Positions 1 to 64,000 of a stretch of 64,000 nucleotides of DNA are shown here, piece by piece. This DNA comes from Shinella pollutisoli. GTDB taxonomy: Bacteria > Pseudomonadota > Alphaproteobacteria > Rhizobiales > Rhizobiaceae. The DNA lies in assembly GCF_024609765.1 (NCBI RefSeq), contig NZ_JANFDG010000011.1, positions 62,001-126,000 of the forward strand, in the 5' to 3' direction. Both the position numbers and the translations under genes were made by a program. The first letter of the stretch is position 1. The number at the start of each line of letters is the position of its first letter. The notes below the pieces were generated by a model. That model saw nothing but the letters and a program-made list of their open reading frames with translations, ran no database searches and was not told the origin of the DNA.

Positions 1-291
1 CCGCACCGGTCGCCCTCCGCATGGCGAGGCGGGCCGCTCCGCAGATCGCCCGGATCGGGGCCGCCGATAGGCAACGGCCGCCCCCGCCGCACTCGACCCG
101 TCATGACGCAACCGGCCGCCGCAGCGGTCCGGATCCCCCCCGTTTCTTTGCCCTGCCCCCGTATCCGCGAGCGCGCCGGCGCATTCGCCGTTGAGAAGAC
201 GCGCGTTCTTTTGCAAGGATATCCCCATCGGAATGTCCCGAACAGAGAAAGAGGAGCTTGCATTGTATACAGGATACAGTATGGTGGATTC
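1..291. other. Intergenic region with no supported gene
   Basis: I see no convincing coding region here on either strand. A reading frame continuous with the GntR gene extends back to about 103, but it runs through a palindromic operator and has no ribosome binding site or recognisable protein sequence. The only structure noted is the inverted repeat at 264-278. Confidence 0.6.
264..278. promoter_or_regulatory. Probable GntR-family operator
   Basis: TGTATACAGGATACA is an interrupted inverted repeat: two 7-base arms around a central A, matching at 6 of 7 positions. TGTATAC-type half sites are typical for FCD-group GntR regulators. It ends 13 bases before the regulator start codon at 292, so it would suit autoregulation and control of the overlapping downstream operon. 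Binding is inferred from position and shape only. Confidence 0.5.
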
Positions 292-978
292 ATGGACATG
301 AGCTACCCACACAAGCTTTCGGCAGGAATCGCGGACAACCTCGTTGCCGTGCTCGAGGAGGCGATCGTCTTCCTCGAACTCGCGCCGAGCGAACGGCTGA
401 CCGAGGAGGAGGTGGCGGAGCGCTACGGCGTCAGCCGCTCTCCGGTGCGCGACGCGCTGCGGTCGCTGGAGCGCGACGGCCTCGTGCTGCGCGAGGCGCG
501 CAAGGGCATCTGGGTCACGCCGATGTCGCTGCGGGACTTCGACGACATCTACCGCTGCCGCATCGCGCTCGAGGCCATCGCGGCCGAGCAGGCGGCGCGC
601 TCGACCGACACGGCCCTCAAGGAACAGCTCTGGCAGGTGCTCGACGGGATGAAGCGGGCGCGGGAGGCCGGCGACGCCAGGCTCTTCTTCACCCACGACG
701 TGCGCGGCTCCGAGCTGATCTACCAGATCGCCGACAACACCACGCTGCGCCGGCTGCTCAAGGGGCTGGAGAAGCAGGCGCTGCGCTACCGCTATCACCT
801 CTACCAGCGCAACAGGAGCGTCGTGGACCTCTCCTTCGACGACACCGCGCTGATCTTCCGGGCGATCGTCGACGGCGACGCCGAGCGCTCGTACGCGCTG
901 GAGCACGACCTGATCGAGAAGATCTGGCGCGAGACCCGCGACGCGATCCGCGCGGAGTTCGGGGAAGGCCGCAAATGA
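292..978 (+). CDS. GntR-family transcriptional regulator, FCD subgroup
   Basis: A 228-residue DNA-binding regulator. The N-terminal winged helix (about residues 15-75) carries the typical ...VAERYGVSRSPVRDALRSLE recognition region. The C-terminal all-helical FCD ligand domain (about 80-220) holds histidine/aspartate positions (FTHD, EHDLIEKIW) usual for metal-assisted binding of carboxylic acid ligands. The ATG at 292 was chosen because an upstream extension would cross the operator; 298 is an alternative start. Its stop overlaps the next ATG (ATGA at 975-978), so it is cotranscribed with the racemase-family gene. It is probably the local, ligand-responsive repressor of the 292-13433 catabolic cluster; the ligand is unknown. 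Confidence 0.88.
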   Translation: MDMSYPHKLSAGIADNLVAVLEEAIVFLELAPSERLTEEEVAERYGVSRSPVRDALRSLERDGLVLREARKGIWVTPMSLRDFDDIYRCRIALEAIAAEQAARSTDTALKEQLWQVLDGMKRAREAGDARLFFTHDVRGSELIYQIADNTTLRRLLKGLEKQALRYRYHLYQRNRSVVDLSFDDTALIFRAIVDGDAERSYALEHDLIEKIWRETRDAIRAEFGEGRK

Positions 979-1967
979 TCGGCGTCGAAGCGGCATTCCC
1001 CTATATCGACACCCACACGGCCGGGCATCCGACCCGCGCCGTGCTGGGCGGGATCCCGCCGCTTCGGGGCCGCAGCGTCCTCGAGAAACGCGAGGATTTC
1101 GAGCGCCGCTTCGATCATCTCCGCCCTGCCCTGCTGCACGAGCCGCGCGGCCACGCCGCCATGGTCGGGCTGATCCCGGTTCCGTCCGAGGTGGCGGATT
1201 TCGGGGCGATCTTCATCTCCTCCTACGTCTATCTCGGCATGTGCGGCCACGGCACCATCGGCCTTGCCAAGACGCTGGCCTTCACCGGGGCGATCTCGCC
1301 CGCCACGGGCGACGGCTTCACGCTGGAGACCCCGGCGGGCGTGGTCGACGTGCGGCTGGAATGGGACGGCGAGGGCCGCCTCGGCGCGGTCTCGCTGAAG
1401 AACGTGCCGGCCTACATGGGGATCGAGGCGCTGGAGGTCGACGTCCCCAGGCTCGGCACGATCCGCACCGACATCCTCTATTCCGGCATGTGGTACGCGA
1501 TGGTCGACGCCGATCCGCTCGGGCTCGCGCTCACCCCCGACAACGTCTCGGCCGGCCTCGCGCTCGGCTGGAAGATCAAGCAAGCGATCGCCAAGGCCAC
1601 GGACGGGCGGCCCGAGATGCGCGGCCTTCCCGCCCCCTCCGTGCTGTTCCACAGCGACCTCGGCCGGGGCAGCGCACGCCAGTTCCTGGTGCTCGCGCCC
1701 AACAAGTACGACCGTTCTCCCTGCGGCACCGGCACCTGCGCGCGCATGGCGCAGCTCCTGATCCGCGGCGCGCTGTCGGAGACCGAGACCTATCGCGCCG
1801 AGAACATCCTCGGCGTGCCCTTTACCGCGGAACTCGCCGACAAGAGCGAGGTCCACGGTACGACGGGTTATTCCGTCATCGTCCGGGGAGAGGCTTACGT
1901 CGCCTCCCAGGGCACACTGTACCTCGAAAAGGGCGATCCGCTTTCGGGGGGGTTCCTGGGCCGGTGA
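975..1967 (+). CDS. Proline racemase-family enzyme, probably hydroxyproline 2-epimerase type
   Basis: A 330-residue protein of the proline racemase / 4-hydroxyproline 2-epimerase / trans-3-hydroxyproline dehydratase family. Both catalytic thiols are present: Cys90 in MCGHGTIG and Cys250 in SPCGTGT. Members with two cysteines are racemases or epimerases, while the dehydratases carry Ser or Thr at one position, so epimerisation at the alpha carbon of a proline-like amino acid is the best prediction. The ATG overlaps the GntR stop by four bases. A DadA-like oxidase and semialdehyde-type dehydrogenases lie downstream, as in hydroxyproline pathways, but no pyrroline-4-hydroxy-2-carboxylate deaminase is present. 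The exact substrate is not known. Confidence 0.85.
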   Translation: MIGVEAAFPYIDTHTAGHPTRAVLGGIPPLRGRSVLEKREDFERRFDHLRPALLHEPRGHAAMVGLIPVPSEVADFGAIFISSYVYLGMCGHGTIGLAKTLAFTGAISPATGDGFTLETPAGVVDVRLEWDGEGRLGAVSLKNVPAYMGIEALEVDVPRLGTIRTDILYSGMWYAMVDADPLGLALTPDNVSAGLALGWKIKQAIAKATDGRPEMRGLPAPSVLFHSDLGRGSARQFLVLAPNKYDRSPCGTGTCARMAQLLIRGALSETETYRAENILGVPFTAELADKSEVHGTTGYSVIVRGEAYVASQGTLYLEKGDPLSGGFLGR

Positions 1968-2011
1968 AACGAGCCGGTCTCAAACGTCGAAACAAATCAG
2001 GGAGAGTTGAA

Positions 2012-2851
2012 ATGTCATTCTTTGGAAACATCCTCCGGGCGTGCGCCCTGGGGGCGGCGGTAGCTGTTGCCGCGTGGAACCCGGCCGCCGCTCAGGAGAA
2101 CCCCTCGGCGGTGATCGACGAGATCCGCGCCAGCGGCGAGCTGAAGATCCCGGTCATGGTCGGCGAGGAGCCGGGCTACATCAAGGATCCGGCCACCGGC
2201 GCCTGGAGCGGCTTCTACGTCGACTTCCTGACGGAGGTCGCAACCGAGCTCGGCGTCAAGGTGACGCCGGTCGAGACCACCTGGGGCAACCTCGCCGCCG
2301 ACTTCCAGTCGAACAAGATCGACGTCGCCATCGGCGTGAACCCGAACCCCAAGCGCGGCCTCGTGGTCGACTACCTGTGGGAGCCGCTCTTCACCGACGC
2401 CTGGGCCGTCTTCTCGCCGAAGGGCAAGCCGGTCGCCACCTGGGCCGAGCTGAACACGCCCGAAAAGACCGTCGTCGTCCAGAAGGGCTCGACCATGCAG
2501 ATCGTGGCCGAGGCGCTGCTGCCCAAGGCGACGATCACCGTGGTCGAGGACCGCAACCTCGCGATCATGGAACTGCAGGCCGGCCGCGCCGACGCGATGA
2601 TCCAGTCGGTCTTCGACGTCCTGCAGATCGCCCAGCAGGTCGGCGGCGAGGTCTCGGTGCCCGAGCCCATGCTGCGCAACCCGGCCACGCTCGCCGTCGC
2701 GCGCAAGGCCGGCAATGCGGGCTTCATCAACTTCCTGACCAACTGGGTCCAGCAGCAGCGTTCGCTCGGCCTGGCGCAGGGCCGTCTGGCGAAGTCCTGG
2801 GAAGATCGCGGCATCGACCTGTCCATCCTTCCCGACAACTTCAGCTTCTGA
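2012..2851 (+). CDS. ABC transporter substrate-binding protein, polar amino acid type
   Basis: A 279-residue periplasmic binding protein of the HisJ/GlnH type (SBP family 3). The signal peptide is clear: basic start, hydrophobic stretch, and predicted cleavage after NPAAA near residue 29. The mature part shows the family pattern ...GYIKDPATGAWSGFYVDF... and the later lobe with ...GSTMQIV.... The ATG at 2012 follows a GGGAG ribosome site at about 2000-2004. It delivers ligand to the permease and ATPase that follow. A strong hairpin (2861-2890) lies between this gene and the permease, as is usual where the binding protein is needed in excess. The ligand is probably the amino or imino acid handled by the operon enzymes. 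Confidence 0.9.
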   Translation: MSFFGNILRACALGAAVAVAAWNPAAAQENPSAVIDEIRASGELKIPVMVGEEPGYIKDPATGAWSGFYVDFLTEVATELGVKVTPVETTWGNLAADFQSNKIDVAIGVNPNPKRGLVVDYLWEPLFTDAWAVFSPKGKPVATWAELNTPEKTVVVQKGSTMQIVAEALLPKATITVVEDRNLAIMELQAGRADAMIQSVFDVLQIAQQVGGEVSVPEPMLRNPATLAVARKAGNAGFINFLTNWVQQQRSLGLAQGRLAKSWEDRGIDLSILPDNFSF

Positions 2852-2860
2852 TCCGCCTCA

Positions 2861-2890
2861 GGGCCGGCCCGGCCTCGGTCCGGCCGGCCC
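2861..2890 (+). terminator. Stem-loop between binding protein and permease genes
   Basis: GGGCCGGCC (2861-2869) pairs with GGCCGGCCC (2882-2890) around a 12-base loop. No U-run follows, so it more likely stabilises the upstream message or attenuates readthrough than fully terminates transcription. Confidence 0.6.
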
Positions 2891-2942
2891 TTCGACTTCG
2901 CTCCCGCGCCACGTTGGTCAAACCAGCCCAGGAGTCACGCAT

Positions 2943-3599
2943 TTGTTCGATATTTCCGTCATCCTGCAGAACTGGCCGTTGTTCTGGAACGGGCTTCTGG
3001 TCACGCTGTTCTACTCGGCGATCTCCATCGGCGCGGGCCTCGTCATCGGGCTGATCATCGGCCTGATCCAGCTTACCGGCTCGCGGACGCTGACCGTCGT
3101 CGGCCGGGTCTATGTCGAGATATTCCGCAACATCCCGCTGCTGGTGATCCTGCTGTGGATCTACTACGCCTTCCCGATCTTCGCCGGGCTCGCCGTCACC
3201 AAGTTCTGGGCGGGCTTCGCAGGCCTCAGCCTCTATGCCGGCGCCTTCTATGCCGAGATCCTGCGCGCCGGCGTGCAGTCGATCGACAGGGGCCAGACCG
3301 ACGCCTCGACCGCGCTCGGCATGACCTACGGCCAGCGCATGCGCCGGGTGATCCTGCCGCAGGCCTTCCGCCGCATGATCCCGCCGCTCGCCGGCCAGTC
3401 CATCATCCAGATCAAGAACACCACGCTGATGTCGATGATCACCGTGCCCGACCTGCTCTACCAGGCGAGCTACGTCAGTTCCTTCACCTACCGGCCCATG
3501 GAGGTCTACACCATGGTCGGCGTCATGTTCCTCGTCCTGCTCGTGCCGCTGACGTTCCTGTCGCGCAAGCTGGAAACCATCTCGGAGCGCGTCAAATGA
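2943..3599 (+). CDS. ABC transporter permease, polar amino acid type
   Basis: A 218-residue inner membrane permease of the HisM/GlnP family with about five hydrophobic segments. The EAA-loop-like ATPase contact region is around ...[29 protein letters not shown]. The start is TTG at 2943, supported by CAGGAG eight bases upstream. Only one permease gene is present, so it probably works as a homodimer with the single ATPase. The stop overlaps the ATPase start at 3596-3599. Confidence 0.9.
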
Positions 3600-4408
3600 T
3601 GAAGTCCGACCCGCTTCTGAAGATCGAGGGGCTGCGGCTGAAATTCGGCCAGCGCGAGGTGCTGAAGGGCGTCGACCTTTCCGTGGAGAAGGGCGAGGTC
3701 GTGGTGCTGATCGGCGCGTCCGGCTCGGGCAAGACCTCGCTTCTGCGCTGCATCAACCTGCTCAACATGCCGTCCGCCGGCCGCATCACCATCGGCGGCG
3801 AGGCGATCTACGAGCTCGATCCCTCCGCCCGCGACGGCAACGGCGTGCCGGCGAAGACGGTGAACCGCATCCGCTCGCAGACCGGCATGGTGTTCCAGCA
3901 GTTCAACCTCTTCCCGCACATGACGGCGTTGGAGAACGTCATGGAAGGGCCGGTCACCGTCAAGAAGGCCGACCACGGCGCGACCCGCAAGGAGGCGCTC
4001 GACCTGCTTTCGCAGATGGGCCTGGAGGAGCATGTCGGCAAGTATCCGCGCCAGCTCTCCGGCGGCCAGCAGCAGCGCGTGGCGATCGCGCGGGCCTGCG
4101 CCATGCATCCGCAGGTCATGCTGTTCGACGAGCCGACCTCGGCGCTCGACCCGGAGCTTGTCGGCGAGGTGATGAAGGCGATGGTCGATCTCGCCCGCAC
4201 CGGCATGACCATGGTCATCGTCACCCACGAGCTCGGCTTCGCCTTCGAGATCGCCGACCGGGTGATCTTCCTCGATCTCGGCACGATCGCCGAGGACGGC
4301 CCGCCGAAGGAGGTGCTGCTGCGCCCGACGCATCCGCGGCTGAAGAGCTTCGTCGGCCGCTTCCACGAGACCGCCGACCTGCTGCGCCCCTTCCTCGAAG
4401 GCGGCTGA
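3596..4408 (+). CDS. ABC transporter ATP-binding protein, polar amino acid type
   Basis: A 270-residue cytoplasmic ATPase of the GlnQ/HisP group that powers uptake with the preceding permease. It has a Walker A motif GASGSGKTS near residue 42, Q-loop [11 protein letters not shown], signature [14 protein letters not shown], Walker [15 protein letters not shown] and the switch histidine in VTHE. The start codon overlaps the permease stop, which indicates translational coupling. Length is slightly above the usual 240-250 because of an insertion after the Walker A strand (about residues 75-90). Two GC hairpins follow the gene (4421-4476). Confidence 0.92.
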
Positions 4409-4420
4409 TCCCGAACGATC

Positions 4421-4476
4421 CGGCGGGCCGCGGCCCGCCCGGACCGCAATCCGCGCGTCGGCCCCGCCCCGGGGCC
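4421..4476 (+). terminator. Tandem GC hairpins after the transporter genes
   Basis: A perfect 18-base palindrome, GGCGGGCCGCGGCCCGCC (4421-4438), is followed by GGCCCC (4460-4465) pairing with GGGGCC (4471-4476). There is no U-tract, so this is a pause or processing element within the operon rather than a clear terminator. Confidence 0.45.
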
Positions 4477-4524
4477 GGCCGGCTCGCTGCGTCCCGGCGC
4501 AGGCAAGACACGAAGGAAAGCCCC

Positions 4525-6003
4525 ATGTCCCTCAGCTTCGATCCCGATACCGTCACCATTCCCTCCGGCCATCACATCGGCGGACGTTTCGTCGACCTGC
4601 CGGGCGAGGAGATCGCCGTGCTGCGTCCCTCCGACGAGCGGCCGATGCGCCCCGTCACCGACGGCGGCAAGGATGCCGTCGACATGGCGGTCGCGGCGGC
4701 GAAAGCAGCGCTCGCCGCCTCCGGCTGGGCACGGATGAACCCGCGCGACCGGGCGAAGGCCCTCTTCCGCTTCGCTGAACGGATCGAGGCGAAGGCGGAA
4801 TATCTCGGCCGGCTGGAGGCCATGGGATCGAGCCGGCTGGTGGCGGGCACGATCACGGGCGATGCGGTGCGCACCGCCGGCGTCGTGCGCTACTTCGCCG
4901 AATATTGCGACAAGCTCGAGGGCATCGTCACCGCGACCAAGGGCGACACGCTGAGCTACACCCGGCGCGAACCCTACGGGATCGCCGGCGCGATCGTGCC
5001 GTGGAACTTCCCGATGATTACCGCGGCGTGGAAATTCGCCCCGGCGCTGGCGGCCGGCAACGCCGTGGTGATGAAGACGTCGGAGCTGACCCCGCACAGC
5101 CTGCTGGCGCTCGCCGAATGCGCCGCCGAGGCGAGGCTGCCGGGCGGCCTCCTCAACGTGGTGAACGGCTGGGGCCACACCACGGGTGCCGCCATCGTCG
5201 CCCATCCCGAGATCGGCATCGTCTCCTTCACCGGCTCGACGAAGACGGGGGCCGCGGTCATGTCGCTCGCCGCGCAGTCGGGCATCAAGCCCGTCGTGCT
5301 GGAGCTCGGCGGCAAGAGCCCGCAGATCGTCACCCGCGACCCGGGCGAGATGGACGCCGTGGCGACCCGCGTCGCCAATGCCTTCATGGTCAATGCCGGC
5401 CAGGTCTGCACGCTCGCCTCGCGGCTGATCGTCGACAGGACGGTGGCGGACGAGCTGCTCGACCGGGTGATCGCCAGGACCAAGGAGATCAAGGCCGGCC
5501 CGACCTGGGACGAGGCCACCACCTTCGCCCCGGTGATCTCCGCCCGGCAGTTCGAGCGCATCGACACGCTGGTGCAGGAGACGGTGAAGCAGGGTGCGGC
5601 GGTGCTGACCGGCGGAACCCGGCTCGAAGGCCCGAACGAGGGCAATTTCTACGCCCCGACGGTGCTTGCCAACGTCTCGCGCGCCAATATCGGCTTCGGC
5701 GAGGAATATTTCGGCCCCGTCATGTCCGTGACGACCTATGACGAGATCGAGGAGGCCATCGCCGAGGCGCAGCACCCGACCTACGGCCTCTCGGCCTCCG
5801 TCCACACGCAGGACCTGAAGCTCGCCATGAAGGTCGCCGACGCGGTCGAGGCCGGCATGGTCTGGGTCAACCAGCACGGGCGCGACCCCGAGTTCACCTA
5901 CACCGCCGGCGGCTGGAAGGGCTCCGGCTTCGGCAAGGACATGGGCCGCGCCGGCATCGAGGAATTCACCCGGCAGAAGGCCGTGTGGATCAATTATCTC
6001 TGA
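4525..6003 (+). CDS. NAD(P)-dependent aldehyde dehydrogenase
   Basis: A 492-residue ALDH-superfamily enzyme that oxidises an aldehyde to its acid. The catalytic nucleophile Cys295 lies in NAGQVCTLAS and the general base Glu260 in LELGGKSP; the cofactor-binding GSTKTG and PWNFP motifs are also present. Length is normal for the family. An AAGGAAAG ribosome site precedes the ATG. It sits directly before a GMC oxidoreductase, the usual pairing in which the GMC enzyme makes an aldehyde from an alcohol and this enzyme completes the oxidation. The substrate cannot be read from sequence. Confidence 0.88.
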   Translation: MSLSFDPDTVTIPSGHHIGGRFVDLPGEEIAVLRPSDERPMRPVTDGGKDAVDMAVAAAKAALAASGWARMNPRDRAKALFRFAERIEAKAEYLGRLEAMGSSRLVAGTITGDAVRTAGVVRYFAEYCDKLEGIVTATKGDTLSYTRREPYGIAGAIVPWNFPMITAAWKFAPALAAGNAVVMKTSELTPHSLLALAECAAEARLPGGLLNVVNGWGHTTGAAIVAHPEIGIVSFTGSTKTGAAVMSLAAQSGIKPVVLELGGKSPQIVTRDPGEMDAVATRVANAFMVNAGQVCTLASRLIVDRTVADELLDRVIARTKEIKAGPTWDEATTFAPVISARQFERIDTLVQETVKQGAAVLTGGTRLEGPNEGNFYAPTVLANVSRANIGFGEEYFGPVMSVTTYDEIEEAIAEAQHPTYGLSASVHTQDLKLAMKVADAVEAGMVWVNQHGRDPEFTYTAGGWKGSGFGKDMGRAGIEEFTRQKAVWINYL

Positions 6004-6014
6004 GGACATCCCAA

Positions 6015-7706
6015 ATGATCTACGATTACGTCATCGTGGGGGGCGGGTCGGCCGGCGCGGCGCTTGCGGGCCGCCTGTCGGAAAACCCCGCCAGGCAGGT
6101 GGCGCTGCTGGAGGCCGGGCCGGACACGCCGCCCGACAATGTGCCGGATGTGATTTCGGACAGCTATCCGGGCCTCTCCTATTTCGATCCGAACTTCCAC
6201 TGGTCGAAGCTCCGGGTCTATGCGCGCAACCCGCGCTCCAATTCGGAGGTCGTTCCGCCGACCCGCCTCGAACAGGCCCGCGTCATGGGCGGAGGATCGT
6301 CGATCAACGGCCAGTTCGCCGTGCGCGGCCTGCCGGCCGACTACGACGAATGGGAGGCGATGGGCGTCTCGGGCTGGAGCTGGGAGGACATGCTCCCCTA
6401 TTTCCGCAAGCTGGAGCGCGATCTCGATTTCGACGGCCCGCTGCACGGCAAGGACGGGCCGATGCCGATCCGCCGCGTCTTCCCCGAGGACTGGGCGGGC
6501 TTCACCCGCTCGGTGCTCGCGGTGGCCGAGAAGGACATCCCCTACCGGGACGACTACAACGCCTCCTTCGACGAGGGCTCCTTCCCCCTGCCCCTGACGA
6601 ACGAGAACGACCGCCGCGTCTCGACCGCGCTCGGCTATCTCACCCGCGAGGTGCGTGCACGAAAAAACCTGCACATCTTCGCCCACACGCAGGTCGAGGC
6701 GCTGGAGATCGACGGCCGGCGCATCACCGGCGTCCACGCCCATACCGGGGACCGTCCATCGGAACTCTGGCGGGCGCGCGAGGTCATCCTCTCCTCGGGC
6801 GCGCTGCACACGCCGCCGATCCTGCTTCGCGCCGGCATCGGCCCGGCGGCGGACCTGCGCGCGCTCGGCATCCCGGTGCTGGTCGACCTGCCGGGCGTCG
6901 GCGCCAACCTGATGGACCATCCGCATCTCGCCGTCGGCGCACATTTCAAGCGCTCCGCCCGGCTGAAGCGCGGCCAGCGCCGCCACATCTTCCTCGGCGT
7001 GCGCTATTCCTCCGGCTACGAGGGATGCTCGCCGTCGGACATGCTGCTGATGCCGGTGAACCGCGCCGGCTGGCACCCGCTCGGCAAGGCGATGGGCGCG
7101 CTCAACGTCTGCGTGAACAAGTCCTATTCGCGCGGCAGCGTCAGCCTGAAGACCGCCGACTGGCGCGACGAGCCGGTGGTGAACCTCAACCTCGCCGGCG
7201 ACGAGCGCGACCTGATGCGCCTCGTCGACGGCTTCGAGCGGATCTACCGCATCATGGAGGACCCGCGCGTGCAGGCCCATGTCAACACGTGGTTCCTCGC
7301 CGGCTACACCGAGGAGGCGCGCTCGCTGTCCGTCCGCAAGCTGTCGAACTACGTCAAGACCGGGACGGCGGCGCTGCTGTTCGACTACGCGCCCTTCTTC
7401 CGCGAGACGCTCTTGCGCCACAAGTTCGGCACGAAGGAGCGGATGCACCAGATGATGCAGAACCGCGACCTGATCGTCGACTGGGCGAAGAAGGCGGTCT
7501 GGTCGGGCTGGCACGTCTCCTGCAGCTGCCGGATGGGCGGCGACGGCGACCCGATGGCGGTGCTCGACAACCAGTGCCGGGTGCGCGGCGTCGAGGGCCT
7601 GCGCGTGGTCGACGCCTCCGCCATGCCCTCGGTCATCGCCGCCAACACCAACATCACCACGATCGCGATGGCCGAGAAGGCCGCCGATCTCATCCTGAAG
7701 TCCTGA
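6015..7706 (+). CDS. GMC-family FAD-dependent oxidoreductase (choline dehydrogenase-like)
   Basis: A 563-residue FAD enzyme that oxidises a primary or secondary alcohol. The N-terminal dinucleotide fold reads IVGGGSAGAALAGRLSE from residue 6, the GMC signature region GGGSSINGQFAVRG is near residue 95, and the C-terminal active-site His (GWHVSCSCRMGG) and the NTNITTIAMAEKAADLI segment are intact. There is no signal peptide, so it is cytoplasmic or membrane-associated. ATG 6015 follows the upstream aldehyde dehydrogenase stop by 11 bases with a GAGGA ribosome site. With that gene it forms a two-step alcohol-to-acid module. Confidence 0.88.
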   Translation: MIYDYVIVGGGSAGAALAGRLSENPARQVALLEAGPDTPPDNVPDVISDSYPGLSYFDPNFHWSKLRVYARNPRSNSEVVPPTRLEQARVMGGGSSINGQFAVRGLPADYDEWEAMGVSGWSWEDMLPYFRKLERDLDFDGPLHGKDGPMPIRRVFPEDWAGFTRSVLAVAEKDIPYRDDYNASFDEGSFPLPLTNENDRRVSTALGYLTREVRARKNLHIFAHTQVEALEIDGRRITGVHAHTGDRPSELWRAREVILSSGALHTPPILLRAGIGPAADLRALGIPVLVDLPGVGANLMDHPHLAVGAHFKRSARLKRGQRRHIFLGVRYSSGYEGCSPSDMLLMPVNRAGWHPLGKAMGALNVCVNKSYSRGSVSLKTADWRDEPVVNLNLAGDERDLMRLVDGFERIYRIMEDPRVQAHVNTWFLAGYTEEARSLSVRKLSNYVKTGTAALLFDYAPFFRETLLRHKFGTKERMHQMMQNRDLIVDWAKKAVWSGWHVSCSCRMGGDGDPMAVLDNQCRVRGVEGLRVVDASAMPSVIAANTNITTIAMAEKAADLILKS

Positions 7707-7730
7707 ACCCGATCCGAAGAGGAGCCCGAA

Positions 7731-8513
7731 ATGCGTGAGAACAAGGTCAGAACCCTGTGGTCGAAAGGCGAATGCGCCGTCACCGGCTGGCTGGCGATCC
7801 CCTCCGGCCTTTCCGCCGAGATGATGGCCCAGCAGGACTTCGACGCCGTCACCGTCGACATGCAGCACGGCTGCGCCGACTATTCCGACATGCTGTCGAT
7901 GCTGCAGGCGATCTCCACCACCGACAAGACGCCCTTCGTGCGCGTGCCGTGGAACGACCCGGCGATCCTCGGCCGGGTGCTGGACGCCGGCGCATTCGGC
8001 GTGATCGTGCCGATGGTCAACACCGGCGCCGAATGCCGCGCCTTCGTCGAGGCCTGCCGCTACTATCCCGAGGGCGGCCGCTCGGTCGGCCCGATCCGCG
8101 CCGGCCTCTACGGCGGCGCCGACTATTTCGCCAATGCCAACAGGACGGTCATCACCATGGCGATGATCGAGCACAAGGACGGGGTCGCCAACCTCGACGA
8201 GATCCTCGCCACGCCCGGCCTCGATTCGATCTTCGTCGGTCCGTCGGACCTCGCCGTGTCGATGGGCCACACGCCGGGCTTCGACCCGAAGTGGGACGAC
8301 GTCAACGAGGCGATCGCGCTGATCGCCGAGCGCTGCACCAAGGCCGGCGTCGTGCCGGGCATCCATGTCGGCTCGGTCGAATACGGCCAGAAGATGCGCG
8401 ACCTCGGCTACAAGTTCATCGCCTATCTCTCCGACTTCCGCATGCTGCAGATCGCCTATGCCCGCGCGCTGCCGGCCTTCCGCGCCGGCACGCCAGCGCC
8501 GAACGCGCCCTGA
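7731..8513 (+). CDS. HpcH/HpaI-family class II aldolase
   Basis: A 260-residue aldolase that typically cleaves 4-hydroxy-2-oxo acids to pyruvate plus an aldehyde using a divalent metal. Family residues are visible: His46 in DMQHG (base), Arg71 in PFVRVP, metal ligands Glu147 in MIEHKDG and Asp173 in GPSDLA. Length matches the family. It is tightly spaced in the operon and followed 27 bases later by the DadA-like gene. A sensible role is retro-aldol cleavage of an oxo acid made by that oxidase, with the semialdehyde or aldehyde passed to the next dehydrogenase; this order is inferred. Confidence 0.88.
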   Translation: MRENKVRTLWSKGECAVTGWLAIPSGLSAEMMAQQDFDAVTVDMQHGCADYSDMLSMLQAISTTDKTPFVRVPWNDPAILGRVLDAGAFGVIVPMVNTGAECRAFVEACRYYPEGGRSVGPIRAGLYGGADYFANANRTVITMAMIEHKDGVANLDEILATPGLDSIFVGPSDLAVSMGHTPGFDPKWDDVNEAIALIAERCTKAGVVPGIHVGSVEYGQKMRDLGYKFIAYLSDFRMLQIAYARALPAFRAGTPAPNAP

Positions 8514-8539
8514 CGCGGAAAGAGGACGGAGCCGGGAAG

Positions 8540-9799
8540 ATGGCTGGATCGCGTCGCAGCGAAAAAGTGATCGTCATCGGCGCGGGCATCATCGGTGTCT
8601 GCGCCGCCAACGCGCTTGTGGACGAAGGCTTCGCGGTCGAGGTCGTCGACCCGGTCGAGCCCGGCAGCCCCGGACAGTGCTCCTACGGCAATGCCGGGGG
8701 GCTCTCGCCGGGGTCCTGCATCCCCAACTCCATGCCCGGCATCGCCGCGCAGGTGCCGGGCATGCTGCTCGACCCGGATGGGCCGATCGGGCTGCGCCTG
8801 CTCGACCTGCCGCATGCCCTGCCCTGGCTCCTGCGCTTCCTCGCCAATTCGCGGCTGTCGCGCGTGAAGCGCATCTCCGACGGGATGATCGCGCTCAACC
8901 GGCTGACGCTCTCCTGCTACGAGCCGCTGGTGAAGGCGGCGGGCTGCGAGGACCTGATCCTCAACCGCGGCCAGCTCTTCGCCTACGAGAACCCCAGGGG
9001 GCCGGAAGGCAGCGCGCTTTCCATCGCCATGCGACGCGAGCGCGGCGTCAGGGTCGAGATCCTCGACGCCCGCCAGCTGCGCGAGCTGGAGCCGGCGATC
9101 TCGCCCGCCTACCGCGCCGGCGTCTTCCTGCCCGAGCAGGGCCAATGCCCCAATCCGGGCCGGCTGGTCGCCGCCATCGCCCGGCTCGCGGCCGGCAAGG
9201 GCGCGGTCTTCACCCGCGAGAGCGCGCGGGCGCTCGTGCTGGAACAGGGCCGCGTCAAGGGGGTCGCGGCCGAGGCCGGCGTGATCGCCGCCGACAGGGT
9301 GGTGATCGCCGCCGGCGCGTTTTCCGCCCCCTTCGCCAGGCAGGCCGGCGTGCGCGTGCCGCTGATCAGCGAGCGCGGCTATCACGTCATGCTGCCCAAC
9401 GCGAAGACGGGGCTGAAGGTCAACGTCAACGCCGCCGAGCGCAAGTTCGTCGCCGCACCGATGGAAGGCGGGCTCCGCCTCTCCGGCACGGTGGAGTTCG
9501 CCCGGCCGGAGGCGGCGCCCAACTGGCGGCGGGCGGAGATCCTCGTGCGCCAGGCGGCCCACATGTTCCCCGGTGCCGATCTCGGCGGCGTGGAGCGCTG
9601 GATGGGCAACCGTCCCGGCACCCCCGACAGCATTCCCGTCATCGAGACCGCGCCGCGCCACGACAACGTCATCCTCGCCTTCGGCCACGGCCACCAGGGG
9701 CTGATCGGCGGATCGGTGACCGGCCGCCTGGTGGCGGAGCTCGCCGCCGGCCGGCCGACCTCGATCGACATATCGCATTTCCGCTCGTCCCGGTTCTGA
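8540..9799 (+). CDS. FAD-dependent D-amino acid dehydrogenase-like oxidoreductase
   Basis: A 419-residue DAO-superfamily protein resembling DadA and cis-4-hydroxy-D-proline dehydrogenases. The FAD-binding strand-loop-helix VIVIGAGIIGVCAANALVDEG starts at residue 10. The later LISERGYHVMLP and GGLRLSGTVEFA segments, and the C-terminal FGHGHQGLIGGSVTGRLVAELA region, are typical of DadA. There is no leader peptide, so it acts on the cytoplasmic face and probably passes electrons to quinone. It pairs logically with the racemase-family enzyme at 975, which would supply a D-configured substrate. Whether the substrate is a D-imino or D-amino acid is not decided by sequence. Confidence 0.85.
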   Translation: MAGSRRSEKVIVIGAGIIGVCAANALVDEGFAVEVVDPVEPGSPGQCSYGNAGGLSPGSCIPNSMPGIAAQVPGMLLDPDGPIGLRLLDLPHALPWLLRFLANSRLSRVKRISDGMIALNRLTLSCYEPLVKAAGCEDLILNRGQLFAYENPRGPEGSALSIAMRRERGVRVEILDARQLRELEPAISPAYRAGVFLPEQGQCPNPGRLVAAIARLAAGKGAVFTRESARALVLEQGRVKGVAAEAGVIAADRVVIAAGAFSAPFARQAGVRVPLISERGYHVMLPNAKTGLKVNVNAAERKFVAAPMEGGLRLSGTVEFARPEAAPNWRRAEILVRQAAHMFPGADLGGVERWMGNRPGTPDSIPVIETAPRHDNVILAFGHGHQGLIGGSVTGRLVAELAAGRPTSIDISHFRSSRF

Positions 9800-9847
9800 C
9801 CGGCCATGGGCGGCAACCCGGCCGAGACGCCGGACAAGGAGAGACCG

Positions 9848-11281
9848 ATGTATGAAGAGACAATCGACCTTTTGATCGACGGCGTGTTCCGCAAGGGCAG
9901 CGAGGGCAGGAGCCAGCCGCTCGTCAACCCCGCCACCGGCGAGGAGATCGCCACCGTGCCGCATGCCTCGCCCGCCGATCTCGACGCGGCGCTTGCCGCC
10001 GCCGAGCGCGCCTTCGGCCCCTGGAAGGCGCTGCCGGCGATCAACCGCTACAGGATCATGATGAAGGCCGCCGACCTGATCGACGCGCGGCTGGAGACGA
10101 TCGCCCGCGTGCTGACCATGGAGAACGGCAAGCCGCTCGCCGAGGCGAAGGGCGAGGTCGCCTTCTCGGCCGAGGCGACGCGCTGGTATGCCGAGGAAGG
10201 CAAGCGCGCCTACGGCCGCATCGTTCCCGGCCGGGTGCCCGGCCAGCGCCAGATGGTCTACAAGGAGCCGGTCGGCGTGGTCGTCGCCTTCGCCGCCTGG
10301 AACTTCCCGGCCTCGAACGTCATCCGCAAGATTTCCGGGGCGCTTGCCGCCGGCTGCTCGATCATCCTCAAAACCGCCGAGGAGACCCCGGGCACGGCCG
10401 TCGCCTTCGCCCGCTGCTTCCAGGATGCCGGCCTGCCGGACGGCGTGCTGAACCTCGTCTTCGGCGTGCCGGACGAGGTGTCGCGCCATCTGCTGGCCTC
10501 GCCGATCCCGAAGAAGGTCTCGCTCACCGGCTCCACCGCCGTCGGCAAGCTCCTGCAGAAGCGCGCCGCCGACACGCTGAAGCGCACGACGATGGAGCTC
10601 GGCGGCCATGCCCCCGTGCTGGTCTTCGCCGACGCCGACGTGGACCACGCCGTGGCGACGCTTACCGCCGCGAAGTTCCGCAATGCCGGCCAGGTCTGCA
10701 CCTCGCCCACCCGCTTCTTCGTGCACGAGAGCATCGCGGACGCCTTCGCCGCCGGCATGGCCGCCAGGGCCGCCGCGCTGAAGCTCGGCGACGGGCTCGA
10801 TCCCGAGACGCAAATGGGGCCGATGATCGCGCCGCGCCGCTGCGACGCCATCCAGTCGCTGGTCGACGACGCCGTCGGCAAGGGTGCTGCGCTGCTCACC
10901 GGGGGCCATCGCCTGAACCGGCCGGGCAACTTCTACGCCCCGACCGTGCTGTCCGGCGTGCCCGAGGATGCCCGGATCATGTCGGAGGAGCCCTTCGGCC
11001 CGGTCGCCTCGATCGTGCCGTTCTCGGCCTTCGACGAGGTGATCGCCCGGGCGAACGCCCTGCCCTACGGCCTCGCCTCCTTCGTCTTCACCAAGGACGG
11101 GGCGACCGCGCGCGACGCGGAAATGGCGCTCGACGCCGGCCTCGTCGGGGTCAACCATACGATGATCTCCACCCCCGAGACGCCGTTCGGCGGCGTCAAC
11201 GAGTCCGGCTTCGGCTCCGAGAGCGGCATCGAGGGGCTGGAGGCGTTCCAGCGCACCAAGTTCGTCTCCGAACTGTTCTGA
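9848..11281 (+). CDS. Aldehyde dehydrogenase, succinate-semialdehyde dehydrogenase-like
   Basis: A 477-residue ALDH of the GabD / 2-oxoglutarate-semialdehyde dehydrogenase branch. Catalytic Cys284 is in NAGQVCTSPTR and Glu250 in TMELGGHAP; the C-terminal TPFGGVNESGFGSESGIEGLEAF segment is typical of semialdehyde dehydrogenases. ATG 9848 is chosen because AAGGAGAG lies just upstream, whereas an in-frame start at 9806 has none. Its place after the DadA-like gene suggests oxidation of a semialdehyde formed in the same pathway, as 2-oxoglutarate semialdehyde is in hydroxyproline breakdown. Confidence 0.88.
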   Translation: MYEETIDLLIDGVFRKGSEGRSQPLVNPATGEEIATVPHASPADLDAALAAAERAFGPWKALPAINRYRIMMKAADLIDARLETIARVLTMENGKPLAEAKGEVAFSAEATRWYAEEGKRAYGRIVPGRVPGQRQMVYKEPVGVVVAFAAWNFPASNVIRKISGALAAGCSIILKTAEETPGTAVAFARCFQDAGLPDGVLNLVFGVPDEVSRHLLASPIPKKVSLTGSTAVGKLLQKRAADTLKRTTMELGGHAPVLVFADADVDHAVATLTAAKFRNAGQVCTSPTRFFVHESIADAFAAGMAARAAALKLGDGLDPETQMGPMIAPRRCDAIQSLVDDAVGKGAALLTGGHRLNRPGNFYAPTVLSGVPEDARIMSEEPFGPVASIVPFSAFDEVIARANALPYGLASFVFTKDGATARDAEMALDAGLVGVNHTMISTPETPFGGVNESGFGSESGIEGLEAFQRTKFVSELF

Positions 11282-11293
11282 TATCCCGACGAG

Positions 11294-11317
11294 GCGGGCG
11301 GGACGCTCCCCGCCCGC
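11294..11317 (+). terminator. Intercistronic hairpin
   Basis: GCGGGCGGG (11294-11302) pairs perfectly with CCCGCCCGC (11309-11317) around a six-base loop. No U-run follows and the next gene begins 18 bases later, so partial attenuation is more likely than full termination. Confidence 0.45.
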
Positions 11318-11334
11318 TTCCGGCAGGAGGAAAG

Positions 11335-12720
11335 ATGACCGACAGGACCACGCCGAAGATCCTCATCGTCGACCTGGTGGGCCTCGCCCCCGGGCCCGAT
11401 GGTCGCCCCGACCATTCCGCCGTGAAGGCGCATGTCGAGGCCCGCGGCGGCGTCTTCCACGAAGGCTCCGCGCGCGGCCTGCCCGCGCCCGCGCCCGGAA
11501 GGCCGCATTTCTACTACATGCCCATGCTCTCCACCGAGGCCGAGCTTCTGGCCGAGGCGCAGGACGGCCTCTACGACGCGGTGATCGCCGCGGCGACCTT
11601 CCTGCCGAGGGGCACGCGCTTCGATCTCGGCGGCGTCAGGATCGGCGCCGGGACCGGCAACATGGGCTCCGAAAGCTGGGGCGGCGGCGACGGCCGGGGC
11701 GGCATCGCGCCGCTGATGAACACGCCCGGCATCAACGCGCGCGCCACCGCGCAGATGGTGATGAAGGCGCTGCTCCGCGTTCGCCCTGACCTGCCGGTCG
11801 AGGAGATGAACGCGCTGGTGGCCGCCGGCCGCTTCGACACCGGCCGCGACCTCGCGCGCTTCCCGACCGCCAAGCTGGAGGGCCGGACCTTCGCGGTGAT
11901 CGGCTACGGCAATATCGGCCGGGAGGTGGCGAAGCTCGCCCGCGCCTTCGGCATGAGGGTGCGCATCCACGCCCGCCCCCGTCACCGGAAATGGATCGAG
12001 AGCGAGGGCTTCCTCTATGCCGGGAGCCCGCGCGAGGCGGCGTCAGGGGCGGATGCGCTCTCCGTGCATATCGGCCTCGGGCCGCTCGGGCCGGACGGCC
12101 ATGCCAATGCCGGGCTCGTCGGCGGGGACGTGCTGTCGGCGCTCGCAGAGGGCGCGGTGCTGATCAACTACGACCGCGGCGAGCTGGTCGACGTCGCGGC
12201 GCTCGGCCGGGCGCTCGCCGAGGGGCGCCTCGCCCATGCGGCGATCGACGCGGACCTCTTCCGCGATCCGGCAAGCGGCGCGCTCTCCGGGCCGATGGTG
12301 CCCTACCTGTCGCTCCTGCCGGAGCACGGCGCGAGACTGTCGCTGCTGCCGCACGCCGCCGCCGACACCGACCATCCGACCCGCGTCTCGGGGGCGATCC
12401 AGGCGGTCGACCAGATCCTCGACGCGATCGGGCGGCGCGTGGTGCGCAACCTCAAGGGCGACCTGCCCGAAGGCTACACCGACGCCGGCGCGACGCGGCC
12501 CCCGGGCCTCGGCGGCATGACCGCGGCGGGCCTCGAGGCCCTGCGGTCGGACGCCGGACGGCTCGAGACGCTGCGTGCGGCCGCCCGCGGCTTCCTCTCC
12601 GCGCTCGACGGCCTGGCGGAGAGCGGCGCGGGGACGGCCGGCGAGACCTTGCTGCTCGAAGGCAACCGCCTCGCCACGCTGCTGCGCACGCAGGACCTCG
12701 AAGGCCCGTTTCTGGATTGA
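11335..12720 (+). CDS. D-isomer-specific 2-hydroxyacid dehydrogenase family protein
   Basis: A 461-residue NAD(P)-dependent oxidoreductase interconverting a 2-hydroxy acid and a 2-oxo acid. The nucleotide-binding domain begins near residue 180 with FAVIGYGNIGREVAKLARAFG, and the substrate-arginine region appears as NYDRGELVDVAALGRAL. The catalytic-domain ends are divergent: the expected C-terminal TPHIGG motif reads LLPHAAADTDHP. A tail of about 80 residues beyond the usual domain end is alanine/leucine-rich and predicted helical. It is in line with the upstream catabolic genes. The direction of reaction and substrate are unknown; serine- or glycerate-type dehydrogenases are the nearest familiar relatives. 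Confidence 0.75.
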   Translation: MTDRTTPKILIVDLVGLAPGPDGRPDHSAVKAHVEARGGVFHEGSARGLPAPAPGRPHFYYMPMLSTEAELLAEAQDGLYDAVIAAATFLPRGTRFDLGGVRIGAGTGNMGSESWGGGDGRGGIAPLMNTPGINARATAQMVMKALLRVRPDLPVEEMNALVAAGRFDTGRDLARFPTAKLEGRTFAVIGYGNIGREVAKLARAFGMRVRIHARPRHRKWIESEGFLYAGSPREAASGADALSVHIGLGPLGPDGHANAGLVGGDVLSALAEGAVLINYDRGELVDVAALGRALAEGRLAHAAIDADLFRDPASGALSGPMVPYLSLLPEHGARLSLLPHAAADTDHPTRVSGAIQAVDQILDAIGRRVVRNLKGDLPEGYTDAGATRPPGLGGMTAAGLEALRSDAGRLETLRAAARGFLSALDGLAESGAGTAGETLLLEGNRLATLLRTQDLEGPFLD

Positions 12721-12782
12721 CGGATGTCGGAATTCCCTCCGGCCGCACGTCTTCAAGACGGACGAACCAAGGGAGAACGACG

Positions 12783-13433
12783 ATGACGATCACCATTACC
12801 GCCTTTGAACGCTCGCCCGACCGCGGCAGGGGGCTGGCGCGCGACATGAGCGTCCGCTGGGCGCTCGAGGAGGTGGGGCAGCCCTACGCGGTCCGCCTCC
12901 TCTCGTTCGAGGCGATGAAGGAGCCCGCGCACCTCGCCCTCCAGCCCTTCGGGCAGATCCCGACCTACGAGGAGGGCGATCTCGCCCTGTTCGAGTCGGG
13001 GGCGATCGTGCTCCGCATCGCCGAGCGCCACGCGGGCCTGCTGCCGGCCGACCCGGAGGCCCGGGCGCGCGCGGTCGCGTGGATGTTCGCCGCGCTCGCG
13101 ACGATGGAGCCGCCGATCGTCGAGCGCGAGACCGCCGTCCTCCTGGAGCGGAACGAGCCCTGGTACGAGCCGCGCCTGCCGATCGTCGAGGGCCGCATCC
13201 GCAGGCGGCTGGACGCGCTTTCCGCACGCCTCGGCGCGGCCGACTGGCTCGACGGCGCGTTCAGCGCCGGCGACCTGCTGATGGTGTCGGTGCTGCGCAG
13301 GCTGGAGGGATCGGGCCTGCTGGACGCCTTTCCGAACCTCTCCGCCTATGTCGCCCGCGGCAAGGCCCGCCCCGCCTTCGGGCGCGCCTTCGCCGCGCAA
13401 CGGGCGGTCTTCGCCGCCGCGCCGGCGGGCTGA
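12783..13433 (+). CDS. Glutathione S-transferase family protein
   Basis: A 216-residue cytosolic GST. The thioredoxin-like N domain (about 1-80) includes the cis-Pro-type QPFGQIPTYEEGD strand and the glutathione-binding FESGAIVLRIAE motif; the helical C domain follows with DWLDGAFSAGDLLMVSVLRR. It ends six bases from the stop of another GST gene on the opposite strand (13440-14078), and the two proteins share the same motif layout, so they look like a converging paralogous pair. It closes the plus-strand operon. Role in the pathway is unknown; detoxification of an electrophilic intermediate is possible. Confidence 0.85.
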   Translation: MTITITAFERSPDRGRGLARDMSVRWALEEVGQPYAVRLLSFEAMKEPAHLALQPFGQIPTYEEGDLALFESGAIVLRIAERHAGLLPADPEARARAVAWMFAALATMEPPIVERETAVLLERNEPWYEPRLPIVEGRIRRRLDALSARLGAADWLDGAFSAGDLLMVSVLRRLEGSGLLDAFPNLSAYVARGKARPAFGRAFAAQRAVFAAAPAG

Positions 13434-13439
13434 CGCGCC

Positions 13440-14078
13440 TCAGTCCGCCGCGGCGAAATGCGCAATCTGGTCCTCGTAGGCCTTCACGAAGGCCGGCCGG
13501 GCCGTGGCGCGCGCCACGTAGCCGCGGCAGGCGGGACGCGCCGCCAGCCCGTCGAAACGGTCGACCAGGCGCAGCACGTCCGCCATGAGGATGTCGGCGA
13601 CGGAAAAGGTCCCGGCCAGCCACGTCCGTGCCGAGAGCACCTGCTCCATGTGCTCGAGCCGGACGTCGAGGAACGCCTGCAACTGCCTTCCTCCCGGCGT
13701 ATCGAAGGCATCGCCCGCGAAATGGAACAGCACCCAGGGCAGGCTCGCCATCTCGACGGAATTGAGCGCCGCGAACACCCATTCCCGCACGTCGCTGCGG
13801 CCGCGCGGATCGGCGGGCATCAGGGCCGTGCTGCGCTCGCCGAGATGGAGCAGGATCGCGCCGCTCTCGAAGATCGAGAGGTCGCCGTCGGTCAGCCAGG
13901 GCACCTGGCCGAACGGCTGGTGCGCGAAATGCGCGGCGTCGCGCCGGTGGAACGGGGTGCTGGCGACGCGATAGGGCAACTCCGCCTCCTCCAGCGCCCA
14001 GCGCAGGCGGATGTCGCGCACGTAGCCGCGCGGCGCCTCGGGAACCCAGTCGTAGGTGGTGAGAATCAGGCCGGCCAT
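13440..14078 (-). CDS. Glutathione S-transferase family protein
   Basis: A 212-residue GST, paralogous to the neighbour at 12783. The thioredoxin-like domain has RLRWALEEAELPYRV and QPFGQVPWLTDGDLSIFESGAILLHLGE; the helical domain includes TWLAGTFSVADILMADVLRLVDR. A GGAGA ribosome site lies 6-10 bases before the ATG at 14078. The gene converges on the other GST with a six-base gap. It starts about 50 bases downstream of the flavin reductase-like gene on the same strand, so those two may be cotranscribed. Confidence 0.85.
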   Translation of the reverse strand: MAGLILTTYDWVPEAPRGYVRDIRLRWALEEAELPYRVASTPFHRRDAAHFAHQPFGQVPWLTDGDLSIFESGAILLHLGERSTALMPADPRGRSDVREWVFAALNSVEMASLPWVLFHFAGDAFDTPGGRQLQAFLDVRLEHMEQVLSARTWLAGTFSVADILMADVLRLVDRFDGLAARPACRGYVARATARPAFVKAYEDQIAHFAAAD

Positions 14079-14130
14079 CGAACGTCTCCTTCCGCCCGCA
14101 TCAGGCCGGACATCCGTGGCGAAGGTGTGG

Positions 14131-14673
14131 TCAGACGCCGTCCGGCAGTTTCGAGCGCATCATCTCGCGCCTGTCGATCCGCCGCCCGTCGACGACGAAG
14201 GTGCCGTCGCCGACGGCGTGAAGCATCCGCTTCTCCGTCCGCGCGTCGTCGAAATAGGCCGCCACGCCTTCGAGCAGCACGATGCTGTAGGGCTCGATGA
14301 CGTCGACCACCCGGCATTCGATGTTCGCGAGGCATTCGGCGATCAGCGGGGCGCGGACATGCTGCGCCGGCAGCGGCGTGAGGCCGAACTTCGCGAACTT
14401 GTCGGTGTCCCTGCCGGAGCAGGTGCCGATGCCGACGGCCGTGTCGAGCATGTCGGCCGCCGGGATCGCCAGCACGCATTCCTTCGAGCGGCAAAGCGCC
14501 TCGTAGGAATGGTTCCACGGCCCCGTCGTCATGGCGAACTCCGCCGAGAAGCCGCGCACCATGGTCCAGGTGATGGTCATGATGTTCGCCTTGCGCCCGT
14601 CATGGGTGGTGACCAGGACGACGGGCCCCGGTTCGAGCAGCGTGAAGGCCTTGCTGAGCGGCAGCGGTTCCAT
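14131..14673 (-). CDS. Flavin reductase-like, FMN-binding protein
   Basis: A 180-residue protein of the flavin reductase-like split-barrel family (FlaRed). Typical features are the N-terminal PGPVVLVTTHDGRKANIMTI strand pair that cradles FMN, the central ECVLAIPAADMLDTAVGIG segment and the dimer strand VRAPLIAECLANIECRV. Relatives provide reduced flavin to monooxygenases or reduce flavin or quinone substrates directly. No monooxygenase gene lies beside it, so the partner is unknown. It reads in the same direction as the following GST gene. Confidence 0.85.
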   Translation of the reverse strand: MEPLPLSKAFTLLEPGPVVLVTTHDGRKANIMTITWTMVRGFSAEFAMTTGPWNHSYEALCRSKECVLAIPAADMLDTAVGIGTCSGRDTDKFAKFGLTPLPAQHVRAPLIAECLANIECRVVDVIEPYSIVLLEGVAAYFDDARTEKRMLHAVGDGTFVVDGRRIDRREMMRSKLPDGV

Positions 14674-14745
14674 GCGCGTCCTCGTCCTTGCGGAAGACAG
14701 CCTATCACGCCGACCGTGCGCGGCGCAGGGGGAAAGCGCATGCCC

Positions 14746-14764
14746 CCGCCCGTAGTGCGGGCGG
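14746..14764 (-). terminator. Hairpin downstream of the EfeO-tail gene
   Basis: CCGCCCG (14746-14752) pairs with CGGGCGG (14758-14764) around a five-base loop, 22 bases past the stop of the 14786-14992 reading frame. There is no clear U-tract, so termination strength is uncertain. Confidence 0.4.
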
Positions 14765-14785
14765 AGGCAGCCGTCGGGCGGCGGC

Positions 14786-14992
14786 TCAGTCGAGGCCGAG
14801 CTTGCCGCGCAGGGTTGAGAGGTCCTCGGCGAGCGTGTTGACGGCGGCGGCCAGCACGGTGCGGTCCTCGTCCGTCAGCTTCTCGTAGGAGACGTAGCCG
14901 TCGCCTTCCTTGTACTTGGCGAGGATCGTGTCGACCTTGGCGAAGTTCTCGTCCACGGTCTTCAGGAAGTCGGATACCTTTATACTCAACAT
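14786..14992 (-). pseudogene. Stand-alone C-terminal fragment of an EfeO/imelysin-type protein
   Basis: The 68-residue frame reads ...FAKVDTILAKYKEGDGYVSYEKL... and ends ...LAEDLSTLRGKLGLD, the pattern I recognise from the extreme C-terminus of EfeO iron-uptake proteins (imelysin family, normally well over 250 residues). The rest of the protein is absent upstream: the frame there is not EfeO-like and holds an anaerobox-like site. It has its own ATG with AGG eight bases before, so it could be translated as a mini-protein. It lacks a signal peptide and the metal-binding N-terminal region, so iron-uptake function is unlikely. Either a recombination remnant or a small gene derived from one. Confidence 0.6.
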
Positions 14993-15004
14993 TTTTGACC
15001 TGCT

Positions 15005-15018
15005 TTGATCTGACTCAA
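15005..15018. promoter_or_regulatory. Anaerobox-like FNR/FixK site
   Basis: TTGATCTGACTCAA matches the FNR/FixK-type consensus TTGAT-N4-ATCAA at 9 of 10 positions. It lies 13 bases upstream of the ATG of the small gene at 14992, too close for a classical activator position, so if functional it may repress or mark a displaced promoter. Confidence 0.45.
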
Positions 15019-15144
15019 GCCGTGCCGCGCGAATGCCGGTATTCTCGGGCCGCGCGCAGCCTGAGCCGGATGACGGCTCCTGCGGCGCATCGACGCACGC
15101 GCGGCGTGGAAAGGCCCGCGGCAAGGAGGAAGGAAAGAGGGAAT

Positions 15145-15158
15145 CCGCCCGCGGGCGG
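15145..15158 (-). terminator. Palindromic hairpin after the DUF1127 gene
   Basis: CCGCCCGCGGGCGG is a perfect 14-base palindrome, followed on the minus strand by a pyrimidine-rich stretch (ATTCCCTCTTTCCTTCC). It lies 53 bases beyond the stop of the DUF1127-like gene and could act as a weak terminator. Confidence 0.4.
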
Positions 15159-15211
15159 CAGCGACGGCGGGATCGCTCAGGCGCCGATCAGACGCCGGCA
15201 GGCGGCGGCGC

Positions 15212-15445
15212 TCACAGCCGGCTGAAGCCGTGCCGCATGAGATGCAGCCTGTCGGCCTCGTCGCGCATCGGGTCGTGCACGGCGCGCGGATCGACGCCGA
15301 TGTCGGCGAGGAGATGGTCGGAGAGCTTGTCGAGGTCCTTTACCGGATCGACGCGGATCGTGCGCTCCTCCCACAGGCGGCGCAGGGCGGAGAGGAGGCC
15401 GCCCGACGGAAAGGCGACGGTGAAGGTGGCTGGCGGGGCCGACAT
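15212..15445 (-). CDS. DUF1127-like small protein
   Basis: A 77-residue protein whose C-terminal half reads LDKLSDHLLADIGVDPRAVHDPM, the LxxLSDxxLxDIGV signature of DUF1127 (YjiS-like). Its arginine content in that region is typical. Roles of some alphaproteobacterial members in RNA regulation and phosphate or carbon metabolism are known, but nothing here assigns this one. AAGGA precedes the ATG by seven bases. It is divergent from the LysR gene at 15563 across an AT-rich promoter region, so control by that LysR protein is plausible. Confidence 0.75.
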   Translation of the reverse strand: MSAPPATFTVAFPSGGLLSALRRLWEERTIRVDPVKDLDKLSDHLLADIGVDPRAVHDPMRDEADRLHLMRHGFSRL

Positions 15446-15562
15446 CGGACCATCCTTTATGCATGCTTGATATTTTCTTCTATCTATACCTTTAACATAT
15501 TGATATAAAAGTGAGAAACGAGTACGGCTTTCCACAGCGTCAAGTTTTCCTTGAAGGTCGAC
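15446..15562. promoter_or_regulatory. AT-rich divergent promoter region
   Basis: A marked AT-rich stretch (about 15460-15515) separates the divergent DUF1127-like and LysR genes in otherwise GC-rich DNA. It holds TTGATA at 15467-15472 and a TATAAA block at 15504-15509, and a TATC/GATA-type pair that could be a LysR binding site. Exact promoter assignment is not possible by eye. Confidence 0.45.
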
Positions 15563-16501
15563 ATGCAGTCCATACCGGGAATGCGCGCATTGAGGACCTT
15601 CGTCGTCGCCGGGCGGCACCTCAACTTCACCCGCGCGGCCGACGAGCTCGGCCTGACGCCGGCGGCCGTGAGCTACCAGATCAAGGAAATCGAGGATCAG
15701 CTCGGCGTGGCGCTGTTCGTGCGATCGAGCCGCACGATCCGGCTGACGGAGGCGGGCGCCGTGCTGTTCGACGCGGCGGTCGAGGCCTTCGACGTCATGG
15801 GCAGGGCGATCGCGCGGGCGCAGCGGATGACGCGCGGCGCGAGCGAGCTCAAGGTGACGGCGGACGCCCAGTTCGCCGCGAAGTGGCTGATGCGGCGGGT
15901 CGAGCGGTTCCGCAAGGTCCATCCCGACATGGAGCTGCGCTTCGACATCTCCTACCAGGTGCGCGACTTCCGCCACGACGACATCGACGTGGCGATCCGC
16001 TTCGGCACCGGCCGATATCCGGGGCTCGCCGCCCACCGGCTGTTCGACAACGTCGTCGTGCCGGTCTGCAGCCCGCACCTGCTCGCCTCCGGCCGGCCGC
16101 TCGGCGAGCCGCGCGACCTGCTGCACCACACGCTCGTCCATATCGAATGGTCGCAGCAGGGCATCGTCTGGCCGAACTGGCGGATGTGGATGGCGGCGGC
16201 GGGGGTGGAGGATTTCGACGACAGCAGGACGGTGGTGTTCGGCTCGTCCTCGGACGCCATCCAGGCGGCGATCGACGGCGACGCCGTGGCGCTCGCCGAC
16301 TTCGCGATGGTCGCCAACGACCTGTCCGAGGGACGGCTGGTGCAGCTCTTCGAGTTCGGGATCAGGGTCCCGCCCGAGTTCGCCTATTTCCTGGTCTATC
16401 CGGAGGAGGCCGCCTCGGACCCGCGCGTCGTCGCCTTCCGCGAATGGATCCTCGACGAGGCGGCGGCGACCAGCCGGTCTTCCCCGGCCGGTCAGCGCTG
16501 A
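15563..16501 (+). CDS. LysR-family transcriptional regulator, GcvA-like
   Basis: A 312-residue regulator. The N-terminal winged helix (about residues 5-65) reads ALRTFVVAGRHLNFTRAADELGLTPAAVSYQIKEIEDQLG, followed by the periplasmic-binding-protein-like effector domain (about 90-300). The wording of the recognition helix is closest to GcvA-type regulators. ATG 15563 was chosen over TTG 15551 because AAGG lies six bases before it. It is flanked on both sides by DUF1127-like small genes and is divergent from one of them. The effector is unknown. A short hairpin (16500-16515) follows. Confidence 0.88.
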   Translation: MQSIPGMRALRTFVVAGRHLNFTRAADELGLTPAAVSYQIKEIEDQLGVALFVRSSRTIRLTEAGAVLFDAAVEAFDVMGRAIARAQRMTRGASELKVTADAQFAAKWLMRRVERFRKVHPDMELRFDISYQVRDFRHDDIDVAIRFGTGRYPGLAAHRLFDNVVVPVCSPHLLASGRPLGEPRDLLHHTLVHIEWSQQGIVWPNWRMWMAAAGVEDFDDSRTVVFGSSSDAIQAAIDGDAVALADFAMVANDLSEGRLVQLFEFGIRVPPEFAYFLVYPEEAASDPRVVAFREWILDEAAATSRSSPAGQR

Positions 16502-16526
16502 CCGGCGTTCCGGTCGACCGGCGGCG

Positions 16527-16691
16527 TCAGACGCGCGGGAAGTCGGCGGGGTCGATGCCGAGGGTGCGCAGGTCGCGGTCCTTCGGGCGGCGGTGGCCTT
16601 CGACGGCCGCGGCGGCCGCGTTGGCAGCGCTCAGTACGGCGAAGGCCCGGCCGAGGAAGCCCGTGACGAAGGAAGTGCGGAGGGTGGCCAT
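16527..16691 (-). CDS. DUF1127-related small protein
   Basis: A 54-residue frame, MATLRTSFVTGFLGRAFAVL followed by an alanine-rich stretch and ending in KDRDLRTLGIDPADFPRV. The LRxLGIDxxDF ending resembles the C-terminus of DUF1127 proteins, though the LSDxxLxDIG part is reduced. An AGAGAG ribosome site lies upstream of the ATG. It converges on the LysR gene with a 25-base gap. The weaker match makes this a tentative gene, supported by codon pattern and by the related gene at 15212. Confidence 0.55.
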   Translation of the reverse strand: MATLRTSFVTGFLGRAFAVLSAANAAAAAVEGHRRPKDRDLRTLGIDPADFPRV

Positions 16692-16792
16692 CGGAATGCT
16701 CTCTTTCTTGCTCTCTTGACAGAGGAAAGATGAGGTCGCCGCCGGCCCGGCACAAGCGACGGAACGTCACCCCAGCCATGCAGGGGACGCAT

Positions 16793-16820
16793 GCGGGCCG
16801 AAGGTGCCCCTCCGGCCCGC
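16793..16820 (-). terminator. Hairpin after tctA
   Basis: GCGGGCCG (16793-16800) and CGGCCCGC (16813-16820) form an eight-base stem six bases beyond the tctA stop. There is no U-run. Confidence 0.45.
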
Positions 16821-16825
16821 GGGGC

Positions 16826-18343
16826 TCAGTCCTCGTTCGCCGCGAACTGCGACAGAACCTCGCCGCGCCCGCGCGCCCTGAGGACCAGCGGCACGACGAC
16901 GGCGACGGCCGCGAGCACGAAGAGCACGGCGGCGATCGGCGACATGAAGAGCGCCGTCACGTCGCCCTGGCTGATGGCGAGCGCGCGGCGGAGCTGCTGC
17001 TCGGCCATCGGCCCGAGGATCAGGCCGACCACCACCGGGGCGATCGGATAGCCGAAGACGCGCATGGCGAAGCCGAGCAGGCCGAAGGCGAGCAGGATGC
17101 CGAGCTCGAACACCGAGGGGTTCGCGCCGATCGTGCCGAGCGTGGCGAACAGCAGGATGCCGGCATAGAGCCAGGGCTTCGGGATGGTGAGCAGCTTCAC
17201 CCACAGCCCGATCAGCGGCAGGTTCAGCACCAGCAGCATGAAGTTGGCGATGAGCAGGCTGGCGATCAGGCCCCAGACGAGCTGCGGGTTGGTGGCGAAG
17301 AGCAGCGGGCCGGGCTGGAGACCGTATTGCTGGAAGCCGGCGAGCATGATCGCCGCCGTCGCCGTGGTCGGCAGGCCGAGCGAGAGCAGCGGCACCAGCG
17401 TGCCGGCGGCCGACGCGTTGTTGGCCGCCTCCGGCCCCGCCACGCCCTCGATCGCCCCCTTGCCGAACTCGTCGGCATGTTTCGAGAACTGCTTTTCCGC
17501 CGAATAGGACAGGAAGCTCGCGATGTCGGCCCCGCCCGCCGGCATCGCGCCGATCGGAAAGCCGATCGCGGTGCCGCGCAGCCACGGCTTCCACGAGCGC
17601 GCCCAGTCGGCAGCGCTCATCCAGACGGAGCCCTTGACGGCCTCGACCTTCTCCGGAACGCGGCTGCCCTGCGAGGCGACGAACAGCGTCTCGCCGATGG
17701 CGAACATGGCGACCGCCAGCGTCGTCACCTCGATTCCGTCGAGAAGGTCGGGGATGCCGAAGGAAAGGCGCGCCTGGCCGGTCTGCTGGTCGATGCCGAT
17801 GACGGCGAGCGCCAGGCCGACGAAGAGCGCGGTGAGGCCGCGCAGCGTCGAGTCGCCGAAGGCCGCCGAGACGGTGACGAAGGCGAGCACCATCAGCGCG
17901 AAATATTCGCGCGGGCCGAAGGAGAGCGCGAACTTGACGACGAAGGGGGCGATGAAGGCGAGCCCCAGGGTGGCGATCAGGCCGGCGACGAAGGAGCCGA
18001 TGGCGGCGGTGGCGAGCGCCGGTCCGCCGCGTCCCGCCCGCGCCATCTTGTTGCCCTCGAGCGCGGTGACGACCGAGGCGCTCTCGCCGGGCGTGTTGAG
18101 AAGGATCGAGGTGGTCGAGCCGCCGTACATGCCGCCGTAGTAGATGCCGGCGAACATGATGAGGGAGCCGGCCGGATCGAGCTTGTAGGTGACGGGCAGG
18201 AGCAGCGCCACGGTGAGCGCCGGGCCGATGCCCGGCAGCACGCCGACGGCGGTGCCGAGCGTGACCCCGATCAGCGCGTAGAACAGGTTGATCGGCTGCG
18301 CGGCGACGACGAGGCCCTGCAGCAGGAATTCGAAGGTTCCCAT
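16826..18343 (-). CDS. tctA: Tripartite tricarboxylate transporter, large membrane subunit TctA
   Basis: A 505-residue inner membrane protein with about eleven or twelve hydrophobic segments, the full length for TctA. Recognisable family stretches include the start [43 protein letters not shown], then [20 protein letters not shown], and later [21 protein letters not shown]. It forms the transport channel with TctB and receives substrate from TctC, typically citrate or another carboxylate. It is the last gene of tctCBA; the tctB stop lies one base before its start codon. Confidence 0.93.
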
Positions 18344-18344
18344 G

Positions 18345-18845
18345 TCAGCTCCCCCGGAAGAAGAGATGTTCGAGGGGGCCCGCCGGCAGCGACAGCTGCA
18401 GCAGGCGGCCGAAGACGATCCAGACGAGGAAGCTGAGGACGATGCCGACCGGCAGCGAGATCCAGAGCTTGCGCCGGCCGAAGCCGTAGGCGGTGAGCGC
18501 GAAGAGCAGGCCGGTGGCGATCGAGAAACCGGCCGGCCTCAGAAGCAGCATCTGCCCGGCGAGGCCCGCGACGATCCAGACGACCGGGACGGTCTCGATC
18601 GGCTCGCGCTCGGGAAAGTCGCCGCGCCAGGCCTCGAAGGCGGTCCAGACCGCCAGCAGCGCCAGCCCCAGCGCCACCACGTGCGGCACCGTCGCCGGGC
18701 CGATGCGGGCGTAGTTGCTCATGGCGGAAAGCCGCGAGGCGTCCCACCAGATGACGGCGGCAAGCAGCAGGAGGGCGGGCGCGATCACCAGCGCCGCCCG
18801 GTCGGGGCGGCGCCTTTCTGCGTTGCGGGAAACGTCCTCGCTCAT
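18345..18845 (-). CDS. tctB: Tripartite tricarboxylate transporter, small membrane subunit TctB
   Basis: A 166-residue membrane protein with four predicted hydrophobic helices, matching TctB in size and in position between tctC and tctA. Typical features are the N-terminal ...[21 protein letters not shown] segment and the closing ...[29 protein letters not shown]. Its start overlaps the tctC stop by four bases (18842-18845), indicating translational coupling. Confidence 0.92.
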
Positions 18846-19786
18846 TGAACGAGCCCGATGTCCTTGAGGATCGCCTCGGTGGCGGAGATGTCCTTGGCGA
18901 GCTGCTCCTTGAAGGCGTCGCCGGCGAGATAGGTGTTCTGCCAGCCCTTGGTCTTCAGAAGCTCCTTCCAGGAGTCGGAATTGACCATCTTCTCGATGTC
19001 GGCGCTGACGGCGGCCGTCTGCTCGGCCGAGAGGCCGGGCGCGGCGGCGATCATGCGCCAGTTCTCGACCACCACGTCGAGGCCGCTCTCCTTGATCGTC
19101 GGGGCGTCGATGCCCTCGATGCGCTCGGGCGAGCTGATCGCCAGGAGCCTCAGCGTGCCGGCCTTCACCTGCGCCTCGAACTCGCCGTAGCCGGAGATGC
19201 CGGCCGTGACCTGGTTGCCGAGGATGGCCGCGAGCGCCTCGCCGCCGCCGGAATAGGCGATGTAGTTGATCTTGGTCGGATCGACGCCCGCCGCCTTGGC
19301 GATGAGGCCGGCGGCGATATGGTCCGTGCCGCCGGCCGAGCCGCCGGCCCAGGAGACCGCGCCGGGATCGGCCTTCAGTGCCTCCACGAGGTCGCCCATC
19401 GACTGCAGCGGCGAGGCCGCCGGCACGACGATCGCCTCGTATTCGCCGGTCAGCCGCGCGATCGGCGTCACGTCGGCGAGCGTCACCGGCGACTTGTTCG
19501 TCAGGATCGCGCCGACCATGACATAGCCGCCGACGATGAGCGCGTTGGGATTGCCGGCGTTCTGGCCGGTGAACTGGGCAAGGCCGATGGTGCCGCCGGC
19601 ACCCGGCACGTTCACCACCTGCACGCTACCGGAGATCTTCTCGTCCTGCAGCACGGTCTGGATCGAGCGGGCCGTCTGGTCCCAGCCGCCGCCGGGGCCG
19701 GCCGGCGCGATGATCGTGTAGTCGGCGGCGAGCGCCGGCAGCGCCATCGCGCCGGCCAGGATGGATGCCAGGAAAAAATGTCTCAC
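18842..19786 (-). CDS. tctC: Tripartite tricarboxylate transporter substrate-binding protein TctC
   Basis: A 314-residue periplasmic binding protein of the TctC/Bug family. The signal peptide is [20 protein letters not shown] with cleavage before ADY. The mature N-terminus [18 protein letters not shown] carries the glycine-rich loop that grips the ligand carboxylate in this family. The start is GTG 19786, eight bases after GGAGG. It captures the carboxylate and hands it to TctAB. Its promoter region contains a tandem direct repeat (19955-19973) likely bound by the nearby response regulator. Confidence 0.92.
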
Positions 19787-19954
19787 GATTCTGTCCTCCG
19801 TCAGGCGCGGGTCCCTGCCCGCGCGTCGTTGCTTGCGGGAGGATCGACGGCGCGCGGCGCGGGCGCGACGCCCGCAGCGGCTGACGGTCTTCTCCTCCCA
19901 GGTCTTCCCGCTCCGCCTCCACGGACCGCGAAGGCCCAAAGCCAGCAGAAGAAG

Positions 19955-19973
19955 CTGACATCTACCTGACATC
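19955..19973. promoter_or_regulatory. Tandem direct repeat, candidate TctD-type response regulator site
   Basis: CTGACATC occurs twice (19955-19962 and 19966-19973), starting 11 bases apart, one helical turn. OmpR-family regulators bind exactly such direct repeats. A third, weaker copy CTGACGGTC lies near 19881. The site is upstream of tctC on the minus strand and near the binding-protein gene that ends at 20003. Binding is inferred. Confidence 0.55.
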
Positions 19974-20002
19974 GTAGCGCGCCGGACGGACTTGTCGAGC
20001 GC

Positions 20003-21073
20003 TCAATGCCGCCGCAGCACCTCGTTCCAGTGGGCGATCAGCCGGGCGCGCTTGACCTGGTCGAGATAGACCATCAGGCCGGGGCTGACGGGCACGGGCT
20101 TCAGCTGCGCGCCGAGCAGCGCGCGCATGGCGCTCGCCGTGTTCTCGCCGCCGACCTCGGGGCTGACGGCGGCGATCTGCAGTTCGCGCGCCATGATCGT
20201 CTGGCCCTCCTTCGACATGAAGAAGGCGAGATAGCGCCGGCCGAGCTCCGGCGAGGCCGCCGCCTGCGGCACGAGGCCGATGCGCGACATGACCACGGTA
20301 TAGTCCTTCGGCAGCACGATGCCGACGTCCGGATTGCGCGCGGCCCAGTCGGCGGCATAGGAGCCGAGGATGTTGTAGCCGATGGCGAAGCGCCCGTCCG
20401 CCACCCGTTCGAGGATGGCCGAGCTCGTGGAATAGAGCTTCACCCCCGCCTCGCCCATCGCCTGGATCACCGTCCAGATGTCGCCGAACTGCTCCTGGTC
20501 GCGCGACAGGAACAGGAAGCCGACGCCGGAGCGCTCGATGTCGTAGGTGCCGATGCGGCCGTGCACCTGCGGGCCGCGGCGCTTCAGGTAGTCGATCAGC
20601 TCGGCGCGGGAGGCGGGCGGCGCCTCCTCGGCGAAGCTCGGCTTGTGATAGGCGAAGACGGCCGGCTCGAAGGTCAGCGCATAGGCGGTGTTGCGCCAGT
20701 TCGCCCATTGCGGCCAGCTCGCGCTCATCGGCAGGTCGCTGCGCTGGGCGTAGCCGTCGTTGCTGAGCTTGACCTGCAGGTCCATCGCCGAGGAGAAGGC
20801 GAAGTCCGCCGTGCGCGCGCCGGCATCCGTCTCCGCGACGATGCGGTCGTAGACCTCGCCCGTCAGCATCTCCTCGTAGCGCACGGCCACGTCCGGGTTG
20901 GCCTCCTGGAAGCCGAGGATCATCGGCCGGGCGAGCGGCTCGTCGAGCGAGGAATAGACGACGAGCACGGGGGCGGCCGCATTGCCGTCGCGGGCCGGAT
21001 AGAGGGTCGGGCCGGCGGCAGCGGCGGCGGGGGCGGCGAGGAGAAGCGCCGACAGGAGGGTGAGGATGCGCAT
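20003..21073 (-). CDS. Periplasmic solute-binding protein linked to a TctDE-type system
   Basis: A 356-residue extracellular solute-binding protein resembling the iron/phosphoglycerate-type binding proteins (SBP family 1/6). The signal peptide is MRILTLLSALLLAAPAAAAA. The mature part begins VLVVYSSLDEPLARPMILGFQEANPDV and includes GYNILGSYAADWAARNPD. There is no permease beside it; instead it is divergent, 77 bases away, from the response regulator and kinase. In several systems (PgtC, HptA) such a protein serves as the periplasmic ligand sensor of a two-component kinase. That role is the most reasonable inference here. Confidence 0.8.
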   Translation of the reverse strand: MRILTLLSALLLAAPAAAAAGPTLYPARDGNAAAPVLVVYSSLDEPLARPMILGFQEANPDVAVRYEEMLTGEVYDRIVAETDAGARTADFAFSSAMDLQVKLSNDGYAQRSDLPMSASWPQWANWRNTAYALTFEPAVFAYHKPSFAEEAPPASRAELIDYLKRRGPQVHGRIGTYDIERSGVGFLFLSRDQEQFGDIWTVIQAMGEAGVKLYSTSSAILERVADGRFAIGYNILGSYAADWAARNPDVGIVLPKDYTVVMSRIGLVPQAAASPELGRRYLAFFMSKEGQTIMARELQIAAVSPEVGGENTASAMRALLGAQLKPVPVSPGLMVYLDQVKRARLIAHWNEVLRRH

Positions 21074-21150
21074 GGGCCGAGCTTGCCAAAGCGGGAGGCC
21101 GTTCACAAGTGCGCCCCTGCCCGCTACAGTCGCAGGCGAGGAGGAACGCC

Positions 21151-21825
21151 GTGCGGATATTGCTGGTGGAGGACAACCGGGCGCTCGCCGACGGCCTTTC
21201 GGCGCTCCTGAAGGGCACGGGCCACGCCGTCGACGTGGTGCGCGACGGCGCCTCCGCCGATGCGGCGATCGCCACCGAGACCTTCGACCTCGTCGTCCTC
21301 GACCTCACGCTGCCGGAGATGGACGGGCTCGACGTGCTGCGGGCGATGCGCGCGCGCCAGAGCAGGGCGGCCGTGCTGATCCTGACGGCGCGCGGCGCGC
21401 CGGAGGAGCGCGTGCGCGGCCTCGACCTCGGCGCCGACGACTACATGATCAAGCCCTTCGACATTTCCGAGTTCGAGGCGCGGGTGCGCATGCTCCTGCG
21501 CCGCCAGGCGGGGCTCAGCTCCTCGGCGGTGAGCTTCGGCGGGCTGGACCTCGACCTCAATTCGCGCACCTTCTCGGCCGACGGCGCGCCGCTCGACATT
21601 CCCGCGCGCGAGCTCGGCCTCCTCGAGATCCTCTTCCTGCGGGCGGGGCGGGTCGTCGCCAAGGAGGCGATCATGCAGTCGCTCGCCGCCTTCGACGACG
21701 ATCTTTCCGCCAATGCGATCGAGCAATATGTGAGCCGGCTGCGCAAGCGGCTCGCCCCGCACGGGCTGACCGTGCGAACGGCGCGCGGCATCGGCTACTA
21801 CCTCGACAAGGCGAGTGCCGCTTGA
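21151..21825 (+). CDS. tctD: OmpR-family response regulator, TctD-like
   Basis: A 224-residue response regulator. The receiver domain (1-115) has the acidic pair Glu7-Asp8, phosphoacceptor Asp51 in VVLDLTLPEMDG, Thr in ILTARG and Lys in YMIKPFD. The C-terminal winged helix (about 128-222) ends in the RLRKRLAPHGLTVRTARGIGYYL wing. GTG 21151 was chosen because GAGGAGG lies seven or so bases upstream. The stop overlaps the kinase TTG start. It presumably activates tctCBA when its kinase senses the carboxylate. The gene symbol is given by homology of arrangement and sequence type. Confidence 0.85.
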   Translation: MRILLVEDNRALADGLSALLKGTGHAVDVVRDGASADAAIATETFDLVVLDLTLPEMDGLDVLRAMRARQSRAAVLILTARGAPEERVRGLDLGADDYMIKPFDISEFEARVRMLLRRQAGLSSSAVSFGGLDLDLNSRTFSADGAPLDIPARELGLLEILFLRAGRVVAKEAIMQSLAAFDDDLSANAIEQYVSRLRKRLAPHGLTVRTARGIGYYLDKASAA

Positions 21826-23207
21826 GCCTGCTGTCCGCCCCGTCGCTGCGCCGCCGCCTGCTGTTCTGGCTGCTCGCCTCGACGGCGGTGATCGGCGTCG
21901 TGGCGCTCGCCGACACGTGGCGCGAGGCGGTGGAGACGGCGAACGCCGTCTCCGACCGGGTGCTCGCCGGCTCGGCGCTCGCCATCGCCGAGCGGGTGGT
22001 GGTGACGGAAAACGGCAGCCTGGAGGTGGACATCCCCTACGTGGCGCTGGAGATGCTGACGTCCGCGGCGCAGGACCGGGTTTTCTACCGGGTCGACGGG
22101 CCGCCGGGGCAGTTCATCACCGGCTACCAGACCCTGCCGACCGTCGCCGACATGGGCGGGCAGGCAACGGCGTACCGCGACGCCGTCTTCCGCGGCGAGC
22201 CGATCCGCATCGCCGTGCTGCAGCGCTCCGCCTCGACCGGCATCAATTCCGTGCCCTTCGCGGTGACGGTGGCCGAGACCACCATCGCGCGCCGCCAGCT
22301 CGCCGAGACCATCCTGCTGCGCTCGGCGCTCCGGCTCGCGCTGATGATCGCGGGGGCGGCGGCCATCGTCTGGATCGCCGTCACCGTGTCGCTGCGCCCG
22401 CTCCACCGGCTCGGCGAGGCGATCGCGCTGCGCAATCCGGACGACCTGCATCCCATCGAGCAGCGCGCGCCGAGCGAGGTGCAGGGGCTCGTCGAGACCG
22501 TCAACTCCTTCATGGTGCGGCTGCAGTCGGCGCTCGATGCGCTGCGCCACTTCTCCGGCAATGCCAGCCACCAGCTGCGCACGCCAATGGCGATCGTGCG
22601 CACGCAGCTCGCGCTCGCCGGCCGGGCCAGCTCGCTCGCCGAGGTGCGCGAGGCGGTGCGCAAGGGCGACGAGGCGGTCGCCCATGCCGAGCGCATCCTC
22701 GCCCAGCTCCTGCTGATGGCCAAGATCGACGCGGCCGCCTCCGGCGAGCCGGGTCCGCCCGAGCCCGTCGACGTGGCCGCGCTGGCCCGCGAGCTCACCG
22801 CCGACCGCGTGCCGGCAGCCGCCGAGGCGGGCATCGACCTCGGCTACGAGGGCGCGGGGCCGGCGATGGTGCGGGCCGAGCCGCTGCTTTTCGGCGAACT
22901 GCTGCGCAACCTCCTGGAAAACGCCATCGCCTATGCGGGGCGCGGCGCCGAGGTGACGGCGAGCGTGCGCACCGACGGCGGCGCGGTCCTGCTTCGCGTC
23001 GAGGACAACGGCCCCGGCATCGCGCCGGACCGGCTGCGGCTCGCGCGCGAGCGCTTCTCGCGCGGCGAGCACCGGGACGCCCCCGGCATGGGGCTTGGCC
23101 TCGCCATCGTCGAGGAGATCGCCGCCCTCTTCGGCGGTACCATGGTGCTGGAAAGCGGCGCGGCCGGCCGCGGCCTGCGGGTGACGATCCGTTTCCCGGC
23201 GGCGTAA
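21822..23207 (+). CDS. tctE: Sensor histidine kinase, TctE-like
   Basis: A 461-residue membrane kinase. It has a membrane helix at about 12-30, a periplasmic domain of the TctE_N/2CSK_N type (about 31-167), a second membrane helix (168-189) and a HAMP-like linker. The dimerisation box carries the phosphorylated His250 (GNASHQLRTPMAIVRTQ), then ATPase boxes N (LLENAIAYAG), D (VEDNGPGIAP) and G (GMGLGLAIVEEI). The start is TTG 21822, overlapping the regulator stop. It phosphorylates the adjacent regulator in response to a carboxylate signal, perhaps through the nearby binding protein. Confidence 0.87.
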   Translation: MSLLSAPSLRRRLLFWLLASTAVIGVVALADTWREAVETANAVSDRVLAGSALAIAERVVVTENGSLEVDIPYVALEMLTSAAQDRVFYRVDGPPGQFITGYQTLPTVADMGGQATAYRDAVFRGEPIRIAVLQRSASTGINSVPFAVTVAETTIARRQLAETILLRSALRLALMIAGAAAIVWIAVTVSLRPLHRLGEAIALRNPDDLHPIEQRAPSEVQGLVETVNSFMVRLQSALDALRHFSGNASHQLRTPMAIVRTQLALAGRASSLAEVREAVRKGDEAVAHAERILAQLLLMAKIDAAASGEPGPPEPVDVAALARELTADRVPAAAEAGIDLGYEGAGPAMVRAEPLLFGELLRNLLENAIAYAGRGAEVTASVRTDGGAVLLRVEDNGPGIAPDRLRLARERFSRGEHRDAPGMGLGLAIVEEIAALFGGTMVLESGAAGRGLRVTIRFPAA

Positions 23208-23223
23208 GGCGGGACATGCGGAT

Positions 23224-23249
23224 GCGGGCGCCGCCGGGGCGGCGCCCGC
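23224..23249 (+). terminator. Terminator-like hairpin after tctE
   Basis: GCGGGCGCCGCC (23224-23235) pairs with GGCGGCGCCCGC (23238-23249), followed by GTTTCTC. It lies between the converging tctE and chemoreceptor genes and could serve both. Confidence 0.65.
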
Positions 23250-23270
23250 GTTTCTCGGGTGGCGGCCGCC

Positions 23271-24995
23271 TTATCCGGCCATCCGGCGCGGCTGGGCGGA
23301 TGCCGTGCGCGTCTCCGCCTGGGCTTCCGACGGACGGCCGCGGCCGGTGTCGCCGACGCGGAACTGGCCGAGCAGGTTGAAGAGGGCCTCGGCCTCGCGG
23401 GCGAGGCTATGGCTCGCCGCCGTCGATTCCTCGACCATGGCGGCGTTCTGCTGCGTGCCCTGGTCCAGCGTGTTGACGGCCTGGTTGATCTCGCCGAGGC
23501 CGATCGCCTGTTCCCGCGACGCCTCGACGATGGCCGCCACGTTGGTGTTGATGTCCTGCACCTGCCCGACGATCCGCTCCAGCGCCTCGCCGGTCTGGCC
23601 GACCAGCGTCACGCCGTTCTTCACCTGCTCGCCGGAGGTGTTGATGAGCGCCTTGATCTCCTTGGCGGCATTGGCCGAGCGCTGGGCGAGCTCGCGCACC
23701 TCCTGGGCGACGACGGCGAAGCCCTTGCCGGCCTCCCCTGCCCGCGCCGCCTCGACGCCGGCGTTGAGCGCCAGCAGGTTCGTCTGGAAGGCGATGTCGT
23801 CGATGACGCCGATGATATTGGAGATCTCGCGCGAGGAGCCTTCGATCTGCCCCATCGCCGCGATCGCCATGCGCACGACCTCGCCGGACTTCTCCGCGTT
23901 CTCGCGGGTGCTGGCGACGAGCTTGCCGGCCTCGTCGGCCCTCCGGCTGGAATCGGCCACCGTGGTCGTGATCTCCTCCAGCGCCGCCGCCGTCTCCTCG
24001 ACGGAGGCCGCCTGCTGCTCGGTGCGCTTCGACAGGTCGTCGGCGGCCGAGCGGATCTGGCTCGAGCCGGCGGCGATCGCATGCGCGTTCTCGCCGACCG
24101 CGGTCATCGCCTCGCGCAGCCGCTCGCAGGCGCCGTTGAAATCGGTGCGCAGCCGCTCGAGGGACGGGATGAAGGGGGTCGGCAGGTTGAGCGTCAGGTC
24201 GCCCTGGGAGAGCCGCGTCAGCGCGCCGGCGAGCGTCTCGACGTTCTCGACGCGGCCGGTGACGTCGGTCGCGAACTTCACCACCTTGAAGACCTTGCCG
24301 TTCATGTCGAAGATCGGGTTGTAGGAGGCCTGGATATAGATGCGCCGGCCGCCCTTGCCGATGCGCATGAACTCCTCGGCCACGAACTCGCCGCCGCGCA
24401 GCCGCTCCCAGAACTGCCGGTATTGCGGGCTCTGGCAATAGGTCGGGTCGCAGAACATCGAGTGGTGGCGCCCCTCGATCTCGGAAAGCTGGTAGCCGAG
24501 GGTCGCCAGGAAGTTCTGGTTGGCGGTGATGATGTCGCCCGCCGGCGTGAACTCGATGACGGCCTGGGCGCGCGACAGCGCCTCCAGCTTGCCGGCGTCC
24601 TCGGCGCTCTTCAGCTTCTGCGCGGTGACGTCGGTCGCGAATTTCACGACCTTGTAGGGCTTGCCGCGCCGGAACACCGGGTTGTACGACGCCTCGATCC
24701 AGACCTCCCTGCCTCCCTTGCCGATGCGCTTGTACTGGCGCTGGTCGAACTCGCCGCGGGAAAGCTTGGCCCAGAAGGCGTGGTAGTCCTCGGATGCGGC
24801 CTCGGCGGGATCGACGAAGAGGCGGTGGTGCTGGCCGACGATCTCGGAAAGGCTGTAGCCGAGGGCGTGACAGAAATTCTCGTTCGCCTTGAGGATCCGG
24901 CCGGACAGGTCGAACTCGATGATGGCTTGGGAACGCTGCATTGCGGCAAGAACGGCGCTTGCATCGGATGCAAGACCGAAAGACAGTGATGGCAT
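23271..24995 (-). CDS. Soluble methyl-accepting chemotaxis protein with two PAS domains (BdlA-like)
   Basis: A 574-residue chemoreceptor lacking membrane segments. Two closely similar PAS domains occupy about residues 12-125 and 135-245; both contain [16 protein letters not shown] and [11 protein letters not shown]-type segments, a recent tandem duplication. A short HAMP-like stretch (about 250-300) leads to the signalling hairpin (about 300-550) with the conserved [20 protein letters not shown] tip. No CheR pentapeptide is seen at the C-terminus. PAS-PAS-MCP layout is that of BdlA and Aer-like energy or redox sensors. ATG 24995 follows a GAGGAGGAAAC ribosome site. It signals to CheA/CheW encoded elsewhere. 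Confidence 0.9.
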
Positions 24996-25159
24996 GTTTC
25001 CTCCTCGGCGGCAGGCCTGATTGAAATCCACAATGGTCCGCCCCGCGGCAGGGCGTCTCGTCGACCTGCCGGCAGCGTGCCATTCTCACGGGTTGGGGTT
25101 GGCGCCCCGGACGGGCTTCGGCCTTCCGGCCGGCCGCATCGGGACAGAAACTGCGCGGA

Positions 25160-25378
25160 CTATCCTCCCCGCGCGGCGGGCCTGGGGACCGGCTCGCGCG
25201 GCTCGGGCACCGCCATGGTCGCCCCGAGCGTCGCGAGATCGGACAGAAGGCCGCTGAGCATCCTCTTCGTCTCGGTCATCTGGGCGACGAGGCGCCGGAC
25301 GCGCTCGGCCTCGTCATCGCCGGCGATCCCGGCATCGGCGTCCGGCAAGGCGGAAGGACAGGAGGGATTCGATTGCAT
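25160..25378 (-). CDS. Small hypothetical protein with a helical centre
   Basis: A 72-residue frame I do not recognise as a named family. The centre, EAERVRRLVAQMTETKRMLS and onward to about residue 52, has heptad spacing and may form a coiled coil; the ends are proline-rich. The ribosome site is modest (GGGGTG before the ATG). A good sigma70-like promoter (25467-25495) points at it, which raises confidence that it is expressed. It lies between the chemoreceptor and the PAS-XRE regulator genes on the same strand. Confidence 0.5.
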   Translation of the reverse strand: MQSNPSCPSALPDADAGIAGDDEAERVRRLVAQMTETKRMLSGLLSDLATLGATMAVPEPREPVPRPAARGG

Positions 25379-25466
25379 GGAGCACCCCGGCGGCTATCTC
25401 AGGAACGACGTTCAAATCCCGAATCCGTCGTCATGCCGGAAGCGATACGATCGCATCTATTCGGAT

Positions 25467-25495
25467 AATCTAAAGTAGCATAGCACCCTTGACAA
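25467..25495 (-). promoter_or_regulatory. Sigma70-like promoter for the small protein
   Basis: On the minus strand, TTGTCA (25490-25495) and TAGATT (25467-25472) are separated by exactly 17 bases. Transcription would start near 25460, about 80 bases before the ATG at 25378. Confidence 0.45.
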
Positions 25496-25589
25496 CCATG
25501 AAACGAAATGCGCCCGCCTTCCCCGCCGCGCGCCGAAAACTGCGTTTTTTCTACTCAAAACCTGAAAATTGAGCGCAAAAATTGCATAA

Positions 25590-25601
25590 AATTGTACAAT
25601 T
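25590..25601. promoter_or_regulatory. Perfect 12-base AT-rich palindrome
   Basis: AATTGTACAATT is a perfect palindrome inside an AT-rich island (about 25545-25605) just past the stop codon of the PAS-XRE gene. It could be an operator, but no plus-strand gene begins nearby, so its target is unclear. Confidence 0.35.
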
Positions 25602-25617
25602 CCATGCAGGCGCCGGG

Positions 25618-26631
25618 TCAGTCGGACAGGCCGGGAATCCGGAGCCGGAGGCCCATTTCCGTGGACGAGGAGGTCAGCACCAGGCCGTGGCGGGCAAGCG
25701 CGGCGAGGATGGCGGCGACCGTCGCGTCCTTCATGTGCTCGCCGTCGGTCTCGTAGCGGCGGATCGTCGCGGTGGAGACGCCCGCCTCCTGGGCGAGCTG
25801 CTCGGCCGACCAGCCGAGGATCACGCGCGCCGCGCGCAGCTGCTGCGGCCGCAGCGCCGCGCCGTCGCTCTGCAGGCTTGCCGCATCGCGCCGCCACGTT
25901 TCCTCGATGAGGCCGATCCACTCCATCGGCGTGCCGTTCTCCTGGCGGACGGGCGTCGTGCGCGCCAGCACCTCGCGATAGCGGCCGTCGGGATAGAGCA
26001 GGCGATAGGCGACCTCGCGGGCGAGAGAGTCGCGCGCGCAGGCCTCCCGCACCTGCCGGACCCGCTCGCGGTCCTCGGGATGGATCGCCTCCATCCAGGC
26101 GTCGCGGGTGCACTGGAACTGGTCCTGGCCGGTGATCCGGTCCCAGCCGCGGAGGTCGGCGACGATGCCGCTCAGGTCACGGGCCCAGAAAACCCCGCCG
26201 AACATGTCGATGAAGGCGTTCAGCCGCGCGCGCTCGCGATAGAGGACCGCCCGCGCCTCCCGCTCGCCGGCGGCATCCTGCACCAGGCCGACGATGCGGT
26301 CGGCCGCTGTCGGCTCCTCCACCGCGATGCGGATCCAGCGCGGCGGGCGCTGGCCGTCGACGAGGCGCACCTCGCGCGAGACGGAAACGCCCATGGCGAC
26401 GACCGGGGAGATGGAGCGGAAATCCTCGCGGTCCTCCGGATGGAGCAGGGCCGCCCATCGCTGGAGGCTGAACGTCTCGCCGCGCGCAAGCCCGAGGATC
26501 CTGAAGAAGCCGTCGGTTCCGCGCACCTCGCCCGTCGTCAGGTCGGCGTTCCAGAAGCCGACGTCGAGGAAGCGCTCCGCGACGTCGACATAGTTACGGG
26601 AGGAGACGAAGTTCGGCTGTTTCTGCGGCAT
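25618..26631 (-). CDS. PAS-domain protein with C-terminal XRE-type helix-turn-helix
   Basis: A 337-residue cytoplasmic protein. Two PAS/PAC folds (about residues 10-125 and 130-245) include ...FLDVGFWNADLTTGEVRGTDGFFRILGL and ...RDAWMEAIHPEDRERVRQVREA.... The C-terminal helix-turn-helix (about 260-325) reads LRAARVILGWSAEQLAQEAG then VSTATIRRYET. A PAS sensor joined to an XRE DNA-binding domain suggests a one-component regulator answering redox, light or a small ligand. ATG 26631 was chosen for the GGGA site upstream and loss of PAS similarity before it. Target genes are unknown; the histidine kinase pair lies just upstream. Confidence 0.78.
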   Translation of the reverse strand: MPQKQPNFVSSRNYVDVAERFLDVGFWNADLTTGEVRGTDGFFRILGLARGETFSLQRWAALLHPEDREDFRSISPVVAMGVSVSREVRLVDGQRPPRWIRIAVEEPTAADRIVGLVQDAAGEREARAVLYRERARLNAFIDMFGGVFWARDLSGIVADLRGWDRITGQDQFQCTRDAWMEAIHPEDRERVRQVREACARDSLAREVAYRLLYPDGRYREVLARTTPVRQENGTPMEWIGLIEETWRRDAASLQSDGAALRPQQLRAARVILGWSAEQLAQEAGVSTATIRRYETDGEHMKDATVAAILAALARHGLVLTSSSTEMGLRLRIPGLSD

Positions 26632-26740
26632 GCATCCCACGGTCCTTCTGGGCGGCGCCACCGGCCCGGAACCCCTCGGCGTGCATGCCCAGGGGCATTC
26701 CGTTTCAACCGGCCGCAACCGCGAACACCCGCCCTAGCAT

Positions 26741-26775
26741 CCGGCATCGCCGGGGACTATCGGGTGCATACCCGA
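26741..26775. repeat. Two small inverted repeats upstream of the PAS-XRE gene
   Basis: CCGGC-ATC-GCCGG (26741-26753) and TCGGGT-GCAT-ACCCGA (26760-26775) lie between the response regulator stop and the PAS-XRE start. They could be a terminator pair for the two-component genes or an operator for the PAS-XRE gene. Confidence 0.4.
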
Positions 26776-26840
26776 GGCTACCAGCATTTCCGCCCCTGCA
26801 CCTGACATGCATCAATACGCTGCGGCGGCGCGGCGAAAAA

Positions 26841-27470
26841 CTACGGCGCGATGATCCCGTTGCGGACGGCGAAGAGCGTCACGTCCACGGCGGTGTGCAG
26901 GCCGAGCTTGCGCATCGCCGCCGTGCGGTGGGTGTCGACGGTCTTCACGCTGACGTTCAGCTGTGCGGCGATGTTCCTGTTGGTCTCGCCGAGCGCCACG
27001 AGGCGCACGACCTCCCTCTCGCGCGGCGTCAGCGCGGCGAGCGCGGCCGGCGGCGCGCCCGCCACGTCCGGCGAGACGTAGGTGCCGCCCGCCGCGACCG
27101 CGTCCATCGCGGCAAGCAGGGCGACGTCGTCCTCCGTCTTCAGCACGTAGCCGCGCGCGCCCGCCGCGACGAGCGCCGAAAGCAGCCGCGGGTCGGCATG
27201 CATGGTGTAGATCAGCACGCCGATCCCCGGCATCTCCCGGCAGAGCTGGCGCGCCACCTCAAGGCCGTTGACCCCGGGAAGGGAATAGTCGAGCACGGCG
27301 AGGCCCGGGTTCAGCGCGCGCGCCAGCCGGAGCGCCGCCGGGCCGGTCTCGGCCTCCGCGCAGACGCGCCAGTGCGGGCGCGCCATGAGCGTCGCCCGGA
27401 TGCCCGCCCGGATCATCGGATGGTCGTCCGCGATCAGGACGTCCAGCCCCGCGCCGCCGGCCTCCTTCAT
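26841..27470 (-). CDS. NarL/FixJ-family response regulator
   Basis: A 209-residue two-domain regulator. The receiver domain has Asp15-Asp16, phosphoacceptor Asp61 in VLDYSLPGVNG, and Lys in YVLKTEDD. The C-terminal LuxR-type helix-turn-helix (about 145-205) reads LTPREREVVRLVALGETNRN then ...LNVSVKTVDTHR. It starts 22 bases after the stop of the histidine kinase gene and is surely its partner. Targets are unknown. Confidence 0.9.
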   Translation of the reverse strand: MKEAGGAGLDVLIADDHPMIRAGIRATLMARPHWRVCAEAETGPAALRLARALNPGLAVLDYSLPGVNGLEVARQLCREMPGIGVLIYTMHADPRLLSALVAAGARGYVLKTEDDVALLAAMDAVAAGGTYVSPDVAGAPPAALAALTPREREVVRLVALGETNRNIAAQLNVSVKTVDTHRTAAMRKLGLHTAVDVTLFAVRNGIIAP

Positions 27471-27492
27471 GCCTCGGCCTTCGCCGTCATGC

Positions 27493-29181
27493 TCATGCCT
27501 TTCTCCCTCCGCCGCGGCCGTCCTGCGGCAGGCGAAGCCGGACCGTCGTGCCCTCGCCCGGCCGGCTGACGATATCGACGCTCCCGCCGCATTGCCGGGC
27601 GAATTCCAGCGTCTGGCTCAATCCCATGCCGTATCCCTCCCCCGTCTCCTTCATCGTGAAGAACGGATCGAACGCCCGGCGCCGCACCACCTCGCTCATG
27701 CCGATCCCGTCGTCCGCGACGCTGACGTCCACCCAGCCCGACGGGTTGCCGCCGTCCGGCGGGCGCACGGCGATCGTGATCGTCCCGCCCGCCGGCATCG
27801 CGTCGCGGGCGTTCAGCACCAGGTTGACGATCGTCGCCTGGAACTGCGCCCTGTCGAGGCGGCAGGCCATGGTTCCGCCGGCTATCTCGGCGGCGACCGT
27901 GATGCCCGGCCCCGCCGCCTGCCGCGCGATCGGCAGGATCTCCTCGACGAGGGCGCCGGGGTCGAGGGTCTCGAGGCGGGCCTCGGTGGTGCACGCATAG
28001 ACGAGCAGCCGGTTCACCAGAGCTCGCCCCGCATCGAGCGCGCCGTCCATCTCGTCGAGCAGCCTTGCCGCCTCGCGCCTGTCCGCCACCAGCGGGCGCA
28101 GGACGACGGTGATGGAGCGGATGATCCGCATCAGGTTTCCGCAGTCGTGCGCGATGCTGCCGGCGAAGCGGCCGACGGCCTCCAGCCGCTGGGTCGCCTC
28201 CAGCCGCCGGCGCGCCGCCTCCTCGCGCCGCCGGCCGCGGCGCGTCAGCCAGTCGAGGCCGGCAAGCAGGGTGAGCAGGATCGCCGCGCCGATCAGGACG
28301 GCCGCGGCATGCGAGCGCCACGGCCGCATGACGTCGGCCTCGCTGAGCGACACCAGCACCACGACCGGCGCGATCTCCAGCCGCCGGTAGCCGACGACGC
28401 GCATGACCCCGTCGATGGGGCTTTCCAGCCAGGCGACGCCGGCATCCTGCGCGTCGAGCAGGCTTCGGAACGGCTCGGCATCGGCGAAGGACGTGCCGAT
28501 CGCCTGCTCGCTGGCCGGCGAGCGGGCGAGCAGGGTGCCGTCGGAGAGGAAGAGCGCGATCGTTCCGCCGCCCACCCAGAGGCGCCGGTAGAAGCTCTCG
28601 AAATAGAGCGGCTCGACGGCGGCGACGGCGATCCCGCCAAAGCCGCCGTCCGCCGCGTCGATCCGCCGGCCGAGGCTGATGAACCACACGCCGCGCGAGC
28701 GGCTCTTCAGCGGCCGGCCGATGTGCAGGCCGAGGGCGGGATCGTCCCGGTGGACCCGGAAATAGTCCCGGTCGGCGAGGCTGACCCGGGGCGTGGCCGG
28801 AAAGTCCGTGTCGTGGGAGATGTAGCCGTCGCGGCCGATGACGAAGAGCGCGCGCACGAACGGCATGGCGGCGAGCCGCTTGTGCAGCCGGGCGCGGAAG
28901 GTGGGATCGTTGTCGGCAAGGCCGGGGGCGGCCGCAAGCTCGCCGGCGATGTCCTGCAGGTTGACGTCGACGGACTGGATCGTGCGGGCGACCTGCTCCG
29001 ACATCACGTGGATGAGGTTCGCGACGTTGCGCTCGGCATCCTCGCGCGCGGCCGCGTCGCTGCGCCAGAGTTCGTAGGCGAGCAGCAGGGCGATGCTCAG
29101 GCCGAGGATCAGCGTCGGCAGCGACCGCAGCGACTGTCGTGCCCGGTTGGCGAATGCGTCAGCGGAAACCGGCAAAACCAA
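27493..29181 (-). CDS. Membrane sensor histidine kinase with periplasmic double Cache domain
   Basis: A 562-residue kinase. Membrane helices at about 21-38 and 290-310 enclose a periplasmic dCache_1-type sensor (residues 45-285, with DRDYFRVHRDDPALGLHIGR and GIAVAAVEPLYFESFYRRL). Phosphoacceptor His345 is in GSIAHDCGNLM, the variant typical of kinases with the AHDxxNLL box, followed by N box NLVLNARDAMP, D box and FFTMKETGEGYGMGLS. Cache domains of this kind bind small carboxylates or amino acids outside the cell. The start is a TTG at 29181 with poor ribosome site support, so the true start may differ by a few codons. Confidence 0.85.
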   Translation of the reverse strand: MVLPVSADAFANRARQSLRSLPTLILGLSIALLLAYELWRSDAAAREDAERNVANLIHVMSEQVARTIQSVDVNLQDIAGELAAAPGLADNDPTFRARLHKRLAAMPFVRALFVIGRDGYISHDTDFPATPRVSLADRDYFRVHRDDPALGLHIGRPLKSRSRGVWFISLGRRIDAADGGFGGIAVAAVEPLYFESFYRRLWVGGGTIALFLSDGTLLARSPASEQAIGTSFADAEPFRSLLDAQDAGVAWLESPIDGVMRVVGYRRLEIAPVVVLVSLSEADVMRPWRSHAAAVLIGAAILLTLLAGLDWLTRRGRRREEAARRRLEATQRLEAVGRFAGSIAHDCGNLMRIIRSITVVLRPLVADRREAARLLDEMDGALDAGRALVNRLLVYACTTEARLETLDPGALVEEILPIARQAAGPGITVAAEIAGGTMACRLDRAQFQATIVNLVLNARDAMPAGGTITIAVRPPDGGNPSGWVDVSVADDGIGMSEVVRRRAFDPFFTMKETGEGYGMGLSQTLEFARQCGGSVDIVSRPGEGTTVRLRLPQDGRGGGRKA

Positions 29182-29358
29182 CTCGCAAATCCACTCCTCC
29201 CGGCGCCCTCGCGACGACGGGCGCTAAAGGGCGCGTCCTCGCTGCGGAACCATTCACGGCGTGGGCGATTCGGACTCCCTGCATCCTGTTCGTCGAACGA
29301 CGCGCCCTGCCATGAGTATGCAAACAGCGGACAGTCCACTCCGAAACTTCCAGCCCGT

Positions 29359-29376
29359 CAGTCACTATAATGACTG
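29359..29376 (+). promoter_or_regulatory. Palindromic operator over a -10 box
   Basis: CAGTCACTATAATGACTG is an 18-base palindrome with 8 of 9 pairs matching, and it contains a perfect TATAAT (29366-29371). A repressor bound here would cover the promoter of the small XRE gene. On the other strand it holds TATAGT, so it might also serve the divergent kinase gene. Confidence 0.55.
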
Positions 29377-29402
29377 GTAAACCTGAAGACTCCCTTATCG
29401 CT

Positions 29403-29627
29403 ATGCGCACCATGCGTATGGCAAAGATTCTCGGAGAGAACGTTCGGAAAACCCGCCTGAAGCGCGGGATGACCTTGGAGGCGCTGGCAACCGAGGTCGG
29501 CCTCGCCTATTCCTACATGGGCGGAATCGAGCGCGGACAGAAGAATCCCACGCTCGACGTGGTGGAACGGATCGCAAGCGCGCTCGACATCGAGCCGGTC
29601 TCGCTCCTGTCGAGGCCGGAGGAATAG
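29403..29627 (+). CDS. Small XRE-family transcriptional regulator
   Basis: A 74-residue single helix-turn-helix protein, KILGENVRKTRLKRGMTLEA then LATEVGLAYSYMGGIERGQK, ending IASALDIEPVSLLSRPEE. This is a compact Cro/C1-type domain with nothing else, like SinR- or restriction-controller-type regulators. A longer start at 29370 would begin inside the TATAAT box, so ATG 29403 (or 29412/29418) is preferred; none has a strong ribosome site. It is likely autoregulated through the palindrome upstream. No restriction or phage genes are adjacent. It converges on the nicotinate phosphoribosyltransferase gene. Confidence 0.8.
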   Translation: MRTMRMAKILGENVRKTRLKRGMTLEALATEVGLAYSYMGGIERGQKNPTLDVVERIASALDIEPVSLLSRPEE

Positions 29628-29684
29628 GCCCCGCGGCCGGCTCCATGCCTTTCCCGGAATGGCACAGACCCCGCCGCGGCCGGG

Positions 29685-30989
29685 TCAGACGCGCACGGCC
29701 CGGGCCTGATAGGCCGGGACGCCGAACAGGCGCCGGTACCGTTCGATCTCGGCGGGGTCGCCGGTCGCCTTGGCGGGATTGTCCGACAGCTTGACGGCGG
29801 GACGCCCGCCGGCGCTCGTGACCTTGCAGACGAGCGAGATCGGGTCGAGGCCGGCGCCGCCGTCCGGGTCGCAGCCCTGGAAATCGTTGGTGAGGTTCGT
29901 TCCCCAGCCGAAGCTCATCCGCACGCGCCCGTGGAAATGCCGGTAGGTCTCCTCGATACTGTCGACATCCATGGCGTCGGAGAAGATCAGCAGCTTCTCG
30001 CGCGGGTCGCGGCCCTTCTGCCGCCACCAGCGGATGATCTGCTCGCCGCCGGCGACGGGCGGGGCGCTGTCGGGGCGGAAGCCCGTCCAGTCGGCGACCC
30101 AGTCCGGCGCCCCGGCGAGAAAGGCCTTCGTGCCGAAGGCATCGGGCAGGACGATCAGCAGGTTGCCGTTGTAGTGCTGCCGCCACTCCTCCAGCACCCG
30201 GTAGGGCGCGTCGACGAGCGCGGCGTCGTCGGGCGCAAGGGCCGCGGCGACCATCGGCAGCTCGTGCGCGTTGGTGCCGATCGCCTCCAGGTCGGCATCC
30301 ATCGCCAGCAGCACGTTGGAGGTGCCGATGAAGCGGTCGCCGAGCCCCTCCTTGAGGGCCTCGACGCACCAGCGCTGCCAGAGGAAGCCGTGGCGCCGGC
30401 GCGTCCCGAAATCGGATATGGCGAGGTCCGGCAGCGCCTGCAGGCGCGCCACCTTCTCCCAGAGCTTCGACTTGGCGCGCGCATAGAGGATATCGAGCGC
30501 GAAGCGCCCCCTGTCGCGCATGGCGGCGCGCGACTTCAGCTCGTTGACGATCGCCAGCGCCGGGACCTCCCACATCGTCGTGCAGGCCCAGGGTCCCTCG
30601 AACACCAGCTCGTACTGCCCGTCCGCCTTGCGCAGCTCGTAGCCCGGCAGGCGGAAGGTGGAAAGCCAGCCGATGAAATCGGGCGCGAACATGCGGGCCT
30701 TGCCGTAGAAGCTGTTGCCAGACAGCCAGATCAGCTCCTTCTTCGTGAAGCGCAGGCTGCGCGCATGGTCGAGCTGGGCGCGCAGCTCCCCCTCGTCGAC
30801 GATCTCGGCCAGGCGGACGCTCCGCGTGCGGTTTATCAGCGAGAAGGTCGCCGTCACGTCCGGATGCCGCCGCCAGATCATCTGCAGCATCAGCAGCTTG
30901 TAGAAATCCGTGTCCAGCAGGCTGCGCACGATCGGGTCGAGGCGGAAGTTGTGATTGTAGGTGCGCGTCGCGACGTCGGTAACGGTCAT
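29685..30989 (-). CDS. pncB: Nicotinate phosphoribosyltransferase
   Basis: A 434-residue enzyme of NAD salvage, forming nicotinate mononucleotide from nicotinate and phosphoribosyl pyrophosphate with ATP hydrolysis. Family marks include [20 protein letters not shown] near the start, the FGTRRRHGF segment (about 194-202), the GTSNVLL and GTNAHELPM region with the phosphorylated His242, and [10 protein letters not shown] near the C-terminus. Length equals that of PncB. It is transcribed alone on the minus strand and is divergent from the PAS protein gene across 318 bases. Confidence 0.95.
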
Positions 30990-31307
30990 GCCGGCCACTC
31001 CTCGGCGGGGCGTCGGGCCCCGGTTTGCCATCCGCCGCCAGTATGAGCATGCCTGCCGCCGTCGCGATAGCCGCAAATTCGACGGGCGAACCGGCGGGCC
31101 GCCCGTCGAAAACCGCCGTTTCGCATCGCCATGTTGCGCAAATCCGCAGCGGAATGCTGCATTTCTACCTGTTTTCCCTATCATCGGCTCCGAATTTCGC
31201 TTTCCAACGGATTCAGGGTTGTTTCCGTTTCCAGTTGTGGCGGGATTGCCGCGTCCGTTGGCGCGGCCGTCGTGACGAAGGCCAGCCTTCGAGATCAGGA
31301 TCGGAGA
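30990..31307. promoter_or_regulatory. Divergent intergenic region between pncB and the PAS gene
   Basis: This 318-base gap carries no supported gene. Its middle (about 31070-31210) is less GC-rich than surrounding DNA and must hold the two divergent promoters. A GG-N10-GC pair at 31239-31252 loosely recalls a sigma54 promoter but lacks the TTGC element, so I do not call it. Confidence 0.4.
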
Positions 31308-32474
31308 ATGAAGATACACGTGCCCGACACCGCGCATTTCGACGCCCTGATGGTCGACTGGATCGACGGGCAGGGGCGCGTCTGCGCCGTCAACGCGCTG
31401 GAGGCGCGCGAACTCGCCATCAAGATCGCCGACGGCGAGAGCCTGCCGCTCGAACGCATCTACAGCAGCACCTCGGCGCAGGTGCTGCGCGGCATCGCGC
31501 GCGGCGACCAGCCGGTCCGCTCCGGCCTTCCCGTCTGGGTGAACTCGCCGCAATACAGCGAGGTGCCGATGATCGCCACGGTCGCCGCCGATGCGGCCCG
31601 GGGGATCGTCGTCATCAAGCAGCCGCTGCCGGCGAGCGTGCTCGGCATCGGTCCGGAGCTCGCCGAACGCGTGGAGATCCTGTCGCAGATGATCGGCGCG
31701 GCGACGGAGGCCTGCTGGTGCATCGAGTTCCTGGAGCCGGTCGACACGTCGCTCGCAGAGGACGAGATCGTCGAGCGCATCTTCGCCAACCAGAGCCGCT
31801 GGCGCGCCTGCAACGAGGCGATGGCGCGGCTCTACCGCGTGCCGGACGGCACCGACTTCAACATGCAGCCGGTGTCGCGCTACTTCCCGGCGACCGAGAT
31901 CAACCGGCAGATGGTGCGCGACCTCGTGCGCTCCAACTACCGGCTCGACCGCGCCGTCGCCGTCGACCGCCGCCACGACGGCACCGAGATGCTGGTCGAG
32001 AACGATTTCCGCGCGGCGATCAAGGACGGCTTCCTGGTGCGGCTGTGGGGTACGACGCGCGACATCGGCGCACACCGCGAGCGCGAGCAGCAGCTCACCG
32101 ACCGCGCCGACACGATGCAGGACATCCTGAGCGCGGCCCCCGACCCGATCCTCGTCGTCTCCGAGGACGGCCTGCTGCTCGCCGCCAACCCCGCCGCCGA
32201 GAGCGTCTGGGGACGCACCGCCGAGCAGGTGCTCGGCCGGCCGATCCAGCACTTCATCGAGACCCGGCAGGCGCTCGACAAGCTCCGGCAGGCGGTCCTG
32301 TCGGGAGAGGAGGGCGACGGCGAATGCGAGCTCGCCGTCATCGCCGCCGACGGAAGCCGCGACGTCTGGCGCTTCCGCGCCGCCCGCATCGAGGGCGAGA
32401 TCCGCCGCTACGTGCTGACCGCCCGGCGCAAGGCCCGCCGCCGCGCGCGCAGCCTCACGGAGGCCGCGTCATGA
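31308..32474 (+). CDS. Cytoplasmic PAS-domain sensor protein without output domain
   Basis: A 388-residue protein with no membrane segment. An N-terminal PAS-like domain (about 1-105) is followed by PAS at about 125-255 ([28 protein letters not shown]) and PAS at about 268-380 ([20 protein letters not shown] then [20 protein letters not shown]). No kinase, cyclase or DNA-binding domain follows. Its stop overlaps the next start (ATGA, 32471-32474), so it is coupled to the TyrR-like regulator and probably senses for it in trans. ATG 31308 follows a weak AGGA/GGAG site. Confidence 0.78.
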
Positions 32475-33862
32475 AATTCTACGCCAACGACATCACCGCC
32501 CTCGGCCACCGCCGCCTGCGCCCCGGCTTCATCGACGAGCCGCAGTTCGGCGCCTTCCTCGAGGCCTTCCCGGACGGGGTGGCGCTGCTGGAGACGGACG
32601 GCACGATCAAGCTCGTCAACAGCAAGCTGGAGCTGCTCCTCAACCTCGCGCGCGGCGACCTCGTCGGCTCGGAGCTCGCCCGCCACGCCAAGACGGCCGG
32701 GCCGCTCGTGCAGAAGCTCGCCGCCGCCCTGCAGCAATTGAAGCGTATCGAGGTCTCGGGCACGCTCAACTCGCAGCGCACCGTCACCGCCTCGCTCGGC
32801 ATCCTGCGCACGCCGGACGGCGGCGCCTACGGCGCGCTCCTGACGCTGCGCGAGGCCGGCCGGCCGCATCGCGAGGGCTCCGACAAGTTCCGCTTCGAGG
32901 CCGAGCCCGCCGCCGCCGGCCGGGCGAGCCCCGTCTTGACGCCGCGCCTGCAGGCCGTCGCGCGGCGGGCGGCAAGCGCCATCGAGCGCGGCAGCGCGGT
33001 GCTCCTGACCGGCGAGACCGGCACCGGCAAGACGGAGCTCGCCCGCCTCGTCGGCAAGGCCGGCGCCTCCAACGCACCGCCCTTCGTCCACGTCAATTGC
33101 GGCATGCTGACCGACGCGCAGTTCGACGCGGAGATGTTCGGCATCGAGCCCGGCTCGGCGCTCGACACCTCGACGCGCGGCAAGCTCGGCTTCGTCGAGG
33201 CGGCCGACGGCGGCACGCTCTTCCTCGACCAGGTGACCGACCTTACGCCGGTCGCGCAGATGAAGCTCGTCGCCTTCCTCGAAAGCCAGACCTTCAGCCG
33301 CCTCGGCTCGGTGCAGCGGCGCAAGGCGCGCATCAGCCTCGTCACCGCGACCAATGCCGACCTCTCGGCGCTGCTGGCGAGCGGCGCCTTCCGCAGCGAC
33401 CTCTACTACCGCATCGCCGTGGTGACGCTCGACCTGCCGGCGCTGCGCGACCAGCCGGAGCTCGTCGCGGCGCTCACCGAGCATTTCCTGCGCCGGCTCA
33501 ATGCGGGGCGCACGCCGGCGCTGAGGCTCTCATCGACCTTCATGGAGCGGCTCGCCGCCCACGCCTATCCCGGCAATATCCGCGAGCTCGCCAATATCCT
33601 CGAACGCGCCGCGGCGACGGCCGAGGACATGGCGCTCGCCGAGCATTTCATCGCCCCCGCGCCCGCGCCTTCGCCCACCAACGCCATCATGAGCAGCGGC
33701 GGGAAGGACGGCTCGCCGGCCAGTTTCAGGGACCTCGTGCAGGCGTTCGAAGGCTGGGTCCTGGAAAAATCCATCGCAGAACATGGAAGCAAAAGAGGCG
33801 CCGCCAAGGCGCTCGGCATCGATATCGCCACCCTCGTCAGGAAGACGAAGCGGACGAGATGA
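32471..33862 (+). CDS. TyrR-like AAA+ regulator with degenerate sigma54-activation motifs
   Basis: A 463-residue regulator: PAS domain (about 25-130), AAA+ domain (about 155-390) and a Fis-type helix-turn-helix at the end (GSKRGAAKALGIDIATLVRK). Walker A GETGTGKT (181-188) and the arginine-finger region FRSDLYYRI are intact. The sigma54-contacting GAFTGA loop is replaced (residues about 228-233 read GSALDT), and the Walker B FLDE is FLDQ with Gln254 in place of the catalytic glutamate. It therefore probably acts, as TyrR does, without sigma54 and with weak ATPase activity. It directly precedes a polyamine-type importer and is its likely regulator. Confidence 0.82.
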   Translation: MKFYANDITALGHRRLRPGFIDEPQFGAFLEAFPDGVALLETDGTIKLVNSKLELLLNLARGDLVGSELARHAKTAGPLVQKLAAALQQLKRIEVSGTLNSQRTVTASLGILRTPDGGAYGALLTLREAGRPHREGSDKFRFEAEPAAAGRASPVLTPRLQAVARRAASAIERGSAVLLTGETGTGKTELARLVGKAGASNAPPFVHVNCGMLTDAQFDAEMFGIEPGSALDTSTRGKLGFVEAADGGTLFLDQVTDLTPVAQMKLVAFLESQTFSRLGSVQRRKARISLVTATNADLSALLASGAFRSDLYYRIAVVTLDLPALRDQPELVAALTEHFLRRLNAGRTPALRLSSTFMERLAAHAYPGNIRELANILERAAATAEDMALAEHFIAPAPAPSPTNAIMSSGGKDGSPASFRDLVQAFEGWVLEKSIAEHGSKRGAAKALGIDIATLVRKTKRTR

Positions 33863-33891
33863 CCAACGAGAGACATGAAGGGGAACAGACC

Positions 33892-34950
33892 ATGTCGATA
33901 CTGCGCAGATCCGCCATCATCGCCCTTGCAACGGCAAGCGTCTTGCCGCAGGCGCTCGCCGCCAATGCCGCCGAGCTGAACTACCTCACCTGGGAAGGCT
34001 ATGCCGTCGACAGCTTCATCTCGAAGTTCGAGGCGGCCTCCGGCTGCAAGGTGAGCGCCTCCTATGTCGGCTCGAACGACGACTTCGCCGCCAAGCTCGC
34101 CGCCGGCGGCGGCGTCTACGACATCATCACGCCCTCGCTCGACACCGTGCCGATGCTGCGCCTCGCCGGCTTCGTCGCGCCGATCGACACGGCGAAGGTG
34201 GAGGGCTTCGGCGACATCTATCCGGAATTCTCGAAGGAAAGCGACGTGGTGGCCGACGGCGAGACCTGGGCCGTGCCGCTGATCTGGGGCTCCGTCTCGC
34301 TGATCTACCGGCCGGACAAGTTCGAGACCGCGCCGGATTCGATCGCCGTGCTGTTCGACCCGGCCCTCAAGGGCAAGATCTCGCTTTGGGACGACAAGTC
34401 CGCGCTCTACTGGACCGCGCGCTACCTCGGCTACGACAACATCTTCGACCTGACCGACGAGCAGCTCGACGCGGTGAAGGCGAAGCTCATCGAGCAGAAG
34501 CCGCTGATCCGCAAGTACTGGGCGTCTGCCGGCGAGCTGACGGAGCTGATGGCGAACCAGGAGGTCTACGTCTCCAACGCCTGGACGGGGCTCACCAGCA
34601 AGGACGTCAACAACCTCAAGAAGGGCTTCGAGGTCGTCGAGTTCACGCCGAAGGAGAAGGCGGAAGGCTGGATGGACTCGATGATGCTGGTGAAGGATTC
34701 CCCCAACGAGGACTGCGCCTACAAGTTCATGAGCTTCATGCAGTCGCCGGACGGCCAGTGCGGGCTCGCCGAATCCACCGGCTACTTCCCGGCCAACCCG
34801 AAGGCCGTGCAGGGCTGCATGAGCGACGAGCTCAAGAAGGAGCGGCAGGTCGACAACGTCGAGTTCGTCAAGAGCCTCGTCATGTGGCAGCAGCCGGCCC
34901 GTCTCGACAAGTATCTGGAGACCTGGAACGCCGTGAAGGCGGCGCCCTGA
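33892..34950 (+). CDS. ABC transporter substrate-binding protein, spermidine/putrescine type
   Basis: A 352-residue periplasmic binding protein of the PotD/PotF family. The signal peptide runs to about residue 27 (SVLPQALAANAAE). Mature sequence starts LNYLTWEGYAVDSFISKFEA and includes YDIITPSLDTVPMLRLAGFV and PLIWGSVSLIYRPDKF. ATG 33892 is preferred because GGGGA lies eight bases upstream; the frame continues to 33859. Ligand may be a polyamine or other amine; the adjacent PuuC-like aldehyde dehydrogenase supports amine catabolism. A RIME-like repeat separates it from its ATPase gene. Confidence 0.88.
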   Translation: MSILRRSAIIALATASVLPQALAANAAELNYLTWEGYAVDSFISKFEAASGCKVSASYVGSNDDFAAKLAAGGGVYDIITPSLDTVPMLRLAGFVAPIDTAKVEGFGDIYPEFSKESDVVADGETWAVPLIWGSVSLIYRPDKFETAPDSIAVLFDPALKGKISLWDDKSALYWTARYLGYDNIFDLTDEQLDAVKAKLIEQKPLIRKYWASAGELTELMANQEVYVSNAWTGLTSKDVNNLKKGFEVVEFTPKEKAEGWMDSMMLVKDSPNEDCAYKFMSFMQSPDGQCGLAESTGYFPANPKAVQGCMSDELKKERQVDNVEFVKSLVMWQQPARLDKYLETWNAVKAAP

Positions 34951-34999
34951 CATCTGCCGGGAGGGGCCGCGCGCGGCCCTCCCCTTCGCATCGCAGGGC

Positions 35000-35158
35000 A
35001 ATCGCATATGGAATGACGAGGGTGCGTCCCGCCCCTTCTCCCCGGCGGGGAGAGGTCGCGGCAGCGGGATGAGGGGGCACCGCCAGGCGCAGGCAAGGCG
35101 GTATACCCCTCATCCGGCCCTTCGGGCCACCTTCTCCCCGGCGGGGAGAAGGGGAAAA
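35000..35158. repeat. RIME-like palindromic intergenic repeat, copy 1
   Basis: This element has CTTCTCCCC-GGC-GGGGAG palindromes near both ends (about 35035-35056 and 35130-35154), with GCAGCGGGATGAGGGGG and CCCTCATCCGGCCCTTCGGG between them. It matches copy 2 at 44301-44460 over most of its length. Such mosaic elements are common between genes in Rhizobiaceae. It sits after the binding protein gene and before the ATPase gene. Confidence 0.85.
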
Positions 35159-35226
35159 CGGAAAGGCCGCATTCTGGATTCGATTGCCTTGCCCGGCATC
35201 GTACGATCAAGAGACACGGGGACCCG

Positions 35227-36309
35227 ATGACCTCCAGCCCGATTGTGGCGCTCGACGGCGTTCAGAAACGATACGGCGCCTTCGTCGCGCTTCACGAGAC
35301 CGACCTCGCCATCGCCGAAGGCGAGTTCGTCACCCTGCTCGGCCCGTCCGGCTGCGGCAAGACGACGACGCTGCGCCTCGTCGGCGGCTTCGAGGAGGCG
35401 AGCGCCGGCCGCATCGCCATCGCCGGCGAGGACGTGACCGAGCGCCCGCCCTACCGCCGGCCGGTCAACACCGTCTTCCAGGACTACGCCCTCTTCCCGC
35501 ACATGAGCGTGGCGGAGAACATCGGCTACGGCCTCACCGTCCGCTCGGGCCGGATCGGCAGGGCCGAGCGCGACCGGCGCGTGGCCGACGCGCTCTCCAT
35601 GGTCGGCCTCGACGGCATGGCGGAGCGCCGGCCGGGCGCGCTCTCCGGCGGCCAGCGCCAGCGCGTCGCCATGGCCCGCGCCATCGTGCGGCGCCCGCGC
35701 GTGCTGCTGCTCGACGAGCCGCTCTCGGCCCTCGACGTGAAGCTCCGGGAAGGCATGCAGGTCGAGCTGAAGCGGCTCCACCGCGAGCTCGGCATCACCT
35801 TCCTGATGGTCACGCATGACCAGACGGAGGCCTTGGCGCTCTCCGACCGCATCGTCGTGATGAACCAGGGCCGCATCGCCCAGATCGGCTCGCCGACCGA
35901 GCTCTACGACCATCCGGCGAGCCCCTATGTCGCCGACTTCATCGGCGCGGCGAACCTGCTGGACGCGCAAGCGCTCGGCGGCGGCGCCTTCCGCCTTGCC
36001 GGCGGCCAGACCATGGCGAGCCGGCGCGCGGACGCCGCCGCCGGCCGCAAGGTGAGCCTCGGCATCCGCCCCGAACGGCTGCTGGTCGCCTCCTCCGCCG
36101 GCGGGAACGCGCTCGACTGCACGGTGACGGAACGGCTCTTCCACGGCGACCGGCTGCGCGTGGAGCTGGCGCTCGACGGCGCTACCCGGCCGCTCTTCGC
36201 CGAGATGGCGCGCACCGCGGCGGCGGAAGGCTTCGCGCCGGGCAGCCGCGTCACCGTCCATGCCGATCCGGCCGACGTGATGGTGTTCGAGACGGGAGAC
36301 AGGCCATGA
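35227..36309 (+). CDS. ABC transporter ATP-binding protein, PotA/PotG type
   Basis: A 360-residue ATPase with a nucleotide-binding domain (about 8-245) and a C-terminal TOBE-type domain (about 275-355). Motifs are Walker A GPSGCGKTTT, Q-loop FQDYALFPHMS, signature LSGGQRQRVAMARA, Walker B VLLLDEPLSALD and VTHDQTEA. It energises the two permeases that follow, whose first start overlaps its stop by four bases (36306-36309). Confidence 0.92.
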   Translation: MTSSPIVALDGVQKRYGAFVALHETDLAIAEGEFVTLLGPSGCGKTTTLRLVGGFEEASAGRIAIAGEDVTERPPYRRPVNTVFQDYALFPHMSVAENIGYGLTVRSGRIGRAERDRRVADALSMVGLDGMAERRPGALSGGQRQRVAMARAIVRRPRVLLLDEPLSALDVKLREGMQVELKRLHRELGITFLMVTHDQTEALALSDRIVVMNQGRIAQIGSPTELYDHPASPYVADFIGAANLLDAQALGGGAFRLAGGQTMASRRADAAAGRKVSLGIRPERLLVASSAGGNALDCTVTERLFHGDRLRVELALDGATRPLFAEMARTAAAEGFAPGSRVTVHADPADVMVFETGDRP

Positions 36310-37175
36310 CGCTGACGCGCCGCACCATCCCGGGCTTCGCCGCCCTGTTCTCGCTGCCGCTCGCCTGGGTGCTGCTGCTGATGGTCGTGCCCTATGCGAT
36401 CATGATCTCGGTCGGCTTCTGGACGCGGCAGTTCCCGCTGTTCTACCCGGACTTCCAGTTCGGCAACTACGCGCAGATCCTCGCCGACCCGCAATACACG
36501 ACCGTCATCCTGCGCACGCTGAAGATCGCCGCCTGCGTCACCGTCTGCGCGCTGCTGCTCGGCTATCCGCTCGCCTATTTCCTCGTCTTCACCGTCCGCT
36601 CGCAGAAGCTGCGCAACCTCCTCTACATGTCGGTGATCGTGCCGCTGTGGGTCTCCTACCTGCTGCGCGCCTACACGTGGAAGATCATCCTCGGCACCGA
36701 CGGCGCGCTGAATTCGCTGCTCGTCTCCACCGGCCTCGTCTCCGCGCCGCTCGACATCTTCCTCTACAACCAGACGGCCATGGTCGTGACGCTCGTCTAC
36801 ATCTTCGTGCCCTTCATGGTGATGCCGCTCTTCACCGTGCTCGACAACATCCCCCGCCGGCTGATCGAGGCCTCGGAGGATCTCGGCGTCGGCCCGTTCA
36901 TGACCTTCTGGAAGGTGATCTTCCCGCTCTCGCTCGGCGGCGTCATCGCCGGCGCGACCATGACCTTCTGCCTGTCCTTCGGCGATTTCGTCGCCCCGGT
37001 GCTCGTCGGCGGGCCGGACGGGACGATGGTGGCGAACCTCCTGCAGACGCAGTTCGGCGCCGCCCTCAACTGGCCGCTCGGATCGGCGCTCGCGACGCTG
37101 GTGCTCGCGCTGGTGCTGATCCTCCTGCAACTCTCCAGCCGCCTCGACCGGGCCGGCCGGGTCGACCTGGCGTGA
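36306..37175 (+). CDS. ABC transporter permease, PotB/PotH type
   Basis: A 289-residue inner membrane protein with six predicted helices and the EAA-loop region LIEASEDLGVGPFMTFWKVI that docks to the ATPase. It forms a heterodimeric channel with the next gene product. Start and stop are tightly packed in the operon. Confidence 0.92.
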   Translation: MTLTRRTIPGFAALFSLPLAWVLLLMVVPYAIMISVGFWTRQFPLFYPDFQFGNYAQILADPQYTTVILRTLKIAACVTVCALLLGYPLAYFLVFTVRSQKLRNLLYMSVIVPLWVSYLLRAYTWKIILGTDGALNSLLVSTGLVSAPLDIFLYNQTAMVVTLVYIFVPFMVMPLFTVLDNIPRRLIEASEDLGVGPFMTFWKVIFPLSLGGVIAGATMTFCLSFGDFVAPVLVGGPDGTMVANLLQTQFGAALNWPLGSALATLVLALVLILLQLSSRLDRAGRVDLA

Positions 37176-37185
37176 GGAGGCGGTG

Positions 37186-37974
37186 ATGCGGCGCTTGCAC
37201 TGGTGGCAGAGGGGACTGGTCGGCGTCAGCCTCGGCGTGCTGGCCTTCCTCTACCTGCCGATCGTCATGCTGGTGATCTTCTCCTTCAACGACAGCAAGG
37301 TCACCTCCTTCCCGCTCTCGGGCTTCACGCTGCACTGGTACGAGGCCTTCCTCGCCAATGCGCAGATGCTGCGGGCGCTCGCCAACAGCCTGTGGGTGGC
37401 GCTCTTCGCCACCGCGCTTTCCGTCGTCATCGGCGTGACGGCGGCGCTTGCCCTCGACCGCTACGACTTTCCGGGAAAACGGCTGTTCCAGAACGTCATC
37501 CTGCTGCCCCTCAGCCTGCCGGGCATCGTCACCGGCATCGCCATGCTGAACTTCTACAAGCAGATCGGCATCCCGCAGAGCCTGACGGCGGTGGTGATCG
37601 GCCATGCCACGGCACTCCTCGGCGTCGTCGTCTCGCAGGTGATGGCCAGGCTCGCCAAGATCAACCGCCGCCAGTTCGAGGCCTCCGCCGACCTCGGCGC
37701 GACCCCGTTCGAGACCTTCCGCCACGTCACGCTGCCGGGCATCCGCAGCGCCATCGTGGGCTCGGCGCTGCTCTGCTTCACGCTCTCCTTCGACGAGATC
37801 CCCGTCACCTACTTCCTGACGGGCCGCGAGGTGACGCTGCCGATCTACATCTACTCGACGCTCCGGCGCGGCATCACGCCGGAGATCAACGCCATCGGCA
37901 CGGTGATCGTCGCCGTGTCCTTCGTCCTCATCGTCCTCTCGGTCACGCTCCTGCGCGACCGGGAGCGATCCTGA
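37186..37974 (+). CDS. ABC transporter permease, PotC/PotI type
   Basis: A 262-residue permease, second half of the polyamine-type channel, with six hydrophobic segments, the N-terminal YLPIVMLVIFSFNDSKVTSF stretch typical of PotC/PotI, and the EAA region QFEASADLGATPFETFRHVT. ATG 37186 gives the best spacing (five bases) after GAGGAGG; GTG 37183 is possible. Confidence 0.92.
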   Translation: MRRLHWWQRGLVGVSLGVLAFLYLPIVMLVIFSFNDSKVTSFPLSGFTLHWYEAFLANAQMLRALANSLWVALFATALSVVIGVTAALALDRYDFPGKRLFQNVILLPLSLPGIVTGIAMLNFYKQIGIPQSLTAVVIGHATALLGVVVSQVMARLAKINRRQFEASADLGATPFETFRHVTLPGIRSAIVGSALLCFTLSFDEIPVTYFLTGREVTLPIYIYSTLRRGITPEINAIGTVIVAVSFVLIVLSVTLLRDRERS

Positions 37975-37995
37975 TCCATGGAAGGGAGAACAAGC

Positions 37996-39501
37996 ATGGA
38001 CGCCTCGACCTACACCCACGATTTCTGGCGCAGCAAGGCCGGATCGCTGAAATTCCGCACGCAGCACTTCATCGACGGGGCCTATGTCGCCTCCGCCGAC
38101 GGCCGCACCTTCCCGACGATCAACCCGGCGACCGGCGAGACGCTGGCCGAGGTCGCCCGCGGCGGTGCCGCAGAGATCGACCGGGCCGTTTCGGTCGCCC
38201 GCAAGGCCTTCCGCTCCGGCGCCTGGTCGCGCATGGACCCGCGCGCCCGCATGGCCGTGCTGGAGAAATTCTCCGCCCTCATCGAGGCGCATGCGGAGGA
38301 GTTCGCGGTGCTGGACAGCCTCGACATGGGCAAGCCGGTGATGGACATGATGAACATCGACATCCCCGGCTCCGTCACGTCGCTGAAATTCTTCTCCGAG
38401 ACGATCGACAAGATCGAGGGTGCGGTGACGGCGACGGCGGCCAACGCGCTGCACTACATCCTGCGCCAGCCGCTCGGCGTCGTCGGCCTGATCGTGCCGT
38501 GGAACTACCCGCTGATGATGGCCGCCTGGAAGCTCGGGCCAGCGCTCGCCACCGGCAACTCGGTGGTGCTGAAGCCGGCCGAGCAGTCGCCGCTGTCGGC
38601 GAACCTCCTGGCCGAGCTCTTCATCGAGGCGGGCGGGCCGGCGGGCGTGCTCAACGTCGTGCACGGCCTCGGCGAGGAGGCCGGCAAGGCGCTGGCGCTC
38701 CACAACGACGTCGACAAGATCGGCTTCACCGGCTCCACCGAGGTCGGCAAGCTCCTGATGATCTATGCCGGCCAGTCGAACATGAAGCGGGTCTCGACGG
38801 AATGCGGCGGCAAGACCCCGCAGATCGTGCTCGGCGACTACGACGACCTCGACACCGCCGTCACCTATGCCGTCAACGGCATCTACGGCAACCAGGGCGA
38901 GGTCTGCAACGCCGGCTCGCGCATCCTCGTCGAGAAGGGCATCCACGACGATTTCGTCGAGCGCTTCACCGCCCGCACCCGCGAGACTTTCGTGCTCGGC
39001 GACCCGCTCGACCCGGCCACCACCATCGGCCCGCTGGTGACGGCCTCGCACCAGAAGCGCGTGCTCGACTATATCGACATCGGCCGCAGGGAGGGCGCGG
39101 CGCTGCGCTTCGGCGGCGGCACGTTCGCCGCGGCACCGGCCGGCGCCTATGTCGAGCCGACGCTCTTCACCGGCGTCGACAACGGCATGCAGATCGCCCG
39201 CGAGGAGATCTTCGGGCCGGTCGCGGCGATCATCCCGGTCGACGGGGTGGACGACGCGATCGCCGTCGCCAACGATTCGATCTACGGGCTCGCCGCCTCG
39301 ATCTGGACGCGCGACGTCACCAAGGCGCACACCTTCGCCCGCGACATCGAGGCCGGCGTCGTCTGGGTCAACTGCTTCGACCACGGCGACATGACGTCGA
39401 TCTGGGGCGGCTACAAGCAGACCGGCAACGGCCGCGACAAGTGCCTCGAGGCGCTGACGCAGTACACGCAGACGAAGTCCGTGTGGATCAACCTCGGCTG
39501 A
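37996..39501 (+). CDS. Aldehyde dehydrogenase, PuuC/betaine-aldehyde type
   Basis: A 501-residue ALDH. Catalytic Cys304 is in NQGEVCNAGSR and Glu269 in STECGGKTP; PWNYP and GSTEVG are present. The wording around both residues is closest to 4-(gamma-glutamylamino)butanal (PuuC, KauB) and betaine-aldehyde dehydrogenases, which fits its place right after a polyamine-type importer. ATG 37996 follows AAGGGAGAA; an earlier in-frame ATG (37978) has no such site. It would oxidise an aminoaldehyde to the amino acid. Substrate is inferred. Confidence 0.88.
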   Translation: MDASTYTHDFWRSKAGSLKFRTQHFIDGAYVASADGRTFPTINPATGETLAEVARGGAAEIDRAVSVARKAFRSGAWSRMDPRARMAVLEKFSALIEAHAEEFAVLDSLDMGKPVMDMMNIDIPGSVTSLKFFSETIDKIEGAVTATAANALHYILRQPLGVVGLIVPWNYPLMMAAWKLGPALATGNSVVLKPAEQSPLSANLLAELFIEAGGPAGVLNVVHGLGEEAGKALALHNDVDKIGFTGSTEVGKLLMIYAGQSNMKRVSTECGGKTPQIVLGDYDDLDTAVTYAVNGIYGNQGEVCNAGSRILVEKGIHDDFVERFTARTRETFVLGDPLDPATTIGPLVTASHQKRVLDYIDIGRREGAALRFGGGTFAAAPAGAYVEPTLFTGVDNGMQIAREEIFGPVAAIIPVDGVDDAIAVANDSIYGLAASIWTRDVTKAHTFARDIEAGVVWVNCFDHGDMTSIWGGYKQTGNGRDKCLEALTQYTQTKSVWINLG

Positions 39502-39510
39502 TCTTGGAAC

Positions 39511-39535
39511 GGGCGGCGCATCCGGCGCGCCGCCC
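39511..39535. terminator. Bidirectional hairpin between converging genes
   Basis: GGGCGGCGC (39511-39519) and GCGCCGCCC (39527-39535) pair perfectly around a seven-base loop, between the stops of the aldehyde dehydrogenase and the XRE-cupin regulator. Confidence 0.6.
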
Positions 39536-39543
39536 GCCGCGCC

Positions 39544-40197
39544 TCAGTAGCTCGGCGGCGTGATCGCCCAGATCACGACCGCCTCGGCATCGCCGGTGTT
39601 GGCGTAGCGGTGGGGGGTGTTGCTCGGGAAGGCGAAGCTGTCGCCGGCGAGCAGGACGACGTGCCTCTCGTTGATCCAGAGGTCGAGCTGGCCGGAGACG
39701 ACGATCCCGGTCTCCTCGCCGACATGGGTATAGGGCGTCTCGCCGCTCCGGCTGCCGGGCGGGAAGGTGCACCAGAGGAGCTCGAGCTGCCGGTCGAGAT
39801 TGGGCGACAGCAGCTCGTCGACGATGCCGTTGGCGTAGTGGAGCTTGCGGCGGGAGGGCGCGCGCACGACGAAGTCGCGCAGTTCCTCGTCGTCGTCGGC
39901 CGCCGGCGGGAAGAACCAGCTGATCGTCACGCCGAGCGCCCGGCTGATCGAATAGAGCGCCTTGACCGACGGGTTGGCGAGCCCCCGCTCGATCTGGCTC
40001 AGATACCCTTGCGACAGGCCGGTGGCGGCGGCGAGCTCGCCGAGCGTCATGTCCTTCGCCTTGCGCAGGCCCTTGATGTCCTGGCCGACGCGCCCGTCGA
40101 GATTGACGATGTCGGCGATCCGGATGGTCTCGTCCCCGGCCTCGGCGAGGCCGAGGCTGTTCGAGGGTCTCAAGAATTTCGGCTCGTTCCTGCTCAT
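39544..40197 (-). CDS. XRE-cupin transcriptional regulator, PuuR-like
   Basis: A 217-residue regulator with an XRE helix-turn-helix (about residues 30-90: LRKAKDMTLGELAAATGLSQ then GYLSQIERG) and a C-terminal cupin (about 140-215: ETPYTHVGEETGIVVSGQLD, then GDSFAFPSNTPHRYANTG). This architecture is that of PuuR and related repressors of amine and amino acid catabolism. GGACC precedes ATG 40197. It is divergent from the FAD oxidoreductase gene at 40362 and converges on the PuuC-like gene, so it may control both amine modules. Confidence 0.88.
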   Translation of the reverse strand: MSRNEPKFLRPSNSLGLAEAGDETIRIADIVNLDGRVGQDIKGLRKAKDMTLGELAAATGLSQGYLSQIERGLANPSVKALYSISRALGVTISWFFPPAADDDEELRDFVVRAPSRRKLHYANGIVDELLSPNLDRQLELLWCTFPPGSRSGETPYTHVGEETGIVVSGQLDLWINERHVVLLAGDSFAFPSNTPHRYANTGDAEAVVIWAITPPSY

Positions 40198-40361
40198 TTC
40201 GGTCCTGTCTGCGTCGTCATCCCGCGGACCATAAGCCAGCCCTCTGCCGGATTCCACAAAATTCACTCTATCAAATTTTTGGCATTGAATATTTACTTTT
40301 CAAAAATCCGCGGTATCGTTTTTCATATCGACGGTTGCCATAACAACGAGGGGGAGCTCGC
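40198..40361. promoter_or_regulatory. AT-rich divergent promoter region of the XRE-cupin regulator
   Basis: The stretch 40255-40330 is strikingly AT-rich. It contains a seven-base inverted repeat ATTTTTG (40275-40281) and CAAAAAT (40301-40307), a plausible operator, and TTTACT (40292-40297) with TATCGT (40314-40319) spaced 16 bases as a candidate promoter for the plus-strand gene. Confidence 0.5.
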
Positions 40362-41975
40362 ATGAGTGCCGCAACCGCGCCAAAGGCCGCTTATGACGTC
40401 ATCGTCATCGGTGCGGGGCACAACGGCCTTGTCTGCGCGAACTATCTCGCCAAATCCGGAAAGAAGGTGCTCGTGCTGGAGCGCCGCGGCATCGTCGGCG
40501 GCGCCGCCGTGACGGAGGAGATCGCACCCGGCTTCAGGGCCTCGATCTTCTCCTACCTGATGAGCCTCCTGCACCCGCGCATCATCCGCGAGCTCGACCT
40601 CAAGGCCCACGGGCTGGAGGTGCTGCCCTGCTCCGACATGGTCTCGCCGGTCGACGGCGGCGACTACATCCTCTTCTCCGAGGACATCAGGAAGACGCAG
40701 GACAGCTTCCGGAAATTCTCCGAAAAGGACGCGGAGATCTATCCGGTCTTCGACCAGTATCTCCGCGAGGCGACCGACATCGTCCGCAAGCTGCTCTGGG
40801 AGACGCCGCCCGACCCGTCGCGGCGCGACTGGAAGACGTTCCGGGACATGGCCTCGCTCGTCTGGCGCTACCGCAAGGTCGGCCGCAAGATGTACCGCAT
40901 CGCCGACATGCTGACGATGAGCGCCTACGACTTCCTCAGGGAATGGTTCGAGGACGAGCGCGTGATGGCGGTGATCGCCTATTACGCCTCGATCGGCACC
41001 TTCGCCGGGCCGAAGACGCCGGGCACCGCCTATGTCATCCTGCACCACATCATGGGCGAGCACGAGGGCGCCGGCGGCTGGGGCTTCATCAAGGGCGGCA
41101 TGGGCTCGATCACCCAGGCGCTCGCCGCCTCCGCCCGCAGCCACGGCGTCGACATCGTCACCGATGCGTCGGTCGCCGAGATCAAGGTCGGCGGCAACAG
41201 GGTGCGCTCGGTGCTGACGACGGACGGGCGCGAGTTCACCGCGCCGGTCATCGCCTCGAACGCGTCGGCCAAGACGCTCTATCTCGACATGCTCGACCCC
41301 AAGCTGCTGCCGGACGAGGTGCTGCGCGAGATCCGCGGCTACCGGACGTTCTCGACGGCCTTCAAGATGAACGTCGCCTGCGAGCGCCCGCCGCAATACA
41401 CGATCCTCGACAAGGTGCGCGCCGACGGCGTGCTCGGCAAGTTCGACTACCCGACCTACATGCATATCGCGCCGGACATCGACTATCTCGAGCGGGCCTA
41501 TGACGACGCCAAGTACGGCTGGTATTCGAGCGCGCCGTTCCTGACGCCGGTCTGCCCGACGATGGTCGACGACACGCTGGCGCCGCCCGGCAAGCACGTC
41601 GTCAACTTCTTCGGCGGCCACGCCCCCTACGAGCTGAAGGGCGGCGACTGGGCGACGGAAAAGGACAATTTCCGCAAGGTCGTCTTCGACACGATCGAGC
41701 GCTTCGCACCCGGCTTCTCCAACGACGTCATCGAGGCGCAGCTCCTCGTCGCACCCGACATCGAGAAGATCGTCAACCTGCCGCAGGGCCATATCTTCCA
41801 CGGCGAACTGTCGCCGGACCAGCTGTTCTTCCAGCGGCCGGTCTCGGGCTATGCCGACTACCGGACCCCCATCGGCGGCCTCTATATCTGCGGCTCGTCC
41901 ATGCATCCGGGCGGCGGCGTCTCCGGCATCCCCGGCTTCAACGCCGCGCGCGAAATCCTGCGCGACATCCGGTGA
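40362..41975 (+). CDS. FAD-dependent oxidoreductase, phytoene-desaturase-like (PYROXD2 type)
   Basis: A 537-residue flavoprotein. The N-terminal FAD fold is VIVIGAGHNGLVCANYLAKS with the following LERRGIVGGAAVTEEI strand. The C-terminal YICGSSMHPGGGVSGIPGFNAA is the standard motif of the phytoene desaturase/CrtI-like amine-oxidase superfamily. Carotenoid genes are absent, and neighbours handle amines, so a role in oxidising an amine or a related small molecule is more likely than carotenoid synthesis. A GAGGGGGAG ribosome site lies just upstream. The next gene follows with almost no gap. Confidence 0.85.
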   Translation: MSAATAPKAAYDVIVIGAGHNGLVCANYLAKSGKKVLVLERRGIVGGAAVTEEIAPGFRASIFSYLMSLLHPRIIRELDLKAHGLEVLPCSDMVSPVDGGDYILFSEDIRKTQDSFRKFSEKDAEIYPVFDQYLREATDIVRKLLWETPPDPSRRDWKTFRDMASLVWRYRKVGRKMYRIADMLTMSAYDFLREWFEDERVMAVIAYYASIGTFAGPKTPGTAYVILHHIMGEHEGAGGWGFIKGGMGSITQALAASARSHGVDIVTDASVAEIKVGGNRVRSVLTTDGREFTAPVIASNASAKTLYLDMLDPKLLPDEVLREIRGYRTFSTAFKMNVACERPPQYTILDKVRADGVLGKFDYPTYMHIAPDIDYLERAYDDAKYGWYSSAPFLTPVCPTMVDDTLAPPGKHVVNFFGGHAPYELKGGDWATEKDNFRKVVFDTIERFAPGFSNDVIEAQLLVAPDIEKIVNLPQGHIFHGELSPDQLFFQRPVSGYADYRTPIGGLYICGSSMHPGGGVSGIPGFNAAREILRDIR

Positions 41976-41980
41976 GCGCC

Positions 41981-43108
41981 ATGACCTTCACCCGCAACAC
42001 CCCCTATCATTCCCGGCAAGCCGCACTCGGCGCGGAGTTCGTCGACCGCGTCGGCTTCGCCGCCGCCTATCACTACGGCTCCATCGCGGAGGAGCACAAG
42101 GCGACGCGCGAGGCGGTCGGCATCTTCGACGTCTACTACCAGGTGATGATCGCGGTGATCGGGCCGGACGCGGCCGCCTTCCTCGACGGGCTTTCGGTCA
42201 ACGACATCGCCGGCATGGCGGTCGGCGGCGTGCGCTACACCTCGATCTGCAACGCCGACGGCGGCATGATCGACGACCTCACCGTCTTCCGCTTCTCCGA
42301 GACGGAATACCGGCTCGCGCCGACGCCGACGCGTGTCGGCCCCGTCCTCGCCTGGCTGGAGCGGAACCGCGGGACGAACCCCGTCGCCATCGTCAATCTC
42401 GGCTATCGCGACGCCTATCTCTCGGTGCAGGGGCCGCAGTCGCGCGCACTCCTGCAATCGCTGACCGATGCGGACCTCGGAAACGACAGCCTGCGCTATT
42501 TCCAGTTCACGCAAGGGGCCGTCGCCGGCATTCCCGGCGCCGTCATCTCCCGCACCGGCTATTCGGGCGAGCTCGGCTTCGAGCTGTTCTATCCGTCGGA
42601 ATATGCCGGGCACCTGTGGGACACCGTCGTCGCCGCCGGCAAGGCGCACGGGCTTCGTCCCTGCGGGCTCGGCGCGCTGGTGACGCTCCGCATGGAGAAG
42701 AAATACCCGCTCTACGGGCTCGACATCTCGGAGGCCTCGACGCCGATCGAGGCGGACCTCGGCTGGACCTTCCGGGCCGCCAAGGGCGACTTCATCGGCC
42801 GCGAGCGGATCGCGGAACAGGCACAGAACGGCACCGAAAGGCGCCTCGTCCTGCTTTCCGCCGACGACCTTGCGCCCACCTTCGCGATCGGCGACGCCAT
42901 CGAGGCGGAGGGGCGAAAGGTCGGCGCGGTCACCTCGGCGGCCAAGGGCCACACGGTCGGCAAGAGCCTGGCGATGGGCTATGTCGAGACCGGTTTCGAT
43001 ACGGACGGGCTGTCGCTCGTCATCGCTTCGGCGGGCGGCGAACGGGTTCCCGTCACGCTCCACCGCAAGCCGGTCTACGACCCGGCGGGAGAGCGGGCAC
43101 GCAGCTAG
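41981..43108 (+). CDS. Aminomethyltransferase (GcvT)-family folate-binding protein
   Basis: A 375-residue GcvT-like protein. Folate-domain signatures are REAVGIFDVYYQVMIAVIGP near residue 40, the ISRTGYSGELGFELFYPSEY segment in the middle, and LVTLRMEKKYPLYGLDISE further on; the C-terminal barrel domain follows. Relatives move a one-carbon unit from an N-methyl or aminomethyl group to tetrahydrofolate (GcvT, dimethylglycine, DMSP demethylases). Adjacent to a flavin oxidase, it could capture a methyl or methylene group during amine breakdown. ATG 41981 has GGTGA five bases upstream; GTG 41972 overlapping the previous stop is an alternative. Confidence 0.85.
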   Translation: MTFTRNTPYHSRQAALGAEFVDRVGFAAAYHYGSIAEEHKATREAVGIFDVYYQVMIAVIGPDAAAFLDGLSVNDIAGMAVGGVRYTSICNADGGMIDDLTVFRFSETEYRLAPTPTRVGPVLAWLERNRGTNPVAIVNLGYRDAYLSVQGPQSRALLQSLTDADLGNDSLRYFQFTQGAVAGIPGAVISRTGYSGELGFELFYPSEYAGHLWDTVVAAGKAHGLRPCGLGALVTLRMEKKYPLYGLDISEASTPIEADLGWTFRAAKGDFIGRERIAEQAQNGTERRLVLLSADDLAPTFAIGDAIEAEGRKVGAVTSAAKGHTVGKSLAMGYVETGFDTDGLSLVIASAGGERVPVTLHRKPVYDPAGERARS

Positions 43109-43142
43109 GCAGAGTTTCAAGAACCACAAAGGGGAGCACGCC

Positions 43143-44273
43143 ATGCCGATTAACAGCAGATTCACACGCCGTTCGATCCTCAAGCATACGGCGCAGGCGA
43201 CCGCGCTGCTGGCAGCGCCGGCGATCCTCGGAAGGGCAAGCCTCGCCGGCGCGCAGGATTCGTTTGCCGGCGAGAGCCTGATCGTCGTCTCCTGGTCGGG
43301 CAACCACGAGCAGAGCTTTCGCGAGAGCGTCGTCGAGCCGTTCAACGAGAAATACGGGACCAAGGTCGAGACGGTCGGCGGCTGGGACCAGATGATCGCC
43401 CAGATCAAGGCGGCACCCGCGGACAACCCGCCCTTCGACCTGACCATCGCCGACGAATACACGACCTCGCTCGGCCTTGCCGAGAACGTCTTCCTGAAGA
43501 CCGACCGGTCCGGGATCAAGGGCTTCGAGGCCGTGTCGCCCTGGTTCGACGCGCATCGCGGCGCGGCGCGCGACTACGGCGTGCCCTTCGGCGGCGGGTC
43601 GCTGTGGATGGTGGCGAGCCGCTCCTCGGGCATCGGCGCCGGAAGCTGGAAAGGCTTCTGGGACGAGCGCGCCAAGGGCAAGACGACCATGGACGCGGCC
43701 GCCTTCTACTGGGACCTCTGCGTGCCCGCCATCCTCTCCGACCGCAAGCCCGGCATCGACGAGGTCTTCGACAGCCCGGCCGAGGTCGAGGCGCTGTTTG
43801 CCGAGCTCGACAAGCTGCAAATGGCGAAGTGGTACAGCGACGGGGCGGAGCTCGCCAACATCCTCATCCAGGAGACGGCCGAGATCGCCATGGTCTATTC
43901 CGCCGACGCCCGCGGCTTCATGAAGGAGTTCGGCGAGACGCACGAGATCGCCATCCCGGCCGAGGGAACCGCCTCCTACACGAACTGGTTCATGAAGGTC
44001 CGCGGCACCCGCCATCCGGAGCTGTCCGACCTCTTCCTCTCCTATCTCCTCGAAAAGGAGACGCAGCAGCGCTTCCTCGACAACTCGACCGACTTCCTGT
44101 CGCGCACGGACCTGACGCCGCCGGCACACTGGCCGGACTATCCGACGACGGAAGAGGCGATCGCCAAGACGTTCAACCTCTTCAGCCTCAAGGGCTGGGA
44201 CGCCTTCGGCGCGAACTGGGACGCGCTCAACGACCGCATGAAGCAGACGATCGCCACCACGTCGCGCGGCTGA
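43143..44273 (+). CDS. ABC transporter substrate-binding protein, spermidine/putrescine-like, Tat signal
   Basis: A 376-residue periplasmic binding protein. The N-terminus RFTRRSILKHTAQATALLAA is a twin-arginine signal with an RRSILK core, cleaved near GAQ at about residue 38. The mature protein begins LIVVSWSGNHEQSFRESVVE and belongs to the PotD-like group. Export through Tat suggests it folds in the cytoplasm first. AGGGGAG precedes the ATG. It serves the ATPase and permeases at 44505-47241, from which it is separated by RIME-like repeat copy 2. Ligand unknown. Confidence 0.87.
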   Translation: MPINSRFTRRSILKHTAQATALLAAPAILGRASLAGAQDSFAGESLIVVSWSGNHEQSFRESVVEPFNEKYGTKVETVGGWDQMIAQIKAAPADNPPFDLTIADEYTTSLGLAENVFLKTDRSGIKGFEAVSPWFDAHRGAARDYGVPFGGGSLWMVASRSSGIGAGSWKGFWDERAKGKTTMDAAAFYWDLCVPAILSDRKPGIDEVFDSPAEVEALFAELDKLQMAKWYSDGAELANILIQETAEIAMVYSADARGFMKEFGETHEIAIPAEGTASYTNWFMKVRGTRHPELSDLFLSYLLEKETQQRFLDNSTDFLSRTDLTPPAHWPDYPTTEEAIAKTFNLFSLKGWDAFGANWDALNDRMKQTIATTSRG

Positions 44274-44300
44274 GCGAGGGCGTGCGGGCAAGGAGACGGG

Positions 44301-44460
44301 AATCGCCTGTGGAATGGCGAGGGTGCTTCCTGCCCCTTCTCCCCGGCGGGGAGAAGGCCGCGGCAGCGGGATGAAAGGGGGCGTAGGCAAGATGCGGCGA
44401 ACTCGCCCCCTCATCCGACCCTTCGGGCCACCTTCTCCCCGCCGGGGAGAAGGGGAAACG
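44301..44460. repeat. RIME-like palindromic intergenic repeat, copy 2
   Basis: This element is closely similar to 35000-35158: same order of CTTCTCCCC-GGC-GGGGAGAAG palindromes (about 44336-44356 and 44431-44454) with GCAGCGGGATGAAAGGGGG and CCCTCATCCGACCCTTCGGG between. It again lies between a binding protein gene and its ATPase gene. Confidence 0.85.
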
Positions 44461-44504
44461 GCCAGGTCGCTTCCATATACGACAGCCCCGGACAAGGAGA
44501 CGCC

Positions 44505-45551
44505 GTGAGCGAGAGCATCCTGGAGCTCGAAAGGGTCCGCCTGCAATACGGGCCGGTCGTGGCGGTCGACGACGTCACCGTCGCCGTCGGCAGGGGCGAG
44601 TTCGTGACGCTGCTCGGCCCGTCCGGCTCCGGCAAGACCTCGACGCTGCGCCTCGTCGGCGGCTTCGAGCATCCGACCGGCGGCGTGATCCGCATCGCCG
44701 GCCGTCCGGTGAACGGCCTGCCGGCGAACCGGCGCGACACCGCCACCATCTTCCAGAGCGGCGCGCTCTTCCCGCACAAGACCGTGGCGGAGAACATCGC
44801 CTACGGGCTGAGGATGCGCCGCGTGCCCGCCGCCGAGATCGCGCGGCGGGTCGCCGAGATGCTGGAGATCGTCGCCCTGCCCGGCTTCGAGCACCGCTAT
44901 CCGGCGGAGATGTCCGGCGGCCAGCGCCAGCGCGTGGCGCTCGCCCGATCGCTCGTCGTCCGGCCGTCGCTGCTCCTCTTCGACGAGCCGCTGTCGGCGC
45001 TCGACCTGGCGCTGAAGCTGCAATTGCGCGCCGAGATCAAGCGGCTGCACGCAGAGCTCGGCTTCTCCGCCGTCTTCGTCACGCACGACCAGGGCGAGGC
45101 GCTGTCGCTCTCCGACCGTGTCGCCGTCATGCAGAAGGGCCGCATCGAGCAGATCGACCGGCCCGACACGCTCTACAACCGGCCCGCCAGCGAATTCGTC
45201 TACACGTTCATGGGCGAGTCGAACCGGCTGGACGTCACCGTCGGCGGCGGCGCGATCCGCGACCTCCAGGGGCACCTCCTGCCGCTGACGCTCGAAGACG
45301 GCCTTGCCGAGGGCGCCTGGCGGCTCTACCTGCGGCCCTCGCGCCTCCATCTTTCCGAGCACGAGCCCGTCCGCTCCAACGCGCTGCGCTGCACGGTGTC
45401 CATGGTCGAGTTCCTCGGCGATCATTTCCGCTATCACCTCGCCTGCCACGGCCTGCGGCTGATGTGCGACGTGTCCGCAAAGCTCGGCCTCTCCGAGGGA
45501 AGCGACGTCATCGCCTCCTGGGACGGGGCGGACATGAGGGCCTATCGATGA
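44505..45551 (+). CDS. ABC transporter ATP-binding protein, PotA type
   Basis: A 348-residue ATPase with Walker A GPSGSGKTST, Q-loop FQSGALFPHKT, signature MSGGQRQRVALARS, Walker B LLLFDEPLSALD and VTHDQGEA, followed by a TOBE-type C-terminal domain. The Q-loop reads FQSGALFP rather than the usual FQDYALFP. The start is GTG 44505, supported by AAGGAG six bases before. Its stop overlaps the permease start (45548-45551). Confidence 0.92.
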   Translation: MSESILELERVRLQYGPVVAVDDVTVAVGRGEFVTLLGPSGSGKTSTLRLVGGFEHPTGGVIRIAGRPVNGLPANRRDTATIFQSGALFPHKTVAENIAYGLRMRRVPAAEIARRVAEMLEIVALPGFEHRYPAEMSGGQRQRVALARSLVVRPSLLLFDEPLSALDLALKLQLRAEIKRLHAELGFSAVFVTHDQGEALSLSDRVAVMQKGRIEQIDRPDTLYNRPASEFVYTFMGESNRLDVTVGGGAIRDLQGHLLPLTLEDGLAEGAWRLYLRPSRLHLSEHEPVRSNALRCTVSMVEFLGDHFRYHLACHGLRLMCDVSAKLGLSEGSDVIASWDGADMRAYR

Positions 45552-46417
45552 CGGACGCGCGCAGGAGGAGGACGGGAGAAGCCCTCGGCTTCTGGCTGCT
45601 GCTTGCGCCCTCGCTGCTGCTCCTCGTCCTCGTCTTCGCGAGGACCGTCGCCGGCGTCGTGCGGATGAGCTTCAACGGCTGGACGCCGCCGAGCTTCTAC
45701 GTCGAGGACGTCGTGCTCGACCACTATGTCCGGCTCGCGACGGACCCGCTGATCCGCGAGGCGGCCTTCAACACGGTGGTGCTGGCGTTCCAGGCGGCGC
45801 TCACCTCCGTCGTCCTCGCCTATGTGATGACGCTGATCGTCTGGCTGAGGCCGAAACGCTTCCGCCTCACGGTCATCGGCCTGATGCTCTGCCCGCTGCT
45901 CGCCTCGGAGATCTCGATCATCTTCGGCTGGTGGCTGGTGCTGCCGCGCAACGGGCTCCTCTCCTACATGCTCGTCGGCTCCGGGCTGGTCTCGGAGAAG
46001 ATCAACCTGCTCTACACCGAGTTCGCCGCCTTCCTCGGCCTCGTCTATGCCATCCTGCCCTATTCCTTCTTCATCCTGCTCTCCGTCATGGACCGGCAGG
46101 ACCGTCTGCTCATCGAGGCCTCCGCCGATCTCGGCGCCTCGCCGCTCTCGACCTTCCGCGAGGTCGTGCTGCCGCTCACCTGGCGCGGCGTGGTGCTCGC
46201 CTTCTCGCAGGCGCTGATCTGGGCCTTCGGCATCTACGCCACGCCCTCCGCGCTCGGCCCCGACACGCTGTGGACCATGGGCCAGCGCATCCAGGAAGAG
46301 ATGATAGGGCGCGCCAACTGGCCGCTCGCCTCGGCGATCGCCGTGGCGATGATCGCGGCCATCGCGCTGCTGCTCGTGGTGATGCGGACCGTGGAACCGA
46401 AGGAGCGGACGGCATGA
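45548..46417 (+). CDS. ABC transporter permease, PotB type
   Basis: A 289-residue six-helix inner membrane permease. The N-terminal WLLLAPSLLLLVLVFARTVA helix and the EAA loop LIEASADLGASPLSTFREVV are clear. It overlaps genes on both sides by four bases and pairs with the next permease. Confidence 0.92.
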   Translation: MTDARRRRTGEALGFWLLLAPSLLLLVLVFARTVAGVVRMSFNGWTPPSFYVEDVVLDHYVRLATDPLIREAAFNTVVLAFQAALTSVVLAYVMTLIVWLRPKRFRLTVIGLMLCPLLASEISIIFGWWLVLPRNGLLSYMLVGSGLVSEKINLLYTEFAAFLGLVYAILPYSFFILLSVMDRQDRLLIEASADLGASPLSTFREVVLPLTWRGVVLAFSQALIWAFGIYATPSALGPDTLWTMGQRIQEEMIGRANWPLASAIAVAMIAAIALLLVVMRTVEPKERTA

Positions 46418-47241
46418 GGCGGAGCGGCGACATTACCGCCCGCCTGCTCTGGGCGGCGGGGCTGCTGGTCCTCGGGGTCGTGTCGGTCTATGTGGCCCTG
46501 CCGGTGGCGATCGCCTTCGTGATGAGCTTCAGCGGCGGGCAGATCCTGCGCTTCCCGATCCAGTCCTGGTCGCTGCGCTGGTACGCGGATTTCTTCGGCA
46601 GCCCGCAATATGTCGACGCGCTCGTCAACACGCTCGTCATCGCGCTCGGGGCGACCGTCCTCTCCGTCGCCGCGGGGACCGCCTCGGCCTGGGCGATCAG
46701 CCGGCGGAAAAACCTCGCCACCGGGGCGCTGACGCTCCTCCACATGCTGCCGCTCTTCGTGCCCGGCGTCGTGCTCGGGCTCGGCATCGCCATCACCTTC
46801 GGCAATGTCCGCCTGTTCGGGATGGATCTCTACGGCACGCGCTTCATCGTCATGCTGGCGCACAGCCTGTGGGGCATGCCGCTCGTCATGATGCTGATGG
46901 AGACGACCTTCCGCTCGCTCGACCGCCAGGTGCTCGAGGCCTCGCGCGACCTCGGCGCCGGCCCCTTCACCACCTTCCGCGAGATCGTGCTGCCGGAGGT
47001 GCGCACCGCGATCCTGTCGAGCGCGCTCTTCAGCTTCGTCGTCTCCGTCAACGAGTTCTACATGGCGCTGTTCCTGACGACGCGGGACACGCAGACGCTG
47101 CCCGTGCTGATGTGGCTCAGCCTGCGCTCGGCCGGCAGCCCGCGGCTCGCCGTCGCGGCCGTCGTGCTGATGACCATCGTGCTCGTCTCGCTCGTCCTGC
47201 TGGCGAGCGGCCTGCGCCGGAAGGAGAGGGTCCGGGGATGA
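46414..47241 (+). CDS. ABC transporter permease, PotC type
   Basis: A 275-residue permease with six predicted helices, including VYVALPVAIAFVMSFSGGQI near the start, and the EAA loop VLEASRDLGAGPFTTFREIV. It is the last gene of the second polyamine-type operon. No terminator is evident; the AraC gene promoter lies just downstream. Confidence 0.92.
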   Translation: MRRSGDITARLLWAAGLLVLGVVSVYVALPVAIAFVMSFSGGQILRFPIQSWSLRWYADFFGSPQYVDALVNTLVIALGATVLSVAAGTASAWAISRRKNLATGALTLLHMLPLFVPGVVLGLGIAITFGNVRLFGMDLYGTRFIVMLAHSLWGMPLVMMLMETTFRSLDRQVLEASRDLGAGPFTTFREIVLPEVRTAILSSALFSFVVSVNEFYMALFLTTRDTQTLPVLMWLSLRSAGSPRLAVAAVVLMTIVLVSLVLLASGLRRKERVRG

Positions 47242-47257
47242 CGGGACGGCTTGCCGA

Positions 47258-47286
47258 TTGACAGGTCAGGATGGCCTACCTATCGT
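47258..47286 (+). promoter_or_regulatory. Sigma70-like promoter of the AraC gene
   Basis: A perfect TTGACA (47258-47263) and TATCGT (47281-47286) are separated by 17 bases. Predicted transcription start is near 47293. Confidence 0.5.
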
Positions 47287-47433
47287 GCTCGCGCTGGATA
47301 GGCTGGGCGTGTCCGCTCATCGCAAGTGCCCGGTTCGCATGCGTTATCCGTGGCGGCGGCCCATTCCCGTCCCGTCGAAACCTTGACCGGGGTCCGGCGA
47401 CCGGATCCCGATCGGCATGGAGTTGCAAGCGAG

Positions 47434-48393
47434 GTGGAACAGGCAGATCTTTCGACGGAAGCCAGCGCCGACGTGCACCATCAGGCGACGCTGCTGCGGG
47501 CCTGGGACCAGAAGTACACGCAACTGCGGTCCGGCGGCTTCACGGGATCGGTCAGCACCCTGCGCAACGGCGGGGTGAAGCTGTTCCGCGAACAGATGAA
47601 CCGCGCGGTCTTCCAGATGGGCGCGCTGCCCGCCACGAAGCTCGGCTTCGGCCTGCCGGTGCGCGCCGCCGGGCGCAGCTACATCTGCGGCGAGGAGGGA
47701 AACGGGCACAGCCTGCTGGTGTTCTCCGGCCGCTCGGGCTTCGAGTTCCTCTCGCCCGACGATTTCGAGTTCTACGGCATCGAGATCGACACCTCGGCAT
47801 CGGCGTCCGACGATCCGGTGTTCCTCGCCATGGTGCGGACGCTGGAGGACGTGATCACCTCGTCGAGCCGGGCGATCCGGCTGGACGCGGCGCGGCTCGG
47901 CAAGCTCGGCCGCCTGCTGGGCGCGACGCTCAGCGAGGAGGGGATCGGCGACCGGCTGCAGACCTGGCCGGATCACGCGGCGGCCTTCAACCGCGGCCTC
48001 GTCGGCTGGATCCTCGACATGCTGCAGGCGGCCCCGCCCGAATCCGACAACCCGCCGATGCGCCACTGGGACACGATCACGGCGGTCCGCCAGCTGGTCT
48101 CCCAGTCGTCCTCCTGCCCCTCCTCGGTGGCCGAGCTGACGGTCGAGCTCGGCGTGTCGCGCCGCACGCTGCAGAACGCCTGCCAGGAGATCGTCGGCCT
48201 GAGCCCCGTGCAATACCTGCGGGCGCTGCGCCTCAGCGAGGCGCGCCGCATGATGGAGCAGTCGCGCTCGGTGACCGAGGTCGCAACGCAGTTCGGCTTC
48301 TGGCACCTCAGCTACTTCGCCCGCGACTATCACGCCATGTTCGGCGAATTGCCCTCCAAGACGCTGGAGCGGGTCAGGACCTGCCAGGCCTGA
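47434..48393 (+). CDS. AraC-family transcriptional regulator, EutR-like
   Basis: A 319-residue regulator with a C-terminal double helix-turn-helix (about residues 220-315: LTVELGVSRRTLQNACQEIV, then VTEVATQFGFWHLSYFARDY). The N-terminal domain (about 20-200) resembles that of EutR and related regulators rather than the classical AraC cupin. EutR senses ethanolamine with cobalamin, and this gene ends four bases from the terminus of an operon for a B12-dependent dehydratase, so a matching role is tempting. The start is uncertain: GTG 47434 is the best fit, but in-frame GTG codons exist at 47326 and about 47350. Confidence 0.75.
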   Translation: MEQADLSTEASADVHHQATLLRAWDQKYTQLRSGGFTGSVSTLRNGGVKLFREQMNRAVFQMGALPATKLGFGLPVRAAGRSYICGEEGNGHSLLVFSGRSGFEFLSPDDFEFYGIEIDTSASASDDPVFLAMVRTLEDVITSSSRAIRLDAARLGKLGRLLGATLSEEGIGDRLQTWPDHAAAFNRGLVGWILDMLQAAPPESDNPPMRHWDTITAVRQLVSQSSSCPSSVAELTVELGVSRRTLQNACQEIVGLSPVQYLRALRLSEARRMMEQSRSVTEVATQFGFWHLSYFARDYHAMFGELPSKTLERVRTCQA

Positions 48394-48396
48394 GGT

Positions 48397-49155
48397 TCAG
48401 AGGCATTCGCCGCCGTCGATCACCAGCGCATGGCCGGTCATGAAGCGCGAGGCGTCGGAGGCGAGGTAGAGGATCGCCTCGGCGATCTCGTCGACCGAGG
48501 CGAAGCGGCCCATCGGGATCGCGCCGGCGATGTAGTCCTCCAGCCTGTCGCGCCCGCCCATCTGCCGCTCGAAGCCCGCGTTGAAGGGCGTGTCGACGAA
48601 GCCGGGGCAGAGCGCGTTCACCCGGATGTTGTCGCGGGCGTAGTCCTTGGCCATCTGCCGCACCATGGCGACGGCGGCATGCTTGGTCGTCGCATAGGCG
48701 ATCATCTCCGCGTCGTACTGCACGCCGGAATTGGAGGCGGTGACGATGATCGAGCCGCCGCCCTGCGCGCGCATCTGCCCGACCACGGCGCGCGCCGCGA
48801 CGAAATGCGAGCGCACGTTCAGCACCCAGGAGGCGTCCATCTCATCGGGCGTCACCTGCTCCAGCCTCCCCTCGATCTGGATGCCGGCATGGGAATGCAG
48901 GACGTCGAGCCGGCCGTGCCGGGAGATCGTGCCCGCGAGCGCCGCCTCGACGGCGGGGGTGTCGGTCATGTCGAGCGCCAGCGCCTCGGCGCGGCCGCCC
49001 GCCGCGGCGATCTCGGCGGCCACCCTTTCGGCCGCCGCACCGTCGCGGTCGCTCACCGTCACCTGCGCGCCCTCCACCGCCATGGCGATCGCGCCGGCCC
49101 GGCCGATGCCGGAGCCCCCGCCGGTGACGAAGGCGATCCTGTCCCGAAGCCGCAT
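48397..49155 (-). CDS. Short-chain dehydrogenase/reductase
   Basis: A 252-residue classical SDR. Nucleotide motif FVTGGGSGIGRAGAIA is at about residue 9, the NNAG-equivalent reads HSHAGI, and catalytic Tyr-x3-Lys appears as YATTKHA with the Ser in ASNSG. The altered HSHAG and ASNSG are unusual but seen in the family. It is the last gene of the dehydratase operon, 13 bases after the small subunit. It may oxidise a hydroxyl of the substrate or reduce the aldehyde product. Confidence 0.88.
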   Translation of the reverse strand: MRLRDRIAFVTGGGSGIGRAGAIAMAVEGAQVTVSDRDGAAAERVAAEIAAAGGRAEALALDMTDTPAVEAALAGTISRHGRLDVLHSHAGIQIEGRLEQVTPDEMDASWVLNVRSHFVAARAVVGQMRAQGGGSIIVTASNSGVQYDAEMIAYATTKHAAVAMVRQMAKDYARDNIRVNALCPGFVDTPFNAGFERQMGGRDRLEDYIAGAIPMGRFASVDEIAEAILYLASDASRFMTGHALVIDGGECL

Positions 49156-49168
49156 ATACCGTTCCTCC

Positions 49169-49588
49169 TCAGTCCGACACGAGGCCGCGCCGGTGATAGA
49201 ATTCCGCCGCCGTCTCGATGAAACGCGCGATCTCCTCGGCGCCGTAGTCGCGCCGGAACAGCTCTGCCCGCTCCATGAGCGCCCGGCGGTCGCGCACGCG
49301 GCCCGGCCGCAGCATGTCGTAGGTCTCCATGATCAGGTCCTGCGGCACGGCGACGAGCTCGGCCCCGCGCTCGAAATTCTCCGCCAGCGTCGGGCGCCCG
49401 GCGGCCCGCGCGATCGCCGCCTGCGCCGCCAGCGCCTCGGCGGTGATGCGCAGGTCCTCGACCGTGACGTCGCCGGCGAGCACCGCCTCCATCGTCAGGT
49501 CGTCCAGCGCCTTGCCGCGGCCGCCGCGGATGCGGTCCGGCGCGGTCTCGGCGAGCGGATAGTCGGCAAGGGTGGGCTTTTCCGCCAT
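49169..49588 (-). CDS. Diol/glycerol dehydratase small (gamma) subunit
   Basis: A 139-residue protein matching the small subunit of coenzyme B12-dependent glycerol/diol dehydratases (DhaB3/PduE type). The start TLADYPLAETAPDRIRGGRG and the following LDDLTMEAVLAGDVTVEDLR are the family pattern, and the region ENFERGAELVAVPQDLIMET is also conserved. It has the short N-terminus of glycerol dehydratase, without the extension that targets PduE to microcompartments. Its ATG lies one base from the stop of the fused large/medium subunit gene. Together they form the dehydratase holoenzyme. Confidence 0.9.
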   Translation of the reverse strand: MAEKPTLADYPLAETAPDRIRGGRGKALDDLTMEAVLAGDVTVEDLRITAEALAAQAAIARAAGRPTLAENFERGAELVAVPQDLIMETYDMLRPGRVRDRRALMERAELFRRDYGAEEIARFIETAAEFYHRRGLVSD

Positions 49589-49589
49589 C

Positions 49590-51872
49590 TCAGGCCTTCT
49601 CCTTCTGCCCGAGGAACAGGATCTCGATCTCCTCGGGCGCACGATCGGGGACCGTGAGGCCCGTCTCGATGGCGTGGATCAGCGCCACCTGCGCGTGGTA
49701 GCGCGCGCCGAGCGCCTGGCCCTCGGTCGGCACCACCACCGGCTCGGGCGGCACGCCGCGCGCGAAGGAGGCGGCGTTGCGGCCGAGCTGCTCGTAATGG
49801 GCGAGCGTCGTGATCGGCGCGTTGGAGAAGAGCTCGAGATTGTTGTGGGGCATGCGGCCGCGGGCGTGGATCACCGCCGTGCCCTTGGCCTGGATGCCGA
49901 TGCCGTAGCCGGAGCCCGCCATCTGCGCGGCCGTCAGCCCGAGGAAGGACGTATCGGCCGTGTGGTGCATCCTGAGGATGCGCGGACGCGCGCCGCCGTC
50001 CTCGACGCCCCTGATGAGCGCGCGCAGCACGTCGGAGAGGTTGAGGCCGCCCGTCGTCTGGAAGAGCTGCAGGCCGAAGGCCGGGCTGATGCCGATCACC
50101 ACGTCGAGCGGGTCGGTCCCCTCCCCGGCGTCGCCCTTCGCCTCGTAGGTGATGCGCCGCGCCTCGGCCCGGCGGTGCATGGCCTGGGCCGCGAGCACCT
50201 CGCTCTGGCCGATCGTGTCGCGGATATCGCAGATCTCCTCGCGCCGCTCGTCCGAAAGCCGGTAGCCGCTGCCCGGGCCGGCATAGTCGTTCGGATCGTT
50301 GACGGCGCTGAGGATGCGGCCGCGGCGGACGATGGCCGAGGTCTGGAGATAGTCGCCCGAGACGCGCAGCTTGACGAGGCGCAGGAGGTTCTCCGCCTCC
50401 GGCGAAAAGCCCCGCCTGTGCAGCGCCCGGATGACGTCCAGCACGTCGATGCCGCGCGTCTGGATCGCCTCGCTGATCCTCGCCGTCTCGCCGGGCGAGA
50501 AGGTCGTGGTCTCGCGCGAGCCCGAGGCGACGACGACGCTCGCCTTCATCTGAGGCGTCGGCCGGGCGAGGTCGAGTTCCTCCAGCACGGCGGAGATCGC
50601 CTCGACGGCACGGATGCGCAGATCGAGCGCCTTCGTCTCCGGCAGCGGCGTCAGCCCGCCGTCGGCCTCGAAATCGCGCTGCAAGACGAGGAAGTCCTCC
50701 ATCTCCTCGCCGTTGAAGAGCGAGGGGTTGAAGGAGTTGTCGTATTTCAGGATCGAGCCGAAGCCGGAGCAGATGAGGTCGGAGCCGGCGATCAGATAGG
50801 GCAGGATCTTGGCGCCGACGCGGATCTCGGATTCGGTCGGGCGCGCGTCGTTGCCGCTCGCGCATTCGAGGTCGAGCCAGACGGCGAGCAGGTTCTCGGC
50901 CATGATCTCGCGCATACCGCCGGAAATGCTGGCGGTGACGGGCGCGCCGTCGATGCCGCCGTTCTGCGTGCCCTGCACGCCCATGCCGCGCTGCAGGCAG
51001 AGGCAGCGCGCCTCGAGATAGAGCAGCGACTTCGCCTCGTGATAGCCCATCAGCAGCTCCGCCCCGCCGCCCGAGGTGCAGCGCGCCTTGATGCCGCGCG
51101 AGGCATAGGCCGCGACCAGGAAGGCTTTGGACCAGGGCGTGTCGTCGCCGTCGACGAAGGTGCGCTCCGTGCCGTAGACGGAGACGGTCTCGGCATAGGA
51201 GGTGAAGCCGGCCATGCCGATCTTCAGCTCCTCCGCCTCCTCCGACGAGCACTGGAACAGCGTGCCCCAGTCGCCCACCGCCGAGCCGACGAGGCAGGCG
51301 ACGGCATTGGACCAGGCGTTGCGCGCGACCCGCATCGTCGTCTCCAGCTCGTCGAAGCCGAAGCCGACAGCCACGGCGGCATCCGCCGCAAGCTGCAACG
51401 GATCGTCCTTGGCATTGGTGACGTGCGCCTGGTTGCCCGGCGTCTTGCGCGGCCGCATCTTGGCATAGGCGAAGGCGATCTCCAGCGCGTTCAGCCGCGA
51501 GACCACGTCGGCGAGCTTGGCCGGCGTCATGCCGTGGGCGAGCCGCACCAGCGTCTCGCGCGGCACATGCATGTCGACGAGCATGCGCGCCACCTCGCCC
51601 GAATCCATCGCCATCGCCTCCGCGGCGACATCGGGGTCGAGATGGTATTCGGCGATGAAGGCGTCGATCAGGTCGAAGTCATGCGCCGGCACGCCGTCCA
51701 TGCTGACGACGCGGCCGGCCTCCGTCGCCAGCCCCGGCCGCGGATCGGCGGGGCTCGAGAAGGCAGCGAAACCGTTGGCGGGGTCCTCGCGCGCGAAGCG
51801 GTCGAGCCGGAGCGGGCGGTCGTCCCAGTCCGAGTAGCGGCGCCAGCGATTGGCCTGCGGGATCTGTTCCAT
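49590..51872 (-). CDS. B12-dependent diol/glycerol dehydratase, fused large and medium subunits
   Basis: A 760-residue fusion. Residues 1-560 form the alpha (TIM barrel) subunit and about 585-755 the beta subunit that binds adenosylcobalamin (LDVVIGISPAFGLQLFQTTG onward); in classical enzymes these are separate chains of about 555 and 195-225. All active-site residues known in the Klebsiella oxytoca enzyme align with a constant shift of seven: Gln148, His150, Glu177, Glu228, Gln303, Asp342 and Ser369. It should convert a 1,2-diol to an aldehyde plus water by radical rearrangement. No reactivase genes follow. The true substrate may be glycerol, propanediol or a substituted diol. Confidence 0.92.
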   Translation of the reverse strand: MEQIPQANRWRRYSDWDDRPLRLDRFAREDPANGFAAFSSPADPRPGLATEAGRVVSMDGVPAHDFDLIDAFIAEYHLDPDVAAEAMAMDSGEVARMLVDMHVPRETLVRLAHGMTPAKLADVVSRLNALEIAFAYAKMRPRKTPGNQAHVTNAKDDPLQLAADAAVAVGFGFDELETTMRVARNAWSNAVACLVGSAVGDWGTLFQCSSEEAEELKIGMAGFTSYAETVSVYGTERTFVDGDDTPWSKAFLVAAYASRGIKARCTSGGGAELLMGYHEAKSLLYLEARCLCLQRGMGVQGTQNGGIDGAPVTASISGGMREIMAENLLAVWLDLECASGNDARPTESEIRVGAKILPYLIAGSDLICSGFGSILKYDNSFNPSLFNGEEMEDFLVLQRDFEADGGLTPLPETKALDLRIRAVEAISAVLEELDLARPTPQMKASVVVASGSRETTTFSPGETARISEAIQTRGIDVLDVIRALHRRGFSPEAENLLRLVKLRVSGDYLQTSAIVRRGRILSAVNDPNDYAGPGSGYRLSDERREEICDIRDTIGQSEVLAAQAMHRRAEARRITYEAKGDAGEGTDPLDVVIGISPAFGLQLFQTTGGLNLSDVLRALIRGVEDGGARPRILRMHHTADTSFLGLTAAQMAGSGYGIGIQAKGTAVIHARGRMPHNNLELFSNAPITTLAHYEQLGRNAASFARGVPPEPVVVPTEGQALGARYHAQVALIHAIETGLTVPDRAPEEIEILFLGQKEKA

Positions 51873-51895
51873 GGCGCATCCTCCCTGGGCCGCCG

Positions 51896-52669
51896 TCAGG
51901 CCATCGCGTCGAGCGATTCCGGCACGACTTGGCCGCCGTCGACGACGATCTGCTGGGCGGTGATGTAGCCCGCCTCGTCGGAGGCGAGGAACAGCACCGC
52001 GTTGGCGATGTCGTCAACCGTGCCGAGCCGGCCGAGCGGCACCGAGGCCTCCATCGCCGCGAGGTATTCCGGGCCGTTGCCCTCGAAGCCCTCGGTGATG
52101 ATGTTGCCGGGCAGGACGGCGTTGATCGTCACCTGGTCCTTGGCGAGCTCCATCGCCGCCGAGCGCATGAAGCCGAGCTGGGCGGCCTTCGAGGCGCCGT
52201 AATGGGTCCAGCCGCGATAGCCGGTGATCGGCCCGGTGATCGAGGAGGTGAGGATCACCCGCCCGCCGCCGGCGCGGCGGAAATGCGGCTGCGCGGCCTT
52301 CACCGCCAGGAAGGAGGAGCGCAGGTTCACCGCCATCACGTTGTCCCATTCGGCGGGGTCCATCGCCTCCATGGTCGTCTGCGGGTAGATGCCGGCATTG
52401 GCGCAGAGGATCGAGAGGCCGCCCTGCGCCTCCGCCGCCTCGTCCACCATGGCGCGGACCTGGTCCCAGTCGGCGACGTCGCAGGTCGCCGTGCGCACCG
52501 TGCCGCCGGCCGCGGCGATCTCCGCGCGCGCCTCCTCAAGTGCGGCGCCGCCGCGCGCGACCAGCGTGACCTTTGCCCCTTGTGCGGCGAGCGTGCGGGC
52601 GATGCCGCGTCCGATCCCCTTCGACGCGCCGGTGACGATGGCGCTGCGGCCGGTGAGCCTGGTGAGCAT
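51896..52669 (-). CDS. Short-chain dehydrogenase/reductase
   Basis: A 257-residue classical SDR. Cofactor motif IVTGASKGIGRGIARTLA starts at about residue 10, CANAGIY replaces NNAG, the catalytic Ser is in TSSITGP and the Tyr-x3-Lys in HYGASKA. The C-terminal ASDEAGYITAQQIVVDGG is standard. It lies 23 bases before the dehydratase gene and after the iron alcohol dehydrogenase gene, so it probably works on the same substrate series. Confidence 0.9.
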   Translation of the reverse strand: MLTRLTGRSAIVTGASKGIGRGIARTLAAQGAKVTLVARGGAALEEARAEIAAAGGTVRTATCDVADWDQVRAMVDEAAEAQGGLSILCANAGIYPQTTMEAMDPAEWDNVMAVNLRSSFLAVKAAQPHFRRAGGGRVILTSSITGPITGYRGWTHYGASKAAQLGFMRSAAMELAKDQVTINAVLPGNIITEGFEGNGPEYLAAMEASVPLGRLGTVDDIANAVLFLASDEAGYITAQQIVVDGGQVVPESLDAMA

Positions 52670-52697
52670 GGCAGTCCCTCCCTTGTTTCGAAACGGA

Positions 52698-53870
52698 TCA
52701 GGAAATCACGAGATCCCCTTCGACGGCGGCGATGAAGAGACGGCGGAAATCCTCCGCCGTCATCTTGCGCGGATTGGCCCCGGTCGAGGGGTCGGCGAGC
52801 GCCTTGACGGCGATCTCGTCGGCATCGGCGGTGGTGACGCCGAGATCCGCCAGCGTATGCGGGATGCCGAGTTCCCTGCGGAAAGCAAGAAGCCAGTCGA
52901 GGAAGCCGTCGAAGCCGCCGTCGATCTCCAGCATGTGGGCGACGATGCCGACCTTCCTCTCGATTACCGGCCGGTTGAAGGCGACGACATAGGGCAGGAT
53001 CACGCCGTTGGCGAGGCCGTGCTGGATGTCGTAGAGCGCGCCGAGCGGATGGGCGAGCGAATGCACCGCACCCAGCCCCTTCTGGAAGGCGACGCCGCCC
53101 ATCATCGCCGCGGCGAACATGTAGGTGCGCGCCTCGACGTTGCGGCCGTCCCTGACCGCGCGCGGCAGCCAGTCGCGGATGAGCCGCATGCTTTCGAGCG
53201 CGATGCCGTCGGCCATCGGGTGGAAGCTTTCCACGCAATAGGTCTCGAAGCTGTGGGTGAAGGCGTCCATGCCGGTCGCGGCCGTCAGGGCCGGCGGCAG
53301 GCCGGTCGCAAGCTCCGGGTCGCCGATGACGAGCGCCGGCAGCATCTTCGGATGGAAGATGATCTTCTTGGTGTGGTCGGTGGTGTTGGTGAGCACCGCC
53401 GCGCGCCCCACCTCCGAGCCGGTGCCGGCCGTGGTCGGCACGGCGAGGATCGGGTGGATCGCATCCGCGTTGGCACGCGTCCACCAGTCGCCGATGTCCT
53501 CCAGGTCCCAGACCGGGACGGTCTGGCCCTCCATCAGCGCCACGAGCTTGCCGACGTCCATGGCCGAGCCGCCGCCGATGACGATCACGCCGTCATGGTT
53601 GCCGGCGCGGAAGGCCGCAATGCCGGCGGTAAGGTTGGTGTCGGTCGGGTTGCCCTGCACCTCGGAGAACAGCGCGGCCTGAAGGCCGGCGGCGCGCAGC
53701 CGTTCCACCGCCGCGGCGATCATCGGCAGGCCGGCGAGCCCCTTGTCGGTGACGACGAGCGGGCGCTTGAGGCCGATGGCGGCGGCGTGCCTGGGCAGGT
53801 CGGCCGCCTTGCCGGCGCCGACATGGATCGTCGTCGGGTAGGTCCAGCGGGCGGAGAGGTCGTAGGTCAT
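52698..53870 (-). CDS. Iron-containing alcohol dehydrogenase
   Basis: A 390-residue group III metal-dependent alcohol dehydrogenase, like 1,3-propanediol dehydrogenase (DhaT) and FucO. Metal ligands Asp202, His206, His270 and His284 keep the FucO spacing; GGGSAMDVGK (about 99-108) binds the cofactor. It would reduce the aldehyde formed by the dehydratase, or oxidise an alcohol, with NAD(H). Neighbouring genes on both sides are within 30 bases, so it is part of the same operon. Confidence 0.9.
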   Translation of the reverse strand: MTYDLSARWTYPTTIHVGAGKAADLPRHAAAIGLKRPLVVTDKGLAGLPMIAAAVERLRAAGLQAALFSEVQGNPTDTNLTAGIAAFRAGNHDGVIVIGGGSAMDVGKLVALMEGQTVPVWDLEDIGDWWTRANADAIHPILAVPTTAGTGSEVGRAAVLTNTTDHTKKIIFHPKMLPALVIGDPELATGLPPALTAATGMDAFTHSFETYCVESFHPMADGIALESMRLIRDWLPRAVRDGRNVEARTYMFAAAMMGGVAFQKGLGAVHSLAHPLGALYDIQHGLANGVILPYVVAFNRPVIERKVGIVAHMLEIDGGFDGFLDWLLAFRRELGIPHTLADLGVTTADADEIAVKALADPSTGANPRKMTAEDFRRLFIAAVEGDLVIS

Positions 53871-53886
53871 GGCGTGTTTCCGGCGT

Positions 53887-55224
53887 TCAGATCATTTCGA
53901 AATAGCGATGCAGTTCCCAGTCCGAGACGGTGGCGCGCTGGGCGGCGACCTCGGCCTCGCGGCTCCTGGCGAAATGCTCGACGAAGGCGTCGCCGAACCA
54001 TTCGCGCGCCATGTCCGACCTGCGCAGCCGCGCCGCGGCCTCGGCGAGCGAATCGGGAAAGCGCAGGGCCTCGGGCAGGTCGGCGTCGTAACCGTTGCCC
54101 TTGAAGGGCGGGCCGGGATCGATCTTCTCGCAGATGCCGGCAAGCCCCGAGGCAAGCGCTGCGGCCAGGACGAGATAGGGATTGGCGTCGGCCGCCGGCG
54201 GGCGGACCTCGACGCGCAGCGACTTCTCGCTGTCGCCGATCACGCGCAGCGAGCAGGTGCGGTTGTCGAGGCCCCAGGTCGCCCCGGTCGGCGCCCAGAA
54301 GCCGGGCGCAAGCCGCGTGAAGGCGTTGATCGTCGGCGCGTAGAGGGCGAGGAGCTCGGCCATGTACTTCCGCTGCCCGCCGATATAGTGGCGCGCCGTC
54401 TCCGACAGGCCGTGCTCGGCGGCGGGGTCGTGGAAGGCGGAGCGGCCGTCCTTCCACAGCGACAGGTGGGTGTGGCCGCCGCAGCCGGGCAGGCCGTTGA
54501 TGGGCTTGGCCATGTAGCAGAGCGTCAGCCCGTTGCGCTGGCCCCAGGCCTTGGAGAAGGTCTTGTAGATCACCGCGCGGTCGGCCGCCTCCATCGCGTC
54601 GGCGGGCGTGAAGGCGAATTCCATCGCCCCCTCCCCCGCTTCCGGATGGATCGCCTCCAGCGGCGTGCCGAGATCGCGGGCGAGCGCCATCATGCCGGAG
54701 AAGAACTCGTCCTCGACGGCGGTGCGCAGGATCGAATAGCCGCCGGTGGTGGGCGAGAAGGGCGTGAGGTTGCGGTAGCCCTTGGCAAGCGCGGTGGTCG
54801 GCGTCTCGCGGAAGACGTAGAACTCGTATTCGAAGCCGGCCTTGGCGGCAAAACCCATCTCCGCCGCCTTCTCGACGACGCGCCCGGCGAGCCGGCGCGG
54901 GCAGACCGCGGCCCCCGGCCCGTCGGCATATTCCATCAGGTGGAAGCGCCGGCCCTCGCCGGGCATCATGCGGCCCTCGCCGGGAACGATGCGGATCGGG
55001 TCATCGTGATAGCCGGTCGCCCAGCCGGTGTGGCCGTTGTCGTAGAGCGCGTCGCGGGAATCCCAGCCGAGCACGACCGAGCAGAAGGCGCCGCCCTTCT
55101 TCTGCCAGGCGGCGAACTTCTCGGCGGTGGCGTATTTTCCCCGGACGACGCCGTCGAGGTCGACATAGCCGATCAGGACGAAATCCTCGGCCGTTGCCCG
55201 GGATGTGTCAGCAAGCGATTGCAT
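53887..55224 (-). CDS. Glutamine synthetase-like enzyme, probably gamma-glutamyl ligase type
   Basis: A 445-residue protein of the glutamine synthetase fold, in the PuuA/GlnA-like branch that ligates glutamate to amines. The beta-grasp start has IGYVDLDGVVRGK. Catalytic domain motifs are metal ligands in GFEYEFYVF, IHPEAGEGAMEFAF, the GCGGHTHLSLW strand, GLDNRTCSLRVIG and RVEVRPPAADANPYLVLAA. The adenylylation-tyrosine region of GlnA is absent. It is sandwiched between importer and dehydratase genes, so it probably activates or protects an amine group of the imported compound; ammonia assimilation is the alternative. Confidence 0.85.
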   Translation of the reverse strand: MQSLADTSRATAEDFVLIGYVDLDGVVRGKYATAEKFAAWQKKGGAFCSVVLGWDSRDALYDNGHTGWATGYHDDPIRIVPGEGRMMPGEGRRFHLMEYADGPGAAVCPRRLAGRVVEKAAEMGFAAKAGFEYEFYVFRETPTTALAKGYRNLTPFSPTTGGYSILRTAVEDEFFSGMMALARDLGTPLEAIHPEAGEGAMEFAFTPADAMEAADRAVIYKTFSKAWGQRNGLTLCYMAKPINGLPGCGGHTHLSLWKDGRSAFHDPAAEHGLSETARHYIGGQRKYMAELLALYAPTINAFTRLAPGFWAPTGATWGLDNRTCSLRVIGDSEKSLRVEVRPPAADANPYLVLAAALASGLAGICEKIDPGPPFKGNGYDADLPEALRFPDSLAEAAARLRRSDMAREWFGDAFVEHFARSREAEVAAQRATVSDWELHRYFEMI

Positions 55225-55251
55225 CTTTGTCCTCTGTCCAAAACGTCCGGG

Positions 55252-55959
55252 TCAAGCGCCGAGGTAGGCGCGGGCCACTTCGGGATCGCTGAGCAGGCGG
55301 TCGGACGGGCCTTCGAGGGCGATCGAACCCGTCTCCAGCACGTAGCCGTGGTCGGCCAGGTGCAGGGCGAGGTTGGCGTTCTGCTCGACCAGCACGATCG
55401 AGAGCCCGGCCTTGCGCAGCTCCACGATCAGCGCGGCGATCTCGTCGATCATCTTCGGCGAGAGGCCGAGCGAGGGCTCGTCCATCAGCAGCACCTTGGG
55501 CCGCGCCATCAGCGCCCGGCCGATCGCCACCATCTGCTGCTGGCCGCCGGAGAGCTTGCCGGAAGGCTGGTGCTGCTTCTCGCGCAGGATGGGGAAGCGG
55601 TCGAAGACCTCCTCGATGCCGTCGGCGACGCGCCGGGAATCGCGGTCGAGATAGGCGCCGAGCCTGAGGTTCTCGCGCACCGTCATCAGCTTGAACAGCC
55701 GCCGGCCCTCCGGCACGTTGACGATGCCCATCTCGACGACGCGGTTCGGCGGCTGGCCGTCGATGCGCCGGCCCTCGTAGAGCACCTCGCCGCCGCTCGG
55801 CCTGACGAGGCCGGAGATCGCCTTGAGGATCGAGCTCTTGCCGGCGCCGTTGGCACCGATCAGCGTGATGATCTGGCCCTGCCTGAGCGACAGCGAGACG
55901 CCCTTGACGGCCTCGACCTTGCCGTAGTGGACACGCAGGTTCTTCACTTCAAGCAACAT
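55252..55959 (-). CDS. livF: Branched-chain-type ABC transporter ATP-binding protein (LivF)
   Basis: A 235-residue ATPase of the LivF type. Walker A GANGAGKSS, signature LSGGQQQMVAIGRAL, Walker B VLLMDEPSLGLSP are clear. The ATG at 55959 gives the usual LivF start LLEVKNLRVHYG and overlaps the livG stop by 11 bases. It pairs with LivG to drive import. Confidence 0.92.
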   Translation of the reverse strand: MLLEVKNLRVHYGKVEAVKGVSLSLRQGQIITLIGANGAGKSSILKAISGLVRPSGGEVLYEGRRIDGQPPNRVVEMGIVNVPEGRRLFKLMTVRENLRLGAYLDRDSRRVADGIEEVFDRFPILREKQHQPSGKLSGGQQQMVAIGRALMARPKVLLMDEPSLGLSPKMIDEIAALIVELRKAGLSIVLVEQNANLALHLADHGYVLETGSIALEGPSDRLLSDPEVARAYLGA

Positions 55960-56719
55960 GGGCCTGGCTCCCCAGATAGGCTTCGCGGACTTCGGGATTG
56001 GCACGCACCTCCTCGGGTGTGCCGTCCGCGATGTTGTTGCCGAAGTTCAAGACGGTGATGCGGTCGCAAAGGCCCATCACCACCTTCATGTCGTGCTCGA
56101 TCAGCATGATGGTGATGCCGGTGTCGCGGATGCGGCGCACGAGCGCGATCATCTCGCGCGATTCGTCGTTGTTCATGCCCGCGCAGGGCTCGTCGAGCAG
56201 CAGCATGCGCGGCTCGGCGGCGAGCGCGATGGCGATGCCCAGCATCTTCTGGTGGCCGTGCGCCAGCGTCGCGGCCTGCTGGTGGGCGATGTGGCCGAGG
56301 CCGATGAAATCGAGGATCTCGCGGGCGCGCCGCTCGGAGCCGGCCTCCGCCTCGCGGGTCTTGCGGGTGCGCAAAAGCGAACCCCAGTAGCTGTGCTGCG
56401 CATGCAGGTAGTTGCCGGCCATGACGTTCTTCAGCACCGAGAACTTCTTGAACAGCGTCACGTGCTGGAAGGTGCGCACCAGGCCCTGGGCGGCGATCTC
56501 GTGCGGCTTCAGCCCGCTGATCGTGTGGCCGCGGTAGCGGATCTCGCCGGCGGTGATCGGATAGCGCCCCGAGCAGGCGTTGAAGAAGGTGGTCTTGCCG
56601 GCGCCGTTCGGCCCGATCAGGCCGCGGATCTCGCCCTCCTCGACGACGAGGTCGAGGCCGGCGATGGCGGTGACGCCGCCGAACTTCATCTGGAGATTTC
56701 TGGCTTCGAGTTCGTACAT
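55949..56719 (-). CDS. livG: Branched-chain-type ABC transporter ATP-binding protein (LivG)
   Basis: A 256-residue ATPase with the LivG pattern: LQMKFGGVTAIAGLDL start, Walker A GPNGAGKTT, VRTFQHVTLFKKFSVLKNVM, Walker B MLLLDEPCAGMNNDE and the C-terminal GTPEEVRANPEVREAYLG. The signature is degenerate: it reads ATLAHGHQKMLGIAIALA instead of LSGGQ, a known feature of some LivG proteins but more altered here. Confidence 0.92.
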   Translation of the reverse strand: MYELEARNLQMKFGGVTAIAGLDLVVEEGEIRGLIGPNGAGKTTFFNACSGRYPITAGEIRYRGHTISGLKPHEIAAQGLVRTFQHVTLFKKFSVLKNVMAGNYLHAQHSYWGSLLRTRKTREAEAGSERRAREILDFIGLGHIAHQQAATLAHGHQKMLGIAIALAAEPRMLLLDEPCAGMNNDESREMIALVRRIRDTGITIMLIEHDMKVVMGLCDRITVLNFGNNIADGTPEEVRANPEVREAYLGSQAHVA

Positions 56720-56728
56720 GCCGTTGCC

Positions 56729-57727
56729 TCACCTGCCCGAGGTGCGTTGGAAGAGTTTGCGCAGCCGGCCCGGAACCGTCTCCAGTCCGCCCGGCAGCAG
56801 GAGCACCGAGGCGATCAGCACCACGCCGAAGAAGATGGTGCGGAAATAGCCGGTGGCGCGCAGGAGCTCGTCGACGATGGTGAGCGAGATCGCGCCCGCG
56901 ACCGGGCCGCCCACCGTCGTCAGCCCGCCGACGATCAGATGGACCAGCGCGAATTCCGATTTCCAGATGTCGAAGGTCTTGGGGCTGATATAGGTCTGGT
57001 AATGGGCGTAGAGCGCGCCGGTGATGCCGACCAGCGTGCAGGCGATGGTGAAGCAGATCACCTTGTGGCGGAACACGTTGATGCCGGTATGCTGGGCGAG
57101 CAGCTCGTTCTCGTGGATCGACCAGTAGATCATGCCCGTGCGCGAGGAGTTCACGCGGTGGATCACCCATACGGTCGCCGTCACGGCGAACAGCGCCAGA
57201 TAGTAGTAGGCGACGCGGTTGGCGAAATCGATCTGCAGGAAGCCGAGGTCGAGGACCGGCGGCTTGATGTCGAAGACGCCGTCCCAGCCGCCGAAGAAAT
57301 CCTTGAAATAGGCGAAGTTGCGCTTGATCACCTCGCCGACGGCCCAGCTCGCCATGAAGAAGTAGACCGCGCGCGTGCGCATCAGCGGGATGGAGATCGC
57401 AAGCGCGATCGCCCCGGAGATGAACGCGCCGATCCACAGCCCGTACCACATCGACAGGCCGAGCTTGGTCAGCACCAGCGCCGAGGCATAGGCGCCGATG
57501 CCCATGAAGCCGGCATGGGCGAAGGAGATCACGCCGAGCGTCCAGATCAGCCAGAGGCTGGCGGCCAGCGACACGTTGAAGGTGATGATGATGCCGACGT
57601 GGATGAGGTAGAGGTCGAAGTTCACGAGGAAGGGTACGACCAGCGCCACGGCCAGCAGCGCCAGCCAGGCAATCCTGTGAGGTCGGTCAAGGTCTTCCAT
57701 TTTTCTATCCCGCAAGTCTGTTGTCAT
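56729..57727 (-). CDS. livM: Branched-chain-type ABC transporter permease (LivM)
   Basis: A 332-residue inner membrane permease with about nine hydrophobic helices and the LivM segments WLIWTLGVISFAHAGFMGIG and HLIVGGLTTVGGPVAGAISL. An internal start at 57700 (MEDLDRP) has a comparable ribosome site. It forms the channel with LivH. Confidence 0.9.
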   Translation of the reverse strand: MTTDLRDRKMEDLDRPHRIAWLALLAVALVVPFLVNFDLYLIHVGIIITFNVSLAASLWLIWTLGVISFAHAGFMGIGAYASALVLTKLGLSMWYGLWIGAFISGAIALAISIPLMRTRAVYFFMASWAVGEVIKRNFAYFKDFFGGWDGVFDIKPPVLDLGFLQIDFANRVAYYYLALFAVTATVWVIHRVNSSRTGMIYWSIHENELLAQHTGINVFRHKVICFTIACTLVGITGALYAHYQTYISPKTFDIWKSEFALVHLIVGGLTTVGGPVAGAISLTIVDELLRATGYFRTIFFGVVLIASVLLLPGGLETVPGRLRKLFQRTSGR

Positions 57728-57770
57728 GCCGCCCTGCCGTCATGCCGCCGGGCGGCGCGGAGAGGGGCGC

Positions 57771-58634
57771 TCAGTCCCAGTTCTGGCCGAACAGGCCGGA
57801 CGGCCGGAACACCAGGATCAGGAAGATCACCACGAAGGAGAGGATGAGGGCGATGTCGCCGCTGATGGTGGTCGTCACCACGCTGTCGATCATGCCGAGG
57901 ATCATGCCGCCGACCAGCGCGCCGACGACCGAGCCGAGCCCGCCCATGATGACGATCATGAAGGCCTTGATGGTCGCCAGGAAGCCCATCGTCGGGACGA
58001 TCGACAGCAGCGTGCCCATCATGCAGCCGGCGATCGCCGCCATGGCGGAGCCGAGGCCGAAGGCGATCCAGTGGATGCGCCCGGTCCGGATGCCCTGCAG
58101 CGCCGCCGTGTCCGGGTCCTCGGCGACCGCCCGGATCGCAAGCCCCGTCACCGAGCGGCGCAGGAACAGCCAGAGCGCCACGATCAGCGCGATCGATACG
58201 GCCGAGATCACCATGCGCTCGTAGGAGAGATAGGCGCCGCCGAGCAGCACGCCGCCCGAGACCGCGCTCGGGATGCCCTTGGTGGTGGTGCCGAAGATGA
58301 GCTGGCCGGAGCCGGAGATGATCAGCACCAGGCCGAGCGAGACGGCGAGCGAATAGAGGATGTTCTTGCCGTGCAGCGGCTTGAACAGCACCATCTGCAG
58401 CACCGCGCCGAGGCCGAAGATCACGACGGCGCTGACGGCGACGCCCGCCCAGTAGGGCAGCCCCATCTCGGCATGCCAGTAGTAGAGCACGAAGGCGCCC
58501 AGCATGAACATCTCGCCGTGCGCGTACTGGATGATGCGCATCACCCCGAAGATCAGGGTGAGGCCGATGGCGATCAGGGCGTACATCAGGCCGAGGCTGA
58601 CCCCGGTCAGGCCCATCTGTAGGAAGTCACTCAT
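57771..58634 (-). CDS. livH: Branched-chain-type ABC transporter permease (LivH)
   Basis: A 287-residue permease with about eight hydrophobic helices and the LivH landmarks GVSLGLMYALIAIGLTLIFG and ...VIMGGLGSVVGALVGGMILG. A perfect 15-base stem-loop (58674-58708) separates it from the binding protein gene. Confidence 0.92.
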   Translation of the reverse strand: MSDFLQMGLTGVSLGLMYALIAIGLTLIFGVMRIIQYAHGEMFMLGAFVLYYWHAEMGLPYWAGVAVSAVVIFGLGAVLQMVLFKPLHGKNILYSLAVSLGLVLIISGSGQLIFGTTTKGIPSAVSGGVLLGGAYLSYERMVISAVSIALIVALWLFLRRSVTGLAIRAVAEDPDTAALQGIRTGRIHWIAFGLGSAMAAIAGCMMGTLLSIVPTMGFLATIKAFMIVIMGGLGSVVGALVGGMILGMIDSVVTTTISGDIALILSFVVIFLILVFRPSGLFGQNWD

Positions 58635-58673
58635 GCGCGAAAGGCTCCAGGATCGCAGGGACGTCCGGGCCGC

Positions 58674-58708
58674 CGCCGCCCCGCCCGGAGAGCCCGGGCG
58701 GGGCGGCG
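58674..58708 (-). terminator. Strong stem-loop between binding protein and permease genes
   Basis: CGCCGCCCCGCCCGG (58674-58688) pairs perfectly with CCGGGCGGGGCGGCG (58694-58708) around a five-base loop. There is no U-run, so it probably protects the upstream message or attenuates expression of the membrane genes. Confidence 0.65.
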
Positions 58709-58735
58709 CGACCGTTCAGGTCCGGTTGCGCGAGA

Positions 58736-59962
58736 TCAGTAGTCCGCCGGCAGCGCCGGGAAACGCACGTCCTCGACCTTGGCCACGCCCTTGTCGATGG
58801 TGGTGGTGAAGCAGTCGTAGACGCCCTGGCGGTCGACGCCGAAAGAGTTCTTGCCCGCCCACTTGACCTTGCCGACATAGGTGTCCTCAAGCTCGACGGC
58901 GGCCAGCGCCTCGGCCACCTTCCTGGTGTCCTCCGCCGTGCCGGCCGCTTCCCAGGCCGCCTTCAGCGAGTAGATCCACCAGGAATAGTTGCCGGCGAGC
59001 GCATTGAAGGAGCCGAACCGCTCCATGAAGCGCTTCTCGATGGCCTTCTGGGTGTCCGTCGACGGCTCGACGTTCGTCACCGGCAGGATGACGCCGTCGG
59101 CATGCTCGCCGGCCACCTCGAGGATGGTCTTGGTCTCGGAGGCCGCGGGCGAGGAGATCGGGCCGGTATAGCCGAGCTCGCGCGCCGCCTTGATGATCGA
59201 GGCGGTGATGCCGGGCGGGGACGGGCTCGTGACGATGAAGTCCGGCCGGTCGGCGATCGTCTTGGCGACGATCGGATAGAAGTCCGTGTCCTCCCAGTTG
59301 TAGAACTCGGCCGCCTTCTGGGTGATGCCGTAATAGTCCATCAGCCGCTTGTAGGAGAAGTGGCAGTCGGTGCCGTCCTGGTCGTTCGGGCCGATGAAGG
59401 CCGCCGTCTTCAGCGCGTCCTTGCCGTACTTCTCCTGCATGAAGGGGATGTAGGCGAAGCCCTGCTCGTAGTCCGACATCTCGGCGCGGAAATGCAAGGG
59501 GTAGTCCTTGCCGAACAGGTCCAGATAGCCCCAGCAGGCAACGATCGACAGGACGCCGGCCGGCTCCGTCACCTGCAGCATGCCGACGTTCGAGGCGGCC
59601 GCCTGGCTGAAGACGTACTTGCACTGGTCCTGCTCGACGAGGCGCATCGTCGCCGCGCGCGAGTCGGCCACCTCGCCCTTGGTGTCGTAGCTGATCACCT
59701 CGAGCATGTGCGGCTCGCCGCCGATCATCACGCCGCCCGCCTCGTTGATCACCGCCGCGCCGTCGATGAAGCCCTGCGCCGTCGAATGGCCCCAGTAGGC
59801 GACCGGTCCCGACAGCGGCACCGCGCCGCCGATCTTGATCGTCTTGGCCTGCTGCGAGAAGGCGCTCCGCGGCAGGATCGCAGGCGCCGCGAGAGCCGCC
59901 GCCCCCGTCACCAGCAGCCGGCGACGCGTCACAAACAACGAACCCGTTTCCTTTTTCATCAT
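58736..59962 (-). CDS. ABC transporter substrate-binding protein, branched-chain/urea type, Tat signal
   Basis: A 408-residue periplasmic binding protein of the LivJ/UrtA/AmiC-like family (Peripla_BP_6). It begins with a twin-arginine signal (TRRRLLVTGAAALAAPAILP) cleaved near FSQQ. The mature part starts IKIGGAVPLSGPVAYWGHST. Ligand could be an amide, polyol or amino compound; leucine is unlikely in this catabolic context. The first gene of the operon; either of two adjacent ATG codons (59962 or 59959) could serve, the second having better spacing from GGGAG. Confidence 0.88.
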   Translation of the reverse strand: MMKKETGSLFVTRRRLLVTGAAALAAPAILPRSAFSQQAKTIKIGGAVPLSGPVAYWGHSTAQGFIDGAAVINEAGGVMIGGEPHMLEVISYDTKGEVADSRAATMRLVEQDQCKYVFSQAAASNVGMLQVTEPAGVLSIVACWGYLDLFGKDYPLHFRAEMSDYEQGFAYIPFMQEKYGKDALKTAAFIGPNDQDGTDCHFSYKRLMDYYGITQKAAEFYNWEDTDFYPIVAKTIADRPDFIVTSPSPPGITASIIKAARELGYTGPISSPAASETKTILEVAGEHADGVILPVTNVEPSTDTQKAIEKRFMERFGSFNALAGNYSWWIYSLKAAWEAAGTAEDTRKVAEALAAVELEDTYVGKVKWAGKNSFGVDRQGVYDCFTTTIDKGVAKVEDVRFPALPADY

Positions 59963-60283
59963 GGTTCTCCCAGTTTTCGATTTCCGTGTTCTTGTTGATT
60001 GCGCGTACTATTCGCGCCAATTCGGACGGGCGCTATCCAATATCGGCAACACCGAAAATCGTCGGCCGGCCGCCCGCCGCCGCGTGGCGACCGGCCGGCA
60101 GGCACCCGCGGCACGGGCGGAAACTGTTGCAAATCCGCAAGGTCCGCGGCTCTTCGCGGCGGACGGACGCAAAGTTCGGCGCGGGGGCGATTCCCCTTTT
60201 ACGCGCACTGCGCTATGGCCAGACAAGGCCGCGGCGCCGAATCGCGTCGACGGGCCCGAGCGCAGTCCAAGGATATGGCACCC
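59963..60283. promoter_or_regulatory. Divergent region between the dehydratase operon and a lipoprotein gene
   Basis: This 321-base gap has no supported gene. It must hold the promoter of the long minus-strand operon. An imperfect inverted repeat, ATTGCGCG (59998-60005) against CGCGCCAAT (60013-60021) with one base bulged, lies about 40 bases upstream of the first gene and is a candidate operator. Confidence 0.4.
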
Positions 60284-60622
60284 ATGAAATCCCGCATTGC
60301 AATTCTGGCAGCCCTCACGCTTGCCGTCGCCGGATGCACCACCGCCCCCTCCGCCGCCACCAATCCGCTCCAGGCGCGCTGGAACGGCAAGACGGCCGGC
60401 AGCTTCTTCGCAGCCTACGGCCCGCCGCTCTCCGACGTCGAGGGCGCCGGCGGCACGACGCTCTACAAGTGGCGCGGCGGCTTCGTCAGGGGGCGCGCCT
60501 GCCAGGTCGAGCTGACCGTCGACGGCAGCTACAAGATCCGGACGATCCGCACCGTCGTCGACCATCCCGGCCAGAAGGGCGGCCCGTCGCACTGCGAGAA
60601 GGTGCTCGACGCCGCCGGCTGA
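60284..60622 (+). CDS. Small outer-membrane lipoprotein of unknown function
   Basis: A 112-residue protein with a lipoprotein signal: MKSRIAILAALTLAVAGC, lipobox LAVAGC, cysteine at residue 18. The mature part has a SmpA/OmlA-like feel (GKTAGSFFAAYGPPLSDVEG, then TTLYKWRGG) and two more cysteines. Such proteins are often envelope-associated with unknown role. AAGGA lies upstream of ATG 60284; ATG 60275 is too close to it. A clear terminator follows. It is transcribed alone. Confidence 0.75.
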   Translation: MKSRIAILAALTLAVAGCTTAPSAATNPLQARWNGKTAGSFFAAYGPPLSDVEGAGGTTLYKWRGGFVRGRACQVELTVDGSYKIRTIRTVVDHPGQKGGPSHCEKVLDAAG

Positions 60623-60646
60623 TCCCGAAGCGCACGCACGCTTCAC

Positions 60647-60672
60647 GGCCGCGCGGCGACGCGCGGCCTTTT
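60647..60672 (+). terminator. Rho-independent terminator of the lipoprotein gene
   Basis: GGCCGCGC (60647-60654) pairs with GCGCGGCC (60661-60668) around GGCGAC and is followed by TTTTCGTT. It lies 25 bases after the stop codon. Confidence 0.8.
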
Positions 60673-60845
60673 CGTTGCGGACATCCGGGAAGATGTCTGG
60701 GCGCCTGGCTTCCCAACCAGGAATCCCGCTCGTTTGCGAGCCTCGGGGGTAGAGCGCCGACGGTTCTGGTCCGGCGGGAAGACCTTCGCATACCCGACGG
60801 GTTTCCGGCTACAGGCGTCGAGAACGACGGCACTCCCCCGCAAGC

Positions 60846-62273
60846 TCAGTCGCCGTAGCCGACCACGCTCTTGATCTCGAGGAAATCGTGGATGCCGAAA
60901 TCGGCATATTCGCGCCCGTTGCCCGACTGCTTGTAGCCGCCGAAGGACGCCATCGTGTCCCAGGCCGGATAGTTGAGGTAGACCGACCCGGCGCGCATGC
61001 GCGACGCAACCCGGCGCGCGCGCTCGATGTCCCGCGACTGAACGTAGGCGGCAAGGCCGTAGACGGTGTCGTTGGCGATGCGGATCGCGTCCTCCTCGTC
61101 CTCGTAGGACAGGATGGAAAGCACAGGTCCGAAGATTTCCTCGCGGGCGATCGTCATGTCGGAAGTGACGTTTCCGAACACGGTCGGACGGACGTAGTAG
61201 CCGCGGTTGAGGCCGTCGGGCCGGCCGGGACCGCCCGTGACGAGCGTCGCGCCTTCGCTGATGCCGGCCTCGATCAGGCGCTGGATCTTGTCGAACTGGA
61301 TCTGGCTGACGACGGGGCCGAGATCGGTGTCCTCCGCGTTCGGATCGCCCGTGCGGAACGCCTCGGCTGCGGTTTTCGAGATGGCCAGCGCCTCTTCATG
61401 GCGCCCCTTCGGAACCAGCATGCGCGTGGGGGCATCGCAGGACTGCCCCGAATTGCCGAAGCAGCCGTGGACGCCCTTCGTCACCGCAGTCTCGAAATCG
61501 GCGTCGGGAAGGATGATGTTCGCCGACTTGCCGCCGAGCTCCTGCGCGACGCGCTTGACCGTGTCGGCCGCAGCCTTGGCGACGATGATGCCCGCCCGGG
61601 TGGATCCGGTGAAGGACACCATGTCGACGTCGGGATGCGACGCCATGACCTGCCCGACATCGGGGCCGGTGCCGTTGACGAGATTGAACACGCCCTTCGG
61701 CACGCCCGCCGCATGCATGATTTCCGCAAAGACGATGCCCGAGATCGGTGCGATTTCCGAAGGCTTGAGCACGACGGTGCAGCCGGCGGCGATCGCCGGG
61801 GCGACCTTGCAGACGATCTGGTTGAGAGGCCAGTTCCACGGCGTGATCAGGGCGCAGACCCCGACCGGTTCCTTGACGATCATCGTCGTGCCGCGCTTTT
61901 CGCTGAACGTGTAGTCTTCGAAGGCCTTTATCGTGGATTCGAGATGGCCCCGTCCCGCCCAGGCCTGCGCATCGCGCGCGAAGGCGAGCGGCGCGCCCAT
62001 CTCCGCGGAAACGGCCTGCGCAATATCCTCGAAACGCTCCAGGTAAACGCCGTGGATCCGCTTCAGGAGCGCGAGCCGCTCGGCGGCAGCCGTCCGCGAG
62101 AAGGTCTCGAAGGCGGCCTTCGCCGCAGCGACGGCCTTGTCCACGTCGGCCGCGGAGCCGACCGAAATCCGCGTGAACGCCTCCTCCGTGGCCGGATTGA
62201 TGACGTCGAGCGTCCGGGGCGTGACGGGCGAAACCCACGCACCGTTGATGTAGAAGTTCTCGTGATTGCTCAT
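60846..62273 (-). CDS. NAD-dependent aldehyde dehydrogenase
   Basis: A 475-residue ALDH with catalytic Cys279 in NSGQSCDAPTR and Glu245 in QELGGKSANI; PWNWP and GSTRAG are present. It groups with the broad-substrate ALDHs near betaine-aldehyde and 3-succinoylsemialdehyde-type enzymes. It follows, 45 bases downstream, an FAD dehydrogenase subunit, and probably oxidises an aldehyde released by that enzyme. Confidence 0.88.
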   Translation of the reverse strand: MSNHENFYINGAWVSPVTPRTLDVINPATEEAFTRISVGSAADVDKAVAAAKAAFETFSRTAAAERLALLKRIHGVYLERFEDIAQAVSAEMGAPLAFARDAQAWAGRGHLESTIKAFEDYTFSEKRGTTMIVKEPVGVCALITPWNWPLNQIVCKVAPAIAAGCTVVLKPSEIAPISGIVFAEIMHAAGVPKGVFNLVNGTGPDVGQVMASHPDVDMVSFTGSTRAGIIVAKAAADTVKRVAQELGGKSANIILPDADFETAVTKGVHGCFGNSGQSCDAPTRMLVPKGRHEEALAISKTAAEAFRTGDPNAEDTDLGPVVSQIQFDKIQRLIEAGISEGATLVTGGPGRPDGLNRGYYVRPTVFGNVTSDMTIAREEIFGPVLSILSYEDEEDAIRIANDTVYGLAAYVQSRDIERARRVASRMRAGSVYLNYPAWDTMASFGGYKQSGNGREYADFGIHDFLEIKSVVGYGD

Positions 62274-62318
62274 CGGAGCTGTCCTTTCTGGCTATATGTC
62301 AGGGTTTCGTTCGCGGCA

Positions 62319-63473
62319 TCACGCGAGCACGATGCCGCCTTCGGCGATCGGACCCGTCTTCTCGAAGCGATCGAGGGCGAAGGGCTTCATCCGGCGGTCG
62401 ATCCGGCCCCTGGCGATCGCTTGCGCCAGCAGCTTCCCGGCGGCCGGGGCGCCGGCGAAGCCGTAGGACCATCCGGCCGAGAACCAGAGGTCCTTCAGGT
62501 CCGGATGCTCGCCGAGGAGCGGGGCATAGTCGGACGAGGCATGGAACTGCCCGGCCCAGTGGCGCAGGATGCGGACCTCGCCGAGCTGGGGGAACATGTC
62601 CAGGTAGACTTTCGCCATCTGGGCCATCACGGGCACGTCGACCTTCAGCGACATGCGCGGCGTCTCGGGCACTTCCGTCCCGCCGACCACCTCGCCGCGC
62701 GCGGTCTGGTGGAAATAGGCGAGGCTGTCGATCAGGGCGATGGCGGGCTTGATGAGCGGCCGCGTGGGCTCCAGCGCCATGGCCTCGATGCGCATGCCGA
62801 AGCCGTTGAGCGGCACGGCGGCCATGGCGGCGATATCCGGGTTGTTCGGCCCGGCGCAGGCGACGATGCAATCCGCCTCGATCCTGTGGTCGCCCACCAG
62901 CACCGCGCTCGCGCGCGTGCCCGTCCGTTCCACGCCGCTGATCGCCGTCCGGTAGCGAACGTCGACGCCGCTGCGCCGGCAGAAGGCCAGCAGGCCCTTC
63001 ATCACCGCATGGTGCGGCGCGACGCCCCCTTCGGGCTGGTGCTGCACGGCGCGGACGCGGGACTTGTCGATCGCGGGAAGGAGATCGTCGATCTCGCGGC
63101 GCGACAGCATCCGGCTGTCGACCCCGAGGCTCTTCTGGACCTTCAGCCCCTCGAGCAGCATCGCCTCGCTTTTCTCGGTCTCCGAAACCACGGAATAGCC
63201 GCGTTGCGTGAACATGACGTTCTCGCCGAGGCGCTTCGACCAGGTCCGCCATTCGCCGACGGTCAGGACGAAGAGTTCCGTCCAGGCCACGGAGGCGAAG
63301 CCCGGCCGGATGAGCGTGCCGTTGCGGCCGGAAGCCCCGCCCTGCCAGTAGCCGGCATCGAGGACGAGGATATCCCGCTGCCCCTGCTCGACCAGATTGA
63401 AGGCGACCGAGAGGCCCTGCACGCCGCCGCCGACGATGACGACGGATGCACGTCTGGGAAGGGGCTTGTTCAT
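62319..63473 (-). CDS. FAD-dependent oxidoreductase, opine/D-amino-acid dehydrogenase beta-subunit type
   Basis: A 384-residue DAO-superfamily flavoprotein, similar to sarcosine oxidase beta and the OoxB/HcnC-type subunits. FAD fold: VVIVGGGVQGLSVAFNLVEQ at residue 11; then GGASGRNGTLIRPGFASVAW, which may hold the flavin region, and a C-terminal WSYGFAGAPAAGKLLAQAIA segment. Its ATG overlaps the upstream gene stop by four bases (63470-63473). The enzyme class uses heteromeric complexes that transfer electrons to the respiratory chain. Substrate unknown. Confidence 0.85.
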   Translation of the reverse strand: MNKPLPRRASVVIVGGGVQGLSVAFNLVEQGQRDILVLDAGYWQGGASGRNGTLIRPGFASVAWTELFVLTVGEWRTWSKRLGENVMFTQRGYSVVSETEKSEAMLLEGLKVQKSLGVDSRMLSRREIDDLLPAIDKSRVRAVQHQPEGGVAPHHAVMKGLLAFCRRSGVDVRYRTAISGVERTGTRASAVLVGDHRIEADCIVACAGPNNPDIAAMAAVPLNGFGMRIEAMALEPTRPLIKPAIALIDSLAYFHQTARGEVVGGTEVPETPRMSLKVDVPVMAQMAKVYLDMFPQLGEVRILRHWAGQFHASSDYAPLLGEHPDLKDLWFSAGWSYGFAGAPAAGKLLAQAIARGRIDRRMKPFALDRFEKTGPIAEGGIVLA

Positions 63474-64000
63474 CGGTCGGGCTCCACGAGCGCGGCAAGG
63501 CCTGCCGCCTGCGCCACCGTTATCGAGCGCCGGGGAGGCCGATGGGTGGGGCGGGCGAACGCCTCCGGCTCGACGCCGATGCGGGCGGCGAGCAGCGCCA
63601 GCATGTGCTCCCAGCAGGGGAAGCCCTGGCACGTTCCCATGCCGCAGGAGGTCAGGCGCTTCAGCACCTCGGGGTCCGTCTCGCCCTCGTCGATGTGGCA
63701 GTAGAGCTCGCCGGCCGTCACATCCATGCAGGGGCAGATCAGGGTGCCGGGATGAACGTGCCTGCGGGCATGAATGCGCTCGTCGCCGAGCGCCGCCGCC
63801 CCGATGATAGACATCGTCTCCGGAAGCGGGCGCGCGAGCACCTGGAACATCCCCTCGCCCGAGGCCTGGAAGCCGAGGCTCGGATCGATCCGCCACGGTC
63901 CGGCATGGACGACGGCGTCGCATCGGATCTCCGTGCCGGTGCGAATGGCCGTCACCCGGCTGCGTCCCCTGATCTCCACGAGCTCCTCGATCGGCCCGCG
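63470..64000 (-). CDS. Opine/HcnB-type dehydrogenase alpha subunit, C-terminal part (gene cut by window edge)
   Basis: The reading frame continues without a stop to base 64000, so only the C-terminal part is seen (about 175 residues). It includes the end of an FAD/NAD-binding region (CDAVVHAGPWRIDPSLGFQA) and a [2Fe-2S] BFD-like domain with cysteines in ICPCMDVT and CGMGTCQGFPC. This is the arrangement of the alpha subunits OoxA/NoxA and HcnB. It is coupled to the beta subunit at 62319 by a four-base overlap. The start lies outside this window. Confidence 0.8.
   Translation of the reverse strand, partial: RGPIEELVEIRGRSRVTAIRTGTEIRCDAVVHAGPWRIDPSLGFQASGEGMFQVLARPLPETMSIIGAAALGDERIHARRHVHPGTLICPCMDVTAGELYCHIDEGETDPEVLKRLTSCGMGTCQGFPCWEHMLALLAARIGVEPEAFARPTHRPPRRSITVAQAAGLAALVEPDR

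Follow-up and report, generated by a model that had tools for sequence, protein, structure and literature searches.

What compound is taken up and broken down by an operon that joins a Liv-type importer, a glutamine-synthetase-like ligase, three dehydrogenases and a B12-dependent diol dehydratase? We addressed this question in a 64,000-nucleotide stretch of Shinella pollutisoli DNA (the window; contig NZ_JANFDG010000011.1), in which all coordinates below are positions.

Layout of the operon

The operon is real: eleven genes run on the minus strand from 59962 to 48397, in the order that an earlier note on this DNA had stated. The small gaps it described were also recovered, the largest being the 101 bp between the binding-protein gene and livH. 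The others are 43 bp (LivH-LivM), 9 bp (LivM-LivG), an overlap (LivG-LivF), 27 bp (LivF-ligase), 16 bp (ligase-iron alcohol dehydrogenase), 28 bp (to the first short-chain dehydrogenase, SDR1), 23 bp (SDR1-dehydratase), 1 bp (dehydratase-gamma subunit), and 13 bp (gamma subunit-SDR2). Two starts were corrected: LivF probably begins at 55959, within livG, and the gamma subunit begins with the ATG at 49588, one base past the dehydratase stop. A consensus scan of the operon interior found no terminator-like site on the coding strand, and a promoter scan gave two sites against 0.8 expected. The gene layout predicts a single transcript.

The importer comprises a Tat-type periplasmic binding protein of the HAAT/Liv type (58736-59962; Peripla_BP_6, E 6.3e-43), the permeases LivH (57771-58634; BPD_transp_2, E 2.1e-38) and LivM (56729-57727), and the ATPases LivG (55949-56719; ABC_tran and BCA_ABC_TP_C) and LivF (55252-55959; Pfam scan and relatives), all on the minus strand. 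LivM is named from gene order and similarity to the conserved operons (82-84% identity in three relatives); the other ten genes were scanned against Pfam. The binding protein shows the twin-arginine motif TRRRLLVTG, and three relatives have copies at 88-90% identity. Proteins of the Liv type bind a wide range of ligands; which one this protein takes cannot be deduced from its best PDB match, the Leu/Ile/Val-binding protein, at only 49 bits.

An AraC-type regulator gene (47326-48393, plus strand), convergent with the operon, adjoins it and was missing from the earlier gene list. Its best full-length NCBIfam match is EutR, at 124.7 bits below the cut-off of 319, so it is not assigned to that family. 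A copy (54-68% identical) adjoins the operon in three of four relatives (loci L071, L096, and L072), and none was found beside the fourth (L080). An aldehyde dehydrogenase gene at 60846-62273 was considered as a further operon member and rejected, since 883 bp and an opposite-strand frame intervene; it has no match in L071, L080, or L096, where 2-3 kb upstream of the operon were covered.

Conservation of the gene order

Pseudogemmobacter bohemicus and Paracoccus IB05 carry the identical eleven genes in identical order. With 67-91% identity for each gene, this recurrence indicates that the order is not due to chance. A Rhizobiaceae MAG keeps the order and has no ligase gene. The one matching operon without the ligase is L096 (genome G507), and the ligase is present in the window, L071, and L080; only a 33-residue tail of it is left in L072, whose operon also lacks SDR1. 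The ligase and SDR1 are thus either not indispensable or placed on side branches.

The eleven genes do not hold as a general unit, and we rejected the set as a widespread one: among 51 distinct dehydratase loci, each Liv gene was found in four and the ligase gene in three (with the tail in a fourth operon) at the threshold used. Neighbors were counted up to 10 kb away as far as the locus extends (11 of the 51 loci are shorter than 14 kb), with identity thresholds of our choosing; one of the searches for relatives reaches close ones only. A PotD-type binding protein adjoins the dehydratase in 24 loci and an APH kinase in 22; an amino-alcohol-type APH kinase or a class III aminotransferase is near it in 23 loci, and neither in 28. 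Besides the dehydratase, two plasmids carry a phosphotransferase and a gene annotated as an aminotransferase. SDR2 relatives (at least 48% identity) adjoin the dehydratase in 14 of the 51 loci; 11 loci have neither SDR at the threshold used, seven of them shorter than 14 kb. Genes for a shell, a kinase, a class III aminotransferase, or an isochorismatase-type protein were not found around the Liv-type operons. In their place these operons have the Liv importer and the iron alcohol dehydrogenase, and four of the five also have the ligase. As a separate observation, an isochorismatase-family hydrolase, present in 29 of the 51 loci, has no role in the scheme proposed below.

The fused dehydratase

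The dehydratase gene (49590-51872, minus strand) is one reading frame in which Dehydratase_LU (E 2.4e-206) is followed by Dehydratase_MU (E 8.5e-22), a fused alpha-beta subunit; the gamma subunit (49169-49588, minus strand; Dehydratase_SU, E 3.5e-40) follows. With the large, medium, and small subunit domains (PF02286/PF02288/PF02287) all present, the protein belongs to the dehydratase family, and its large subunit scores 821 bits against the NCBIfam propanediol/glycerol dehydratase model (cut-off 788). The catalytic and metal-binding residues Q141, H143, E170, E221, Q296, D335, and S362 are kept in all 51 fused rows, the window included. Part of this list is given in PMC7674605.

The substrate side is different. 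All 51 distinct fused relatives have Asp at position 301, Gly in place of Cys at 302, and Arg (49) or Lys (2) at 337 in place of Thr; Gln336 is lost to Ala (44), Thr (5), Ser (1), or Cys (1). Position 301 is Ser in the six reference dehydratases shown, two of which (L040 and L111) likewise have Ala at 336. The window enzyme has D and A instead of the classical S301 and Q336: by alignment, its Asp308 (codon 50949-50951) corresponds to Ser301 of the Klebsiella diol dehydratase, and Ala343-Arg344 (codons 50841-50846) to Gln336-Thr337, all on the minus strand. These counts are from 56 rows collapsed to 51 at 99% identity, apart from the reference rows, L044 (which falls short of the sites), and the short loci L066, L067, and L070.

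A simple reading would be an aerobic glycerol or 1,2-propanediol operon, in which 3-hydroxypropanal or propanal is made and reduced by the iron alcohol dehydrogenase, and the ligase merely handles some amine. The family models name this activity above their cut-off, all tested catalytic residues are kept, and the classical partner, 1,3-propanediol oxidoreductase, is a relative of the iron alcohol dehydrogenase (231 bits). In the Klebsiella enzyme, glycerol binds in two conformations, and in one of them its C3 hydroxyl is turned toward Ser301 (PMC7674605). According to the table of that paper, S301A/Q336A lowers the efficiency on glycerol from 0.14 to 0.08, so the changes at 301 and 336 alone leave room for this substrate; the same double change cuts 1,2-propanediol efficiency from 5.1 to 0.04. 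Against this reading stand the replacement of S301 and of C302 by one residue each in all 51 rows, the basic residue at 337 together with the loss of Q336, the frequent kinase, aminotransferase, or aminoalcohol-type SDR neighbors, and the lack of a reactivase, on which classical glycerol dehydratases depend. We consider it unlikely.

Diol dehydratases usually sit with reactivase genes, as the earlier note stated. A reactivase gene is absent from the window's genome, and this absence is normal for the fused enzymes examined: none of 33 genomes with a fused dehydratase has one, and all five genomes with an unfused enzyme do. The set was drawn up without the partial matches G437 and G744, and five of the 33 (G619, G746, G843, G882, and G919; 68-71% identical) lie outside the alignment for D301. 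The reactivase is proposed to act by swapping the beta subunit, and fusion of the beta domain is probably linked to doing without this factor. B12 dehydratases of the fused type that lack a reactivase have already been described, as glycerol dehydratases, in Mesorhizobium, Mycobacterium, and Hyphomicrobium (PMC4777399); they share the alpha-beta fusion, the gamma subunit, and an active site reported to differ slightly. That description places them in a dha/glycerol regulon (with Liu et al. cited there), whereas here the residues are named, in 51 rows, and the neighbors are amino-alcohol genes. Compared with Klebsiella-type enzymes (PduCDE and DhaB), the window enzyme shares the domains and the seven residues listed above, but is fused, carries S301D, C302G, and R/K for T337, has lost Q336, and lacks a reactivase.

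The dehydrogenases and the ligase

SDR1 (51896-52669, minus strand) is closest in the PDB to 6ci9/6ci8 (275 bits), followed by 3pk0 and 3rih (266 and 251 bits) and then by a drop to 160. We take 6ci9/6ci8 to be the S-1-amino-2-propanol dehydrogenase of M. smegmatis, in which T145 and E251 presumably bind the amine and residues 95 and 195 lie on the methyl side. T145, W154, and E251 are kept in SDR1 and in all 38 SDR rows (33 without five same-genome duplicates), and Y95 and F195 replace F95 and L195. The window thus encodes a 1-amino-2-propanol dehydrogenase-type SDR with T145 and E251, of the kind found in RMM loci. SDR2 (48397-49155, minus strand) was assigned by Pfam scan. The iron-type alcohol dehydrogenase (52698-53870, minus strand) has 4-hydroxybutyrate dehydrogenase as its best NCBIfam match (339.5 bits, under the cut-off of 500), and its PDB relatives include methanol dehydrogenase and lactaldehyde reductase besides the oxidoreductase named above.

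In the ligase (53887-55224, minus strand; assigned from domain and residues), the ammonia-site residues D50, S53, Y179, and E327 are replaced by C, G, G, and W; all four are kept in E. coli GlnA and in L128 of the same genome. The metal residues, R321, R359, R339, and R344 are retained, and the glutamate-site N264 is Pro here and Ala in E. coli PuuA. This comparison covers seven of the ten Gln-synt_C genes of the genome, the window's included; at L130, L133, and L135 no frame was called at the match. With its ammonia site lost, an ordinary glutamine synthetase was rejected, and with metal, glutamate, and ATP residues kept, the protein is probably a gamma-glutamyl amine ligase, as judged from these residues. 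It is 24% identical to PuuA and 33% identical to the ligase of a separate, Phaeobacter-type-looking ethanolamine locus (L131, recognised by reading protein starts), which led us to reject it as the ethanolamine ligase of the genome. PuuA, GlnA4, and the Phaeobacter ethanolamine operon likewise have a glutamine-synthetase-like ligase without ammonia-site residues, and the Phaeobacter pathway has an alcohol dehydrogenase gene near the ligase, as here. Unlike the gamma-glutamyl amine pathways, the window operon has no aldehyde dehydrogenase or amidohydrolase; of the Phaeobacter-type neighbors, the TRAP transporter and RpiR regulator were not found in it either.

The ligase might belong to a different story from the dehydratase: one transcript could hold a dehydratase-SDR module along with an amine-ligase module unrelated to it, each for its own substrate. 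The absence of the ligase from L096, and that of SDR1 from L072, fit this idea, as do five plasmid records viewed among 34 with a ligase relative (41-51% identical), none of which has an annotated dehydratase; they carry an aldehyde dehydrogenase (3), an amidotransferase or gamma-glutamyl hydrolase (2), a Pot-type importer (3), and an iron alcohol dehydrogenase (1). However, in the window, L071, and L080 alike the ligase gene follows the importer genes and precedes those of the dehydratase, and the gaps flanking it in the window are at most 27 bp on each side. We regard two unrelated modules as improbable.

An amine-removing lyase is another reading, to which we give an equally small chance. 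The dehydratase would act on 1-amino-2-propanol or an N-hydroxyalkyl amine to yield an aldehyde and ammonia or an amine, and the ligase would trap the released amine. SDR1 and the neighborhood point to 1-amino-2-propanol chemistry, ligases of this kind for ethanolamine are known, and the regulator is closest to EutR (below cut-off). However, every tested residue that positions the substrate's two oxygens in diol dehydratase is conserved, which suits a diol, and the altered residues lie on the C3 side, away from the migrating group.

Relation to microcompartment loci

The five Liv-type dehydratases cluster together (100/100) within a starred group of 44 rows that also holds Pot- and APC-type loci; their deep nesting rests on forks of 92-94/83-87, under the star limit. 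Group labels were set by us, and L036, L074, and L085 were called Pot or APC with the binding protein or permease unseen. A BMC domain occurs in 23 of the 33 genomes with a fused dehydratase; in 16 of these it shares a contig with the dehydratase and lies no more than 15 kb away. The other 10 genomes have no shell domain. Neither the window's genome nor G507 contains PF00936, and in this comparison of sequences the dehydratases of the window's type make up a single shell-less branch. Judged by ancestry, the module seems to have split off from the RMM-like clusters found with fused dehydratases elsewhere.

The earlier note knew of no described pathway with this gene set; a close system has in fact been described, since RMM2 microcompartment loci join amino-alcohol genes with diol dehydratase homologs (PMC4207490). 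Like the RMM2/aminoacetone (1-amino-2-propanol) loci (PMC4207490, PMC6620236), the operon has a 1-amino-2-propanol-dehydrogenase-type SDR together with diol dehydratase homologs, and many of its relatives also carry kinase, class III aminotransferase, permease, or shell genes. The relatives' APH kinase is closest to 6ef6 (290 bits; next 51 bits). In contrast to RMM2, the window's genome has no BMC gene and gave no kinase match in a search run without a positive control, nor does a kinase lie beside the operon in four relatives; the importer is of the Liv type, the iron alcohol dehydrogenase and the ligase are added, and SDR1 residues 95 and 195 differ. RMM-like clusters have been reported in some Proteobacteria (PMC6620236), and alphaproteobacterial ones may already stand in the catalog of PMC8217296. 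No actinobacterial RMM2 dehydratase was among the best 60 of 93 plasmid records.

Proposed function

That the imported compound is an amino-diol or a polyol with an amine, as the earlier note guessed, is independently supported by the fixed Asp301, the aminoalcohol-dehydrogenase-type SDR, and the ligase without an ammonia site; the substrate itself we infer. We propose, with about an even chance of being right, that the operon imports and catabolizes a small cationic vicinal diol bearing an amine, for example 3-amino-1,2-propanediol or an N-substituted form. Asp308 (301 in Klebsiella numbering) would bind the ammonium group on the C3 side of the substrate, and the dehydratase would convert the diol to an amino-aldehyde, which for 3-amino-1,2-propanediol is 3-aminopropanal. 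The three dehydrogenases (SDR1, SDR2, and the iron-type enzyme) would interconvert amino-alcohol, carbonyl, and alcohol forms, and the ligase would mask the amine as a gamma-glutamyl amide. For the supply of AdoCbl, CobA/CobO was found in the genome. Against a cationic substrate, D301 could instead form a pair with R/K337, making the pocket neutral. Triethanolamine, choline-like, and betaine-lipid compounds were also considered as substrates, and no evidence for or against them emerged; among the best 12 of 165 literature matches, none combined diol dehydratase with tri- or diethanolamine.

More speculatively, and with a chance well below even, the fused enzymes may be a separate class of B12 dehydratases dedicated to cationic amino-diols, mistaken for glycerol dehydratases and often working within amino-alcohol microcompartments; the ligase tag would, in the lineage of the window, replace the shell and mask the reactive amino-aldehyde. 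The residue changes of the fused enzymes, the 6ci9-type SDR1, the shell, kinase, and aminotransferase context, the shell-less branch, and the ligase without an ammonia site are new here.

If this is true, enzymes annotated as glycerol dehydratase have another substrate. The presence of a diol dehydratase together with amino-alcohol genes in RMM2 loci, for which disuse or two functions had been suggested (PMC4207490), would get a testable explanation, namely one pathway for amine-bearing diols. Because they lack a reactivase, the fused enzymes are of interest for dehydratase engineering. Finally, sister operons that differ in having a shell or a gamma-glutamyl tag would offer a natural experiment on the reasons for microcompartments.

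Gene content and conservation of the operon

The eleven genes that the earlier note had placed on one strand with mostly tiny gaps were borne out. The operon runs from 59962 to 48397 on the minus strand with intergenic gaps of at most 101 bp, and Pfam matches were obtained for the binding protein, LivH, both ATPases, the glutamine-synthetase catalytic domain, the iron alcohol dehydrogenase, and two SDRs, while LivM was identified by gene order and similarity. Dehydratase_LU and Dehydratase_MU are united in one 760-residue protein, followed by the Dehydratase_SU gene. A convergent AraC-type regulator adjoins the operon downstream; its top full-length family match, EutR, is under the cut-off. 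Upstream, at 60846-63979 on the minus strand, betaine-aldehyde-dehydrogenase-like, sarcosine-oxidase-beta-like, and BFD-type ferredoxin-like genes suggest that another amine pathway adjoins the operon.

The dehydratase had matches in 32 of 397 genomes of the order at E ≤1e-50, with at least 66% identity in 26 of the 32 (the window's own counted), and in 6 of 199 family genomes and 8 of 385 class genomes at E ≤1e-100. A species-level search, which reaches close relatives only, yielded 27 named dehydratase loci; four share the window's arrangement, wholly or partly, several others being too short to judge. The exact gene order stood in full in two loci, L071 (Pseudogemmobacter bohemicus) and L080 (Paracoccus sp. 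IB05), with all eleven genes at 67–91% identity, but not in L096 (a Rhizobiaceae MAG), which has ten of the genes without the ligase, or in L072, a Rhodobacteraceae MAG contig that begins within the ligase tail and lacks SDR1. The earlier note knew of no described pathway with this gene set, and no paper with this operon was met among the open-access papers listed, judged by titles, abstract openings, and selected passages.

Neighbors of the dehydratase in other loci

Outside the window-type loci, the dehydratase and its gamma subunit are kept with different neighbors. Within 10 kb of the dehydratase in 51 distinct loci (the window included; 11 are shorter than 14 kb), SDR1 was present in 33, an isochorismatase-type hydrolase in 29, a PotD-type binding protein in 24, an APH kinase and another AraC regulator in 22 each, SDR2 in 14, a class III aminotransferase in 12, an APC permease in 10, the iron alcohol dehydrogenase in 6, each Liv gene in 4, and GlnA in 3. 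Selected neighbor proteins of relatives carry APH, isochorismatase, EutN_CcmL, BMC, Aldedh, Aminotran_3, and AA_permease domains; one more shell-like protein has no Pfam match, its CcmP match being under the cut-off. The isochorismatase-family cysteine hydrolase (e.g., L045 7729-8424) is conserved beside the dehydratase but has no assigned role in an amino-alcohol pathway. In six loci (L061, L076, L081, L084, L089, and L095), the dehydratase and PotD genes are separated by a gene belonging to one cluster, whose L061 copy (12308-13042) encodes a class I glutamine amidotransferase (GATase); none of the six yielded a relative of the window's ligase.

On Shinella and Agrobacterium cucumeris plasmids, the dehydratase accompanies a sugar-type importer, a phosphotransferase, and an aminotransferase. 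The window's genome has a second fused copy, 65% identical (C3:21882-24107; L003 9861-12122), with D301, T336, and R337. Near it lie a Pot-type importer, other Liv genes, and genes for aldehyde and alcohol dehydrogenases. LysR- and MerR-type regulators, two SDRs, and a dimethylglycine-dehydrogenase-like protein also lie beside this copy.

Links to amino-alcohol metabolism

The best PDB matches of SDR1 were 6ci9 and 6ci8 (275 bits), then 3pk0 and 3rih (266 and 251 bits), before a fall to 160 bits. Both top entries are titled 3-oxoacyl-ACP reductase; we take them to be the S-1-amino-2-propanol dehydrogenase from the RMM microcompartment of M. smegmatis, with T145 and E251 as its presumed amine-binding residues and F95, W154, and L195 presumably lining the methyl group. 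The paper on the M. smegmatis dehydrogenase is cited in PMC6620236. T145, W154, and E251 are conserved in 38 of 38 SDR1 rows (33 after removing same-genome duplicates); F195 occurs in Liv-type operons only, and Y95 in every Liv-type operon having SDR1 plus four other distinct relatives. The relatives' kinase matched 6ef6, presumably the kinase of the same microcompartment, at 290 bits, with a runner-up at 51 bits. RMM2 loci are described, in the part of PMC4207490 consulted, as amino-alcohol loci with diol dehydratase homologs whose use is left open.

A BMC domain was found genome-wide in 23 of 33 genomes with this fused dehydratase, the shell gene lying within 15 kb of it on the same contig in 16 and on a different contig in 7; none was found in the other ten, including the window's genome and that of L096 (G507). 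In a maximum-likelihood tree of 55 dehydratases, the five Liv-type enzymes form one group (100/100), nested in a starred group of 44 with Pot- and APC-type loci. Their nearest neighbors include the shell-bearing L045 and L047, with moderate fork support. The dehydratase of L097, a contig labelled candidate division KSB1, groups among alphaproteobacterial ones, and the contig is perhaps mis-binned.

Dehydratase pocket and reactivase

In an alignment to a Klebsiella oxytoca plasmid enzyme (numbering +1 relative to classical diol dehydratase), each of the 51 distinct fused dehydratases conserves Q141, H143, E170, E221, Q296, D335, S362, and F374, and each has S301 replaced by D and C302 by G. At position 337, 49 carry R and 2 carry K; at position 336, 44 carry A, 5 carry T, and one each carries S and C. 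The six reference dehydratases shown keep S301 and C302, with A336 in two (L040 and L111). According to passages of PMC7674605, glycerol takes two conformations, and Ser301 faces its C3 hydroxyl in one of them; the efficiencies tabulated there for S301A/Q336A are 0.04 vs 5.1 on 1,2-propanediol and 0.08 vs 0.14 on glycerol. Judged from sequence, a C3 substituent with a positive charge would fit an acidic 301 and a roomier 336; a D301–R337 pairing, if present, would weaken this reading. L040, L111, and G729 represent a third dehydratase type, fused in a single open frame and 43–44% identical, in genomes that lack a reactivase; L040 and L111 combine S301 with A336.

The earlier expectation that a reactivase usually accompanies diol dehydratase held for unfused enzymes (DDR in 5 of 5 genomes) but not for fused ones: DDR was found in none of the 33 genomes with the fused dehydratase, nor in the three with the more distant fused enzyme, two of which show S301. 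Fusion with a missing reactivase was already noted for Mesorhizobium, Mycobacterium, and Hyphomicrobium, together with a slightly different active site reported for fused enzymes, in the portion of PMC4777399 consulted. Passages of PMC7674605 hypothesize that reactivase swaps the beta subunit; fusion would rule out such a swap, and the absence of reactivase may go with it.

The ligase and the proposed pathway

Compared with E. coli GlnA, the ligase conserves the metal residues, R321, R359, R339, and R344, whereas N264 is P and the ammonia-site residues D50, S53, Y179, and E327 are C, G, G, and W. In excerpts of PMC6529630, D50 deprotonates ammonium and the E327 flap closes the site. The window's genome has ten Gln-synt_C genes, and just one of the seven aligned, L128, retains the full set of four ammonia-site residues. 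Plasmids gave 34 records of ligase relatives; the five inspected (41–51% identical) neighbor an aldehyde dehydrogenase (three), an amidotransferase or gamma-glutamyl hydrolase (two), and a Pot-type importer (three). The Phaeobacter ethanolamine operon, as described in part of PMC10132767, has a look-alike in the window's genome, locus L131 (C4), apart from our operon. Named from protein starts, its genes are RpiR, N-formylglutamate-amidohydrolase-like, TRAP transporter, GS-like, and aldehyde dehydrogenase; its ligase is 33% identical to the window's.

Among the open-access papers listed, with passages of the microcompartment catalogue PMC8217296 included, no paper apart from PMC4207490 (for RMM2) was seen to tie these fused dehydratases to amino-alcohol genes. 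The operon's gene products are assigned by sequence, and we infer the substrate, the step order, and which way each redox step runs. An amine-bearing diol would enter through the Liv transporter and be dehydrated by the B12 enzyme to an amino-aldehyde, SDR1, SDR2, and the iron alcohol dehydrogenase would carry out redox steps, and the ligase would mask the amine.
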